Of a stretch of DNA of 64,000 nucleotides, positions 1 to 64,000 are shown piece after piece (within the stretch, counting starts at the first letter, position 1; every line of letters starts with the position of its first letter). The position numbers and the translations under genes were made by a program. Under the pieces are notes generated by a model. That model was given only the letters and a program-made list of their open reading frames with translations, searched no databases and was not told the origin of the DNA. The DNA comes from Nymphaea colorata (Eukaryota; Streptophyta; Magnoliopsida; Nymphaeales; Nymphaeaceae): the NCBI RefSeq assembly GCF_008831285.2, contig NC_045144.1:15177858-15241857 (forward strand). Reading direction: 5' to 3'.

Positions 1-3000
1 CACATCTTTTGAACAATGACGACTGAATATCTCCACCTATAGTATGTCCATCCTTGGAACTTGTTTGGGTGTCAGTTGATTGCACAGCTTGATAATCTAA
101 GCTAGGGGGTTCCCACAGTGAAACATTCGTCCTTTTATTGTAGTAGTACTTTTGGCCTGCAGGAAACTTTCTCAGTACTTCAAAGTATTATGTTAGGAAA
201 ATGCTAGAGATATGGGAAGCACAACCTGTTGAACTGTCTAATGCTTCTTCCCAATCTGGCGGTAAACTTGGAGCTGCTGGTGGAGAAGCTTCAGTTTTCA
301 CTGGACGTTCCCACTGGCTTTTCCCAGTGTGTTCATTGTAATAGTATATGGAACCACTTGGATCTGTGGCTTCAACCTAAGGGAAAGTTTGTGGAAGAAG
401 CTTCACAAATGCAGCTCAAAAAATTCAAATCACATATTTCCTAATTTGCATTATTAATGATTCAATTTTAGAACATTGAAATATTCATCCAATCACTTGT
501 TCACATCAAAATTCAAAGTTCAAACAGTACTAGGATAAGGTACATCATATTATTATTAATTTTTTTTTGGTTTGAGAAAAGAGGGTTGTGGAGGTGTGGT
601 GTGTGGGCTCATTGCTAAATCACCACTTCCTAAAGGGATGCCGGAAAGAAAATTATATTTTTCTACTACCACTAAAAATCACAAAATGAAAGGGATAATG
701 TTTCTGCTCATATATCTGTTCACCCAGATGGGGCCTCTGTTCTAATTGACTGTTACAAAGTGTAATCTGCATGTTAAAATAGATAGACTAACCAGCAATG
801 CTTGTATAACAATCTTGGTGAGAAAAAGAAACAAAATACAACTACAAAAATTTATATGTCCTCCCATAGGAACAAATTAAACCATATTCAAAGATTTAAG
901 GGGCCAAACAAGGTCAAACAAGTATATGTGTTCTGCAAGATTCATAATTTCATGATGCATGCTACATTTAAGGGACTGAAGCCCCAAAACCACTCATGCA
1001 CCTGCAATAATAACACCAAACAAAACCAAAGAAACATTATAAAGCTATTGTCTAAACAATGCCTACATATGTTGGTTTAGCATGTCCAGGCTCATTTATG
1101 AACACACGAACATAGAAATCAATCCTCTACCTTATAATTTCAGCTTCAAACATGGAACCGGAGACCATTCATTTATTGTTTTCAAGCTTATCATACCAAT
1201 CCTCAATCCGTCTAAGACTCTAAAACACAAAAAAATGGACTTGCAAGTGTTTTTTTAAAGAAATATACAACAAAAATAACACATTGAAGGTAAATTCCAT
1301 TGATATTTAACACTTTCTCTTCAAGAGAGCATGATATGTGAAACTGGATTTCTAGAAAAGGAGATAAATAAAAGGAGAAAGAATGGCATCTTCTCTCCTG
1401 CATTTAATCTTGTCTTTTCCTCAAAACCCAAAAAATAGCCAATATTAATACCTTGTTTATAGTTATACTATTATCTTCAAATAATATGCCTGGAGTTGAC
1501 AAAACTAATGCTAGTTTTCATAGGGTAGTCTTTGATAATATTAAGACATGCCACTGACAGTGAAACATTCAGGCCATAGAAAGCCTGTTGAAGATTACAT
1601 GCATACATGAACCACAGCAAGTTCACATTAACAGCTCAACCAGAAGGAAGTGCAGCATGAGTAAATGCATTTTGAAGTGAGATAAGGACAAATGATATTA
1701 AGTTAGAAGCTTACGAACCCAACCAGCAGGAAGCACATGAGTTGATGCAGTGGTTGATTCAGCAACAACAACCTTCTGAAAAAAGTCCACTGAAAATTAG
1801 CAAAATCTGGAACACAAAAAATGGGGAACTGGAGGGGAAAAAAATCCAAAAAAAAAAAAACAGTTTCCTTTTCAGCAAGAAATAGGAAAATAATAATGAA
1901 GAAAGCGACTAACTTTTTCAGGTTCTGCACCATCATTCTTAAGAATGCCACGAGCCTTTAACTTTTGTTTCAGATATTCAGGCAACTCTCTCTGTTCAAC
2001 CTTTTCTTCTGATAGTTTGAAAGACTCAGCACTGATGTTCTTGCTGTCCAGACATCTGCTTTCATGTTGTCCTCCTGCACAGTCATAACTATGGTTCACT
2101 AGCAGTCTATAAAAGAGACCTGACACTGCTAATTAAGCTTACCAGAAGTAGGATTATATGTTAATGGGTTTGCAGAGCCATAGTGTGCACTACCACCAGG
2201 CACACCATATCCATTGCCAATATCTATGTTTCCTGATATGTAAAACCCATGTCATCAGTTCAGCAAAAATGAGAAAAAATGCAAACAAATTGCAGTCTAT
2301 TCCCATCTTATTCAGAAACATCTTACATGTAACTAACTAATCCCCTTTTCTCTTTTGGTAAGGAGGGCTATTGGCCACACTTTTAGCAAATACCATATAA
2401 CACTATAAGTACCATCACGAGTATAACAATTGATCACAAAATGGTTTATGATCACAAAAGTTCATTAAATACTTTACTTTTACAAAAAGACAACCTTTTG
2501 CTTGATGCCAGATGCCTGAGCAAATATTTTGTAATACTAAGACATTCTAATCTGCATAGCTTATTTACTTCTGTGCATCAGATCCTATTTAGCACAGCTG
2601 TTGAGATGCACGTGTTATGCATGATTTCTCCAATTACTGTCTAATGCAACAGAAACAGCAGCAGCACCATATGCTATCCATTAGTTTTGGTGAAATTCTG
2701 GCTCCGTTTTCAAGATAAGTGTTTTGGTGAGGCTTGGGAGGTCCAACCCAATGCTCAACAGCGCCTTTTCCCTGCTATCGGATGCCTGGAGAAGGAGGTG
2801 GCATTCCTGAGCCACTGTCCTAGCCACCCACAATTTCCTCTTCACAAGCAGCAGAGAGAGGGTGTGTGTGTTTTGGTGCAGGTGGAACAAAATGCAGAGG
2901 ACCCATGGAAGGTGGAAGGAGTTGCTGAGCAAGGATAGGATTTTAAAGGGTTGAAAAGTTAACTTGAACAAGCGTTTTTGTGTGAGGTTGGGCATATAGC

Positions 3001-6000
3001 AGGCAGACATTGACCGACAGTGTGCTCGACACGTGTTATGCATGATTTCTCCAATTATTGCCTGACTCTAGATTGATTATTTTATTGGTTTTTACAGTGT
3101 TTGATATGAAATTTTATGTATCATCTGGGGATTTTGTTGTAAAATGTTGGGATTAAGCATATGTTGCAGTACAGTTGTACATTTTCACTTAAATACATTG
3201 CGGAAACATGCTTTGTTGGCTTCAAGAGCTTTTAAATAATTGCTTCTGTGAAATTTATACTTTTGCGAAACTGCAAGGATTCTGCACAGTCCAGAGTCTA
3301 GTGCAAAACCAATTTGATACGCCACATGAGAGGAAATTGCATTATATAATGTTGTTTGTTTGCACCACATGAAATGTGATATGCATGTTCTGAAAAATTG
3401 AAATATATTGATCCTGCTTTCCAGTTGCAGGGATTACATTGTATGTTTGCATTCGGATAGTGTTTATCTACTGGACTATGATTTTGTGTATCCTATCACC
3501 GATTAAGGAACAAAAATGAGATGTTTTCTGATGTCGCAAAGAGAACAACTGCCATGGAAACTGGAAATGATACTGTTTTGGCTTGTCAATGGTCCTTGCT
3601 TTTGAAAAGCCTTTCAGGAAGTGCTACTAGACTGAGATTTGTTATTTTGGGAGCTCTTAAGTACCTTGGATGAAGATTTGGGCTTGTACTGTTATTTTTT
3701 CTGTTAAAGGCACTTTTTAGAGAATGCAAAGACCTCTATTAAATGGTGCGAATGCGGGTGCTGGTGCGGATACGACAAGTTTTCAAAAAAATTTAGGTGC
3801 GGCTGCGGCAAGGATGTATATGTATGTGTTTGTATACATGTATATAAATAATTTGTTACATAATTATTTAACTGTTGGGTAGCCTTATTTATCTATATTT
3901 ACATATAAACTTTTTGTATTAGAGATAGTTTAGTTATGTGTACATTTTGTCAGTTTTGGCCCGGTTTGGCTGACTGAACCAGATGTTCTGTGTCAGAGAA
4001 GCTCCAGTACCAGCGCCAATGTCGATACAGGTGTGACACGGGTGCAGCAGCCATTTAGAAATACTCATGTGACATATGCAAAGACTGTTTCTGCTATGAC
4101 TTTCTTATATTGCTTCAAATACTGGTTTGCCTATGACTTTTTGATACTGCTTCAAATATTGGTTTTCGTAAAATTGATGGTCACCACATGTTTTAGAAAT
4201 GCATAGAAATTGTCTTGCAGAACTCTCTATGATTTCCACTTCAGGTTGTTTTTGGTAAGGAATTACATCTAGGGCAGCTGAGAAGGGTGTGCAATATGCC
4301 CTCTACAGTGCAACATGCTGATGTGAGATGCACTAATGTGCCTATTAATCAAGCCGCAAAAATACAAGTTGGTTTTACTATTTTAACTGCAATGTTGAAT
4401 CTCATATCCTCCATTCCTCTTATATAGCTTGGTAATGCAAGTCCCTATCCTAATGTGTACCAGTTACCTACTCATGGCTATATTGATGTTTTTTTCCAGA
4501 TGATGCTCAATCCTAGGTGCCGATGCAGATGGACATGGTAGATGGATGGCAGTACTCTCTTTCCCTACGACTGGGGGATGGTGTTTAGTGTTTTGTTTGA
4601 GTCTTGGCTCGTAACATAATGTTCCTAAATATGTTTCTGATTGATGTAGTACAGGGGATAAGATGTTAGGTTTTGAGGTTATGTTGTTAATATCATGGTA
4701 ACAACTTTTTTTTTTGAAAAAAAACGTGAAAACAATGCAATAAATAAATCAGCCGCTTAAAACTTTAAACAAACGCCGTTTATTTGAAAAAAAAAACGTT
4801 TAAAAACAACGTGAAAAAGCACACTTTTTCCTATTTTTTCTTTTCATTCATTTTTTTTACCTTTTTAATGCCAAACTGCTTGTTTTTATTTTTAATTTTA
4901 TTTGTTGTAAATCTACTTACTTTTTTGATATTTGTGGTACTAATTTCTCACTTACTGTATTTTCCCCTTATTTTAGTTTTTTTTTTGTAATTTAAAAAAT
5001 TACCATAGGTTTCCTTTCTTTAAGCTTGTGTATTATACCAGAAAAAGCCTTGCCATTTAAGCGAGAACTGTTTTTGTGACTATGGTTAATATCAATGGGT
5101 TTGAAAATCTCTTGCCTCTGTTTCTGTTAGTTCTCTATGAATGACCCCTTGCATGAGCAATCCTATTGAGAAGAAAAGAAATTTTTTTGCTTGGGTTTTA
5201 ATAATGTTGTAAACTGCAGGGTCTCACATATCTGGAAGCATGAATGCACACAAAGATAATTACTAAAATCATGTAACTTTTCATTTTCAAGTTGTATGTA
5301 TGTGTCTTGGGCCTCTTGGCTGTTAGTGCAAAACCCCAACTCTCAAGTGTGTGGAATAGAACTCAACAATAGTCCTAATTGAAGATCTTGACAAATCCTG
5401 AGCAGCATCTATACCCATGTCCTGTACCACTAACTGTCTTAGTTGTTAACTTTTTTGCATATTAAGTGAAACTAGCTACAAGGAATGTCAAGATACAATA
5501 TACTGTCAATCATATTAGCTTTGGACAGCTTACTTACTAGTTGGTATCGGAGCTAAGTTCAATACTCATACTAGAGGTCCAATAATTGAGGGAACATCTT
5601 CCTTCAAGGATGTTAGGCTTTAATGGTTAACCCCTCAAGTGTATGGAATAGAACACGAAAGCAGCCCTTTAGATTGAAGATCTTAAGAAATATCGAAGGG
5701 ATTATATATGTATCTTCATACTACCAGTTGCCCCAATTTGTAGGCCTCCTGGGTTTGAAACAAAATAAGCCATGTGAGGGGTTATAAAAAGCACTTGGAT
5801 CAGTTTCGGGCCAAGTTGATATTCCTAGTTGATGTCCAACTTACAGGGGATAAATGATATATGGGAACATTGGATAATATATAGAGTCCATGTATATTTT
5901 CTCTTGTTATATTCTCATTTCTCTTCAATAGTGTAGACTGGTTTTCAACTTTTCTGGTGAAAAAAGTCTAGAGTTCCCTTCATCATGTTCAGACAAGAGG

Positions 6001-7002
6001 AAAGGAGATCTTTCAGCACCTTTCTGGGAGGTACGATTCTAGCAATACTTCCAACAGTTCTTTAATTCAAATTACAAAGTTAGCGGTGTCATGGAGTGAA
6101 CTATACAAGTTCAACTTCGTTCCTCAAATCATAAGACAAAAGCATATGATCTAGTTGCATTTACTTTTCTCCTCACTTCATCATTATGTCTTCATTTTTA
6201 GAAAAATAAAGTAAGCATCCTCAGAACCAGAAGGATGCATTCATAGGTGAGCAATTGTAAGAGTATGTACTCAACTTTTCCTGATATATAATTTAAATTA
6301 TAGAAGCTTAAAACATAATGTTCATTTATCATGGGAAAAGCTGACAGTGACTAATAAAAAAAAACTAGAATATTCCATTGCTGACAACAGCAAAATAAAG
6401 TGAATTCATCATCAAGACCTACCTTGATCTGTAGTGGTAAACTTCCCACGTTTTGAAGCAATTTCTGCTCGGTGTTCAGTGGCCATTTTCAACAGAGTTT
6501 CCTACAATACCATGTCGACATATCATGTTTTCACCATGCAATCGCACCAGGCAATAATTGTATGCACTAAACAAGACACAGGATGCCATGAACGTAGAAC
6601 ATAGGACGGCCAGAAAAAGTCACAAAGAGAAGGAACATTACCTTCAAAGCATTTGAATCATGTCTCTGAGATAGGACATCTCTGCGATCATCAATTGGTA
6701 ACGCCGAATCCTTTGCAGCTCGGCTGTTGCAACCACAAGCCACAATGTATATATTACCAATTTTATTGATGGAAATCTAAGGATGAATTAATTGGAAAGA
6801 AAACAAGAAAGCGAAGCGAACCTCTGTCCTTGAATTACTTGCAACGTCGCCATCTCCTGGTGATCCAGAATGATAACATAATGTCCAGTCAATAATCAAA
6901 AAATAGAATGAGATGGGGCATTTCTAAAAGACATACTTGTTCACGCAGCACAGCATCTTGTGCAGCAGCCTCAATATCACGCTCAGCTTCTCCCTGAAAC
7001 AT
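1..7002 (-). CDS. PQBP1: PQBP1-like protein with two WW domains (partial gene, 9 exons seen, runs off left edge)
   Basis: Exons were deduced by reading the minus strand and joining GT-AG sites in phase: 6937-7002, 6822-6856, 6642-6723, 6423-6501, 2143-2232, 1914-2074, 1719-1775, 226-376 and 1-156 (continuing left). The N-terminal part is a charged helix (AQDAVLREQ, then RAAKDSALPIDDRRDVLSQ), followed by a G/Y-rich stretch (NIDIGNGYGVPGG), the segment ELPEYLKQKLKARGIL, WW domain 1 (LPAGWVEATDPSG...YYYNEHTGKSQWERP) and WW domain 2 (LPPDWEEALDSSTG...YYYNKRTNVSLWEPP). This order fits plant homologues of polyglutamine-binding protein 1, a nuclear WW protein linked in animals to U5 snRNP, splicing and transcription; the plant role is inferred. 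The donor after LPAGW is GTTCGT, chosen because it restores the WW frame. WW2 lacks the first Trp spacing typical of strong proline binders. The start ATG at 7002 is in frame, but an extra upstream exon cannot be excluded. The C-terminus lies outside the window. Confidence 0.82.
377..1718 (-). other. PQBP1 intron (1.3 kb)
   Basis: AT-rich intron separating the two halves of WW domain 1, after Trp of LPAGW. I see no coding block or transposon end in it. Short open frames here (802-1080, 1212-1403) are not in phase with the gene and look random. Confidence 0.65.
2609..3063. repeat. 34-bp direct repeats flanking a gene-like block
   Basis: Positions 2609-2642 and 3030-3063 match at 32 of 34 bases (CACGTGTTATGCATGATTTC...). 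The 387 bases between them differ in composition from the surrounding intron: GC-richer, with a 120-codon open frame on the minus strand (2681-3043) and a second minus frame rich in Pro and Gln (for example QQLLPPSMGPLHFVPP and GAVEHWVGPPKPHQNTYL) broken by two stops. It looks like a piece of exon placed into the intron by a duplication or repair event. I do not recognise the source gene. Confidence 0.5.
3743..4062. mobile_element. small GGTGCG-end element or remnant (family tentative)
   Basis: Starts with repeated GGTGCGAATGCGGGTGCTGG, then a run AAAAAAATTTAGGTGCGG, and ends in a region rich in the complement (GATACAGGTGTGACACGGGT). The head is clearly related to 50,410-50,470 (AAAAAAATTAGGTGCGGCGG) and more weakly to 30,520-30,600. 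This pattern suggests a dispersed non-autonomous DNA element. I could not define clean inverted repeats or a target duplication. Confidence 0.35.
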
Positions 7003-7500
7003 CTTGCAGTTGCCCAAGTACACTCTTGCCAAGTTGTAAAGCCCCAGAATCTTCAGGTGATACTTGTTCTATTGTTTACCTGTTTCAGGCTTTCCAATCC
7101 AACCCTACGAATAAAATCATACTTCAATGACTTCCGTTCAACTGCAAACCGCAATTTTGGGATTCTGTTCTAGGTAAAAGACACTTTGTCAATTCCATTG
7201 AGACACTTAAATTTCATTAGGACTTCAAGAAACTGCTATAAGAGCGTCTTCGCATACTCCAATGGGGGAAAATATCCTTTGATCTTCACACATGTCAACC
7301 ATTGCCCGTTGAGGGGGGAGAGATAGAAGAACAAGAAGAAGAAGAAGAATCATCTCACCTGGGCAGCGTGCTCAAATCTCACTGTCCTACCCTGCTCTTC
7401 CCTCACTCAACTCGTTTTCCTCCGTCTCCCTCAACCCTCTCTCTTTACTCGTTCACGCGCAGACGGAGACAGCCTTAGGTTCGGCGAGGTATCGGGATTA
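7003..7500 (-). promoter_or_regulatory. Probable PQBP1 5' UTR and promoter region
   Basis: This lies directly upstream of the first recognised PQBP1 exon and is retained in the duplicate (about 55,121-55,570). It contains a purine tract of GAAGAA repeats (about 7330-7350) and CT-rich blocks. A possible non-coding or short coding exon (about 7085-7110 on the minus strand, AG...CTGAAACAG then GTAAAC) could splice in frame to the next exon, so the true start may be further upstream. No clear TATA box was found. Confidence 0.4.
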
Positions 7501-7850
7501 TGGGGAAATTAACCTCATACTTCTACTTTTTCGGGTCAGACCTTGCTTCCGGACAACTACCCAGAAAAATAAAATACTATATTGCAATAACTGGTGAATA
7601 GATAAGCTTTTTAATTTTTTAAAGTTATAAAATCTTTTGAAATTATAAGTTTAGAACAAAAAATAGTACATTTCTTTTTTGAGGACACATGCTAATAATT
7701 TTAGAAAATGAACAATCCTTTGTAGTTTTTTCATTGAAATTCATAATTCTTTTTTCTGAAGATTATCAAGAAAACCATCCTTTGGTCTACTCAACAACTA
7801 TTTGCTTTGTGAGTGAATGCTTTGTTTATTTAATTGCGTGAGGACAAAGC

Positions 7851-8370
7851 TCAACCATACTCGCGTACAAAATACTAGCTTTCCAACCACAGAAAAAAAA
7901 TTCCCAATAACGACTCAAAGGTGTTCTATCGTAAGCATAATTAAGCTTGAGCGGGCTTGGCCCCGCTGATAACGAGTCGGATTAGGGTCGACTTGACATC
8001 CAAAAATCAGGTTTGGGTTTGACTTGAATTTGAAAATCCAAGCTTTGTTTAAAAATAATATTTTTAATATAAAACAATATATAAATATAAGTAATTATAA
8101 TAATATATTATACATAAATAAATAAATAAATATATATATATATATAAATAAAAAATTAAAAAATAAATTATCGAACCCCGAATCGAGCTTATCAAACTCA
8201 CCTGAGCGGGCCCGATAACGAATCGGGCCGGCCCAAATACCTTTTTCCGACACCTGGTTCAGTCAAACTAGGTACTGGGTACCCGACTCGGCGGTAGCCC
8301 GACCCAGTGCTCAGCCTCAGCGTCAAGCATACCCAGTGCTCAGCCTCAGCGTCAAGCATACCCAGTGCTC
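7851..8370. mobile_element. Insertion bracketed by ACAAAGC, absent from the duplicate copy
   Basis: ACAAAGC at 7844-7850 and again at 8371-8377 flank 520 bases that are missing at the paralogous site (about 60,893-60,900, where ACAAAGC occurs once). The insert has GC-rich GGGCCGGCCC-type motifs, an AT-rich core with AAATAA/TATA runs, and near its right end a 29-bp unit (CCCAGTGCTCAGCCTCAGCG...) repeated about 2.4 times. A 7-8 bp duplication is compatible with a hAT-type element, but I see no convincing terminal inverted repeats. Confidence 0.55.
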
Positions 8371-8425
8371 ACAAAGCAACTCCCCAACCCGACTTTAACA
8401 ATCAATTTTCATCGATCCGTGTGCC

Positions 8426-9044
8426 GTTCGTGTGCCATTTGGTGATTGACCTCAACTTTGTAGGTTTGTTTGCTAGTCCTTGATTTTACTATAAACAGGG
8501 AACCCAAATTCAAAAATTCGAATTTGGTACAGGATCTATCAAATAAAAAATGGATTTATTGTCCGTTGCATCCCATTCTGAAAAATCAGAACATTGGAAA
8601 TCTGTCCATTAGAGCATTGAAGGCGGCAGAAAGGAGGAAGAAGGAAGTTGTGTCTTCCTCATAGTAATTCTCAATAACAAGAAGAGGCAAAAACCTATAT
8701 CTCTCTCTCTTCTCTCTCCCCCTTGTTTCTCCGGCCCTCTGCATTTCTCGTTCCGCCATTTCACAACATCATTCTTTATAGATAAAACGCTCATCAACAA
8801 TGTGTTTGGTAAAACCCTAAGTCACCCCCTCACCCTTTCCTTCTCCCTCTCTCTCCCATTCTAGTTTTTTGTTCAATCTATTTAAACTTCGAAAATGACA
8901 TATACATCAATATTCATTTATAAGGTGATACCTGTTCGTTTTTAACTTATGTATCACTCATTAAGCCTTACCACGATAACGACACAAAGAAAGGAAATCA
9001 ACCCTTTGAAATTCAAATTTTGCAAAATAATGTATTAATTGATG
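8426..9044. other. Spacer between duplicated flank and Tat LTR
   Basis: No gene recognised. There is a CT-rich patch at about 8700-8760 and 8820-8870. The 5' end of the left Tat LTR should lie here but cannot be recognised; the LTR seems truncated or diverged beyond recognition before about 9045. Confidence 0.4.
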
Positions 9045-10576
<1,532 letters not shown>

Positions 10577-10580
10577 AAGG

Positions 10581-10598
10581 AGGCAACCGTGATGGGAC
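10581..10598 (+). other. Possible primer-binding site (degenerate)
   Basis: AGGCAACCGTGATGGGAC follows the left LTR end by four bases. It resembles the tRNA-Arg-type PBS seen in Tat/Ogre elements (starting TGGCGAC and ending GGGGAC) but with several mismatches. The position is right; the identity is tentative. Confidence 0.35.
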
Positions 10599-11250
10599 CC
10601 GTCATCATTTGGCTATGATTATCATTGATTGATGCATATCATATATTGCCGATGATAAAGCATGTCCCCTTCTTTGGCCTTGCCCTTATTGGCATTTCAT
10701 TACATTACATTACTTGGTGATTGTGTCTTGCTCTCTTGCACTTGAGACTAATTGAGGATGATCAATCATGTTCACCTACATCTAGAATCAAATACAACCC
10801 TCCTTAATTTAAGGTTTGATTGAAAACAATGTTTTTCTACTTATTTTAATCACCATCTTAGGAAACATTGCATTAGAGATAATGAATTTTTCATGTTTGC
10901 TCATATTTCAAAACTTCTTATAACTATTTGTCCCGATCATCATGTTGCCGGACTTAGTCTTCGACTGTAGTACAAGACTAAGCCTTACAACTATACCACA
11001 CCTTGGGCGGGAAAGCCCCCTCATTAGCACCATGAGTGGTAACTTGTAGTATATCGACGAGTGTCCAGGAAGAAATTGATAAACCCTACCCTTAGTTACC
11101 TAAGGAGGAATCTATGCTAGTACTAAGTCATTTGTCTAAAGTATATAAGTATAATTTGACATCAGATTATCATGACGTAAAATTATCTCAATTAGGTTCC
11201 TATACCCATTTTTCTCTAAAATTATTTCACATGATAGAAATATAGAGAAT
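10599..11250 (+). other. Tat leader region
   Basis: Non-coding leader between PBS and first ORF. Contains a short CATTA repeat near 10,700 and a GC-richer patch near 10,930-11,050. No gene seen. Confidence 0.5.
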
Positions 11251-12580
11251 GTGGATGTGCATAAAACCTTATGTGGTGATCTACAACCTTATTATATACA
11301 TCTACTTCATATTGTTTTTGTCAACCTAGTCAATCTTTTCCACTACTTTAATCTCTACCATTCAGAGTCATCACTCAAGATGTATTCTTTCCAACATGGT
11401 GTCACATTCCCTTATGATCACATCCTCTTCGGGGAAGGACCCGAACGGTCTACCTATATCTCTCTTCAGTCTAAACCTTTGACTTCCGAATGGTATCGGT
11501 CTTGGCATTCGACATTCTCTTGGATGTTTCCTTCCTACTTTGAAGAATATGGACTAGAGACAATGGCAGCCGGAGGAATGCAATTAATGGATGAAAATTT
11601 GATACATGTAATTGCCGAGCGGTGGCACCCAATGACCTCCTCTTTTTGGTTTCCATGGGGAGAAATGACAATATTATTAAATGAATTTGTTGAAATACTA
11701 GACCTCCTCACCCTGACTTGTGACCCAAACGATCCATTGGAAAAACAGTTCCTCATGAACACGATTAAGATTAATGCAAATGACCATGTAACTCATTTTA
11801 CCAGACAAAAAACTTGGGCCCTAGTAGAAAACCATGAGAGCCAAAGCATCAACTTGAAAAATTTGTATGAAGAATTTGGAGCCTATATTGAACCTTCTAC
11901 CTTATCTTGAAAAGTCATAGGAAGAATTAAACATTGTATGATATTTTTCACTGTGGGAGTGACCTTTTCAACGATGGAAGTGACATCCTAGATGTTTGTA
12001 TTGCCTAACGTTTTTGGATATGGGGACATAGTGGGACCCGACACTTGTCAACAACAATGACAACCTTGGCTTTCCTTTACCGAGGACTCACCCGCTTCAC
12101 CATTGAAGATGCCGACTTCATAGAAGGATGCACAACTTTATAATTGTGGTTTTTCAAGCACGTCGGACCCCAAGCCAGTCTATTCAGAAACACTGATGGA
12201 GCATTGACAATATTAAAACAATACTGTTGTTTGATCGAGCAGTTAGATGGAGAAGAGATCATTTGGAACTATTATGATCATCATCAAAATCCACCTAGAT
12301 ACACTCATCATTACCATGGTCATACCACACTTTTGGGCCCTTACTTGATAATCGATTATTGTGCTGATAGATGCATGACACAATTCTTTCAGAGGCAGAA
12401 GATGGTTTCTGTATGTGCACCAATTAGAACTATTCCTGAATTCATCTCAGCTCTCCTTAATGGTCAGCATTGTTTCTAGTGGCTCGACAAGAGTAGAAGA
12501 CACAGATATCGTACACTTTGTTCACAGGCCCAGTGGTAAGAAGGAACACGCCGAGTGGTGGAATGCCAACCAACCATCAT
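11251..12580 (+). pseudogene. Plant mobile domain (PMD)-like ORF carried by the Tat element
   Basis: The 219-codon frame 11,251-11,910 contains VIAERWHPMTSSFWFPWGEM followed by TILLNEFVEILDLL, which is the core of the plant mobile domain (aminotransferase-like family, also in the host genes MAIN and MAIL1). Homology continues after frameshifts through LSFTEDSP/RFTIEDADFIEGC (about 12,070-12,135) and LWFFKHVGPQ to about 12,480. PMD-like ORFs upstream of gag are known in some plant Ty3/gypsy elements. Function in the element is unknown. This copy is broken by at least two frame changes and several stops. Confidence 0.7.
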
Positions 12581-12839
12581 CCATCTTGCCTTAAAAGTTT
12601 TTGTTTTCAACTTTGTACTCCTTATTTAATCTTCAGTCGTTGTCATCTTGTTAGTGTTTCTTTTGGATGTAATTTTTGAAACTCTTAGTGCAATATGAAC
12701 ATTCATTTTGCCATCATTTCCTTCCAATGACTCTTCATTTTCCTGTCTCACAAGTGAATACCTGAAAGCCACCAAGACAATTGAAACCAGAACATAAGCT
12801 AAGCAGACTCCTCAAAATAAGGCTTCATCATCTGAGCTT

Positions 12840-13901
12840 ATGCCAGAAACACTTGGCTTCCTAACAATTGAGCCAGAAGACTACCATATGTTCTGGTTGT
12901 TCATGGAGCTATTCATGAGGGAGCAAGAAGAACAAAAGACCCTAATGGTTACTTCAAAACCAGAAACTGAAAAGCCGGTCAAGCAAAAGAGAAACAAGAA
13001 ATACAACAAATCCTCTCTTACAGATCGAGATGAAATTCATATAGATTCAGGCTCAGCAACTAGTGAGGAGAAAAAACCTGAATTGCTTCCTCTCAAGAAA
13101 AAAAGGACAACAAATAAAAGCAAGAAAGGAAAATAAATCATAGAAAAAAGCAGATCACCTTGCCCTCTCACAAGCGAAAGTTTAAGAGAGAAGCCAAAAA
13201 GAAAGAGAAAGACTGCCAAGAAAGGCAAAAAGACAAGGAAGTACATCTCAAGCAATAGCTCAGATAGCGAGAGATATAAAGAGAAAACAAAAGAGATCAA
13301 TGGCAAGAAGAAAAAAATAAAGCCAGAATTAGTCGAATCAAGTGAGGATGAAAGTCCGACTAAGTGCAAGTTTCATGAAATAGAGAAAAGAATGAGCAAC
13401 CTCGAACTTTAGGGAAAAGAAAAACACTCATACTCATGCAAGGATTACTACCTCGATATTGAAGGAGACGAAGAAGTGAAGGGTTTGTCTAAAAAGTTCG
13501 TCAAATATGATGGAACCACCTGCCCACATCTTTCAACGTTCCTCAATGATTGCTACAAGATTTGGGCAAATAACATAGCTTTGTTTCGCTACTTTCCAAG
13601 AAGTCTTGAAGGCATTGCTGTGCAGTGGTATAAAGAAAATGTCAACCCAGTTGAACTAAAGGAATTTGATAGATTGGTTAACATGTATGTCAAGAGATTT
13701 GAACAGAATGTTCCCATGGCTCTAACCCTCAGTACCATTTACGGTTTCTATAAAAAATATGGGGAAATGGCTCGAGAATTCATCCAAAAATGGAGAATTC
13801 AATGCAACAAGATGAAGGAGTCCATTTTTGAAACGCAGGCTTTGTCACTCATCAGGAAAAATCTCACCCAACCCTTGAAAAGTCTCATCCACAATGCCTA
13901 A
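12840..13901 (+). pseudogene. Tat gag (capsid) ORF with internal stops
   Basis: One frame runs from 12,840 to 13,901 with stops at 13,134 and about 13,410. The first part is very Lys-rich (KKKRTTNKSKKGK). The second (13,476-13,901) is a typical retrotransposon gag: FVKYDGTTCPHLSTFLNDCY, FPRSLEGIAVQWY, LVNMYVKRFEQN and EMAREFIQKWR. It forms the virus-like particle shell. A frame change after 13,901 leads into the nucleocapsid part. Confidence 0.82.
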
Positions 13902-14520
13902 TCAAGACCTTTGCCAAGTTAATTGAAGAAGCAGATTCAATAGATGAAGGAATTGAGGAAGACGATTTTGATGAAATAATTGCTCTTGAGTACAAAGAAG
14001 ATGGTAAGGAGGGAGGACACAGTTGCTCGCACACTTCATAGCTAATGTCGGCATTCGAAAGGACAACGACAACAATTATAAGCATGACAAAGAAGCCAAC
14101 CACAAAAAAAAACGCACAGTTGTTCAAGGGAAATGAAGAAGGGAAGAACAAACACCTAGACTGGAGTTATGATCGAAAGTTTACTCCTCTCAGTCAGTCT
14201 CGCGAGAAGATCCTAGAGTACCTCCTCGTCAAAGGAATTATTGTCTTGCCAAAATGTCAGAGGTCCCGAAAATGATTGGAGAGAATAAAGAAAAACTATG
14301 CAAGTTTCATCATGACCCTCAACATGACATTGATGATTGTTTTGTCCTAAAAAATATTATCTAAGATTTCATCAATAAGGATCTCAAGGTTGATGATGAT
14401 AGCATCCCTGAGGTATTAAGGAATCCATTTTCTGATCACGGGAAGGCAGCAATAGCAACGATCACCACAGGCACTCCACTCCCATATCATTCACAGGAGC
14501 ACATCTGACCTTGTGATGGA
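13902..14520 (+). pseudogene. Tat gag C-terminal region with zinc-knuckle-like motif
   Basis: In shifted frames: acidic stretch LIEEADSIDEGIEEDDFDE, then YDRKFTPLSQSREKILEYLL (a Tat gag hallmark), then CKFHHDPQHDIDDC at about 14,299-14,340, matching the knuckle-like Cys/His motif upstream of protease in this lineage. Broken by frameshifts and stops. Confidence 0.6.
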
Positions 14521-14730
14521 AGTAGTTCACACAAAGTCATGATGATAATTCAAGGTAAGAAACCTCTAGAATTTATTACTATGATGAACAACAAGGCAAA
14601 AAGTTCATCCAAAAAACCTGTCATAATTCCAAAAACTTTTATCTTACGAGGCGGTGATGATGAATCATCACATGACACTTTGGATGAGGATCCATGCCAC
14701 TTGGATGATGTCTTTCCTTTGGAAGTATGA

Positions 14731-15159
14731 ATGATTGAGGAAGACTGGATTCAAGCCTCTAAGGACCTGTCAATCACCTTTTCAAAAAAGTACCTCTCAA
14801 AATGGGGATATTATCATGACGATGCTCTTTACATCGTCGTTCAAGTTAATAAGATAACTGTGTCACATATATTGATCGATAGAGGAAGTGGTTTAAATAT
14901 TTGCCTTGATCTCATGGCCAAAGTTTTGGGATTTCGTGAAGACAAGTTTCGCCCTGATGATACCAAGATCTACAGATACGACGGCCGAAGCATGAATAGC
15001 AAAGGTAACCTCAACATGAACGTAATCATCAAACACACCAGCCATTGCATTACATTCCATGTGGTGGATGTACTGCCGTCATATACCTTGCTCTTGGGAT
15101 GGCCCTGGATTCATGAAGAACGAGGAATCTCGTCCACTCTTCATCAATGCTTCAAATAG
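14731..15159 (+). pseudogene. Tat aspartic protease domain
   Basis: The 142-codon frame holds SHILIDRGSGLNICLD, where the catalytic D-T/S-G triad reads D-R-G, so the active site is mutated. Downstream LLLGWPWIHEERGISSTLHQ matches the conserved end of plant Ty3/gypsy proteases. It would cleave the Gag-Pol polyprotein. Confidence 0.8.
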
Positions 15160-15972
15160 GATTTTGGTCCATCGGTCATCACCGTATGTGCTGAGGATCC
15201 AGTCGAGAGGTTGGTACAATCAATACTCCCTAGGCCAATTGATTCAGTGTGCATACCCAACATAAAAACAGTGAAAGAAGGACCCTTGGAAGAATGGATA
15301 CAGAGCATGGAGATAGGCGAATCGCCTGGGAGTGCCCATACTATTTCAAGCAGTCGTGCAAGTTACCAAAAACAACCCTTGTATACTCATTTCATGAAAA
15401 TCCTTAAGGGATTTTAGTTACTTGTGAAAAGTGGCTACCGTCCATTCACTAGCCTCGAAAAGAATGAAGATGGCATCTTGCAGCCAATCAGTATCCCCTT
15501 TCAGATGAACACTAGAGGATTGGTATATCATAAGGAAATTTGAATAAGATCTTGTGGGCTGATAGTATTTGCCTTTGTTACCAAATCCTCCCATGAATTT
15601 TGTAATCTTAACTTCCAATTGTTTGGTCTCATGAGAGGACCCCCTCTATGAACTTAGAACTTTTAGTATGTAATGCAAGTAATCTTTTGTTATTAATTTT
15701 AATTTTGTTTAATTTTCCTCTATTCTCCTCTTTACAGGATGTCATAACTCAACATGTCTCAGTTTCTTCTTTTTCCTCGAAAGTTCCCTCAAAAAGCATT
15801 TATCAAAGAAGCTGTTAATGAAATAGAACCTACGGCAATACCCGAATCGAAACTAATGGAATTCATTCAGATTTAGAAATAAGAACATCCTTCATCCTTA
15901 GGTAATGATCCGATTGAAGAGATTAACATTGAAACCAGTGAGAATCCTAAGACCCTTCAAATTGGCAGCAGT
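15160..15972 (+). pseudogene. Tat protease-RT linker
   Basis: Pieces of pol linker in several frames, including a G-patch-like segment VKSGYRPFTSLEKNEDGIL (about 15,422-15,478) common in Tat pol. Interrupted by stops and an AT-rich stretch at 15,660-15,740. Confidence 0.5.
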
Positions 15973-16862
15973 TTGACAGTAGATGATAAGAAAAAATTGA
16001 TGGACTTTCTTATAAGTCACCAAGAAGTTTTCGTATGGACCTATGAAGATTTGCCAGGTATAGACCCCCAGTTGGTTGAACATCGTTTGCTCCTAAGTCC
16101 TAATTGCAAGCTAGTTAAGCAAAAGTTGCGCAAGCTTGATCCTCGACTAGAAGGGCCCATACAAGAAGGATTAGAAGACCTGCTAAAGGCAAAATTCATC
16201 TAGGCCATCGATTACCCTGAATGGTTAGCTAATATCGTGGTGGTCCCTAAAAAAAATGACAAAGTAAGGTTGTGCATCGACTTTCGAAACCTAAACAAAC
16301 CACACCGAAAGAGGATTATCCACTTCCAAACATTCATTTATTGGTAGACAGTACTGTAGGTCATGCCATGTTTTCTGTTATAGATGGATATTTAGGTAAT
16401 AACCAAATCAAATTATCAGTCAAGGATCAACCAAAGACCGCTTTTACCACCCCTTGGAGTACTTTCTGTTACACGATGATGCCATTTGGGTTAAAGAATA
16501 CTGGAGTGACTTATCAAAGAGCCATGGCCGCTATCTTCCATGATCAGATGCACAAAATCATGGATGCATATATTGATGACACATTAATTAAATCCAAGAT
16601 AAGAGAAGATCACATTGAAACCCTCGTCCAGGTGTTTGAGAGACTCTTACTGTACAAGCTTCATTTGAATCCTCAAAAATATGTGTTTGGGGTTAAATTG
16701 GGTAAACTTTTGGGTCTCATAGTTAGTAAGAGGGGGATCGAGATGGATCTTACCAAAGCTAAAGCAGTCATTGATATGCCACCAGATAACAATATCATGG
16801 AACTGCAAAGTCTGCAAGGATTCATCCGGTCCATCAGATGATTTATTTTCAATCTAGTCATA
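15973..16862 (+). pseudogene. Tat reverse transcriptase
   Basis: Reads FVWTYEDLPGIDPQLVEHRL, then after an in-frame TAG at 16,201 AIDYPEWLANIVVVPKKN and LCIDFRNLNK, then after a one-base frameshift EDYPLPNIHLLVD, FTTPWSTFCYTMMPFGLKN and the catalytic box YIDD (16,569-16,580), ending LQGFIRSIR. Two of the metal-binding Asp are kept in YIDD; the frame is broken at least twice. Confidence 0.9.
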
Positions 16863-17412
16863 AGATTTGAACCATTCAACTAGCTATTGAGGAAAGACAT
16901 CAAGTTTGAATGGGGTTTTGAGTACCAACAGTCATTTGAAAAGATCAAGAAATAATTTCTAAATCCACCTAAAACCATCGGTGTTAGGTAGACAATTACT
17001 GGTTTACATTATAGTGAATGAGTCAACATGCGGTGGCTTTTTGGCACAATATGAAGAAGGAAGTCGCATCGAGCATGTAATTTATTACATTAGCAAAACT
17101 TTTGTCCAGCATGAAAGGAGGTACTCTCCAATGGATAAAACTTTTCTAGCATTGGTTTGGATGTGTCAGAAGCTGAGACATTATTTATTAGCTTATGAGG
17201 TCAAGATACTCTCCAAGCTAAATCTCTTTAAGTACACCTTGGAACAACCATTTCTTAATGGGTGCATCGCCAAATGGCAAGCTTTGTTGATGTAATATGA
17301 TCTTGAATATGTGTCCCAGAAGTCAATCAAAAGACAAGCAATTGCGAATCAGTTAGCAGACTTTATCTAATATGAGGAAATCAAAACGAACGATGAGTTT
17401 TCAGATGGACAT
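16863..17412 (+). pseudogene. Tat RNase H (first, retroelement type)
   Basis: Follows RT: LYIIVNESTCGGFLAQYEEG, IEHVIYYISKTFVQHERRYS and LALVWMCQKLRHYLLAYEVK, typical of the RNase H linked to Ty3/gypsy RT. Stops at 16,954 and about 17,293 interrupt it. Confidence 0.8.
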
Positions 17413-17850
17413 GTGCTAAGTTCGGAAATGGTACCGGTATGGAAGATGTTCTTCGATGGATCCATGAACGTGTTGGGAGCAGGTATAGACATTCTACTTA
17501 TCACTCCGAAAGATGAAATAATACCATACTCTTTGAAACTTGATTTTTCATGTACCCATAACATTGCTGAATATGAAGCCCTCATACAAGGACTTTGTTC
17601 TTTATTGAGTTTTCAAGTAAAAAGAGTACATACCTTTGGTGACTCTCAACTTATCATAAATCAAGTGAATGGAGAATGACAAGTCAAAGACAAAAAGTTG
17701 GTGCCAAATCAAGAGATCGCGACCACCTTGATCCGTCAATTTGAAGAAATACAATTAGCTCACATAAAAAGAGAAGGCAACCCTATTGCAGATGGCCTCG
17801 CGAGTCTAAGATCCACTATCGTCTTTCGAACCAACGAAGTAATTCGTTCT
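17413..17850 (+). pseudogene. Second, archaeal-type RNase H (Tat hallmark)
   Basis: WKMFFDGSMNVLGAGI, NIAEYEALIQGL and HTFGDSQLIINQVNGE supply the D-E-D acidic residues; after one stop HIKREGNPIADGLASL supplies the last Asp. A second RNase H of this type next to the first defines the Tat lineage. Confidence 0.85.
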
Positions 17851-19149
17851 TTTGAGATTGAAAGATTAGAACGTCATGCTTTTGAAGTGGTGAAACATGT
17901 TTATCATATCCAAGAAGGGAAGACGCCTTGGCATAATGACATCAAAAGATATATTGAGAGCGGAGAATTCCCAACTGGAATGCCCAAAAATGAACAAAAA
18001 GTAATTCAACGTATGTCAGTGAGGTACTTTGTTCTTGCAAGAGTGCTACACAAACGTAGATTTAGTACTGAATACTCTCGGTGCCTTGATGAAGATGAGG
18101 CAAAGGAAGTCATCGAAGAGTCACATTGAAGAGATTGTGGGGGTCATGTTGGTTACCAAATAATTCGAATAAGATATTATTGACCAACTATACAAAAAGA
18201 TTGTTACCAATTCGATAAAAGATGTAAAGAATGTCAACTGCATGCTCCAATGATCCATGCACCAACCTCCCACTTGCATTCTGTAACATTTCTTTGGCCG
18301 TTTTCAACGTGGGCATTTGATGTAGTTGGACCAATATCTCCTGCAACATCTAATAGTCATAAGTATTTTCTTACTGCAATGGTCTATTTTCTCAAGTGAG
18401 TAGAAGTCGTCATACTCATAACAATAGAAGGGCGTCACATATTGTCCTTCATTCACAAAAATCTTCTTTGCAGATTTGGAGTACCTCATGATATAGTATC
18501 TAACAACAGTACTCATTTAAAAAATGAAAAGATGAGGCAGTTGTGTAGTAAATACCGCATCATACATCATATTTCAGCTCCTTATGACCCCCAAGGTAAT
18601 AGGCAAGCAAAGGCCACCAATAAGATCCTAACCCACATCTTGAAACAGAGAGTAAACTGACATAAAAAGATGCATAATGCTTTATGGGCATATCGCACAA
18701 CTATGAGAACTCCAACAAATGCTACGCCAGCAGAGCTAGTCTATGGAACGGAAGTGGTTCTACCATTACATGTACTAAAACCTGCTTTGAAGTTTGCTTC
18801 TCTCATAAAGCTTCCTCTAAATCAATATCAGCAGAAGAGACTAATGTAGCTCGATTTGCTAGATGAAAAGAAGTTAAAAGCGGGTGAGCATGCTGAAGCT
18901 TATCGTCAAAGGGTAGCTAGTTAATTTGCCAAGTCAGTTATTGAGAGACATTTCAAACTGGATGACTTGGTCTTACGATTTGTGGTATACCTAAGAGGAC
19001 AACCACGTGGTAAGTGGGCACCAAATTGGGAAGACTCATATGTTATTAGGGAAGCCTTGCCCCGTAATTCATACCGGTTGATTGATGCTAATGGGGTGGA
19101 ACTTACCGATGCCGTTAACACTCTTCACCTCAAAAAATTCTACACCTAG
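17851..19149 (+). pseudogene. Tat integrase, catalytic residues lost
   Basis: Zinc-binding part: CGGHVGYQ ... CKECQLHAP. Core: STWAFDVVGPIS keeps the first Asp, but the second reads SNNST (Asp to Asn, about 18,500) and the Glu position reads QAKATNK (Glu to Lys, about 18,610). C-terminal part: LRGQPRGKWAPNWEDSYVIR and LTDAVNTLHLKKFYT to the stop at 19,147. Several in-frame stops (about 18,127, 18,400, 18,658, 18,847, 18,922). Confidence 0.85.
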
Positions 19150-19544
19150 TCTTCTTGTACTCACTTTCCAATCAATGACAAATATTTTTGTTTTCCACAT
19201 TCAATCTAATATTCATTTTTTATTATTCTTAGTCGTAAAACATAACGATTACACTAGGGCATTTTCTTTATTTTTATTGATCATGACTTGAGAGCAACCC
19301 CTGCATGTAAGGGGTTAAACCTATAATGCAAAGCAAGCCATGTAGGTAAGGGGTAAACATGCAACGCAAAGCAACACACTCAGGTAAGGGGTCAAACCTG
19401 AAATCAATTTAGTTCAAATAACCTATTCAAGTAAGGGGTTAAACTTGAAACATCACTCCAAACATGTTTTGTTTGAAAAATGCGGGGTGCTTTACTTTGT
19501 CACTAAGCACGACTAACATTAGCTTATTAACAAAGAGGGGCATC
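19150..19544 (+). other. Tat 3' leader with GTAAGGGGT repeats and polypurine tract
   Basis: Four spaced copies of GTAAGGGGT(T/C)AAAC between 19,295 and 19,445 form a loose tandem repeat. ACAAAGAGGGG (19,530-19,540) immediately before TGTTATCACC is the polypurine tract priming plus-strand synthesis. Confidence 0.7.
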
Positions 19545-20549
19545 TGTTATCACCCCAAATATTTCTGAAAAGACTGCATTCTTTTTACCCAAACACAAAT
19601 TCAAAACTAAACTTTAGAAGGCAGATTTAAATCCGAAATCCAACTCTCGAAACCAAATAAGATCCAAAATCCCAGTCTAGACACAAATTCATTATTTGAA
19701 ACTCTAAACCCAAAACTGAAATTAAGACAACAAAATTTGAATTTATGAGCACCGTGCACGCGTGCACGGACCTTCCCTTTGTTTCATGTTTCGTTCTTGT
19801 GCCAAGATGCATTTTTGAGCCCAAATCACTCGCCAGAATGTGTTGGCAACCAATTGAATCCAACCCAGATTTAAAACAATCCAGAGTCACTCAAAACAGA
19901 GTCGGCCCACCTATTTGTAACAAAAAGCATTTTTTATATACATATTTTAAATAAAAATGGTTTTATACTAAAAAGACGTTTTATTTTATTTTATTTATCC
20001 ATTTTATTTCATTTAAAAAATAAAATTTCAAAAAGCCATGCGACAAACATTGGACGTTTGCATATTGATTTCATATCTAAAAACATATTCCCTTGCAACA
20101 CACTCAGGTAAGGGGACAAATACCGAATGGTGGAAGAAACATATTCCCTTGTAACAAACGAAATAATTATGTTTTATGTTCATATCTAAAAATATTTGAA
20201 ATCATACTTTTCAAAAGATTTTCAAAAGCAAGAACCCTCTCTAATGAGACTTTGGAGACTTAGCTTAGGCTCTTGCATGATCCCAAAATTTTCTCCGGCC
20301 TACATAAAGATCGAAGTCGGATATTTTAATTCATTTTTTAATTTTTAATCTTATGAAGACCCATACGTATATACATATTACATATGTATATGTGCACATG
20401 ATGATGTTCTTTATCCTTCTCTCTTTATGGTTCGATATTTTATTTTACAGATTTTCATATACACATGAATGCATACATATTTGTTCTATTTTCTCTCTCT
20501 AGAATCTTTTATTTTTCTTTAAGTTAAATGTCTTTTCTTACAAATTTCT

Positions 20550-20581
<32 letters not shown>

Positions 20582-21713
20582 TATATTTCTCTATTTCTTT
20601 TACTCTAAAATCTCTCTTTCTCTTTGAATTGGTATCCTCTTTTTATAAACTTTCATATATGTGTATGTGTGATAGTATATACACATATATGTGCATTTCT
20701 CTCTCTCTCTCCCTTTTAAGAACTTCTTTTTCCTCTCTATTTAAGTTAATACTTTATTTTCAAAAGCTTTCACATACATACGTGTATATATATGTATACA
20801 TATGCATATATACATCTATGTATATACATATAAATACATATAAAGATACGTATCTCCCTCTCTTTTAAAATCTTTCATTTAGTGATATCTAAAATTTCTC
20901 TCTCTCTCTTTCTTTCTGTGGGAGTATTTCATCTTTTTCATTCTTTTGGATATTTTTTTTCAAACATCTAAGGTTTTAATTTCCTACTTGTAGATTCACC
21001 AGGACCAAAAATTAAGTAATGTCCCAATATTGAAATCATGTTTGATGGTCTACAACCCCTTCCATTTTCATAGCAATATTTATGACAATATTATGAATAA
21101 AAATGAAAAACTTAGATGTATGTGATAGTAGAAATGCTTTTAAATGAATGTTATGATAAGAATGGATTATTCCATTCTAATCATATAGGACCAATGCATT
21201 CATGCATCCACACTCACTTAACATCACTTATGACCACAAACACATCTTCAAAAGAACTTAAGCAACATGAGATGGAGGTCCAACTAGGTTGCAACTGAAT
21301 TAGAGCAAAACCTCAAACCTATTTAAAGTCTTAAGAGAAGACTAAATCCACTTCAAAAGTGATTTCTCAAACTTTCCAAATGATATTTGTAATGATTTCT
21401 CAATTTAAGATTTTTCTCAAATCAGAATGTTTTACACTCTCAAGTGATTCTTCAAGAACTTTTTCAAAAGTTTGAAACATCAAATATTCAACATTTTCTC
21501 AAACACAACACCACTTTTAGAATGAAAAAAATGGTAATGCTAAAATGAAATACATTAAGAATAAGTATAGCCCTTAGATTGATTACCCCCGGTAAAGGCA
21601 CCAAAAATGGACAATCCTCATACCGACAGGCGTGTCCCTTTCTCTCTCATTTAAAATAAAACTTCATTTTTCTAGAGCATTCCAAAAACAAAAAACTTTT
21701 GAGGATGCAAACA
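19545..21713 (+). repeat. Right (3') LTR of the Tat element
   Basis: Starts TGTTATCACCCC right after the PPT and ends GGATGCAAACA. It matches the 3 kb LTR at 38,301-41,315 (reversed) at both ends but lacks about 1 kb in the middle, so it is internally deleted (junction near 20,093-20,125). Confidence 0.82.
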
Positions 21714-22620
21714 AACTCAAACAATCTTTTCAAAAACCTTTTATAAAACCATTTTCAAAGTTGAGTCCTTGAACCGTGAATAAGAAACCGTAAGGAGCAC
21801 TGGTTTGCAATATACAAAAAATTCCAATGGAATCAACGGATCGATACCTAGAAGCTAATATTGATCTTGGCAATCAAACATTTGTGAATGTTTAGCATCA
21901 GATGTCATGGGGAAGAAGCCTTTCATAACCAAAAGGGCCTTGGTAAGATGAAGAAAAATGCATAAAACAAAATGAGTTGAATGATGAGTTGGGGTGAGTA
22001 TAACTGTTCCTCAAGTTCAAAGCTCTGTAATAGCAGGTGAGCATATGACATATACTTACACCGTGAAACTAAAAGTAATCCATGAACAATTTGCTTATAT
22101 ATGACCTTCTAAAACATTTTAAACTCAAGTAAGTAAGTTCAATATGTATTTGACACTTGATACCCTAAGGCCAGTTGGTCTAGAAGTTACCTATAAAAAA
22201 CTCGCTACAATGTTTCAGAAGAAAGTTCGATAGGCATGACATTCCATAAAACAAAACTACAGAAACCCATTAAAGCGGTTAAATTCCGTAATAGCCCTTG
22301 GGGTGGTGAGGAATTTTCCCTAGAGGTGAAGGGGGCTCAAAAGGATGAAACAAATTTCAAGAAAAAACCGGAAAGGCAATAAAGGCAAAAGCAAACATTT
22401 GTTAAAGGACAGAAGGCATGAAGGGACAACTCATCTAAAGCGTCATGTGGAAAAACTCTACACAATCGTAGGATTTCATGATCAATATGAATTTCTCTAC
22501 AGTATATCTTATGAACTTGAGGAAGAAATGTTATATTCAAGCCTTTGCCTTCGGTTGTCATTTTTTGCAAGGTTAATAGGATTGAAGCCCAAGGCTTGCT
22601 CAGCAACGAAGAGGGGTACT
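21714..22620 (+). other. 3' internal remnant of a second Tat-like element
   Basis: No protein domain recognised. The stretch ends with ACGAAGAGGGG (about 22,606-22,616), a PPT almost identical in form to that of the neighbouring element, directly followed by an LTR start. It is therefore read as leader sequence of an older element whose 5' part is gone. Confidence 0.5.
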
Positions 22621-25609
22621 TATTAACACCCTAAATTTTCTCATTTGTTTTTTCAATAGCAATTTCAAAAATCATACAAAATATTTCTGGTGAAATTCAA
22701 AAAAACCCACTTCGATGCCTGTCCAATTCCATCATAGATCGAAGTCTGGGAATCAATTACGATCTCAGTTCTAAAATAACCTAGAACTATGAATTACAAA
22801 ATCAAAATTCCTATTGCTTCTTTTAAATTCAATTTCAATCCTATCTAAAAGTAGTGCTCTAGAAATCAATTTCGATCGAAGCCAAGGATTTAACTCAGGA
22901 ACTCAATTTTGGTTTGGATTTTAAATCCTAATCTAAACTAAGTTAAGAATTTAACTTAGCCAATTTCTTCGTTATTGGAATTACAAAAGCACAAAAATCT
23001 TAATTTAAGGTTGTGTTGAGTCAACTTACACAATTCAGAGTGTGTGATCACATGATCTGACTCAAACATGATAAAATAACTCAATCTACTTAGTATTTGA
23101 TTTACACTCCATAAGAATCAATCAATCCAGTGCTCCATCACCAGAAAGAGTGTGTAAAATGTGATTCAAACTAGAACAATAAAACCTATATTCTACAATA
23201 AGAAACATCCAAACTAAAGTCACAATGGACTTTGAATGAGGTTAGACTCATCTACCTCATACATGTGATTATGTAGGTCAATTAGTTTCAAAATTTAAGG
23301 GAATTCAATTTTCTTTGTCATGTCATCAATCCTAATGAAAACGTTCTATTCAATAGGAGATTAAGGTCTTCATTCCTATTGGTGGATGCCAAAATGGGAT
23401 AGGTGGTGTTTGCCTCATCATTTTCAATCTTTCTTGGCCATCTAGGAAAACTGACATTGGATACTCTTGGCCATGTCATGCAACTCATCCAATCAGAAAT
23501 TTCCAAGAAGGAAATTCAAAGTTTCCTATCAGGATATACAGCCGACTAGGAAAAATCCTTAAAAAGAAAATTGAACTAATTCCGTAGCTCCAAAATTGAC
23601 TTTATCTAAGGTTGAAGCCAATTAAATATAGAGAGCAACCCTTAGCTGGGCAGCTCTCTCTCTCTCTCTCTCTCTCTCTTCTTTAGAATCAGTTTATGTG
23701 ATTCTAATTAAGAACCAAACCAATTTTAAAGAGAAACCACATTTTAGGCTTGGTTCTCTTGCTTCTCTTTATCATCAATTTGGAAGATTTCAATTGAAAC
23801 ATGACCGGCCGAGTTAAAGTTGGAATTCAATCAAAGAGTCATGCAAGTGGACGTGCTCCACTAGATTTCTTTTTTTTTAGGGAAAATCTCAGTTTTTTTT
23901 TAAACAAACCAGATAAGCTTCAACAAAGCTGACCTCATTTCCAATTCTCAACTCAAGAAGCGTCCAAAGGGGGTGTGTCCTCTTCTCTTCTCAAATCTCT
24001 TTTGGTTTTGAAGAGATCTTGGAATTAAAACCAGACCAGCCCAATTAAGGCCGACTTATTTCCAAAAACAAATCAAGGAGCAGCCCCCTTAGGGCGTGCT
24101 CTCCCTTGATCTCCCTTGAGAGAATGTTCTTGAATTAGTTCAATCGTAAATCAAAGAAAATGAAGTTGGATGGTTTTTCAAAGAAAAAAATAAGAAAAAA
24201 GTTTGAAGTTAAATCAAAGCCAGCATTAAGTCAAAGCCAGCTCAACTAGAGCTACTTGTTTTCAAAAAAGAAGAGAGACCAATCCAAGGCTCCAAATATT
24301 TGGACTGTCCAAAACGAGATTTCACAAGAAGTCTCATTATCTCCCAAAATTCCAAAAATCTGAAAATTCGGATTTTAAACTCATCTTTTTTGAGTTTGGG
24401 ATATTCAAACCAAATGCTAAATCATTTACCAGATCCTAAGTGCCAAAAATGCTTTAGATCTCTCAAAGTGCTGCTTTAAGCAAGGTTAATGTTCAAAAAC
24501 CAAGTGGATTTCAATAAAAAATCCATCCACATTTCAGCATAAAAACTGAAATCAACTTTTTATAGATAGACAAAGGTTTGTCAAATCTATTAAATCAACA
24601 GGATTTTTAAGATCAAGATGTTGACATAATCAAGTTGATCTCGAGTTTTAAATTCTACAAATTTCTTGATTTGTAAAACACCAAGCCCAAGGACCATGCT
24701 CTAGGATGCATTTTGATTCAAAATGTCAAGAATGGACGTAGGAGCTGTCCAACATTCCAAAACCATCCAACACTGTGTCTTCGTGAATGAAAAGTTGAAT
24801 AAATTGAACATGGAGAGGTGAAAGAGCGAAATATGAATGAAACATATAGTTTGGTTTCATCAAACGTACAGTCACTCACTGGATCAAAAGTCTGAATAAG
24901 GTTAACAAGCACATAAAAACACTAGCTGCTAAGATTTAAGTGATCCAACTTATAGTGCTACTGTGACCAAGTCATATTGCATCGAAGACTCGGTCATTTT
25001 CTTGTATCAAAACGACAAACACTCAATCCTATCTTACAATGGTTTTCAAAAGGAAGATTTCATCTCCAATTTCTCCAAATTTCAAAGTCTTTCAAATAGA
25101 CTACCAAACTTGATGATTCCCTCTCGTTTTAAAACTAAATATTTTTTTGGCCTGAAGATTCAAAATTCACAATTTCAATCAAAACCCAATGTTCAACCCC
25201 AATCACATTTCCAAAACCTAGTCCTAGGGTTAAACTAATCCCAATTCAAATCAATTTCCCAAACCAATCTTCAAAATTTACCAGAATTCAAAAGAACTTA
25301 CGATCAAATTCAAATTTTCAAACTAATTCATGTTTTCTATGAAATTCCAGATCGCCAATCGAGTTTAAAATGAACTTCAAAAATCCAAATCTAATTCTTG
25401 CACAACTATATCGGAGGAACCTTCAATTAATGAGTTGTTTGATTAAGAAATCTTAGACCTTGGTATGATTACCTGTTAAAGGTGGCATGAATGATCGGGC
25501 CTCATACCAATGGGCGGGCCCCTTTTTTTTTCCCAAACGAAAAGCAATTTCAAATTTTTGCTGGTTTGCATGGCCTTCCCCTTTCTAATGCGCAGGAGGG
25601 GTGCAAACA
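22621..25609 (+). repeat. 3 kb LTR of a Tat-like element (3' LTR)
   Basis: Begins TATTAACACCCTAAA (mutated form of TGTTATCACCCTAAA) and ends GGGGTGCAAACA, with the terminal landmark TAAAGGTGGCATGAATGATC...CCTCATACC at about 25,470-25,510. Length (2,989 bp) agrees with the 3,015-bp LTR at 38.3-41.3 kb. It contains a (CT)n run at 23,651-23,679 and two short direct repeats of a 'GGCGTGCTCTCC'-type motif near 24,090. Confidence 0.65.
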
Positions 25610-25870
25610 ATCCTCATGGTAGAACAGGATTGCAAATTCAATCCACTCAATCAATTTCAATGTTATAACAACATGCACCAGCATCAAATATATATCATGT
25701 GTCCACCAAGTTAATCAAAACTAATGGCCACCCAAAATCCAGAGCCATTGGAACGGATCAGTGCATACGTATGTAGACTATATATAACACTGCAAATGAA
25801 ATTTGAGAAGGTCCAGCCAAAAGTAAAGGATGATAATTAAAACAGAGAAGCAGAGCATACAAGAGAGTAC

Positions 25871-25942
25871 CGTCCGGAATTTGGGGTCGTCAACATGGGA
25901 AATCCACACAGATTTGGGAGATAGGACAGAGGACTCGAACAT
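25871..25942 (-). pseudogene. PP2-like exon 1 remnant, exon 2 lost
   Basis: On the minus strand ATG at 25,942 gives MFESSVLSPKSVWISHVDDP, matching exon 1 of the PP2 copies at 46.3 kb (MFRSFVLSPKSVNVAWADHA), and ends at a GTACTC donor. It is about 23 bp shorter than the others. Where exon 2 should follow there is a Tat LTR, so this copy was cut off. About 700 bp of its upstream region (to about 26,700) resembles the upstream regions of the other copies. Confidence 0.65.
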
Positions 25943-26107
25943 TGCTGGTAGCTGAAGGGCAAGTACCATTGGCTACGGCCTTTACTGTTGCTAATAAGAA
26001 TATTTGCCTAATAAGAACATTTAGTACATTAGCCAGCCTAATGAGAAGATTTAGTGCCTTGGCCGGCCTTTATTAACAGGTGGCCGAAATTTTCGAAATT
26101 CAAATGC

Positions 26108-26132
26108 AAGTATATATATATATATATATATA
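26108..26132. repeat. (TA)n microsatellite
   Basis: Simple TA run in the upstream region of the PP2 exon-1 remnant. Confidence 0.8.
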
Positions 26133-27336
26133 ATGGCTTTTTAAATTCTAATAAAATTTACCATGAAATGGAAATTATTCCCCATCTGATGACTGGCATT
26201 GTTTTGGGTGAGGAATCAAACAATGATGACAAACTAGGCCGATGGCCTGAGTCAACTTCTCTCTCTCACGACAATGTGGGCAAAGAAAATGGCATGCTGA
26301 AGGAAATAAAACGGCACACTTTCTCGACCCATATAATGGCATGCTGAATGAATAAAATGGTGCACTCAGGTAAGGAACAATGGCCACATATATAAACTGC
26401 AACGACTCATGCCCTAAGCCGAGCCTCATAGAATGAACTGAACTGTTATTGTGCGAGGGCGTCCAGTTTAAAGCAGAATAGGAAATTTGGTCTTTCACCT
26501 GCGCTTTTACCTATTTGGCCAACCGTTTATATGAAAATTGAAGAGCTGCTGAAGATCGCAGCAAACATTTAGAATTTGAGTTGCTAAGAAATTGATGCTT
26601 GCATTTAAGACTGAGGTTGGCGTAAATTTGTTAGTTGCATCCTTTTTTCCGATAGCATCTTGACCTTTTGTAGAAGAAAGCAGCTGTGTTACAGCCACCT
26701 TTCTCATTCACATTCTGACTTCATAACCGGTTTAACGAGGTAATCCCAGCCTTAATTTTTTGCCTGTTCGGACGTGTTTTAATTTGAACTTCATGATGTA
26801 TGAGAGGAAGAAGCGAGGCTAATTTTACATAGACCAATTGGCATTAACCTAATAGTATCATTAATCAGTGTTTTTGCTTTCCAACTAATACAGACAAATG
26901 GGCTACTAATAATTAGTAATGATTTTGGTTATCCAACTAAAAACAAGAATTGGCCGGCCGTAGTGCTTGGCATTCCAGTATTAGTGAGTCGGTAGCATAG
27001 TTTTGGGGAAGTGGCTAATATGTGTCCCACAAGGTATGGGCCTAAGAGATGGATTAATTAGTGGCTATCTTCAATTCATTAAACATGTCGCATTGACAGG
27101 CAAGAAAGGTTGGGAGCGTACTTGGTGAAACCAGTTATGTGTGAACAAAGAACATGCCTCTGGTACTGCCACTGTTTTTCTTCCACAAAAAGTCAACTAC
27201 TATTGGAAAAAACAATGCATCTAATAAATTAGCACCAGCTTCACTCTTAAATGCGTTAATTTCTAATTAGCTATGCAGAAACTCAGTGTAGCCATGCAGT
27301 GATCTATCGACAGTCTGAAAGCAGCAGCAGCAGGTC

Positions 27337-27343
27337 TATTTAA
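27337..27343 (+). promoter_or_regulatory. TATA box of PP2 copy 1
   Basis: TATTTAA in the context GCAGCAGGTCTATTTAAGGG, 100 bp before the ATG. The same GCAGCAGGTCTATWTA context precedes the other two full copies at nearly the same distance, which supports a conserved core promoter. Confidence 0.6.
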
Positions 27344-27442
27344 GGGCCATCATACTCGGCCGTGGATATCACCAATCCTCAGCCTGGCCAGCCCCTTTGA
27401 GCTTCCTCTCCTTTCTTTCTGCTTGCCCTTTACCTGCCAGCC

Positions 27443-27761
27443 ATGATCCACTCCTTCGTCCAGTCTCCCAAGTCAGTGACCCTTGACTCCAATTGCTGGA
27501 GGGTGTATCCTATGGCGAATTCACGGTATCATCGACCCACCTCCTGCCCCACCTCCCCCAAAACACACGCACACACACATATAGACTTCTGTTTCTCTCT
27601 CTTAAATCTTTTATCATATTCCTTTACCTTTACTGGATCTTCTCGAATTTCATTTGTAGCGTTATAGTTATACCCACATATCTTGTCTCTTCCAATTTGT
27701 TTTGGATTTTCGGTGGTTTTGATTAACTTGGTAGATATGGTCTTGTCCCATATCTTGTATG

Positions 27762-27835
<74 letters not shown>

Positions 27836-28792
27836 TGCTAGTCGATAGATGTCAGATTAATAAAAAAAAAATTCTCAGCCCTTGATCTTAGATCAGCAGT
27901 TGACAGAAAAATAAGGAATAGAACGTATGAACTAATACCGATGAAAATCACCCATCACTTTTTTCTATTTTTTTTCTCAACTGCTAATACGGAGAAGATC
28001 CAAAGCTGAGATTGATATTTCTATATATATATATGTATATATATATATACAACATCTGCATCAAATTCAAAAGAAAATGTGAAGATGACATTAAAAAAAA
28101 CAAGCAAACCAAAAGAGGAAGAAAATATTTTGTGCATTTTTTCACGGCTTTGCATTTTTTAGTTGTGGGATTTTTATTTAACATTTTAGTTTTAGTTTCT
28201 GATCTTTTTTAAAATTTGCACAGATTTCCAAGAAAAACACTTTGGCATATTATACTCATGAAGAACTTTGCCATTTAAAACTCATAAACTATGAGTATGA
28301 GAATGATATTATAGTATGGCGTATGTTGTGACATGCAGGTTCTTACAGAATGCACAGTTTTTGGCGAACAAATGCCCGAAGCTGCAGATTCCGGCCACAT
28401 TTGGCACAACAGCACTGGACAAAGATGCCAAATACTCTGTCCTGTATTTCTTCAAATTTCAAGATCTGCAAACCCCAACGGAAACCAAACCGGCAAAGGA
28501 GGCTTCTCTCTCAGACAATTGTGAACCCCTACCAAAAGGCATGAAAGTGACGGTCTCTCTCTCACAAGAAGATGGGGAGATCATTTGCAGCGGCCAAGCG
28601 TATCTCGCCCCAGACAGCCTTGACCTGATAAAACAGGACGGAGAAGAATGGCTGGCACTTGAGGTGGGCAGGTTTCAGTTCTCTAACATTTGTGGCGATA
28701 TCACTGCTACTCTGCAGAATGCCGTTGTTGGTCCATGGAAGATATCCCTCGTGTTTGCTGGGGTGGAGATCCGTGGTGTCTCCAGATCTTAA
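27443..28792 (+). CDS. PP2: Phloem protein 2 (PP2)-like lectin, copy 1, two exons
   Basis: Exon 1 is 27,443-27,525 (MIHSFVQSPKSVTLDSN...) and exon 2 is 28,339-28,792; the join CG|G gives Arg and keeps frame, for a protein of 178 residues. Exon 2 holds the PP2 domain: KLQIPATFGTTALDKDAKYS, VLYFFKFQD, then near the C-terminus EEWLALEVGRFQ and ISLVFAGVEIRGVS, matching the W-L-E-x-G and GI/VEIRP end of phloem lectins related to Nictaba. Such proteins bind chitin-like or N-glycan sugars and occur in phloem or the cytosol and nucleus; no signal peptide is seen. An insertion of about 20 residues (LQTPTETKPAKEASLSDNCE) sets it apart from the 46 kb copy. Apparently intact. The N-terminal start is chosen because all copies share M-x-x-S-F/S-V-x-S-x-K-S there. 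Confidence 0.78.
27767..27832. repeat. (TA)n microsatellite in PP2 copy 1 intron
   Basis: About 66 bases of TA following GTATGTATGTGTA. Confidence 0.9.
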
Positions 28793-31300
28793 AGTTTAGT
28801 CAGCAAGTGGTCAACTCCCAACATCATCATGATTATGAACACACGCGGGGGTCGACCTACACATCTAGTCCATTGCCGCTGCTTGTCTGTCGTTCTATAT
28901 ATGTTGTGTCGTGTCTCGTGTTTGTCTGATACTATGGTAATGACAATAAAAAAAGTGGATGATCCACACTAATGTGTTTGTTTTGTATTTCATAGCATAA
29001 GTCTCTGTGCCGTTGTCTGCCGTTTGATTTGGATTTTGGGTCATAGACCAACTTGTCCTTGTCCCGTAGTGGTCATGCTTTGTGCTGTTTCCTCAGTAAT
29101 TAATAAAGTGGATTGTTGGTCTTTGTTTTATGAAAAATAAGCATCCTTTGAATTTACTATAACACGTTAGAGGCTAATATCCTTTATCATTTTTAGATCT
29201 ACTAGTAGGTTGGAAAAGCAAGAGTTGTATTGCATCATACCGAAGATGCCACCATTCCCTCTCTCCTTTAGGGTCCAAACTTGCTTTTGATGCCTGGGTG
29301 AAGGCACCACTGCTATGCTCCAGCCTGTATATTGGTGCTTCATTTTAAAGCACAGAGATATGATGTATCGAAGATTTGAAATGGTGACTAGCTGCCTGCT
29401 AGTCCTTATCCTGCCCGATGCTTCAACCCCCTTGGAGATATCTAGATCTATGAATTGCTCTTTTAATAAGTATTATGAACTCAAATATGGATACATTTTC
29501 CGTTCAACAATGTAAATCCCACAGTTTCTGTGCATCATAACACAAATTGATCGGTAGTTTTTGAAGTTTTAAAAGAATTAATAGGGAATGAGTTGACATA
29601 CAAGTCTATAACAACATAATAATGACAATTAAGTGTATAAACTGCATGGAACGACCAGGGACAAGATCTTTGAGCTGTTATATTGATCGACGTATTTATC
29701 CTAAGAAAATTTTGTCTAACTAGCTGGCTGGCTTAATGCTAATCACAATCTACCTAAAAGAATGTTTAAATAAATTCTAAATGACAAAGTTAAAATTATC
29801 TGAAGAAAGCAATATTGAAGGAAAAAACCAACGTTGGCATCATTAAGCTTAAAACTTCCACAATCAACAAATGGCAAGAACTCCGGCCTGTTTGTTTTTA
29901 GTTATAAAACCAAAACCATTACAAACTATTTAATTGTCGATTCGTCTATATAATTTGGAAAACAAAAATAAAAGCATTGATTAATGATATTATACTAGTT
30001 GGTTAATATTTCCGATTAGTTTATATTAATTGGAAAACAAAAAACATTGACTAATGATACAGGAACCCCATAAAATGAAAGTAGTCATTGGCAAAATGAG
30101 TTTTTGAGTTTTCCAATCACTGAAAAAGCTGTACATTCCTTATCGAATTGTTGGGGGAGATGAGGAAGTACCACACTATAACATAAACACGTTATTTGAA
30201 TAGACAATAATAATAAAAAAATTTGACATGAATGTTGTGAAATGCATTAGGGTCCATTGATCCAACGTCTGCTACATCGGCGATGGCTGCAGGCCCACCG
30301 CACTTTAGTTTCTAGTTTTATGACAAAAGTTTGAGATGAAATTAGTTTGGTGATATTGTGCCCTAAAGGCTCTAAACGGTTACGAATGGTGCCAATAACT
30401 TCAAATCTCCTATGATTACATTATTTTGGTTTGAGCGCCGAGCGCACAGCTTGCATCTCTTCAAATTTCCTTGGGGAATTGAAACAATCTGGAACTATTC
30501 GTCTTGCAAGCCACATTAATATCATGTCGGTATTGGACCATGTGGGTGCTGATACGATACAGGACTGATGTGGGTGTACATATGTATATTTTTATTCTTA
30601 AAATCAGCTCAAAATATTTTAACATATTTATTAAATTCAAAAGGTTGATAGGTATCGGCTTATGTATGCTGTATCATGAGCAAAGTAACGCATACATCGG
30701 TGCCAAGCGACACTTCTTCGTGCATAGTCTGAAGTTAGATTGACCAAATATTGGATCTAGTGCAAATTTATGTTATGAAGACATATGCATTATGTTGGAA
30801 CTTGAATTGTGGCAAATTAAAAAATTATGTAAAACATGACCCCATGACTTCAGGCCTAACCAGGGTTCTTTTGGGACTTGAGCTTCGATTTAGGACACAA
30901 ATTTAATTAGATCCACTTCACTAAAATCATCTTAATATCATTTTCTTTTCATACATCATGAAACATCTCTATGTCAATCAAGCAATCATCCTTTGAGATT
31001 TACATTTGAGTTCACTATAAAAAAGCATGCCTTTACTGGTGAAGAAAAACGTCAGTAAAATAGCAAAAGCATTAATAATTTTCATGGTAGCACCAATAGT
31101 TTCTCTATTGTAGAGTTGCTAAACTTAGCATCAGAATTTTTGCCAAAGAATTGAGGAATAGCAGTTTGAATTAGAGCTATAAAGCTCAAACTTGTATTCA
31201 TCGGTGTACCATTGAATTGAATGATTAATTTTTGTGTGTGTGAGGTTGCCTGGTGAAAGAAGGTGAATGAAAGAAGGTGCCTCTAATGCTGCCCATAACC
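28793..31300. other. PP2 cluster spacer with duplicated blocks
   Basis: No gene recognised. Downstream sequence at 28,930-29,110 is shared with the 3' flanks of other PP2 copies (32,520-32,710; reversed 37,400-37,620 and 44,390-44,600). The block 29,440-30,060 is similar in the same orientation to pieces at 47,740-47,920 and 48,890-49,230. A GGGTGCTGATACGATACAGG stretch at 30,545 recalls the GGTGCG repeat family. Confidence 0.5.
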
Positions 31301-31505
31301 CACCACCGGCCGCTCATGGGCACCATTCTTCCACAAAAAGTCAAGATGCTATTGGAAAGAAGGATACAACTAATAAATTAACGCCAGCTTCAGTCATTAA
31401 CTGCGTAAATTTCTTAGCCACGTATAAGCTCAACGTACCCATGCAGTGATGGATCTTCATTAATGTTCAAGACTACAGTCTGCCAAATAGGTGAAGCAGC
31501 AGGTC

Positions 31506-31512
31506 TATTTAA
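31506..31512 (+). promoter_or_regulatory. TATA box of PP2 copy 2
   Basis: TATTTAA within GCAGCAGGTCTATTTAAAGG, at the same spacing as in copy 1. It makes the upstream in-frame ATG at 31,491 unlikely to be in the transcript. Confidence 0.5.
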
Positions 31513-31604
31513 AGGTCATCATACTCAGCTGTGGCTCATCAATCTTCAGCCCGACCGCTTTGCTTCATCTCCTTTCTTCTTGCGCCCCTTTAGCTGCCAG
31601 GGCC

Positions 31605-32463
31605 GTTTTCCAGTCCTTCGTCCTATCTTTTAAGTCTATTTGCGTTTGCTGGGCAGACAACTCTAACTACTGGAAGGTGTCTCCTATGCAGAACTCACGG
31701 TCTCTTTTTCTCTCGTTTCAAGGGGTGTAGCATAGCTAGTTAAATAGGATGTATCGAACTGAAAGGTGTCTCTTGTTCGATTCCCATGAAAACTGGATTT
31801 TACTATAGCTCTCTCATGTCTCTTATTTGAGACCCATGGGGCAATATTTGTCTCCATTGTAAAAAAAACATCAAAGTCGACACATATGAAATGGACCACT
31901 AACTGTGACACATATATGGTCTCATTTCAACCTAAAATGGAACCAAAATTCTATTAATATCATGATTGATGTTAATGGTATGTGGGTTTAGCATAAATGA
32001 TTACCAAATCTTCTAAACCCAAAGGGCCAAAAGATACATGCTTATCCATGATAATTTCGTCTCGTTGACAATATGTATCACCCACGTTGTGGCAGAGCTC
32101 TTGGAGGTCTGCTGGCTGCAGATCCGAGACACATTTGATACAGCAGCAATCGACAAAGATACCACATGGTCACCCGTGTGTCCTCTAAAACACAATGATT
32201 CAGCAACAGGTCTGCACACACCTGCGGAGGTTTCTGTCTCACAGCAAGATGGGACGACCATATGCAGCCGGAAGATGCAACTAAACCCCGGCAGCGCCGA
32301 CCTGATACAACAGGAAGGCGAGGAATGGCTGGCGCTTGAGGTGGGGAGGTTTCAGCCGGCCGGCGTTAGTCGCGAGATCACTTTTAATCTGCTGGACGGC
32401 ACCACTCACTGCAAGACTGGACTCGTGTTTGCTGGGGTGGAGATTCGTGCTGTCTCCACTTAA
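31605..32463 (+). pseudogene. PP2-like copy 2, start codon and splice acceptor lost
   Basis: Exon 1 (31,605-31,699) reads FQSFVLSFKSICVCWADNSN, but the ATG of the other copies is GTT here. Exon 2 (about 32,080-32,463) reads ELLEVCWLQIRDTFDTAAID ... EEWLALEVGRFQPAGV ... TGLVFAGVEIRAVST, ending at TAA. The acceptor used by the other copies (GCAG|G) reads CCAC|G, and the stretch that should read YSLLYFF is altered (WSPVCPL). The exon 2 frame itself is open, so an alternative transcript is possible, but by sequence this is probably a decaying gene. It lies 3 kb downstream of copy 1 in the same direction. Confidence 0.65.
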
Positions 32464-33600
32464 TTATTCAATGGACTTATAACAAGTGGTTAACTTGTCT
32501 ACTGCTTTGTGCCGTGTCAGTGTTTGTGTGATGGTAACAAATTAAGTGGATGTGTAGGTCCGCATTGTCTTAGCTGTGTATATCATAGCGTAAGTCCGGT
32601 GGTGGTTGTCTACCCGTTGGATTTGGTCCTAGTCCAATTGTCCTTGTCTAGCTCATGTCTTGTGTTGTTTCCGGAGTAATTAGTAGAGTGGATTGTCGGT
32701 CTATGTTTGCATCTCATAATGCATGGTTTAGGCTTTTCGGAAACTTACTGAATTTGGTACGCGAGCTCTTGCTTCGATCTAAAATAAATATTTCAAATAA
32801 AATATTTTTTATTTCTAGATAGATCACTGCCAACGTTAATTATTTTCACATTTCAAACAGAGCTCATGTGACTAACAACTTATTTTGATCAAGATGAAGG
32901 AGACCCATTTACAAGTTTCCATGTAATTAGCGAATTAAAAGGAAATGTTAGATAAGGATTTGTAAGATGAGAAGATTGGACCATAGTTACATTATGATGA
33001 AACCTTACTTGCATGTATAGGTGAGAAGGTTTTTCCTTGTTTACCTGACTCCAAGATTTGTCGATATAGGCATCGCATATTCTCTTCAAAATTTATCAAA
33101 ACTTATGGCTGTCTACTGCCCATATATATAATTTGTCACAGTTTCGAATTCACCATCCACATGAATGATATTTCATGAAATTCCAAAGGCATTTTGGTCA
33201 ATGTATTAGCAGACGGAGATCCGATATCCTTGTCAAACACCCTTCATCATCATGAGGTAACGCAAAGGCTTCGAAGTGTTAAGAGTTGTAACCGTTGTAA
33301 CTAAAATTATAAATTATATAAAACAATAGGAAATTGACAAGGTAACCTAAAATAAAAATATATAATTGATTAATAGTAATAAAAAGGCTTCTAAGTTTTG
33401 GTCACTTTCTTTAAACCGGCATGCCATTTCGCAGGGCCATAAATATGTGATGTTAAACTTGAATGAATTCAGACGAAGAATTACAAATGTTTGTGCAAGA
33501 ATTAGAAAGGATGCTGATACAAGCATAACATAAACAAGCTTCTAGCAAAAGATATTATGGAAAGCAAAAAGAAAAGTACCAAACATTATCAAAAGGAAAA
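32464..33600. other. Spacer, no gene seen
   Basis: Begins with PP2-type 3' flank (to about 32,720). The remainder is AT-rich with only short frames; from about 33,480 it becomes Lys/Asn-codon rich and may already be the 5' part of the hAT remnant. Confidence 0.4.
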
Positions 33601-33619
33601 ATAGATGATAAAATTAAAG

Positions 33620-35700
33620 AATATATCCTAATATATGCAGTTGATGGATTTTACAACAGCTCGTGCCAATGCTTCTTGTTCTGTCTTTGCTAACAATATA
33701 GAAACTGACATGATTCTAACAAAAGCCAAGTCACTAAGATCAGTTGTATGGAATGAGTTTAGCAGGACAATAAATAAATCAAGTATTATGCGTGTTGTTT
33801 ATCAACACTGTAAAGTATCTAAGGATTACAATAGTAAGATGGACACCACATGTTTAAAGAATCATTTAAAGGCATGTTTTAAAATGCCTAACTTAGAATT
33901 AGGCCAACAACGTCTTGTTCTTTGTGGAAAGACTAATGATGGAAAATGTACTTTCAAGTTTGATTTAGATAAAAGCCGACTTGATTTAGCCAATATGATT
34001 ATTCTTCATGAATATCCATTTTGTGAAGTTAGTCATTCAAGCTTTGAGAAGTTTATTAAAAGATTACAACCACAGTTTAAGTTGTTGTCACGTAACACTA
34101 TCAGATCAGATTGCATACACGTTTATGAAGATAAAATGACAAAATTATGTAATATTTTGGAGAAGACTAATGAGAGGATTAATCTCACATCTGACATGTG
34201 GACTTCGTCTTGTCTGAAACATGGTTATTTATGTTTGACTGCACATTATATTAATAATAGTTGGGAAACAACAAAGAAAGTTCTCAACTTTGTTATGGTT
34301 GAAACACCTCATGTAGGAGAAAACTTGCATCAATCATCAAAGATTGTTTACTAAAATGGAACATTGATCGCAAGTTATTTTCAATTACATTAGATAATTG
34401 TTCAAGAAATGATATCATGGTAACAAAATTGATAGAGTGGCTTTATGAAAAGGATGCACTTGTTTACAATGAAAATTTTTTTCAAGTTAGATGTGCTGCT
34501 CATATTTTTAATTTGGTTGTGTAAGATGATATCAAAGAAATAAGTGATGTGATTGACAAGATCAGAGAAAGCATAAAATATATCAAGGCATCTCTAGCTC
34601 GAGGTGAAATTTTTGATCAAGCATGCGTCATGTCGAAGTTACTTGTGAAAAATAAATTATGACAAGATTTTCCAACTACATAGAACTCAACATTTCTTAT
34701 GCTTGATGTAGCTTTACAATATAAAGAAGCTTTTGGTCATTTTCAATAACTTGATCGTCACCTTCATTTGACTTGGACTAAGTACGAGCAGAAGAAGGCT
34801 ACTATTATTCATAACAGTTTAAAAATACTTTATGATGCTACTAATGCCATCTTTGCAGTCAAATATCCAACTTCTTATATCTTCTTTTAAGAGTTTTGTG
34901 AGATAAAGATGACAATAAAAAAAATGTGTTCAAGTTGTGATATTTGCCATTCAAATATGGAAATGAGGATGAAAACAAAGTTTGATAAGTATTAGGATAA
35001 ATGCAATTTAATTTTAAGAGTTGCAGTGGTTTTTTATCATCATTATAAGATGAAAATAATTGAGTTTTATTATAGTCAATTTTATAAAGACGAAACATAT
35101 GAATATGTCTCCAAAATTAAGAACTACTTCTGGATCTTTATGGTGAATATAAACCTACTTATACATTGAAGACACTCTTTACTAGTACTGGTTATATTGT
35201 TAATGTTAATAAGGATAGTGATGCATCTATCTTTACTTCTTTAATTAAATTTTCTTCTAATAAGAAGCCTAGGACAAGTGCACTAGATGACTTTCTTGAA
35301 GAATCATCACAAAGCCAACACACAAAATCAGATTTTGTGTTGTATTTGGAAGAGCCTATTTATCCAAAAAACAATCCAATTGACATTTCGACATGGTGGA
35401 AGCTCAGTGCACCAAAATACCTTGTCTTATCTAAAAATGATATGTGATATTTAGTCAATATTTAGCACAAATGGATGTATTCTTGATTTATACAAAAGTA
35501 GATTAGGTACAAAGACCGTGGAGGCTTTGATTTGTGCACAAGATTGGTTGCGAGATCAAGCTGAAGGTAATTTACTTATAATTAATGCTTTTTAAACGTA
35601 TTTTTATATTGTTTATTCTATTCTTTTGTTAGATGACTTCAATTTGCCTACACCTTTGCCTGAAGAGGAAGCACCATTTGCATTTGCATACATTAAAACT
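33620..35700 (+). pseudogene. hAT (Ac-like, RICESLEEPER-type) transposase remnant
   Basis: Open from 33,635 to 34,354: a degenerate BED finger (VVYQHCKVSKDY ... CLKNHLKACF), then IILHEYPFCEVSHSSFEKF and ERINLTSDMWTSSCLKHGYL, the start of the RNase H-like transposase core with the DMW Asp. It continues across frameshifts as DRKLFSITLDNCSRNDIMV, VRCAAHIFNLVV, MLDVALQYKEAF, KKMCSSCDICHSNM (shifted) and the C-terminal dimerisation region EPIYPKNNPIDISTWW and TKTVEALICAQDWLRDQAEG. Many stops and frame changes: not functional. Confidence 0.85.
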
Positions 35701-36113
35701 GAATTATAAATTAGAGGTATATATTATTTTGTATTTATCTGTTTTATTTACATCAATTAAAACCTACAATTATTTATATCTAAGATGTTTATTTAATTAA
35801 AATTTTCATTTGCATAATGCAAGTTAATTTGATAGCATTATCCTCAAGACCTTAATATAGTGTCAACATCATTGAAGTATATATCCAAATAGAAAGATTA
35901 TATCCATTGTGGGAAAAGGAGGCATTGAAAGAAAAATTTTGCAAACTTGTACGATATGGTGAAATGTTTTTTTATTGAAGTTGTCAAGGATGACTCGTCT
36001 AGTCTCTTGTTGCATCAACGAACAACTGCCAAGTATAATTTTTGGAAATTTTACATGCTCTAGAAAATGAAGTTTGATGATGTAGTGTATATATATACAC
36101 ACACACACACACA

Positions 36114-36115
<2 letters not shown>

Positions 36116-36148
<33 letters not shown>
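36116..36148. repeat. (TC)n microsatellite preceded by (AC)n
   Basis: TATATATACACACACACAC runs into a pure TC array; simple repeat. Confidence 0.9.
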
Positions 36149-36151
<3 letters not shown>

Positions 36152-36245
36152 AAGCTTGACAATTATCACCAGTCAAGTTTGAGCTAGTGTGATGTTAAGA
36201 TTGGGTGTCATAGTTCATTTGGTATTTACTATATATTTTTCATAC

Positions 36246-36609
36246 ATAAATCAGATTTGGATAAGATTTACATATGGCTTAAAGTCATAAATCAGATTCA
36301 GATGAATTCAAATATAACTTAAAAGTCGGATTCAGGTCAGGTTCAGATCGAATTCATATATAACTTAAAAGTTGGATTTGGATCGGATTCGGATAAAACT
36401 TAAAATTCGGATTTGGATCAGATTCAAATATAACTTAAAAATCGGACTTGGATTGGATTCGGATGTAGATTTTAAAGTCGGATTTGGATATGGTATAATT
36501 TTTTTTCCATCTGAATTTGAATCCAAGTCCAAATCTGAATTTATGAATTCAAAACATCAGATATAATGAAATGTATATTTGATCTGAATCCGATCCATTG
36601 ACATCCCTA
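36246..36609 (+). mobile_element. Tandem subterminal repeats and right end of a hAT-like element
   Basis: Six or so imperfect units of about 42 bp built on GGATTYGGATYRGATTC ... AACTTAAAA (36,246-36,500), then an inverted version, ending GATCCATTGACATCCCTA at 36,609. Ends of this form (TAGGGATGTCAATGG on the other strand) are common on plant hAT elements. It may be the 3' end of the element whose transposase lies at 33.6-35.7 kb; no matching 5' end was found. Confidence 0.5.
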
Positions 36610-37962
36610 GTTGCACTAGGCAATATTTGAGGCCAAAAGTTTCTTGTTAATTATTGGCAGTAAAAAGCTATAAGGTTTGATTACATATAAAAGATTCTTC
36701 GATAATGGTCCCACCTAATATCGACTATTTTCCATCATTTATTTTTTATTCCTTGACATCCATCATTGACTAGCTTGAACTAAATTCGATATCATAATTG
36801 GGCATAGTGGTGAGACAAAAGATTTTTCATGGTGGTTGAAGGAAAAAAAAAACGTAGTTTGTTAATTAGGTGGTCAGTTTTAATGCAAAATATAGTTTGT
36901 TTCAATTTAAGTACAATTTTAAACACTTTGAAAACTAAAAATGAAAGTTTTATAAAAGCATTTTATTTACAAATAAAGAAGGATGCATCAATGTTATTAT
37001 CTCTATACAGAAAAATCGTAGAATCAGCTAAAGAAAAGAAACCTGCTTACCTATACAGGCAAAATTTCATTGTAATTTATGAGTGGTCCAACCATTGATC
37101 TTACAAATCATTATTTAAAATTTCCCTTATATTTGCTAAATACATGGAAACCATGTAAATGATTTTCTTCCTTCCTAGTCAAAATAAGTTGTTATTCTAA
37201 TGAGAATTGTTTGAAATGTGAAACAAGTAAGTAACGTTGATTGTCGTTGATGGAAAAATAAATGTGTTATTTTAATTTAGCTGACAGCCTTTCTACAAAT
37301 CCATTAATGGAATATTTATTGTAGATCAAAGTAAAGAACTTAACTAATCAAGGTAAGCTTCTGCAAAGCCACAATTAAGCAATATTATGCCATGCAAACA
37401 AAGCCAACAATCCACTCTATTGATTACTCAAGAAACAGTACAATACATGACCACTACTAGACAAGGACAATTGGTTAGGACCCAAAATCCAAATCTAATG
37501 GTAGACAACCACCAACTTATGCTATGAAATACAAATTGAACACTATGTGGATCTACAAATGCATCCAATTTTTTTATTACCACACTATCAGACAAACACG
37601 ACACAACATATATAGAATGGTGGATAACCAGCTGCAATGGACTACATCTATAGGTTGACCCGAAATTAAGTTGCATTCTTCATCATGCTTATTTTGGGAA
37701 CTGATCACTTGCTAGTCCAATGATAAAACTTAAGATCAATTAAGTGGAGACATCATGAATCTCCACCCCAGCAAACACGAGGCTTATCTCAAACACGTAG
37801 AATACCATCCATGGACTGCCAGCACCATGCAGATTAGTGGTCATCTCACGACTAACACCAGAAGGCTGAAACCTGCCCACCTCAAGTGACAGCCATTATT
37901 CTTCTTGTTTTATCAGGTCAGGCTGCCAGGATTTAAATGCACCTTTTGACTATAGATGATAT

Positions 37963-40900
37963 TGTAGGGAATACTTGAGCCCCCAATATTACTTAAGCTC
38001 AAACTCCAATAATTTATTCATAGAAAATCTTGCAAAGTCTCGATGTCCAAAATAATTCCCAATAATAAACTTGACCAAGTGTACTTAATAAAACTTAACA
38101 ACCAAACCAATGAAGTTCACAAAATGAACTTAACCGAGCAACAACCTAAAATATGCACCAACCACACTTCAAATAATTCTATTGTTTGTCAAAACGAAAC
38201 ATACAAAAGTGAAGTACAAAAAATCAACTCAACAAGCTCACATAGTAAGCTAACATCCAAGTACCCAACATCCTTGCACTTAAGCACACACTTGAAACTC
38301 TATTCGCATCCCCAAAATTTTTTGTTTTTGAAGTGCTCCAGACAAATGAGATTTGTTTTGAAAATAAGAGAGAAAGGGACTCGCCCGTCGGTACGAGGAT
38401 CGACCGTTCCCAGCGCCTTTACCGGGGGTAATCAATCCAAAGGTTATGTCTATTATTGATGCATTTCATTTTGACTTAAACATCTTTTTTATTTTATATG
38501 TGGTGTAGAAAAATATTGAAAGTTTGATGTTTCAAACTTTTGAAAAGGTTCTTGATAAATTACTTGAGAATGTGAAATATTTTGAGAAAAACTAGAATTG
38601 AGAAATCTTTGTAAATATCATTTGAAAAGCTTGGGAAATCATTTTGAAGTCACTTTAGTGCTCTCTTAAGACTTAAGTAGGTTTGACATTTTGCTCTAGT
38701 TCAGTTACTACCTACTTAGAGTTCCATCTCATCTTGCTTAAATTCTTTTGGAGAGGTGCTTGTAGTCATAAGTGATATTAAATGAGTGTGAATGCATGAA
38801 TGCATTGATCCTATATAATTGGAAAGGAAAATCATTCATTCATGTCATAACATTCATCTAGAAACATTCCTACCACAACATACATCTAAGATTTTTTTTT
38901 TTGATAACTATCATAAATAAGAAGAAAAAGTTTTTGAAAATGGGTTGGAGTTGTAAACCATCAAACATGAATCCAATATTGAGTCATTACTTGATTTTTG
39001 GTATTAGTGAAGTTGGTAAACAAAGATCATGAGAAGAAAATGTTAAAAGGAATGGAGAAGTTGAAATACTCTCTTCAAAAGAAAGAGAGAGAGAAAGAGA
39101 TAGAGAAAGATGTACATATACGTGTATATACCATCACATATGTACATATATGAAAGTTTGTGAAAATGATATTAATTTGAATAAAAAGAGAGATTTTAGA
39201 GGAAAAGATAAATATGCATACATTCATATATATATACATATGTTTATGTATAAGAAAATTTGTAAGGGAAGATATTTATCTTGAAAAGAGAAATAAAAGA
39301 TTCTAGAAAGAGAAAATAGAACACATGTATATATGTATTCATGTGTATATGAAAATTTGTAAAATAGAATGTGGAAACATAAAGAGAGAAGGATAAAGGG
39401 AATCATCATGTGCACATATACATATATAACATGTATATGCATATGTGTCTTCATGAGATTCGAAATCAAGAAATGGCTTAAAATAATCGACTTCAAGTTT
39501 GATATAGGCCGGAAGAGAGCTTTGACTCATGTAAGAGTCTAAGCTAAGTCTCCCAGGCAGCATATAAGAGGGTATTTGCTTTCAAAAATCTTTTGTAAAA
39601 TATGATTTATATATAAACATAAAATGTTATTATTAGGTTTGTTAGAAGGGATATGTTTCTTCCACCGTTGGGTATGGAAGAAAATCAAGCAACATAACGA
39701 GCCACTTGTTAGGGTTCCTAATTGGATGATTAAGAAGAAAACTAAACATAATGACATGAAGATGCATTTTTAATATGTACAAATTTGTGAGAGTTCTCCC
39801 CGGGTTGGACAAGTCCAACCTTATAAATTGACATAGAATAAAGAGAAAATCTCGAACCATACTCTCATTCTCACCGTGCATTCACATATAAATGAAAAAT
39901 CAAACACCTATGCATGGATAATATCAAAGCAATATTTAAGAAAAGAGAGAGAGCATGATTCAATCATAAAATGAAATATCATATCATCTTCTCATGCTTG
40001 TGGTGCACTCGAGCATAGCCTCTTGACTCTAAAATAGAGATTTGAGAGCTATCTCATATAGCCATGGGGAGATGAAGAGGAGAGAAAATAAAGGAACCAA
40101 AACAAGGCTACATTCAAGAAAAGATAGAACATGATGCAATCATAAAATTAAATATCATCTCCTCTTCTCATGCTCCCGGTGCACTCGAGCATAGTTTCTT
40201 GACTTTAAAATAGAGATTGAGAGCTATCTCATATGGCCATGGGGAGATGAAGAGGAGAGAAAAAACAAAGGAAAGAATGGAGATGAATGTTGATTACATA
40301 CCTCTAATGAGAATGGTTTGAGGAAAAAATTATCACCCTTGCTTAGACTCACCTTGAATAGAGCTCCAAGGTAATGAAGAAGATGCCTCCAAGAGATCTT
40401 CATCCTCCCTTGAAGAGTTATAGCTTGATCCAAGTTGGAGAAGAAGAAGATGAATGAGAAGGAAATGGAGGAGAATCCAAGTCCTCTAGTGAGAATGCAC
40501 TAGGGCTTCTCCAAGGGCTAGCTTCTTGCCCAAGAGGGGGATAATGGAGTTTTTTATGGAGAGTTTTGGAGCCAAAACTCAAAAATCAATTTTTATTTGA
40601 ATTTCACAATATTTTCATGTGAATTTCAAATAATTTTGCATTATTTTCATTTTTTTTAAAATAAATAGGTTTGAAATGAGTATAATTGGCCATTAGGCTT
40701 GTAAATCCATTTTTGAGGTTTAGGCAGGGCTAATGGCCACTTAAAACGCTCAAAATCACCCTCTAACAGTCGATTTTGAAAAAAAATGAGGTTTGCACTC
40801 GACAGCGCATGCCAATATGCCCTTGAGGGCTTGCACCTGCGCGTGGCACGCACAGTCGTACATTGCGAGGACACGATCGCGTGACGCAATGCACGTGTGA

Positions 40901-41811
40901 TCACGCAAAAACTCATTTTTTTTATTTTAAATTTGGTAAAATGATATGAAAATAAAAAATAAGATAAAATGAGCATAAAACTCCTTTTCGTTTTTGTGTA
41001 ATTTATTTAAAAAGTGTATAAGATTGGTTTTTGTTTCAAATGGGTGGTCAACTCAGTTTCGAGTGACTCCGGACTCATTTGAAATTTGGACTGGGTTCGA
41101 TTGCTCGCCGACGCATTCTAGTGCGTGACTAAGATTTAAAAACATGTTTTGGCATGAGAGTGAGACCTTAAAACAAAGTGAAGGTTTGTGCACACGCGAC
41201 ACTCAAATTTTGTTATTTCGAATTTCAGGTTTGAAATGCTTGATTTGGATCTGAACTTGGGCTTTGTGTTCTAGTAAAAGAGCGTAGCATTTTGGAAAAA
41301 TTTAGGGTGATTACAAACTCTCACACACCAGCTCACGAAGTAAGCACACGAACTCACTCAACTCTTACTCGAGATACTCTCACACCAGCTCATGAAGTAA
41401 CCACACAAGGATCATTCACTTGATCAAGACACTCAACACTCTTACTTTATCATGTCAAGCTCACCAAGTAAGCTACTGACTTGCTCAACGACTTGAGACT
41501 CAACCCAACTCAATGCCTAACACACAATGACAGTAGGGGAGAAGAAGTCGGTGGTGGTGTGCTTCCACCGAATTCTACAATTGTTTTCCTTTCAATGTCA
41601 TCTTTAATCATTCCCGTTAAGCACCGACATACCAAAAGAGGCTCATAACCTCTCAAATCCTCTCGACTCTTTCAAGAGAGTTGGTGATGACTCTTTGCAG
41701 ATGCTCCCATGTTTTTGTGAGAGAGAAGCTGTCTCTTCAGGGCCTTTTGGGGAACATATTAGGGGTTTAGAATGGTCTAAGAGAGAAACCTCCTACCCCA
41801 GGGTTCCCACA
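37963..41811 (-). mobile_element. Solo LTR (about 0.83 kb net) inside a PP2 pseudogene, interrupted by a second LTR
   Basis: Plus-strand ends are TGTAGGGAATAC at 37,963 and GGGTTCCCACA at 41,811, i.e. inverted TGTRGGGAA/TTCCCACA ends as in an LTR. Outer flanks are PP2 exon 2 on both sides, so the boundaries are set by the interrupted gene. Removing the 38,301-41,320 insertion leaves about 830 bp. No 5-bp target duplication remains (GATAT/TCTCC), so a small deletion may have accompanied its formation. Confidence 0.55.
38301..41315 (-). mobile_element. Solo LTR of the Tat-like family, minus strand, with AACTC target duplication
   Basis: On the minus strand it starts TGTAATCACCCTAAA (41,315) and ends GGATGCGAATA (38,301), matching the Tat LTRs of this window. 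AACTC occurs at 38,296-38,300 and 41,316-41,320, a 5-bp target duplication. No internal domains are present, so this is a solo LTR left by LTR-LTR recombination. Length 3,015 bp. Confidence 0.88.
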
Positions 41812-42075
41812 TCTCCTATTACTGGTTCATTGTCTGCTGGGAAGAAAACCTGATCCGCAAGGGTTTCCAGACGTGATATTGGAAGATGATAATGAAATTT
41901 GTAAAAATACTGGACGGAGTACGTCATCTTTGTCTGCCGTTCGAAAACTCTGCTTTTTGTTAGGAGCTGCATGCCACAACTTATGTGATACATATATTGT
42001 CAACAAACAAGCTGATGCATGCAAGAAATTATCACTATATATATTTGTTGCCGTTAAATACTTCATAATTTTTGT

Positions 42076-42274
42076 CAGTGGTGGGGTCAGAAAATTTTAT
42101 CAAAGGGGTACTTGCCTTAGTGGGTTTGGTCTTTATGGAGCATTAACGTGAGTTTGCTGTGGGCACTACATCTGGCTGGACACAGATCCAACGGCTTTCT
42201 AATAAAAATTTTCAAGTATTGCTGTTGGTTGTCATGGGCAATGGCTCAACCGCCCACACGTAGCTCCACTACTG
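42076..42274. mobile_element. hAT-type MITE (199 bp)
   Basis: Left end CAGTGGTGGGGTCAGAAAA and right end TAGCTCCACTACTG form imperfect terminal inverted repeats of the widespread CAGTGG(C/T)GGAGCCA type. Flanks ATTTTTGT and GTTTTTGC share TTTTTG, a decayed 8-bp duplication. A related fragment lies at about 43,852-43,930 (AGTGGGGGAGCCATG). Confidence 0.65.
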
Positions 42275-42822
42275 GTTTTTGCCCTTATTATTTTTTCCAG
42301 TTGATAGAAAAACAATGAGAAAAGCTGATTAGCATTTTCATCTTTTGCTCCACATTTTCTACCTCCACCAACCCGTCACTTTAATTTTTCATGACATTAG
42401 GGAATAACAAACTAGTGCCGTCCATCGTTTTGATCAGAGGCCCCATTATTATTATTATTATTATGTGCAGAGTGTGTACACGATGGTGGAAGATGGAAGG
42501 GGTTGGAGGAACTGTCCCCCCTTCACCACTGCCAAAATGGGCTTAAGCCGGTCAATATGAACCTGAAATGTGACTGCTCCTCTCTTTTCTTTTCCCAGTG
42601 TTTTGTGAGGCAAGAAAAAAGAAAGAGGGCTTTTATTTGGAGAAAAGGGCTTTTCCCAAAAGTTGACGGTTTGCATTTTGATCTTCTTATTGCTATGCTT
42701 GTGATTTTTTGGGCACCTTGCATTGTGTAACACCGTTTGTCATTGTTTCAATAATATATAGGAGATTCCTGTTTCTTTGATAAGCTCTTTATTTCATTGC
42801 TTGCTTATATATATATATATAT

Positions 42823-42865
<43 letters not shown>

Positions 42866-44370
42866 GAACCACAATCGTCTCATATTGCTTCAGGCTTCAT
42901 GCATGAATTAAAGCTGCATGACATAGTTGAAGCCACCAATGGGGCAGCTGTGGGTGGAGTGAGTTCCCACTGGTTGTAGGCCCTCCTTATATATATATAA
43001 TGCAGATTTCTCTGGTTGTTCAGATGCTTCGATCTCTCATACATGCAGTCAGGTGTTGTATCGGATTACATGTGTGAGAGGCAAGAACATCCACATGGCT
43101 GGTGTGTATATATAAGTGAATTTCACATTCTTTCTTTCGTTTTCGGGAAGGAAAGATTAAGGAAATCCTATTGATTGTTGCTTATCTCTTGGGTGCCATT
43201 TTGGAGATGTGTGGAAAGTTTTATTCTCTTTTATATGTTCCAGACATAGAAGTGTTTATTTATAAGTTTTTTTGCGCCATAATTTTCATTTGTTCTGAAG
43301 TATTGGCCTAATGTGTGTGCTTACTTTCCCCAACACATGTTTTCATAGGAGATTGCAATTTTGGAACAATTTTTGGTTTCTCTCCTCTTCGTTCCTGGGA
43401 CTGATTCTTGCAGCTTGTAACAACCAAACTGATAGTTATCTAGAGAAAACTGAAGACTAGCTTATTTTCATAAGAAATATAATTATTAAATAGGTTTTCA
43501 TTGTAAAAATCATTGATAAGTTGGCACTTCTATTGTTCGTTGAGACAAACATAAGAGATTGAATACTCGGACATAGAGTAAAATGACCATAATATTCTTG
43601 ACAAAAATGTTAAGCAAAAGTAAAAACATGAAAATGAAAAGGTGAAAAGAAAAGCCTTTTCACAAACATTGTAATGTCCCTCACTCAGTTTGACATGGTT
43701 CCTTGTGAGGCGTTGGACACACCTTTATGAACTGGCCAATATCTTCAAATGATATGAGACCTACAAGTGAGGCAGTATAACCACAGTAATTCTCCTATGC
43801 AATACCGACAAAAACATGTGTAAGAATCCATCAGGACCCAATCAACTAGTGGGGGAGCCATGCTGTGGTTTGTTGTGGGCAATTGCCCACACTAGCCTCA
43901 GAAAATCACTTTATTTACACACAGATTTCTTTGGTTTTCACTTTTTTCCATACCAGTGCCCATGTAAACTTCGAAATAGTAACAGTATGCCTTGACTAAA
44001 AATTTCTAACTTCACCAGTACGATCAACTACTATTTTAGTCAGCTCCTGTTATTGCATGTCCATCTGACACTGACATCCATGAATTAGAGAGCTAAGATC
44101 CTCCAAAATCTGTTTGGGAAGAAAACCTTAGTTAGAATTTATTCAATGGAGATAACCTTTGAAATAAGAAGCGCACGCATGCATCAATGATGTGCCTTGA
44201 GGGGTCGGAGATTACACTTCTTTCCATCTCCACTATTCTCCACTACAAAAAAGCTAATCGTTAATTACATTAAGAAACCCTCAGTAAATAAATGTTAATA
44301 AAATAGTAAAGTTCTACATTTGATGATGTCTTGCTTTGCTGCTTACCTAATTCAATCAAGTTTCTGCAAA
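42275..44370. other. Intergenic stretch, no gene supported
   Basis: Contains TTA trinucleotides (42,444-42,462), a (TA)n/(GA)n microsatellite (42,806-42,861), a MITE-like fragment near 43,852-43,930 and AT-rich unique sequence. The frames 42,461-42,733 and 42,503-42,730 overlap on opposite strands and show no known motif. Confidence 0.45.
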
Positions 44371-44708
44371 ACCTAAAGCATTATGAGATGGAAATTACGG
44401 AACACCAAGGATCCACTTTATTTCTCACGAAACAACACAACAAATGATCACTACACAAGCGAGACAAGTTGGCCTAGGACCCAAAATCCATGTTTGTTGG
44501 ACCTGGTGATTTTGGAATCCACAACAATCTAAAATACACAAATCAAATACAATGTGGATCGACACATCCCCCCTTTATCACCATAAGACAAACACAATAC
44601 GGAATAAACCGGTAGATAAACACAAATGGGCGCTATAGGACTCCCAATCCAAAGCTGTGTTCACGATGGAGCTCGTTTTGGGAACCACTTGTTCGTCTAA
44701 GCATAAGA

Positions 44709-46319
44709 TCAAGTCGAGACAGCACGAATCTCTACTCCAGCAAACACGAGACCACTCTTCCAGTTACTGCTGCAATCCAGCAGATTAAAACTGATCTCGC
44801 GAGTAATGCCAGATGGCTGAAACGTCCCCGCCTCAATTGCAAGCCATTCTTCTCCATCCTGTTTTATGAAGTCGGAGCTGCCGGGTTTCAGATGCACTTG
44901 GCGTTTGCAGATCGTCTTCCCATCATTCAGTGAGAGAGAAACCTCCGCTCCGTTTTCTAAACCTGATGCTTTATCATTGTGCTTGAAGAAATAGAGGAGT
45001 GAGTATGTGGTATCTTTGTCGAGTATTGCCGTATCAAACGTGCCCTGGATTTGCAGCCAGCAGACTTGTAAAAGCTCTGCTTTCTGTGAGAACCTGCCAC
45101 ATTTTGATTGTCAACAACAAGATGATCAAAAAATCATCACTGTGGATTGCATCAAAAAATCATCACGGAATGCTGAAGTACTATACAAAAAGAAACCTAT
45201 GGAGATGCTTCAACTGAGCCGTTAGAAACTTGCCTACCTGGTTCAAAACTGTCATCCATGATGCCAAGTGTACAGAAGGAAGTCTATTAGATATTTGTAG
45301 GCATGGTAAATTTAACGCAGTGATTAGATCAGACAGATAGATAGATATCCATGCTCTTAAAAATTCATGCCACTTTTCGATATTATTATATGGATGACGT
45401 AGAATTTATACGTTTTCGAATGGCATGTGCTGATAATATAATTAGAAAATAGAGGGCCGAGGAAAATGGTATTTTTAATTTAACGGTTTTCGATCAATCC
45501 CTTCAGAAAATTGCTGAAAGTCATTCGATTTTTTTTCATAAAATTATAAATATAAAAAATAAAATTTCAGTAGACCTAATTAATAACAGTTTATGACGAT
45601 GTATGTAGAATTTGATGAGTTACATGACTGAATAAAATATTTGAGAAAAAACTAATAACCCGTATGTAGTTACTAATTAAATAATAACCTGAGATGAAAA
45701 ACAAAAAAAAAAAAATTCCTACTTTTTACTGAAGCAAACGAAGGAATTCACCCCATGCGTATCATACTACTACCATTTTCCTGCCCGACTCAACCAATGT
45801 CAGTTGCAAATATCATCAATATGCATTCATAAATTTAATCAAAATAACAAAGCAAGACCCTGTTCAACAATTGGAAGAGACAGAAATACCCAAAAAAGGT
45901 TACAACCCTTTTTCTTTTCTTTTTTTAACTAACCTGCATGCTAAGATCTACTTTGAGACATGAGCTGCATCCAAAGATCAAACTAATGATCAGACTTCTA
46001 CTGACTGTCTGTCTAACCAATTACGGTGCCTCATGCTTTAATTGGAAGAAATCAGTGGTTAAAACTGTAACGCCCCAAAAAAGAGACTGCAGTAAATAAA
46101 AGGACCCAAGAGATTTAACTGCAACTAACTGGTGTGTGCACGCAAGTTTAAATATGCATGTACATGTGTGAGAGAGAGAGAGAAAGAGAGATAAAGGGGT
46201 GAGAGGGGTTGGGGTTCAAGATACCGGGAGTTGTGCATGGAAGACACCTTCCAGTACTCTGCGTGGTCTGCCCATGCAACGTTGACAGACTTGGGAGATA
46301 GGACGAAAGATCGGAACAT
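44709..46319 (-). CDS. PP2: Phloem protein 2 (PP2)-like lectin, copy 3, two exons
   Basis: Exon 1 is 46,319-46,225 (MFRSFVLSPKSVNVAWADHA, EYWKVSSMHNS) and exon 2 is 45,093-44,709; the CG|G junction gives Arg and keeps frame, for a protein of 159 residues. It is the copy closest to classical PP2: AWADHAEYWK, then AELLQVCWLQIQGTFDTAIL, TYSLLYFFKHND, and the C-terminal EEWLAIEAGTFQ ... WKSGLVFAGVEIRAVST. No stop or frameshift, both splice sites kept. It probably encodes a soluble carbohydrate-binding lectin of phloem or cytosol/nucleus (family knowledge). The intron is 1.13 kb. It is opposite in direction to copies 1 and 2. Confidence 0.83.
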
Positions 46320-46392
46320 GGCTGGCAGACGATGAGATTCGGAATATTGATGAGTAAAGAATGATGATCCACAGGATAGTATGACGAACTTC

Positions 46393-46401
46393 ATATATAT
46401 A
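46393..46401 (-). promoter_or_regulatory. TATA box of PP2 copy 3
   Basis: TATATATA in the minus-strand context CAGCAGGTCTATATATATGA, about 75-80 bp before the ATG; same context as in copies 1 and 2. Confidence 0.6.
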
Positions 46402-46472
46402 GACCTGCTGTTCCACCTAGTTGGCAAAATGATCCATAAAATCAATGACCCGCTGCGGCTTGCTACGCACAT

Positions 46473-47200
46473 CGAGTGTTTGTTTTGTTAAGAAACGCGA
46501 TGACTGAGGAAGAAGAAGAAGCTGAAAAGCCTTCCCATGGGCGGCCAGCGGTGGGCTGCATGTGGGCATGCAATGCCGCAGTATCAGAAGCACAGCTTCT
46601 TCATTCAGTTTTTAAGTTCATAGCTAGCGGTTTCACCTGGTTTTAGACCGTCTCTCAGCTCGCTAGCCTTTCTTGACTCTGTCGACGCGTTGGAAACCGG
46701 AGTTGCGTGCAACAAATATTCACTTAAAAAAGAAAGAAGGGAGGTTCCAGAGTGAGTTGCGAGGTTCCAGAGTAATCCTATACGCTGGATATTTTTTTTT
46801 TTTTTGTCTTAAAAAAAGTTTTTTTTTCTTTTAATTGAAGGTATTTTCGTTATTAACCATATTGACCCATGAAAAATTCATGCACCAACGTAGCCTACAT
46901 AACTAACTTAAAAGACATTGAGATATTCCATAAAAATATGTAAGTATAGTTTTTTCATCTTGACAATTTTATAAATCCTTTTGTCCTAAAAATTCCTTTT
47001 GTCCATCTCTCAGACCCACATCTTGTCGACGGAACACTGGATGTCTTGAACGGACCCATATCTATACAGGCTGGACTCACTTATCTATAAGTTTTTAAAA
47101 TCGCTAGCTGCCTTTGCGACCATTCCAAATCTGACTTCAGTTCCTGATCATTTTCAGACGTTAAGAACATGGGAAAATGCTTACTTGTCCCTTTGTCCTA
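46473..47200. other. PP2 copy 3 upstream region and spacer
   Basis: The first part (to about 46,620) resembles the upstream regions of copies 1 and 2 (GCCCACATGCAGCCCACCG on the minus strand). The rest has T-rich runs and no gene. Confidence 0.45.
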
Positions 47201-48545
47201 CTTTAAATAATCATATATCTACTGCATATCCCTTGAAGACATATTTGTGATGCTTCTTACCCATGAAGCCCACAATGTCCTGCACCTAAAGATCCAACGG
47301 AGATAGCAAACATTACTGTACTCAAAATTAGTACGATATATTGCAAAAGAAATAGCGGAAACAATGGGCATATGCCATTTAGCACGAGTTTGGGTTGCGT
47401 GTAGGAGTTTGAGTTGCGTGTGCCGTTTGAAGAGTGCAACAAACTTACACCAAAAGGAAAAAGGAAACGTTATTGAAATTTTTGAAAAAGAATTGTCTTT
47501 CTGAGTCTTTTCATTCCTTTTGTTTCTTTAAAAAAAAAATTCCTGCTTTCTATCATACAAAAACATTTTTGTCATTAACCGAATTAGCACATGGTGTTAT
47601 CCAAATGGAAGGAAATAGGATGTTATCCAAATGTTTGCAGAACCACTTGTCAAATATACAGGAAATAGGATGTTATCCAAATGGAAGGAAGGTTCCTTCG
47701 AATTCATTATATTATTATGGGCTAAATTATCCTTTATCTTATCTAGCTAGATCTACCAGTAGTTCTTTCGACAAATACTATCAGCTCAAATATAAACGTT
47801 TGACGTCTTCATCCTTTGAAAGTTGTAGAGTTTGAATTTCATTGATTTGTCATTATTCGTCTGTTGAACAATGTGAAACCCAACAGTTTCCCTGTATCAT
47901 ATATAACACAAGCTGGAGCTAAAATGAAATTTTCTTGTTTTCTTCTGGCTAGCTAGCTTTTTCTTGGGTACTGTAACGTGTTTGAAACAACATCTAGTCA
48001 CATGCACACCTTTGCGCACACAACAAATATGTACTAAAGAAAAAAAAGGGGGTTGAGATATTTGAGAAATTTTTTATAAAAGTATGTACATTTTTCAGTT
48101 TTGACATTTTTATAATTCCCTTTTTGTCCTTTTAAAAAACTTCTTCCTTTCTTGATTTAGAGCATTTTAGTCATCACACACACCTTGTAGTGCACCATAA
48201 GTCTAGAACGGACCCATACCTATGCAGACTTAGGAAAATGCCTACCGGTCCCTTTGTACTATAAAATAATCACATATATATCCACCACACATCTTTTGAT
48301 GACCTGTTTGCTATGCTTCTTACTCATGAAGCCCACAATATGTATTTGATCATGATGTCATGCACGGATGCACCTAAAAATCCAACTGAAATAACATTAC
48401 TATACTCAAAATTTAGTATTATATATTGCGAAAGAAATGGAAGAAACAATGGGCAGTACCATTTAGCACATGTTTATGCATGTTCAAAGTTAGCAGCAAA
48501 CTGCAGAACCATTTGTCTAATATACAGGAAATAGGGTGTATTTAT
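47200..48545 (+). repeat. Direct repeat pair in PP2 spacer (about 47,190-47,440 and 48,235-48,490)
   Basis: Both units share TTCTTACYCATGAAGCCCAC, CCAACNGARATARCAWWCAT and the CAATGGGCA...CCATTTAGCAC end. A shorter repeat TATACAGGAAATAGG(A/G)TGT follows each (47,655-47,672; 48,521-48,540). They look like an old tandem duplication of non-coding DNA. Confidence 0.55.
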
Positions 48546-49440
48546 TATTTTCTGGAGAATTGTTTTAGTAATAAGAAAAAATGAATGGCTCTCATACCAT
48601 CGTCATTTTGACAATAGAAAAATCAACTTTTTTCATAAAAACAACTTGTTTCAAAGTATGTTTTATATAAAATAGTTTCTATAAATATATTAAGTTATTT
48701 CTATTTTATTTAAAATAACTTTTTACCAAAAAAAGTTAAAGGGTCTGCTTTTTGTCCATGATCTCTAAGTGTCTGGTTTTTACCAATTTCTCTACATTCC
48801 TATTTCCTAAACTCGAGCACATAAATAAATTAAAAAAAAATTAGCTAAAACTTAAAATAGCTTGAGTAACGTCTTTATCTTAAGAGAATTTGATTAGCTA
48901 GCTAGCTAGTTTAATGCTAATCGCAGTCTACCTGAAAGAATTTACTGAATAAATTCTACATGGCAAAGTCAAAGTTATCTAAGGAAAGCAATATCGAAGG
49001 AAAAAACCAAGGCATCGCGTCATTTAACTTAAATTTGGACAATGAACAGATGGCAAGAACTGCGGCCTTCTTGGTTTTAGTTGGAATACGAAAACCATTA
49101 CAAATTATTTAGTTGCCCATTAGTCTATATTATTTGGAAAACAAAAAACAGTGGTTGATGATATTATACTAGGTTAATATTTCCAATTATTCCATATTAG
49201 TTTGAAAAGAAAAATCATTGACTAATGATAGAGGAAGGTCAGCAACCCCAATATGAACAATTACAAATATTGGCTCCAAACAAGTCGGCATCTTGCTATC
49301 TCCACGAAGCTCTACAATCAAAATTTCCTGAAACTTTCTTTATTGTTGTTGCAGTTAAATTAATCTATAAAAAGTGTCGTTACTGGTGACAAAAAATGTC
49401 AGTAAAAATTGCAAAAACGTCAATAAACCCTTTACAATTG
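48545..49440 (+). other. Spacer with block shared with 29.7-30.05 kb
   Basis: 48,890-49,230 resembles 29,715-30,060 (TTTAATGCTAATCRCARTCTACC, AAGCAATATYGAAGGAAAAAACC). No gene. The remainder is AT-rich. Confidence 0.5.
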
Positions 49441-49442
49441 TT

Positions 49443-49610
49443 TTTCTTCCAAAAAAAAGAATCAACATGTCATTGGAAAAAGAGAATAAAACTAATCAGT
49501 TAATGCCAACTTCATTTTCTTCCAAAAAAAAAATCAACATGTCATTGGAAAAAGAGAATAAAACTAATCAGTTAATGCCAACTTCATTCTTAAACGCGTC
49601 TTTTTCTACC
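49443..49610 (+). repeat. Tandem duplication of about 70 bp, related to PP2 upstream DNA
   Basis: Two adjacent units, each TCTTCCAAAAAAAA then ATCAACATGTCATTGGAAAA to GCCAACTTCATT. The motif matches the upstream block of PP2 copies (for example 31,325-31,395: TTCCACAAAAAGTC...GCTATTGGAAAG), so this is probably the 5' remnant of another lost PP2 copy. Confidence 0.55.
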
Positions 49611-50400
49611 CTTTCAAAAGCTCAATGTTCTCAGCGATCCGTTTTCAAGTTGACAATCATGTTTATTTCAAACGAATCTGATTAGACTAACAACTTATTT
49701 TCATCACGAAGAAGGAAAATCCTTTACAAATTTTCCATGCAATTAGCAAACAGAAGGAAAATTTAGATAATGATTTGTAAGAAGAAAATATTTCTTCATC
49801 TGAAAAAAGACAATACAACAAAACAGGACAGCTCCGGTCTGGTGCTCCTAAATAAAGCGCAGTTATTAATTATTGAAGGTTAGATGCACACGCCATTGCA
49901 CGACCAAAATGCCTATGGTGAAATAAAAAAAAGAAAAAAAAAAAGACCGATCAAAAGAAGATTATAAAAATGTTAGAAGTCTACAATGTACATATCTTTA
50001 TATAAATTTTCTTAAATACTCCAATCCCTCTTCTTTTCTTCTTAAGTGTACATTTATTGCCTACACACCAGGCCTGTGCATGTAACTCAATTTCATTAAT
50101 GGTAGTCTCTGACTAGGAGGTCACCCGACGCCACAGTCACTGCTTTGGTGCTTGGAAATAGCACCAGAAGCGGTCTCTTGCCCATATTTCACATATCATA
50201 TCATATCATAAATTTAATTCAATGTTGACCTCTTTCTTTCACTTGCTGTCACGAATAGGTCTGAGTTTCCGTTCTTCCATGACCACCATATCGCCATTGG
50301 GAATGTGTTTTTCTTCAACAACCACTTCACCTTCATCCTTTTCTTCAATCAAGCTGCCCGACGGGGCTCTAGACATAAGCAAAATGTGGAGCGACCTATG
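49611..50400. other. Spacer, no gene seen
   Basis: AT-rich with A-rich runs (49,925-49,950). A short frame at 50,222-50,452 lacks known motifs. Confidence 0.4.
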
Positions 50401-50404
50401 TCAT

Positions 50405-51330
50405 CAGAGTGTGGGGTGCGGGTGCCGGCACGGCACATCCCAAAAAAATTAGGTGCGGCGGTGCGAGAAAACTATTTATTATTATTATTATTATTATTAA
50501 TTTATAATAATAATATATATGACAAAATTATCTCTAAACCATAAAATTATTAAATATCAAAATCAAAATTGCAATTTTCCCAATTCCTTTCTTTTTTAAT
50601 AAGGAGGTTAGCTGGTTAGGTTCGGCGTCGAAGGGACGGGGCGAAGCGCTCCGCTGTTCATTAACGAGCATTATTCTTATAATAATTTTGGTTTTACATA
50701 TGTCAAATTGGATCAAGATCCAAATCCAGAACCAAACTCTATCACTGCCGGACGGGTTCCCCTTCCTCTTCTTCCTCTTCCTCGTCTTCTTCTCTAATCT
50801 CTATCTCCCACTTAGTTGCCCTCTCTCAGGTGAGCATCCACACAGAGAACAGAGAAGAAGAAGGTGGAGGAAGGAGCACTGGCCGCAGCGGCGGTGCAGC
50901 GCGGCGGCGATTTGGGTAATTAGGTCTTCGCTTGAGCCCTCCCGTCCTCACCTCTCTTCCTCCCTCTCCCATCTGTTTCCCCCTCCTCTCTTCCTCCCAT
51001 CCTCACCTCTCTTCCTCCCTCTCCCATCTGTTTCCCCATCCTCTCTTCCTCTGGTCCTCACCTCTCTTCCTCCCTCTCCCATCTGTTTCCCCCTCGCTCT
51101 GGCCCTCTCTTCTTCCCATCATCACCTCTCTTCCTCCCGTCCACACCTCTCTTCCTCCTCACTCTCCCTCTCCGTTTCCCCCAAATCCTATCCATTTCTC
51201 CTCCAGGGTGCGGTTTGGGTGCGTCATTGTTGTCAGGTGCGGTTTGGGTGCGAATCCAGGTCGCACCCGCACCCAAATCAGCACCCGCGTTGCGTCGACG
51301 TGGGTGCTGGTCCAATACTGCCGCACCCTG
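50405..51330. mobile_element. GGTGCG-end element with CT-rich minisatellite (tentative)
   Basis: The left end has GGGGTGCGGGTGCCGGCACG and AAAAAAATTAGGTGCGGCGG; the right end (51,205-51,330) has many GGTGCGGTTTGGGTGCG and complementary CGCACCCGCACCC units ending TACTGCCGCACCC. The two ends are complementary in a broad sense. Inside are a TTA run (50,475-50,500), a GGCGGC-rich patch (50,880-50,930) that looks like a 5' UTR, and the minisatellite below. Related to 3,743-4,062. Exact termini and target duplication are not resolved. Confidence 0.4.
50938..51160. repeat. CT-rich minisatellite
   Basis: Units built from CCTCACCTCTCTTCCTCCCT and CTCCCATCTGTTTCCCC repeat about four times, with period near 55-60 bp. 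The long plus-strand frames across it (for example 50,688-51,395) are Ser/Pro/Leu-rich artefacts of the repeat. Confidence 0.8.
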
Positions 51331-51444
51331 GTGACATTGGGAGAAACCCATGGGAATGGAAAGGAGCTATGTACGCCACCTCATGTATGTACTAAGTGTA
51401 CACCGGATGTGGACCTTACTATTAATATGAACATTTACTTTTAA

Positions 51445-51790
51445 TGCCCAAATATCGCATACGTGAGATAACAAATAAGAATAAAATATCAAATAAGTAT
51501 GAGATACTATTTATAAGATCAAAAATGATATATGAAATAATGAGACAATTGATGGATAAATGTGTAAAATAACGCTCAACATAAGTATGAGATAACAAAA
51601 GAGTTATGAAATAATGAGATAACAGATGTGATGTTTGAGATAACATTAAACATAAGTATTTTGAGATAATAACATATTTATGAAATAATGAGATAACGGA
51701 TGAATGTATGAGATAACGTTAAACATGAGTATGAGATAATGTTTATTAGACAAAAAATATTTATGAGATAATGACATAATGCTATGAGTG
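51445..51790. repeat. Degenerate tandem repeat (TATGAGATAAC units)
   Basis: Recurring TATGAGATAAC/GAAATAATGAGATAAC motifs separated by 30-45 bp; a decayed minisatellite. Not part of any gene seen. Confidence 0.65.
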
Positions 51791-53382
51791 GGATAAAAAA
51801 ACAAAAATGTTTTTTTATTGCTTAAAGGAGTATATTGGTTATAACGATTTATACGGACTGATAAATTTTACCTTTATCGAATCCCCAAATCTTCTTTTTG
51901 TGGTTTTCTTTTTTTGTCCTACAAAAAAAAGTTACTTTTTTTATTCATCATAGGCATTTTTTGTCATTATTAAAATGACACATGAAATTTCATACACAGG
52001 AACGACTTATATAACCAGCTTCAAATTGGAGCAACAGATGAGAGGGGGAAAAGGTTGGAGTACTTTAGTAATTTTAATATAGAAATATACATGTTATACT
52101 TGTAACTTTTTCATAACCCAGTTTTGTCTTTTTCTTTTGTTTACTTTATCAAAAGTATTTTAGTCATCATACACGATTGTGTATAATGTTTTATTCGCAG
52201 GAGTGTGCACGTAACGAGTTAGCTTTAATAGGCGTGTTGTGTCTCTTATTTGGCAAAATGTCTATAAAGTTAATGAGCCGGCAGTTAATCTCTGCATTGG
52301 GTTTTTGCTTGCTTAAGAAACACAATATTTGAGACTGAGATAAGTTACTGCATATATTATGCTTGTTTTTTCTCTAGTACTATATATGGGAGGACAAGTC
52401 TAAAGTTGGCGATTAATTAATTAGTTGAAATATCCTTTCATCCAATTAGATAGCATCTTAAAAAAACTGTGGCTGTGTTACTAAAATCCTTATGAGTGAA
52501 CCCGGATACGCCCGGATCCGCCGATTCAGTGCCTGACAGGAATGGAGCTTCTTTCCATTGAATTGCTGTAATAAAATAACGACAGCCGAATCGCCCGATT
52601 TTGCATGTATAATTCGAGTAATAAACTTTTTTTCATTGCACCTTTTTGTCTGGGAAAACACTAGGTGACTTAATTACAGCCCCCATAAAACCTCTTTCAA
52701 AGAGTACAAACACACTTTTTTTTATAAGGTGGTTTTTTTTTTACACAATAAATTATAACATGTTATCGTTGTGGTCATTTATGTTTTTAGCATGTCATTT
52801 ACTTTTTTGTTAAATTTCAAGCGAGTGGGGTTTTCTACTGTCTCACAAAATGTCAAAGCTCTCACCCAACTTTTTTATCTCATTAAGATACAGGGTTTGC
52901 TTTCGATGTCTCATAACATATTATCACTCTTTTATTTTTCTGATTTGATGCAGTTATTTGTAAAATCACTTGACTTTTCGATAGGATTCACAAACCATTT
53001 GAATTAAAACAGTGTTACCATGGGCAGCGTTTGGTGCTGGCTGTTGGTATAGGAGGCAAAACATTAATGATGGAGAAAGGCCAGCAATCCCAAGGTATAG
53101 AGAAGTATTGTCACTGAACAGCTAGGCCGAATCTACCTTTTACTGATGTTTTTCTATCCAGTACTGTCACTGAACTGAGACCACCAGTTTAACTGGTCGT
53201 GCTTGATCACTAAATCAGTTTAATTGGTTTGTATAAATAAATATTGGCATTGTTTGATGGCATTGATGGAATTCAAGCTATTCATTTGCTGAATTTTAGT
53301 TTATCTAATAAATTTAACTTATAATTATATATATATATAGAGATTCAGTATTGATATGAACACGATTTAAATTGATATTGCT
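51791..53382. other. Spacer, no gene seen
   Basis: AT-rich. 51,900-52,330 shares weak similarity with 46,800-47,000 and 48,040-48,200 (CATGAAA...TTCATRCA, TTTTTGTCNTTWT blocks), as if from one dispersed repeat. Short frames show no motifs. Confidence 0.4.
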
Positions 53383-53956
53383 ATGACTTCCACTTCAGGT
53401 TTTTTTTGGTAAGGAATTACATCTAGGGCAGCTGAGAAGGGTGTGCAATATGCCCTCTACAGTGCAACATGCTGATGTGAGATGCACTAATGTGCCTATT
53501 AATATCCATTTATATTGAAGATCCTAAGAAATATCGAAGGGATTATATACGTATCTTCATACTACCAGTTGCCCCAATTTGTAGGCCTTTTGGGTTTGAA
53601 ACAAAAGAACCCATGTGGTGGGTTATAAAAGCACTTGGATCAGTTTTGGGCCAAGATGCTACAATTAGATATTCCTAGTTGATGTCCACCTTACAGGGGA
53701 TAAATGATATACGGGAAGATTGGATAATATATACAGTCCATGTATATTTTGTCTTACTACGTTCTTATTTCTCTTCAATAGTGTAAACTTGTTTTCAACT
53801 TTTCTGGTGAAAAAAGTTTAGAGTTCCCTTCATCATGTTCAGAGAAGAGGAAAGGAGATCTTTCAGCACCTTTCTGGGAGGCACGATTCTAGCAAAACTT
53901 CAAACCAGTTCTTTAATTCAAATTACAAAGTTAGCAGTGTCATGGAGTGAACTATA

Positions 53957-54222
53957 TGTTGGTGTATTGGACTTGATCCATACTGGATACTCATATGCCG
54001 GTTTGCCCTAATCCTTATGTTGTGAGGGGGGCCGTAGTTCCTTTTTTTTGTCTTCTCTCTGAGAGTGTCTGTGTTCATCTGAGAGTGAATAGTGAAAGAT
54101 CTGTGCGACCGTTGACGTATGAGATTATTGCTCCGAATCACGTAAATCTTTGTCTTCTTTCTTGTTGCTTCTATCCCCCTCTTGAAAGTGCGAGAGGAGA
54201 GTTTTGTATGTTGTTCCTAACA
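53957..54222. mobile_element. 266-bp solo LTR with CTATA target duplication
   Basis: Begins TGTTGGTGTATTGG, ends GTTGTTCCTAACA, and is flanked by CTATA on both sides (53,952-53,956; 54,223-54,227). The parental copy has a single uninterrupted CTATA at this place (GTGAACTATACAAGTTC, about 6,105). TGTTGG...CCTAACA ends suggest a Ty1/copia-like or TRIM LTR. No coding content. Confidence 0.85.
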
Positions 54223-54540
54223 CTATACAAGTTCAACTTTGTTCCTAAAATCATAAGACAAAAAGCATATGATCTAGTTGCATTTACTTTTCTCCTCACT
54301 TCATCATTCTGTCTTCAGTTTTAGAAAAATAAAATAAGCATCCTCAGAACCAGGAGGATGTATTCATAGGTGAGCAGTTATAACAGTATGTACTCAACTT
54401 TCCAGATATATAATTTAAGTCATAGAAGCTTAAAACATGATGTTCATTTATCATGGGAAAAGCTGACAGTGGCTTATAAAAAACTAGAATATTCCATTGC
54501 TAACAACAACAAAATAAGTGAATTCATCATCAAGACCTAC

Positions 54541-55120
54541 GTTGATCTGTAGCGGTAAACTTCCCACGTTTTGAAGCAATTTCTGCTCGGTGTTCAGTCG
54601 CCATTTTCAACAGAGTTTCCTACAATACCATGTCGACATATCATGTTTTCACCTTGCAATGGCACCAGGCAATAATTGTATGCACTAAACAAGACACAAG
54701 GTGCCATGGACGTAGAACATGGGACGGCCAGAAAAAGTCACAAAGAGAAGGAACATTACCTTCAAAGCATTGGAATCATGTCTCTGAGATAGGACATCTC
54801 TGCGATCATCAATTGGTAACGCCGAATCCTTTGCAGCTCGGCTGTTGCAACTACAAACCACAAGGTATACATTACCAATTTTATTGATGGAAATCTAAGG
54901 ATGAATTAATTGGAAAGAAAACAAAAAAGCGAACCGAACCTCCGTCCGTGAATTACTTGCAACGTCGCCATCTCCTGCTGATCCAGAATGATAACATAAT
55001 GACCAGTCAATAATAAAAAAATAGACTGAGATGGGTAATTTCTAAAAGACGTACTTGTTCTCGCAGAACAGCATCTTGTGCAGCAGCCTCAATATCACGC
55101 TCAGCTTCTCCCTGAAACAT
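54541..55120 (-). pseudogene. PQBP1 5'-half duplicate (four exons, no WW domains)
   Basis: Minus-strand exons 55,055-55,120, 54,940-54,974, 54,760-54,841 and 54,541-54,619 are the same lengths as their parental counterparts and stay in frame with GT-AG borders. There are only a few changes (VIQGQ to VIHGR; the last exon base before the donor G to C). The exons coding for the KARGIL segment and both WW domains are absent, so at most a truncated N-terminal product could be made, reading into the intron. The promoter region is duplicated with it (to about 55,570). Confidence 0.72.
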
Positions 55121-55898
55121 CTTGCAGTTGCCCAAATACACTCCTGCCAAGTTGTAAAGCCCCAGAATCTTCAGGTGATACTTGTTCTATTGTCTACCTG
55201 TTTCAGGCTTTCCAATCCAACCCTACCAATAAAATCATACTTCAATGACTTCCGTTCAACTGCAAACCAGAATTTTGGGATTCTGTTCTAGGAAAAAGAT
55301 ACTTCGTCAATTCCATTGTGACGCTTAAATTTCATTAGGACTTCAAGCAACTGCTGTAAGAGCGTCTTTGCATAATCCACTGGGGAAAAATATCCTTTGA
55401 TCTTCACACATGTGAACCATTGCCCGTTGAGGGGGAGAGAGAGAAGAAGAAGAAGAAGAATCATCATCTCACCCTCACTGTCCCTTACTCGTTCTCGTCC
55501 CTTACTAGTTCCCGGGGCAGACGGAGACCGCCTTAGGTTCGGCGAGGTATCGGGATTATGGGGAAATTAACTCTACTTTTTCGGGTCAGGGTCAGACCTT
55601 GCTTCCGGACAACTAACCAGAAGAATAAAATACTATATTGCAATATGTGGTGAATATTTAAGCTTTTTAATTTTTTAAATAAATTCTTTTGCAATTCTAA
55701 GTTTAGAAAAAAAAATAGTACATTCTTTTTGAGGCTACTTACTAATAATTTTAGAAACTAACAATCCATTAGGGCCCGTTTGATGGGCTGGTGAAATAAC
55801 TTGAGGAGAGGTAAATCTGTACGGGCGGGTGAATTCACCCGCCTCATTACAAACTCATCAAACGAGGTGAATTTTCACCCGTTTGATCCAAAAGGGAG

Positions 55899-55969
55899 CG
55901 GGTGAAATTTCACCCGCTCGAAAGTCCGAGCTCGGAGCTTGGACTTTCGGGCGGGTGAAATTTCACCCG
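55899..55969. repeat. Long inverted repeat (hairpin) in element A
   Basis: Left arm CGGGTGAAATTTCACCCG plus CTCGAAAGTCC and right arm GGACTTTCGGG plus CGGGTGAAATTTCACCCG pair over 29 bases with about one mismatch around a 13-base loop. Each arm itself contains a perfect 18-base palindrome. Confidence 0.85.
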
Positions 55970-56344
55970 CTCGAGTTCATGTTTCGAGCGCTGTATCACC
56001 CTTCTCCGCAGCTCCTGCTCCCTCCTGCCTTCTCACCGTCTTACCACAGCACCACATTAGAACGAGCTCGCCTCTCCGTTGCGTCGTCGTCTCTCCGCTG
56101 CACCGTCGCCTCTCTCCTCAGCTGGTATGCTTTCTCCTGATGCCTTCCCTTTCTCTCTTGCCCTAAGTTCTTCTAGATTTGGGCGTTTCATTTTCATTTG
56201 CTGCCTTGTCTCTCTGTCCCTCTTTGCCTTGTCTCTGCATCCCTCTTTGCCCATTCCCTGATTTCTTTTTTTTTTTACCATGGAACCGTGAAGAATTCCA
56301 CCGCCAGTTGCTCCTTACTCCTCCTCTCTCGCTCTCTGTCTTTT

Positions 56345-56950
56345 TTTACCATGGAGCACGATGATCAGGGGGTTTGTTTCCAGTGGACAACCCGTGATGA
56401 CACTCTCTCTTTATTCCAGAATGCTTTGTGATGGCATGTTGCCTGCCCGTTTCTCTTCAAGGCTTGTGGATCTCTAGCTAGGAATGGTCTGGTGCTAGGG
56501 AAATCACTCCATTGTCATGTTTTGGAACTTGGGTATGCATTGGATCTGTATGTTCTGACTGGGACCATGCACAAGTATGGGCAGTTAGGTTTTCTAGGGG
56601 AAGCAACGAAATTGTTCGATAATATGCCGTAGAGAGATGTGGCTTTTTGGACTAGCCTGATCACCTGCTACGCTGCTAATGATTGTTGGGAAGAGGGGTT
56701 ATTGGCGTTCAACTTTTTGAGGGATGATTGTATGAAGTCAAATTCAGCGACATTGGTTTGCGTCATGGGCTGTTGTGCTCAGCTGGGTGCGTTGGACCAG
56801 GCACGATGTTTGCACTCGGTTTTGGAGAAATTGAGCATCAAATTTGATGTCTTTGTTGGCAATTCTCTTGTTGATTTGTATGCGAAATGTGGGAGGATAG
56901 ACTATGCTCGTCAAGCCTTTGATGAAATGCCCAAGCGAGACTCATTCTGA
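56345..56950 (+). pseudogene. Captured pentatricopeptide-repeat (PPR) gene fragment
   Basis: One frame reads FKACGSLARNGLVLGKSLHC, HVLELGYALDLYVLTGTM, KYGQLGFLGEATKLFDNMP, a TAG at 56,630, then RDVAFWTSLITCYAANDCWE, FDVFVGNSLVDLYAKCGRID and YARQAFDEMPKRDSF to TGA at 56,948. This is the PLS-type plant organellar RNA-binding PPR pattern (GxxLHxHVxxxG, VxNSLVDxYAKCG, FDEMPKRD). Family members are several hundred residues long; here only about four to five repeats survive. PPR genes of this type often lack introns, as here. Confidence 0.85.
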
Positions 56951-56977
56951 GCCGGATGCAGTCACTTTTTTGGCAAT

Positions 56978-57090
56978 CCTTGGCATCTGTCAAGTTGATT
57001 GAAGCAATGAGATCTACAGCAAGTTTCCTGCAATCCTTGGCATCTGTCAAGTTGATTGAAGCAATGAGATCTACAGCAAGTTTCCTTGAT
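56978..57090 (+). repeat. 54-bp tandem duplication in element A
   Basis: CAATCCTTGGCATCTGTCAA to AGCAAGTTTCCT is repeated twice back to back, just downstream of the PPR fragment. Confidence 0.9.
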
Positions 57091-57977
57091 GCAGTTGACG
57101 AACAAGCTCCATCGCTACATATATGTGAAATTTTGTAGTTCAGTGATGCCGGTGGAAGTGGTTTCTAGGTGAAAGGCTATATAGATTGCTAAAATCTGAT
57201 TCACAATGTAAAAATTGCTTCTCTTCTGAAGCTGTTCTTATATCTGTAATGATGTAATGAGCCTTCAAGGTTGTGAACTCATTTAGCTTGTTAGATTCTG
57301 CAAAACTAATCAGCTGGTTTAGTTTAACTTGTCTTACGAACCCTGTTTGGCTCAAGAAGGGAGACATAAAGATTATTTTAAATTGATTTAATGAGAGAAA
57401 ATAGATCCTGGGATGAACATACATGTCAAGCAACTCCTGATAACCCATGTTGAATTGGAGCCAGGAATTCGGAAGTAGTTGCATTTGGGATAATCTAATT
57501 ATGTATTATGTAATACCCTGTGTGGTCAATTGCCTACATGGCTTAAGGTCAATCCTAAGCATGGCCAATGTGATCTAATCAAAGTTGGATAGTAGCCAAC
57601 CAAGATCTAGTAGTAATGGTCATTGAAGATTTCAAATGAAAATTTGATAGAATCTCATCTACATGTTCTTCTTATGCAATTATAAGCCATAGGAACAGAG
57701 CGCAGCCTATAAATAGAAATAAGGATTTTCTACGAATTTAACTCTAAAATTTACATTTAACTAGAGAAAACTACAATAGCTTTCACTGTACGTCAAAATC
57801 TTGCAATATTATTCATGTGCATCAAACATGGTTAAATTTACCACGGTAAATTCTTCCTGTGCATCAAACAGGGCCTCAGATTGGAAGATGGATAAATTTC
57901 ATCCTGTAAATTTTTTCAGAAAAATTTACCATGGTAAATTTACCACGTTAAATTTCACCCGCCCATCAAACGGGCCC
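57091..57977. other. Element A right half
   Basis: No gene recognised in 57,140-57,780. From 57,830 to the end the [TG]CATCAAAC motif occurs three times (57,832; 57,861; 57,964) together with TTTACCATGGTAAATT palindromes, the same architecture as the left subterminal region. Confidence 0.5.
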
Positions 57978-58099
57978 TTAGGGCCCGTTTGACGGGCAGG
58001 AAAAATCCTGTAGCAATAGAAAAAAAATTCGAATTTTTAAAAAATTTCTGCTTTATCAAACGCGGAGTTTTTTTTGTTACCGTTTCCACCAAGAGAGGT

Positions 58100-58680
58100 G
58101 GAAACATATTTCCAGTTTTTTTTTTTTGCCCGTTAGGGCGTGCTGCATCGCAAGCTCGCAAGCCTCTGCCGTTGCTGCCTCCCCTGGTCGTCTCCCTCGC
58201 AGCTCGTCGTCCCTCTCGGCCTCTCACTCTCCTGCTCTCCTCGTCGCCTCTTGCTTCTGCTTCGATTGCTATCCCTCTTCCATCTCTTGGGTTTGGGGAT
58301 CTTTCTAAAAGCTTCTCCTGTTTTACTTCCGTTGGAAGGAGGGACACAACTCGTTGCGTGGACGAGGCAAAATCAACTCTATGGGTTTTCTAATTCTGAA
58401 AGGAAAGAGATTCGATTTGGAGTTGTTCACTGGCGGGCTTTGATAAGGGATTTCGCGGCCGGAGTTTCTGTAAGAAATTCTTGTGTTCTTTTGAGTGGAG
58501 AACAAGGGTTTGATCTCTTGCTGGTTTTGATGGTATTTTGAGGGAGGAAGTTGTTGAAAGGAAGTAAAAATTAGTCTTCCCGTGTGGTTTTTGGGCCTAA
58601 TTCTAAGAGATCCGAAGAAGAACTAGGGTTTTGTTTCTGTGGTTGTTTAATCTCCCCATTTTAGTCGGGGGTTGAGGCGG
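58100..58680 (+). other. Captured GC-rich, 5' UTR-like DNA in element B
   Basis: CT/CTC-rich leader-like sequence (58,140-58,290) leading into G/T-rich intron-like DNA and then the VOZ coding part. It may be the 5' UTR and first intron of the VOZ donor gene or of another gene. Open frames here (57,989-58,541) have no known motif. Confidence 0.4.
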
Positions 58681-58689
58681 AAAAGCAAC

Positions 58690-59120
58690 GAGGGCTGATA
58701 AGAGTGTAAACACTTGCTTCAAGGAGAACTCAGACGATTTTCTGGAGGGTGTCTTCACTAACATGCAAAGTGCCAGGAAGGAGAGCCGTACGAGTGATGT
58801 GGCCCTTCTGGAAGAGCAGGATCTGCTGATGCTGCGGGAGTGGAAGGCTGAACTGAACGAGGTCTCACCGGCGAACTCCTTGCTGGTAAAGCTCGAAGAT
58901 TCAGGGGATTTGTCTCTTTCGGCTTTTGTTATTCTTTTGATTCAGTTCCTGAGCTAAAATTTTCGTTCTTTTCATCTGTTTCCTTTCAATTACGATTCAG
59001 GAAGCAAGTAGGGGTTCATCAGCTCTCTCCTCTGATATCCGTCGGCTGTTGCAGCTATGTGAAGAGGATGACGATGCCACTAGCAAGTTAGCCCCTTCTC
59101 CAGTAAGCCCCAAAATTGAG
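58690..59120 (+). pseudogene. Captured VOZ transcription factor fragment, two exons with intron
   Basis: Exon 1 (about 58,690-58,885) reads CFKENSDDFLEGVFTNMQSA, RKESRTSDVALLEEQ, LMLREWKAELNEVSPANSLL; exon 2 (59,001-59,120) reads SSDIRRLLQLCEEDDDATSK. This is the N-terminal region of VOZ (vascular plant one-zinc-finger) proteins, which regulate flowering and stress genes together with phytochrome B. The intron between them has GT-AG ends and both exons end in phase 0, with no stop. The zinc-binding and DNA-binding half of VOZ is absent, so this is a capture, not a gene. Confidence 0.85.
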
Positions 59121-59694
59121 GTGATCTCTTTACTTGGTGGTTCGGTTCTTTGTTATGTGCGTCTTTTAGAACCACATAGTGAGACAAAATCACCACTATG
59201 TGTTTATTATTGGATCATGCAGCTTTTTATTTCACCTGATGATAATTCTGGTGAGTATGTAGGAAATTAGGAATTGATATTTTTGGTTTCGATTAAAATT
59301 TATTCAAATTGCAATCAAGTCGGTTGTTGTTGCAAGTTAGTTTCATTTTATCCTTTGTTTCTAACTAGGCGACTCCATTATATGAGGGCTTTGGATATGA
59401 GGCAAATTTTCAATTTGCATATTATGCTGGTGCCTATGATGACCATTATGGGACCTAAATAAGGTCTTCAACATTTTGTTTTTCTGGTGATTTTGAATGT
59501 TAAGCAGATTTTATGTTGTTTTTCTTACAAAATACAAAAAACAAATACATAAATTCTAAAATATAACAACAGAAAGAAGAAAATCTGTACTTAAAAATGT
59601 ACATAAATTCTAAAATATAACAACAAAAACAAATACTCTTATCTGCTTTTTATCTGTGACATATTATGCACTTTTCTGCATTTTTATGTTGCAG
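59121..59694 (+). other. Intron-like stretch between captured fragments
   Basis: AT-rich, with a 26-base AT-rich segment (ACATAAATTCTAAAATATAACA) occurring twice at about 59,545 and 59,600. The VOZ-to-nicastrin junction should lie here or just after. Confidence 0.45.
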
Positions 59695-60340
59695 GAATGA
59701 TGATGGCTTGTGGGTTTGGGCTTTGGAAGTTGATGGTTAGACAGTAGATCTGGTACTGCAACCAGGTGAAGAGGTCAGGTTGTCAGTGCTGTCATTAAAA
59801 TTCAACCACATTCATCTAGGTGAATGACAGAGGGTTCTCACCAGTAGGAAAATTTCCACAGGCTGAGTTTGCTTCATACAGGAATACCACATATAATTGG
59901 AACCCAGCTGTAAGTGTCGTATGATTCCTTGTGGTCTGTTGAATTCATAATGCATCTCCTATAGCTTAGTAGCTTTCCCTATCTTTTACATGTTAATTAA
60001 AGCATAATTTGCATTATCACTTGTATATATTCATCCCAGGGATCTGGTGTAATGTGGAGCCGCTATGATTTTCCTGTCTTCCTTCTCTCCCAAAATAGCA
60101 CCTTAAAACTTGAAGAGGTACTTTTTGAGTTAAATTATGTGTATAAAATCAAATTCCTATATTTATACTAGTAGGGAAGAGGACTGTCTCAAAAGCTTAC
60201 CTGATGTTAAGTGCACTTTTTTTTTCATGACCTATATATACTGGTGTTGGTTGAGCACCACTCCTCAGATTGTAGAAAGCACTGAGATACATACTGACAA
60301 ATTCCATGTAGATGTTGCAAAGTTTGATGTTGTAATGCAG
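59695..60340 (+). pseudogene. Captured nicastrin gene fragment (several exons, introns retained)
   Basis: Three exons join in phase 0: 59,820-59,909 (VNDRGFSPVGKFPQAEF ... YNWNPA), 60,040-60,117 (GSGVMWSRYDFPVFLLSQNS, TLKLEE) and 60,269-60,340 (FHVDVAKFDVVMQ), each with AG/GT borders. The set matches the luminal domain of plant nicastrin, the large glycoprotein subunit of gamma-secretase. A preceding exon-like piece (59,695-59,765, DDGLWVWALEVDG then a stop) is of unknown origin. Only a short middle section of nicastrin is present, without signal peptide or transmembrane helix. Identification rests on motif recall, so a database check is desirable. Confidence 0.66.
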
Positions 60341-60589
60341 GTACGCTTCTGTTGTTAATGTTGCAGGCTTTGAATTGTTGCACTTTCACACTCATGTTTA
60401 CAGTTCTGTACCTCTTCTAATTTCTAGTTTCATTGTTCTTGATTTAGACAACCAAAGTTGGGAATCATAATTGTAGGGACATTCACATTGTAGGATGATG
60501 CTTATCTTTTTTTGAATTCTATGAATTTTGCTGAGGAGATTACATTATTTTACCTTCTAGAAATTGGTCAATCTTTCTCTTCTAGCAAA

Positions 60590-60768
60590 TCTAGAAATAT
60601 ATTTCTGTACCATCAAACTCAGAAATATAGAATTGGAAATATATTTCTGAGTCATCACACACACACCCAAATTGGAATTGGAAATATTTTTCCTATTCCA
60701 TTTTTCCATTTCCTACATTTCCAGAAATATATTTTCAGAAATATATTTCCAGGCCATCAAACAGCCCC
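60590..60768. repeat. Subterminal palindromes of element B
   Basis: GGAAATATATTTCTG-type palindromes occur at least five times, interleaved with CCATCAAAC and GTCATCACAC motifs. Same layout as in element A but with a different palindrome sequence. Confidence 0.75.
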
Positions 60769-63410
60769 TTATAGTTTTTTTCATTAAAAGCCATAATTTC
60801 TCTTTTTATGAAGATTACAAGAAAACCACGATACTTCCTTTGGATCTACTCATCAACTACTGCTTTGTGAGTGTAGTGCTTTGTTGCGATGCATACAAAG
60901 CAACTCCCTACCCAACTTTAACAATCAATTTTCATCAATTTGTGGTTGTTTGCATCTCTAAAATTTTTTGGTATTTGGTTTTGAAGTGCTCCAGAAAAAT
61001 GAATTTTTGTTTTGAAATAAGAAAGAAAGAGACTCACCCGTCGGTACGAGGGTCGACCGTTCCCGACGCCTTTACCGGGTGTAATCAATCCAAGGGCTAT
61101 GTTTATTATTGATGCATTTCATTTTAACTTGAACATCTCTTTGATTCTATATGCGGTGAAGAAAAATATTGAAAGTTTGATGTTTCAAACTTTTGAACGA
61201 GTTTTTGAGAGTTGCTTGAGAATGTGAAATATTTTAAGAAAAACTAAAATCGAAAAATCCTTATGAATATCATTTGGAAAGCTTGAACATTTTGAAATCA
61301 CTTTCGTATTCTCATGAGACATTAAGTAGGTTTGAGATTTTGCTTTAATTCGGTTACCACCTAGTTAGACCTTCATCTCATCTTGCTTCATCCTATATGA
61401 TTGGAAGGATATAAAACATTTCTACCATAACATTCATCTAAAGTCATTCCTACCATAACATATATCTAAGATTTTTGTAATAAATATTTTTGATAAAGAG
61501 AGAATTTTTTTTTAAAATGGAATGAGGTTGTAGACCCTCAAACATGATTCCAATATTGGGTCATTACTTGATTTTGGTCTTAGTGAAGTCGGAAAATGAA
61601 AAATTAAAATCTTAAATGATAAGTGAAAATATTGAAAGAATGGAAAAAATGAAAAACTTGATCCCAAGAGAGATATAGAGAAAAAGAGAGAGAAAGAAAT
61701 CTTGAAAATCATAAAATTAAAGATTTAAAAGGAAGAGAGATACATATGCATATACATATTTATATATACATATGTATATATGTATATATGTATACATACG
61801 TATATGAAACCTTGTGAAAATAAAGCTTAAATCAAATAGAGAAGAGAATATCATTTTAGAAAGAGAGAGAGGTTTAAAATGGAATACACGTATATGAGAA
61901 TTTGTAAAAGGATATGTTAAATCATAAAGAGAGAATGACAAAGAAAGATATTCATGTGCACTCATACGTATATAACATGTATATACACATATGTCTTCAT
62001 GAATATTAAAATCAAGAAGTGAATTGAAAATAGCTAGGCCGGAGGGGAACTTGGGCTCATGCAAGAACCTAAATTAAGTCTCAAAGGCCATATTAGAAAG
62101 GTTTTTTTTTTAAAATGTTTTGAAAAATATGATTTATATATAAACATAGAATGTCATGATTTTGTTTAACACAAAGGATATATTTCTTCCACCGTTGGGT
62201 ATGAAAGAAAACAAATCATACAATAAGATGCTCATTAAGGTTTTTAATGAGATGATTAAAAGGAAACTAACGCGAAATGTGATGCAAATGCATATTAACA
62301 TGTACATATTCGTGAGGGTTTCTCCGGGTTAGACAAGTCCCAACCTCACAAATCAATATGAAGATAAAGAATCCCCAAACCACACTCTCATTCCCACCAT
62401 TCATTGGTATGTAAATTGAAGATTAAAATATCATGCATAGATAATATCAAAACAATATTTAAGAAAAGAAAGAGAGTATGATTCAACTATGGAATGGAAT
62501 CTCATTTTTTTATGTTTTCGATGCACTCGAGCATAGCCTCTTGACTCTAGAGAGTGAGAGCTATCTCCTATGGCCATGGGGAAATGAGGAAGAGAGAATA
62601 CAAGAAAAGCAAAATATAAATAAAAAATCAAGCAACTACGCATGGTTAATATATAAGCAGTATTCAAGTAAAGAAATAAAACATGATTCAACAATGAAAT
62701 GAAATATTATCTTATCTTCTCATATTATCCGTGCACTTGATTATAGCCTCTTGGCTCTAATATAGAGTTGAGAACTATCTCTTAGGGCCATGGGGAAATG
62801 AAAAAGAGAGAAAAATAGAAGGAAGGAAAAGAATGTATTCAAGAAATGAGATAACATGACTCAAGCATGGAAATGAAAGATCATCTCATCTTCTCATGCT
62901 CCCGGTGCACTTGAGGATAGCCTCTTGCTCTAAAATAGAGTTGAGAGCTATCTCTTTTGGCCATTGGGAGAGGAAGAAGAAAGGAAAGAAGATAAGAGAG
63001 AAACGAGAGGGATGATGATTACATACCTCTAAATGAGAAAATTACTTAAGAAAGATGAACACATTCACTTGAAGATCTCCTTGAGTGAAGCTCCAAGATA
63101 ATGCCTCTAAAAGGGTTGTAGCTTGCTCCAAGTTGGACAGAAATGGAAAGAGGAAGAGAGAGAGCTAAAGGAAAACCCCAAGTCTTCAAGTAAGAATACT
63201 CTAGGGTTTCTCCTAAGGGCCATTCTTGCTCAAGAGAAGGGAAGTGGGGAGTATTTATAGAAGATTTTAGAGCCAAAACCCTAAATTTGATTTTTTTTTT
63301 TTAATTTCACCCCATTTTCATCTGAATTTCTCATAATTTTGAAAAAGAAATGGTTTGAAAATTGGTATGATTGGCCATTAGGCTTATAAAAATATATATA
63401 TTTTTTAAAA

Positions 63411-63667
63411 TGAGTTGCGCTTTTGTCCACCCAAAATGACCAAAATCACCCTCTAAAATGAGGTTCTTTGTCAAAACGGGAAATGAGTTTAGCCCATCAA
63501 AAAGACCAAAATTACCGTATAAAAGGAGACTTTTTGTCAAAAGGAGGGGCAAATGAGTATTGCCTACAAAAAACATACCAAAACCGCCTTCTAAAAGGAT
63601 GTTTTTTGTCAAAAGGAGGGGCAAATGAGTCTTGCCCACAAAAAAAACTAAAATCGCCCTCTAAAAG
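63411..63667. repeat. About 65-70 bp tandem repeats in the Tat LTR
   Basis: Four imperfect units built on TTTGTCAAAAGGAGGGGCAA, ATGAGTNTTGCCYACAAAAA and ACCAAAATCGCCCTCTAAAA. The related LTR at 40,690-40,790 has about one unit, so the array expanded in this copy. Confidence 0.75.
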
Positions 63668-63880
63668 TAAGCCTGGGCATCGGGCTGGGCCACCGTAGGG
63701 TACCCGGTACCCGGCCCGCCACGGGCCCGGGCCCGGACCCGGTACCCGGCCCGCCACGGGCCCGGACCCGGGCCTTGAAAAATTGAGTTTCGGGCTTTTT
63801 TTATTGGGCTTGGCCCGGCCCGGTAAATAACGGGCCGGGCTCGGGCTTGCTGCTGTGATCGTCTGCGGCCGAGAAGCCCA
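63667..63880. mobile_element. GC-rich GGGCCCGG element head inserted in the LTR
   Basis: GCCTGGGCATCGGGCTGGGC starts a GC-rich segment with repeated GGTACCCGGCCCGCCACGGG (twice) and GGGCCCGGACCCGG, and inverted GGCCCGGCCCGGTAAATAAC/GGGCCGGGC. Such ends occur on common plant hAT-type MITEs. The composition is abruptly different from the surrounding AT-rich LTR. The right end is not defined. Confidence 0.45.
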
Positions 63881-64000
63881 ATATTATTATTATATTATTA
63901 TTTTTTTCTTTTTACAAAAATGAACTTAGGTAACTTAGGGTTTTGGACTTTTTGATGTTAAAAGTTTCATCCCCATCGTTGAGACTGCCTCCTCCCATCC

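Follow-up and report, generated by a model that had tools for sequence, protein, structure and literature searches.

Two neighbouring elements at one target site

The window (the whole stretch of 64,000 nucleotides of Nymphaea colorata DNA that was analysed) contains two adjacent elements, named A and B, which have inverted ends and host-gene pieces between them. It raises the question whether they are one transposon or two, to which superfamily they belong, and how the gene pieces could be taken up. Both A and B were complete elements with terminal inverted repeats (TIRs) at one target, forming a same-orientation pair in the order TTA-A-TTA-B-TTA (Table 1), and this order, the coordinates and the inverted ends agree with what an earlier sequence-only reading had described. 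The two ends of A are GGGCCCGTTTGATGGGC(T/G)GGTGAAAT, and those of B are GGGCCCGTTTGACGGGC on the left and GGGGCTGTTTGATGGCC on the right. An unoccupied paralogous site, identified in the same window, matched the A/B flanks at 84% when these were joined, and had TTG where TTA stands. Three further copies of A were revealed, two with the donor order as in A (C4 and C6) and one with the PPR piece and without the mTERF piece (C9), while one further copy of B was present on C6.

Table 1. Positions of elements A and B, their target copies and their captured pieces in the window
Feature	Position	Strand	Basis or source
Left target copy TTA	55769..55771	.	triplet reading
Element A, non-autonomous Pack-PIF, 2206 bp	55772..57977	+	TIRs, target duplications, copies at C4, C6, C9
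PPR gene fragment in A	56350..56983	+	donor L037 on C1; single ~87-bp internal deletion
57-bp tandem duplication in A	56973..57086	+	single in A copies on C4, C6
Captured DNA from 3' of mTERF gene	56980..57491	+	donor L038 on C7; internal deletions
A right end	57808..57977	+	widely repeated in genome; common to transposase-bearing L056, L057
TTA common to A and B	57978..57980	.	triplet reading
Element B, non-autonomous Pack-PIF, 2788 bp	57981..60768	+	TIRs, target duplications, copy at C6:11500483-11503024
VOZ-like gene pieces, introns and upstream DNA	58244..59600	+	donor L041 on C9
Rpc25-like (RNA polymerase III subunit) exon region	59632..59828	+	nearest donor L042 on C6
Nicastrin exons and introns	59828..60472	+	donor L040 on C8
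B right end	60587..60768	+	common to other elements including transposase-bearing L053
Right target copy TTA	60769..60771	.	triplet reading
Paralogous unoccupied site	7568..7826	+	alignment across joined A/B flanks

The 407.8-Mb genome has 175 occurrences (84 + 91) of the TIR core TTAGGGCCCGTTTGA and none of its reversed control, so the TIR match is not by chance. A single composite element moving as a unit would agree with the outer ends of A and B, which are likewise inverted (74% over 39 nt) and both flanked by TTA. However, copies of A and of B stand alone with their own target duplications, the middle TTA is undamaged, and a unit of A and B at a second site was not found among the 40 candidates scored for each element. 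The composite was rejected because of the single copies and is highly improbable. A reading as ordinary local genes, with TTA and inverted repeats beside them by chance, is helped by PPR, VOZ and nicastrin being genuine plant gene families. It has practically no likelihood, being contradicted by the TIR counts, the donors at other loci and the unoccupied site. A and B are very likely two different non-autonomous Pack-type PIF/Harbinger elements inserted successively into the same TTA. This is the best explanation because of the TIRs, the target duplications, the separate copies with duplications of their own, the unoccupied paralogous site, the elements that share these ends and bear transposase sequence, and the host-gene pieces copied from elsewhere.

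Superfamily and transposase relatives

The genome search with the element ends, which had been proposed from the letters, gave 175 core sites, together with copies bearing their own 3-bp duplications. Flanking triplets were identical in 17 of the 18 elements scored on both sides, 11 with TTA (A and B included), five with TAA and one with TCA, in a count from which loci with a single end in the retrieved stretch (L036, L043, L054 and L055) were left out. The flanks of the 18th element, L044, were unequal, perhaps through a one-base shift, and those of L055, outside the count, were also unequal (TTA left, TTC right). L051 and L052 have a common flank sequence and may be one insertion that was duplicated.

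MULEs have other TIRs and 9-bp target duplications. Pack-MULEs, as TIR elements with gene capture, resemble A and B, while A and B differ from them by the 3-bp TTA and the PIF relatives. Assignment to MULE, CACTA or hAT was rejected because of the 3-bp duplication, the TIR and the transposase relatives. The 3-bp TTA/TAA duplications are those of PIF/Harbinger, and GGGCCCGTTTGA agrees with the G(N)5GTT type of PIF/Harbinger TIR, as worded in the available portion of PMC2213677.

Neither A nor B gave a match to eight PIF ORF pieces (tblastn, E<=1), in keeping with the earlier statement that both lack a transposase. PIF transposase sequence in elements with the same ends, for which a search had been suggested, was found in L053 (5157 bp, B-type ends) and in L056 and L057 (A-type ends), and Myb/SANT ORF1 sequence is likewise carried by same-end elements. 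These DDE_Tnp_4 and Myb_DNA-bind_3 ORFs, with the TTA/TAA duplications, uphold the original PIF/Harbinger assignment. End identity was 82% (left) and 89% (right) between A and L057, and 78% and 92% between B and L053. Of the 175 TIR sites, 100 were listed; at 10 of these a DDE_Tnp_4 match within 6 kb lay on the inner side, and at none on the outer side (expected 0.22 per side). One of the 10, C7:9632216, belongs to the 966-bp element L045, and its match falls past the other end of that element. For B-type right ends a transposase match within 6 kb was present in 3 of 33 (expected 0.15), B, its copy, L044 and one back-to-back duplicate having been dropped. With little doubt, as judged from these relatives, A and B would have been moved by a trans-acting PIF transposase with a Myb/SANT partner.

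Captured pieces and their donors

The internal pieces of A and B are secondary copies of host-gene DNA lying elsewhere, with five donors, L037, L038, L040, L041 and L042, on C1, C7, C8, C9 and C6, respectively. The TIR core (<=2 mismatches) was not found in the 5-10 kb retrieved for each donor. The PPR, VOZ and nicastrin pieces are not the sole loci, their donors lying elsewhere in the genome. Gene capture by a family of elements, as first proposed, is borne out by these donors, where a TIR was not found, by the copies of A and B, and by a second two-donor element, L046. As in Pack-TYPE elements, there is no transposase between the TIRs, the host-gene donors persist elsewhere, and multiplication followed capture (three relatives of A, one of B). 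Two extra interiors were probed, and one of them (L046) resembles gene capture; L050 was rejected as a pack element, its interior being a mosaic of multicopy sequences without clean single-copy donors.

The PPR fragment noticed before in A was confirmed, and its donor has an open PPR frame of 535 codons with a PF13041 match (E 1.2e-43). The C9 relative has the same PPR deletion as A (donor 3676/3764) and continues beyond A along the donor, which makes the uptake of PPR DNA independent of the mTERF piece. The right end of A has a second TIR-like copy inside, ending at 57875.

For B, the nicastrin part of the earlier reading stands through the donor match to Ncstrn_small (Pfam, E 5.7e-8). The VOZ part is presumptive; the donor gave a NAM match below threshold (E 0.0091), and a PDB search for VOZ returned no match. 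The aligned VOZ-like pieces are separated by donor gaps of ~94, 1242 and 617 bp. The Rpc25-like piece had a Pfam E of 0.0007, under the curated cut-off. L043 and L044 were rejected as its donors since each has a left end like that of B, and L044 a right end as well; L042 was therefore taken as the nearest donor. The mTERF-3' DNA in A and the Rpc25-like region in B were absent from the earlier description.

Copies differed from each other by fewer substitutions (2.4-3.5% among A and its C4 and C6 copies, 1.4% between B and its copy) than the captured pieces did from their donors (4.5-5.2% for PPR, 3.3-3.6% for nicastrin). Exon shuffling by such elements is visible at the DNA level only, the PPR piece having one stop codon and one frame break. 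Most probably the captured sequences are passengers undergoing decay.

Routes of capture

The pieces come from separate loci and were gained in steps. The eight scored junctions had overlaps of 2, 4, 2, 0, 2, 4, 2 and 0 bp (mean 2.0 against 0.74 by chance, P 0.004; the value at A 1177 was read by eye), with microhomology of 2-4 bp at six. The VOZ/Rpc25-like join, like those between captured DNA and the ends of the elements, had no clean donor on both sides and was excluded from this count. Two of the eight joined different donors, one with 4 bp of microhomology and one with a 2-bp filler; the other six were deletions inside one donor, which could be later events. Breaks or gaps inside an element would be repaired with uptake of genomic DNA of host genes, through either a switch of template or a join at a short microhomology, repeated several times. 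Such repair-based capture is given an even chance, lowered from a slightly favourable estimate because most of the scored junctions (six of eight) fall within a single donor.

In the published Pack-TYPE model, two neighbouring insertions flank a gene piece, the inner ends are lost, and the outer ends move as one element. The available sections of PMC8903248 give this model for Pack-CACTA and apply it to Pack-PIF as well. A and B form just such a pair of same-orientation neighbours, and the model permits internal TIRs to be deleted. Nevertheless, the donor pieces are joined without leftover TIRs, the best match to the TIR core within 80 bp of 13 junctions having 4 mismatches of 12, and the retrieved donor stretches lack the core as well. 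Pieces from two or three chromosomes were joined in each element, with internal deletions, and the composite of A and B was absent among the scored candidates. Fusion is thus rather unlikely here. Entry through reverse transcription of spliced RNA could account for the absence of some donor stretches and for the join at B 1848, ~2 bp or less from a nicastrin intron/exon border. It was rejected because introns are retained, the nicastrin introns and the DNA upstream of the VOZ-like exons matching the donors, and it is exceedingly improbable.

Target preference and stacking

At 35 target sites, counted by ends from the loci retrieved here so that both sides of one insertion count twice, C was present at -3, -2 and -1 in 21, 18 and 16 (background 0.16-0.19). 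The full set had 40 ends, of which both faces of the A|B site, along with three near-duplicates, were set aside. The terminus of the A/B family, GGGCCC|TTA, matches this C-rich preference before TTA. Abutting TIR-TTA-TIR junctions were observed in five places, with recognisable ends on both sides in the window, L060 and L061. If the family favours C-rich sequence before TTA, the end of the first element would provide CCC, and there is about as much reason to accept as to doubt that the second element took the TTA beside the first in this way. A wider proposal is tentative and on balance doubtful: the family end mimics half of the preferred target (GGGCCC-TTA), so that copies line up end against end with one TTA between them, and, independently, mosaics of host-gene pieces from separate loci grow by repeated microhomology-guided repair.

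Relation to known elements

Gene capture had been thought much less described for PIF-type elements. It is in print for grapevine (Pifvine-3 transduplications, PMC2528002) and for maize and rice (survey of Gisby and Catoni 2022, PMC8903248), as seen in the accessible text of both. As Pack-PIF elements, A and B belong to a kind published in 2008 and 2022. In those same portions, Zm-Pack-PIF resembles A and B as non-autonomous PIF elements with mostly TTA/TAA duplications, host-gene fragments and same-orientation neighbours. The worked maize example (cluster 18) has inserts of 58 and 163 bp in elements averaging 402-535 bp, read as neighbour fusion, whereas A and B have pieces of 0.2-1.4 kb with introns, two or three separate donors and no visible TIR remnants. 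Pifvine-3 also carries host exon and intron sequence, sometimes common to several copies, but its captured DNA is a long 5' region beside ORF1 and transposase regions, while A and B keep no transposase. Animal Pack-TIRs, explained by gap filling/FoSTeST (PMC8277862), share a median breakpoint microhomology of 2 bp and the invoking of template switching; they are animal cases, mostly single copy, and neither 'PIF' nor 'Harbinger' appears in the available main text.

Possible additions to prior work are the stepwise uptake from separate loci without leftover TIRs (six of eight joins with microhomology) and a target preference mirrored by the family's own terminus as a possible cause of stacking. 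A 2026 review (PMC13317346, available part) regards the pickup of unlinked fragments by TIR elements as still open and allows that an undiscovered mechanism may exist. Ordered base-level junctions are kept in this genome, from a PPR-only relative through the PPR and mTERF group to a three-donor element, and the A/B family makes fusion and repair-based capture testable within one genome. If the wider proposal is true, stacking combined with growth of mosaics in steps would give rise to multi-gene elements in a self-feeding way, unlike the published fusion-only model. Pack-PIF in water lily would extend the range of these elements to an early-diverging angiosperm lineage.

Structure and insertion point of the two elements

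Two elements bounded by terminal inverted repeats (TIRs) and arranged TTA-A-TTA-B-TTA, as the sequence-only reading had proposed, were borne out in this plant genome of 407.8 Mb, in which the window spans G000:C7:15177858-15241857. A is 2206 bp and B 2788 bp long; the inverted ends of A were near-perfect (91% over 32 nt), and the two ends of B were less similar. The 15-mer TTAGGGCCCGTTTGA occurred 175 times in the genome, against 0 for its reversed control. The joined flanks of A and B aligned at 84% with an unoccupied paralogous site, straight through the insertion point, with TTG where the occupied site has TTA, so both elements occupy a single target point. The flanks are part of a more extended repeat, which aligns across the join at 88% over 1456 columns.

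Target-duplication triplets were equal in 17 of the 18 elements scored for both flanks, being TTA in 11 (including A and B), TAA in five and TCA in one; the unequal triplets of L044, a B-like element or remnant, were perhaps caused by a one-base shift. L055, which was left out of this count, had TTA on one side and TTC on the other. Flank sequence was common to loci L051 and L052, which may be a single insertion, and their outer end was similar to the inner TIR-like copy of A-type right ends, which lies about 102 bp inside the outer TIR and has no adjacent TTA. The subterminal palindromes in A are possibly binding sites for transposase or ORF1.

Features of the window and related loci
Feature	Location	Details
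TTA-A-TTA-B-TTA	window 55769-60771	read from sequence
Palindromic subterminal repeats	window 55898-55974, 57833-57955	GCGGGTGAAATTTCACCCGC; AAATTTACCACGGTAAATT
A-type right ends with inner TIR-like copy	window 57808-57977; L033, L050, L055, L056, L057	GGCCCTGTTTGATG...
PPR piece	in A	donor L037 (C1)
DNA from 3' of mTERF gene	in A, after PPR piece	donor L038 (C7)
VOZ-like pieces	in B	donor L041 (C9)
Rpc25-like exon region	in B	nearest donor L042 (C6); Pfam E 0.0007, below cut-off
Nicastrin exons and introns	in B	donor L040 (C8)
Further Pack-PIF	L046:1131-4195 (C10)	donors, both on C1: Derlin gene L058 (DER1 E 1.1e-10); DNA 3' of pyruvate kinase gene, L059
Candidate transposase source	L053	5157 bp; TAA/TAA flanks; B-type ends
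Candidate transposase source	L056	4342 bp; A-type ends
Candidate transposase source	L057	3321 bp; A-type ends
Two B-type right ends, opposite orientation	G000:C11:13578495-13578847	~14 bp apart
Unoccupied paralogous site	window 7568-7826	
Repeats holding A+B flanks	window 6384-7826, 10122-10562, 21260-21721, 38303-38739	
Phloem protein 2 (PP2) ORFs	window 28316-28792, 32038-32463	
Reverse transcriptase ORF (RVT_1)	window 16272-16841	
Gag-like ORF	window 13476-13901	alongside RVT_1 ORF

Captured gene pieces

The PPR fragment ascribed to A was confirmed by its donor, where PPR, E and E+ motifs lie in an uninterrupted frame of 535 codons. The piece in A had 13 gap columns, and it is unlikely to function as coding sequence, since it contains one stop codon and its frame is broken. 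For B, fragments of VOZ and probable nicastrin with introns had been claimed; the nicastrin part stood, and the VOZ-like pieces are presumably VOZ. All five captured pieces run along A or B in the direction of the donor gene (donor ORF strands against match strands, the neighbouring mTERF being the gene for L038). In the further Pack-PIF this was so for one of two pieces (Derlin yes, pyruvate kinase no). L043 (C1) and L044 (C2), both B-like elements or remnants, had 2.2 kb in common, including the Rpc25-like region of which B has a piece.

In L035, a relative of A on C9, the PPR piece lacked the same internal stretch as in A (donor 3676 to 3764); it reached further into the donor than the piece in A, to 3961 and then 4450-4512. 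No match to the mTERF-region donor was found in L035, thus PPR was captured without the mTERF piece, which the A line acquired by addition or exchange. B 1537-1785 is missing from the copy of B on C6; as part of the Rpc25-like piece falls in this gap, this copy is the deleted one.

Transposase-bearing relatives

A and B gave no match to the transposase and ORF1 proteins of their PIF relatives, in agreement with the earlier view that neither has a transposase. PIF transposase in elements with the same ends, also sought by that reading, was found in L053, L056 and L057, the candidate sources for A or B. DDE_Tnp_4 was matched by scanned ORFs of L053 and L057, and Myb_DNA-bind_3 by those of L053 and L056; L056 contains transposase sequence too. 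DDE_Tnp_4 was widespread, with at least 150 matches (best 150 scored of 307 candidates). Among 100 TIR sites listed of 175, 10 had such a match no more than 6 kb away on their inner side and none had one on the outer side, with 0.22 expected per side; one inner-side match (C7:9632216, 966-bp element L045) falls past the element's other end.

Stacking and route of capture

C was present at -3, -2 and -1 before the target in 21, 18 and 16 of 35 sites (background 0.16-0.19), and the element's own terminus is CCC ahead of TTA. Maize PIF prefers an extended palindrome around TTA. Abutting TIR-TTA-TIR junctions were observed at five places in the genome (up to 3 mismatches), with recognisable ends on both sides in the window, L060 (one side diverged) and L061. 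L062 is likely an abutting pair with a weak second side, and at L063 such ends were not established. About 0.1 abutting pair would be expected from an assumed thousand randomly placed elements, given ~18.6 million TTA/TAA sites as extrapolated from the window.

Donor overlaps at eight junctions were 2, 4, 2, 0, 2, 4, 2 and 0 bp (one value read by eye), with a mean of 2.0 against 0.74 by chance (P 0.004), and fillers of 7 bp and 2 bp occurred at two of them. Six had the same donor on both sides and may reflect deletions that happened afterwards. Different donors were joined at only two, namely the PPR-to-mTERF-region join with 4 bp of microhomology (TTGG) and the Rpc25-like-to-nicastrin join with the 2-bp filler.

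It is possible that the mosaics arose by fusion, in which neighbouring insertions flank a gene piece, the outer ends move together and the inner TIRs are deleted. Against this, the best match to the TIR core within 80 bp of 13 junctions had 4 mismatches of 12, and none with 2 mismatches or fewer was present in the seven donor loci tested. The microhomology, together with the lack of TIR remnants at junctions and donors, makes repair, by template switching or by end joining, more likely than fusion. The element would then take up host DNA stepwise during repair, through template switching or microhomology joining; since six scored junctions are within donors, the chances of such uptake are put at about even. 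That end-to-end stacking plus stepwise, microhomology-guided mosaic growth is a route to multi-gene elements is a rather doubtful proposal.

Comparison with published elements

Gene capture had been considered little described for TTA-target PIF/Harbinger elements, which needs correcting: it is already published for PIF in grapevine (PMC2528002) and for Pack-PIFs in a survey of maize and rice (PMC8903248), so A and B join an already-known kind. The name Pack-PIF occurred in one paper of the literature covered. No report of gene-capturing PIF elements in water lilies was found among the papers listed under Nymphaea terms in that partial literature. A and B are a well-documented case, with a moderate bearing on how TIR elements capture genes.
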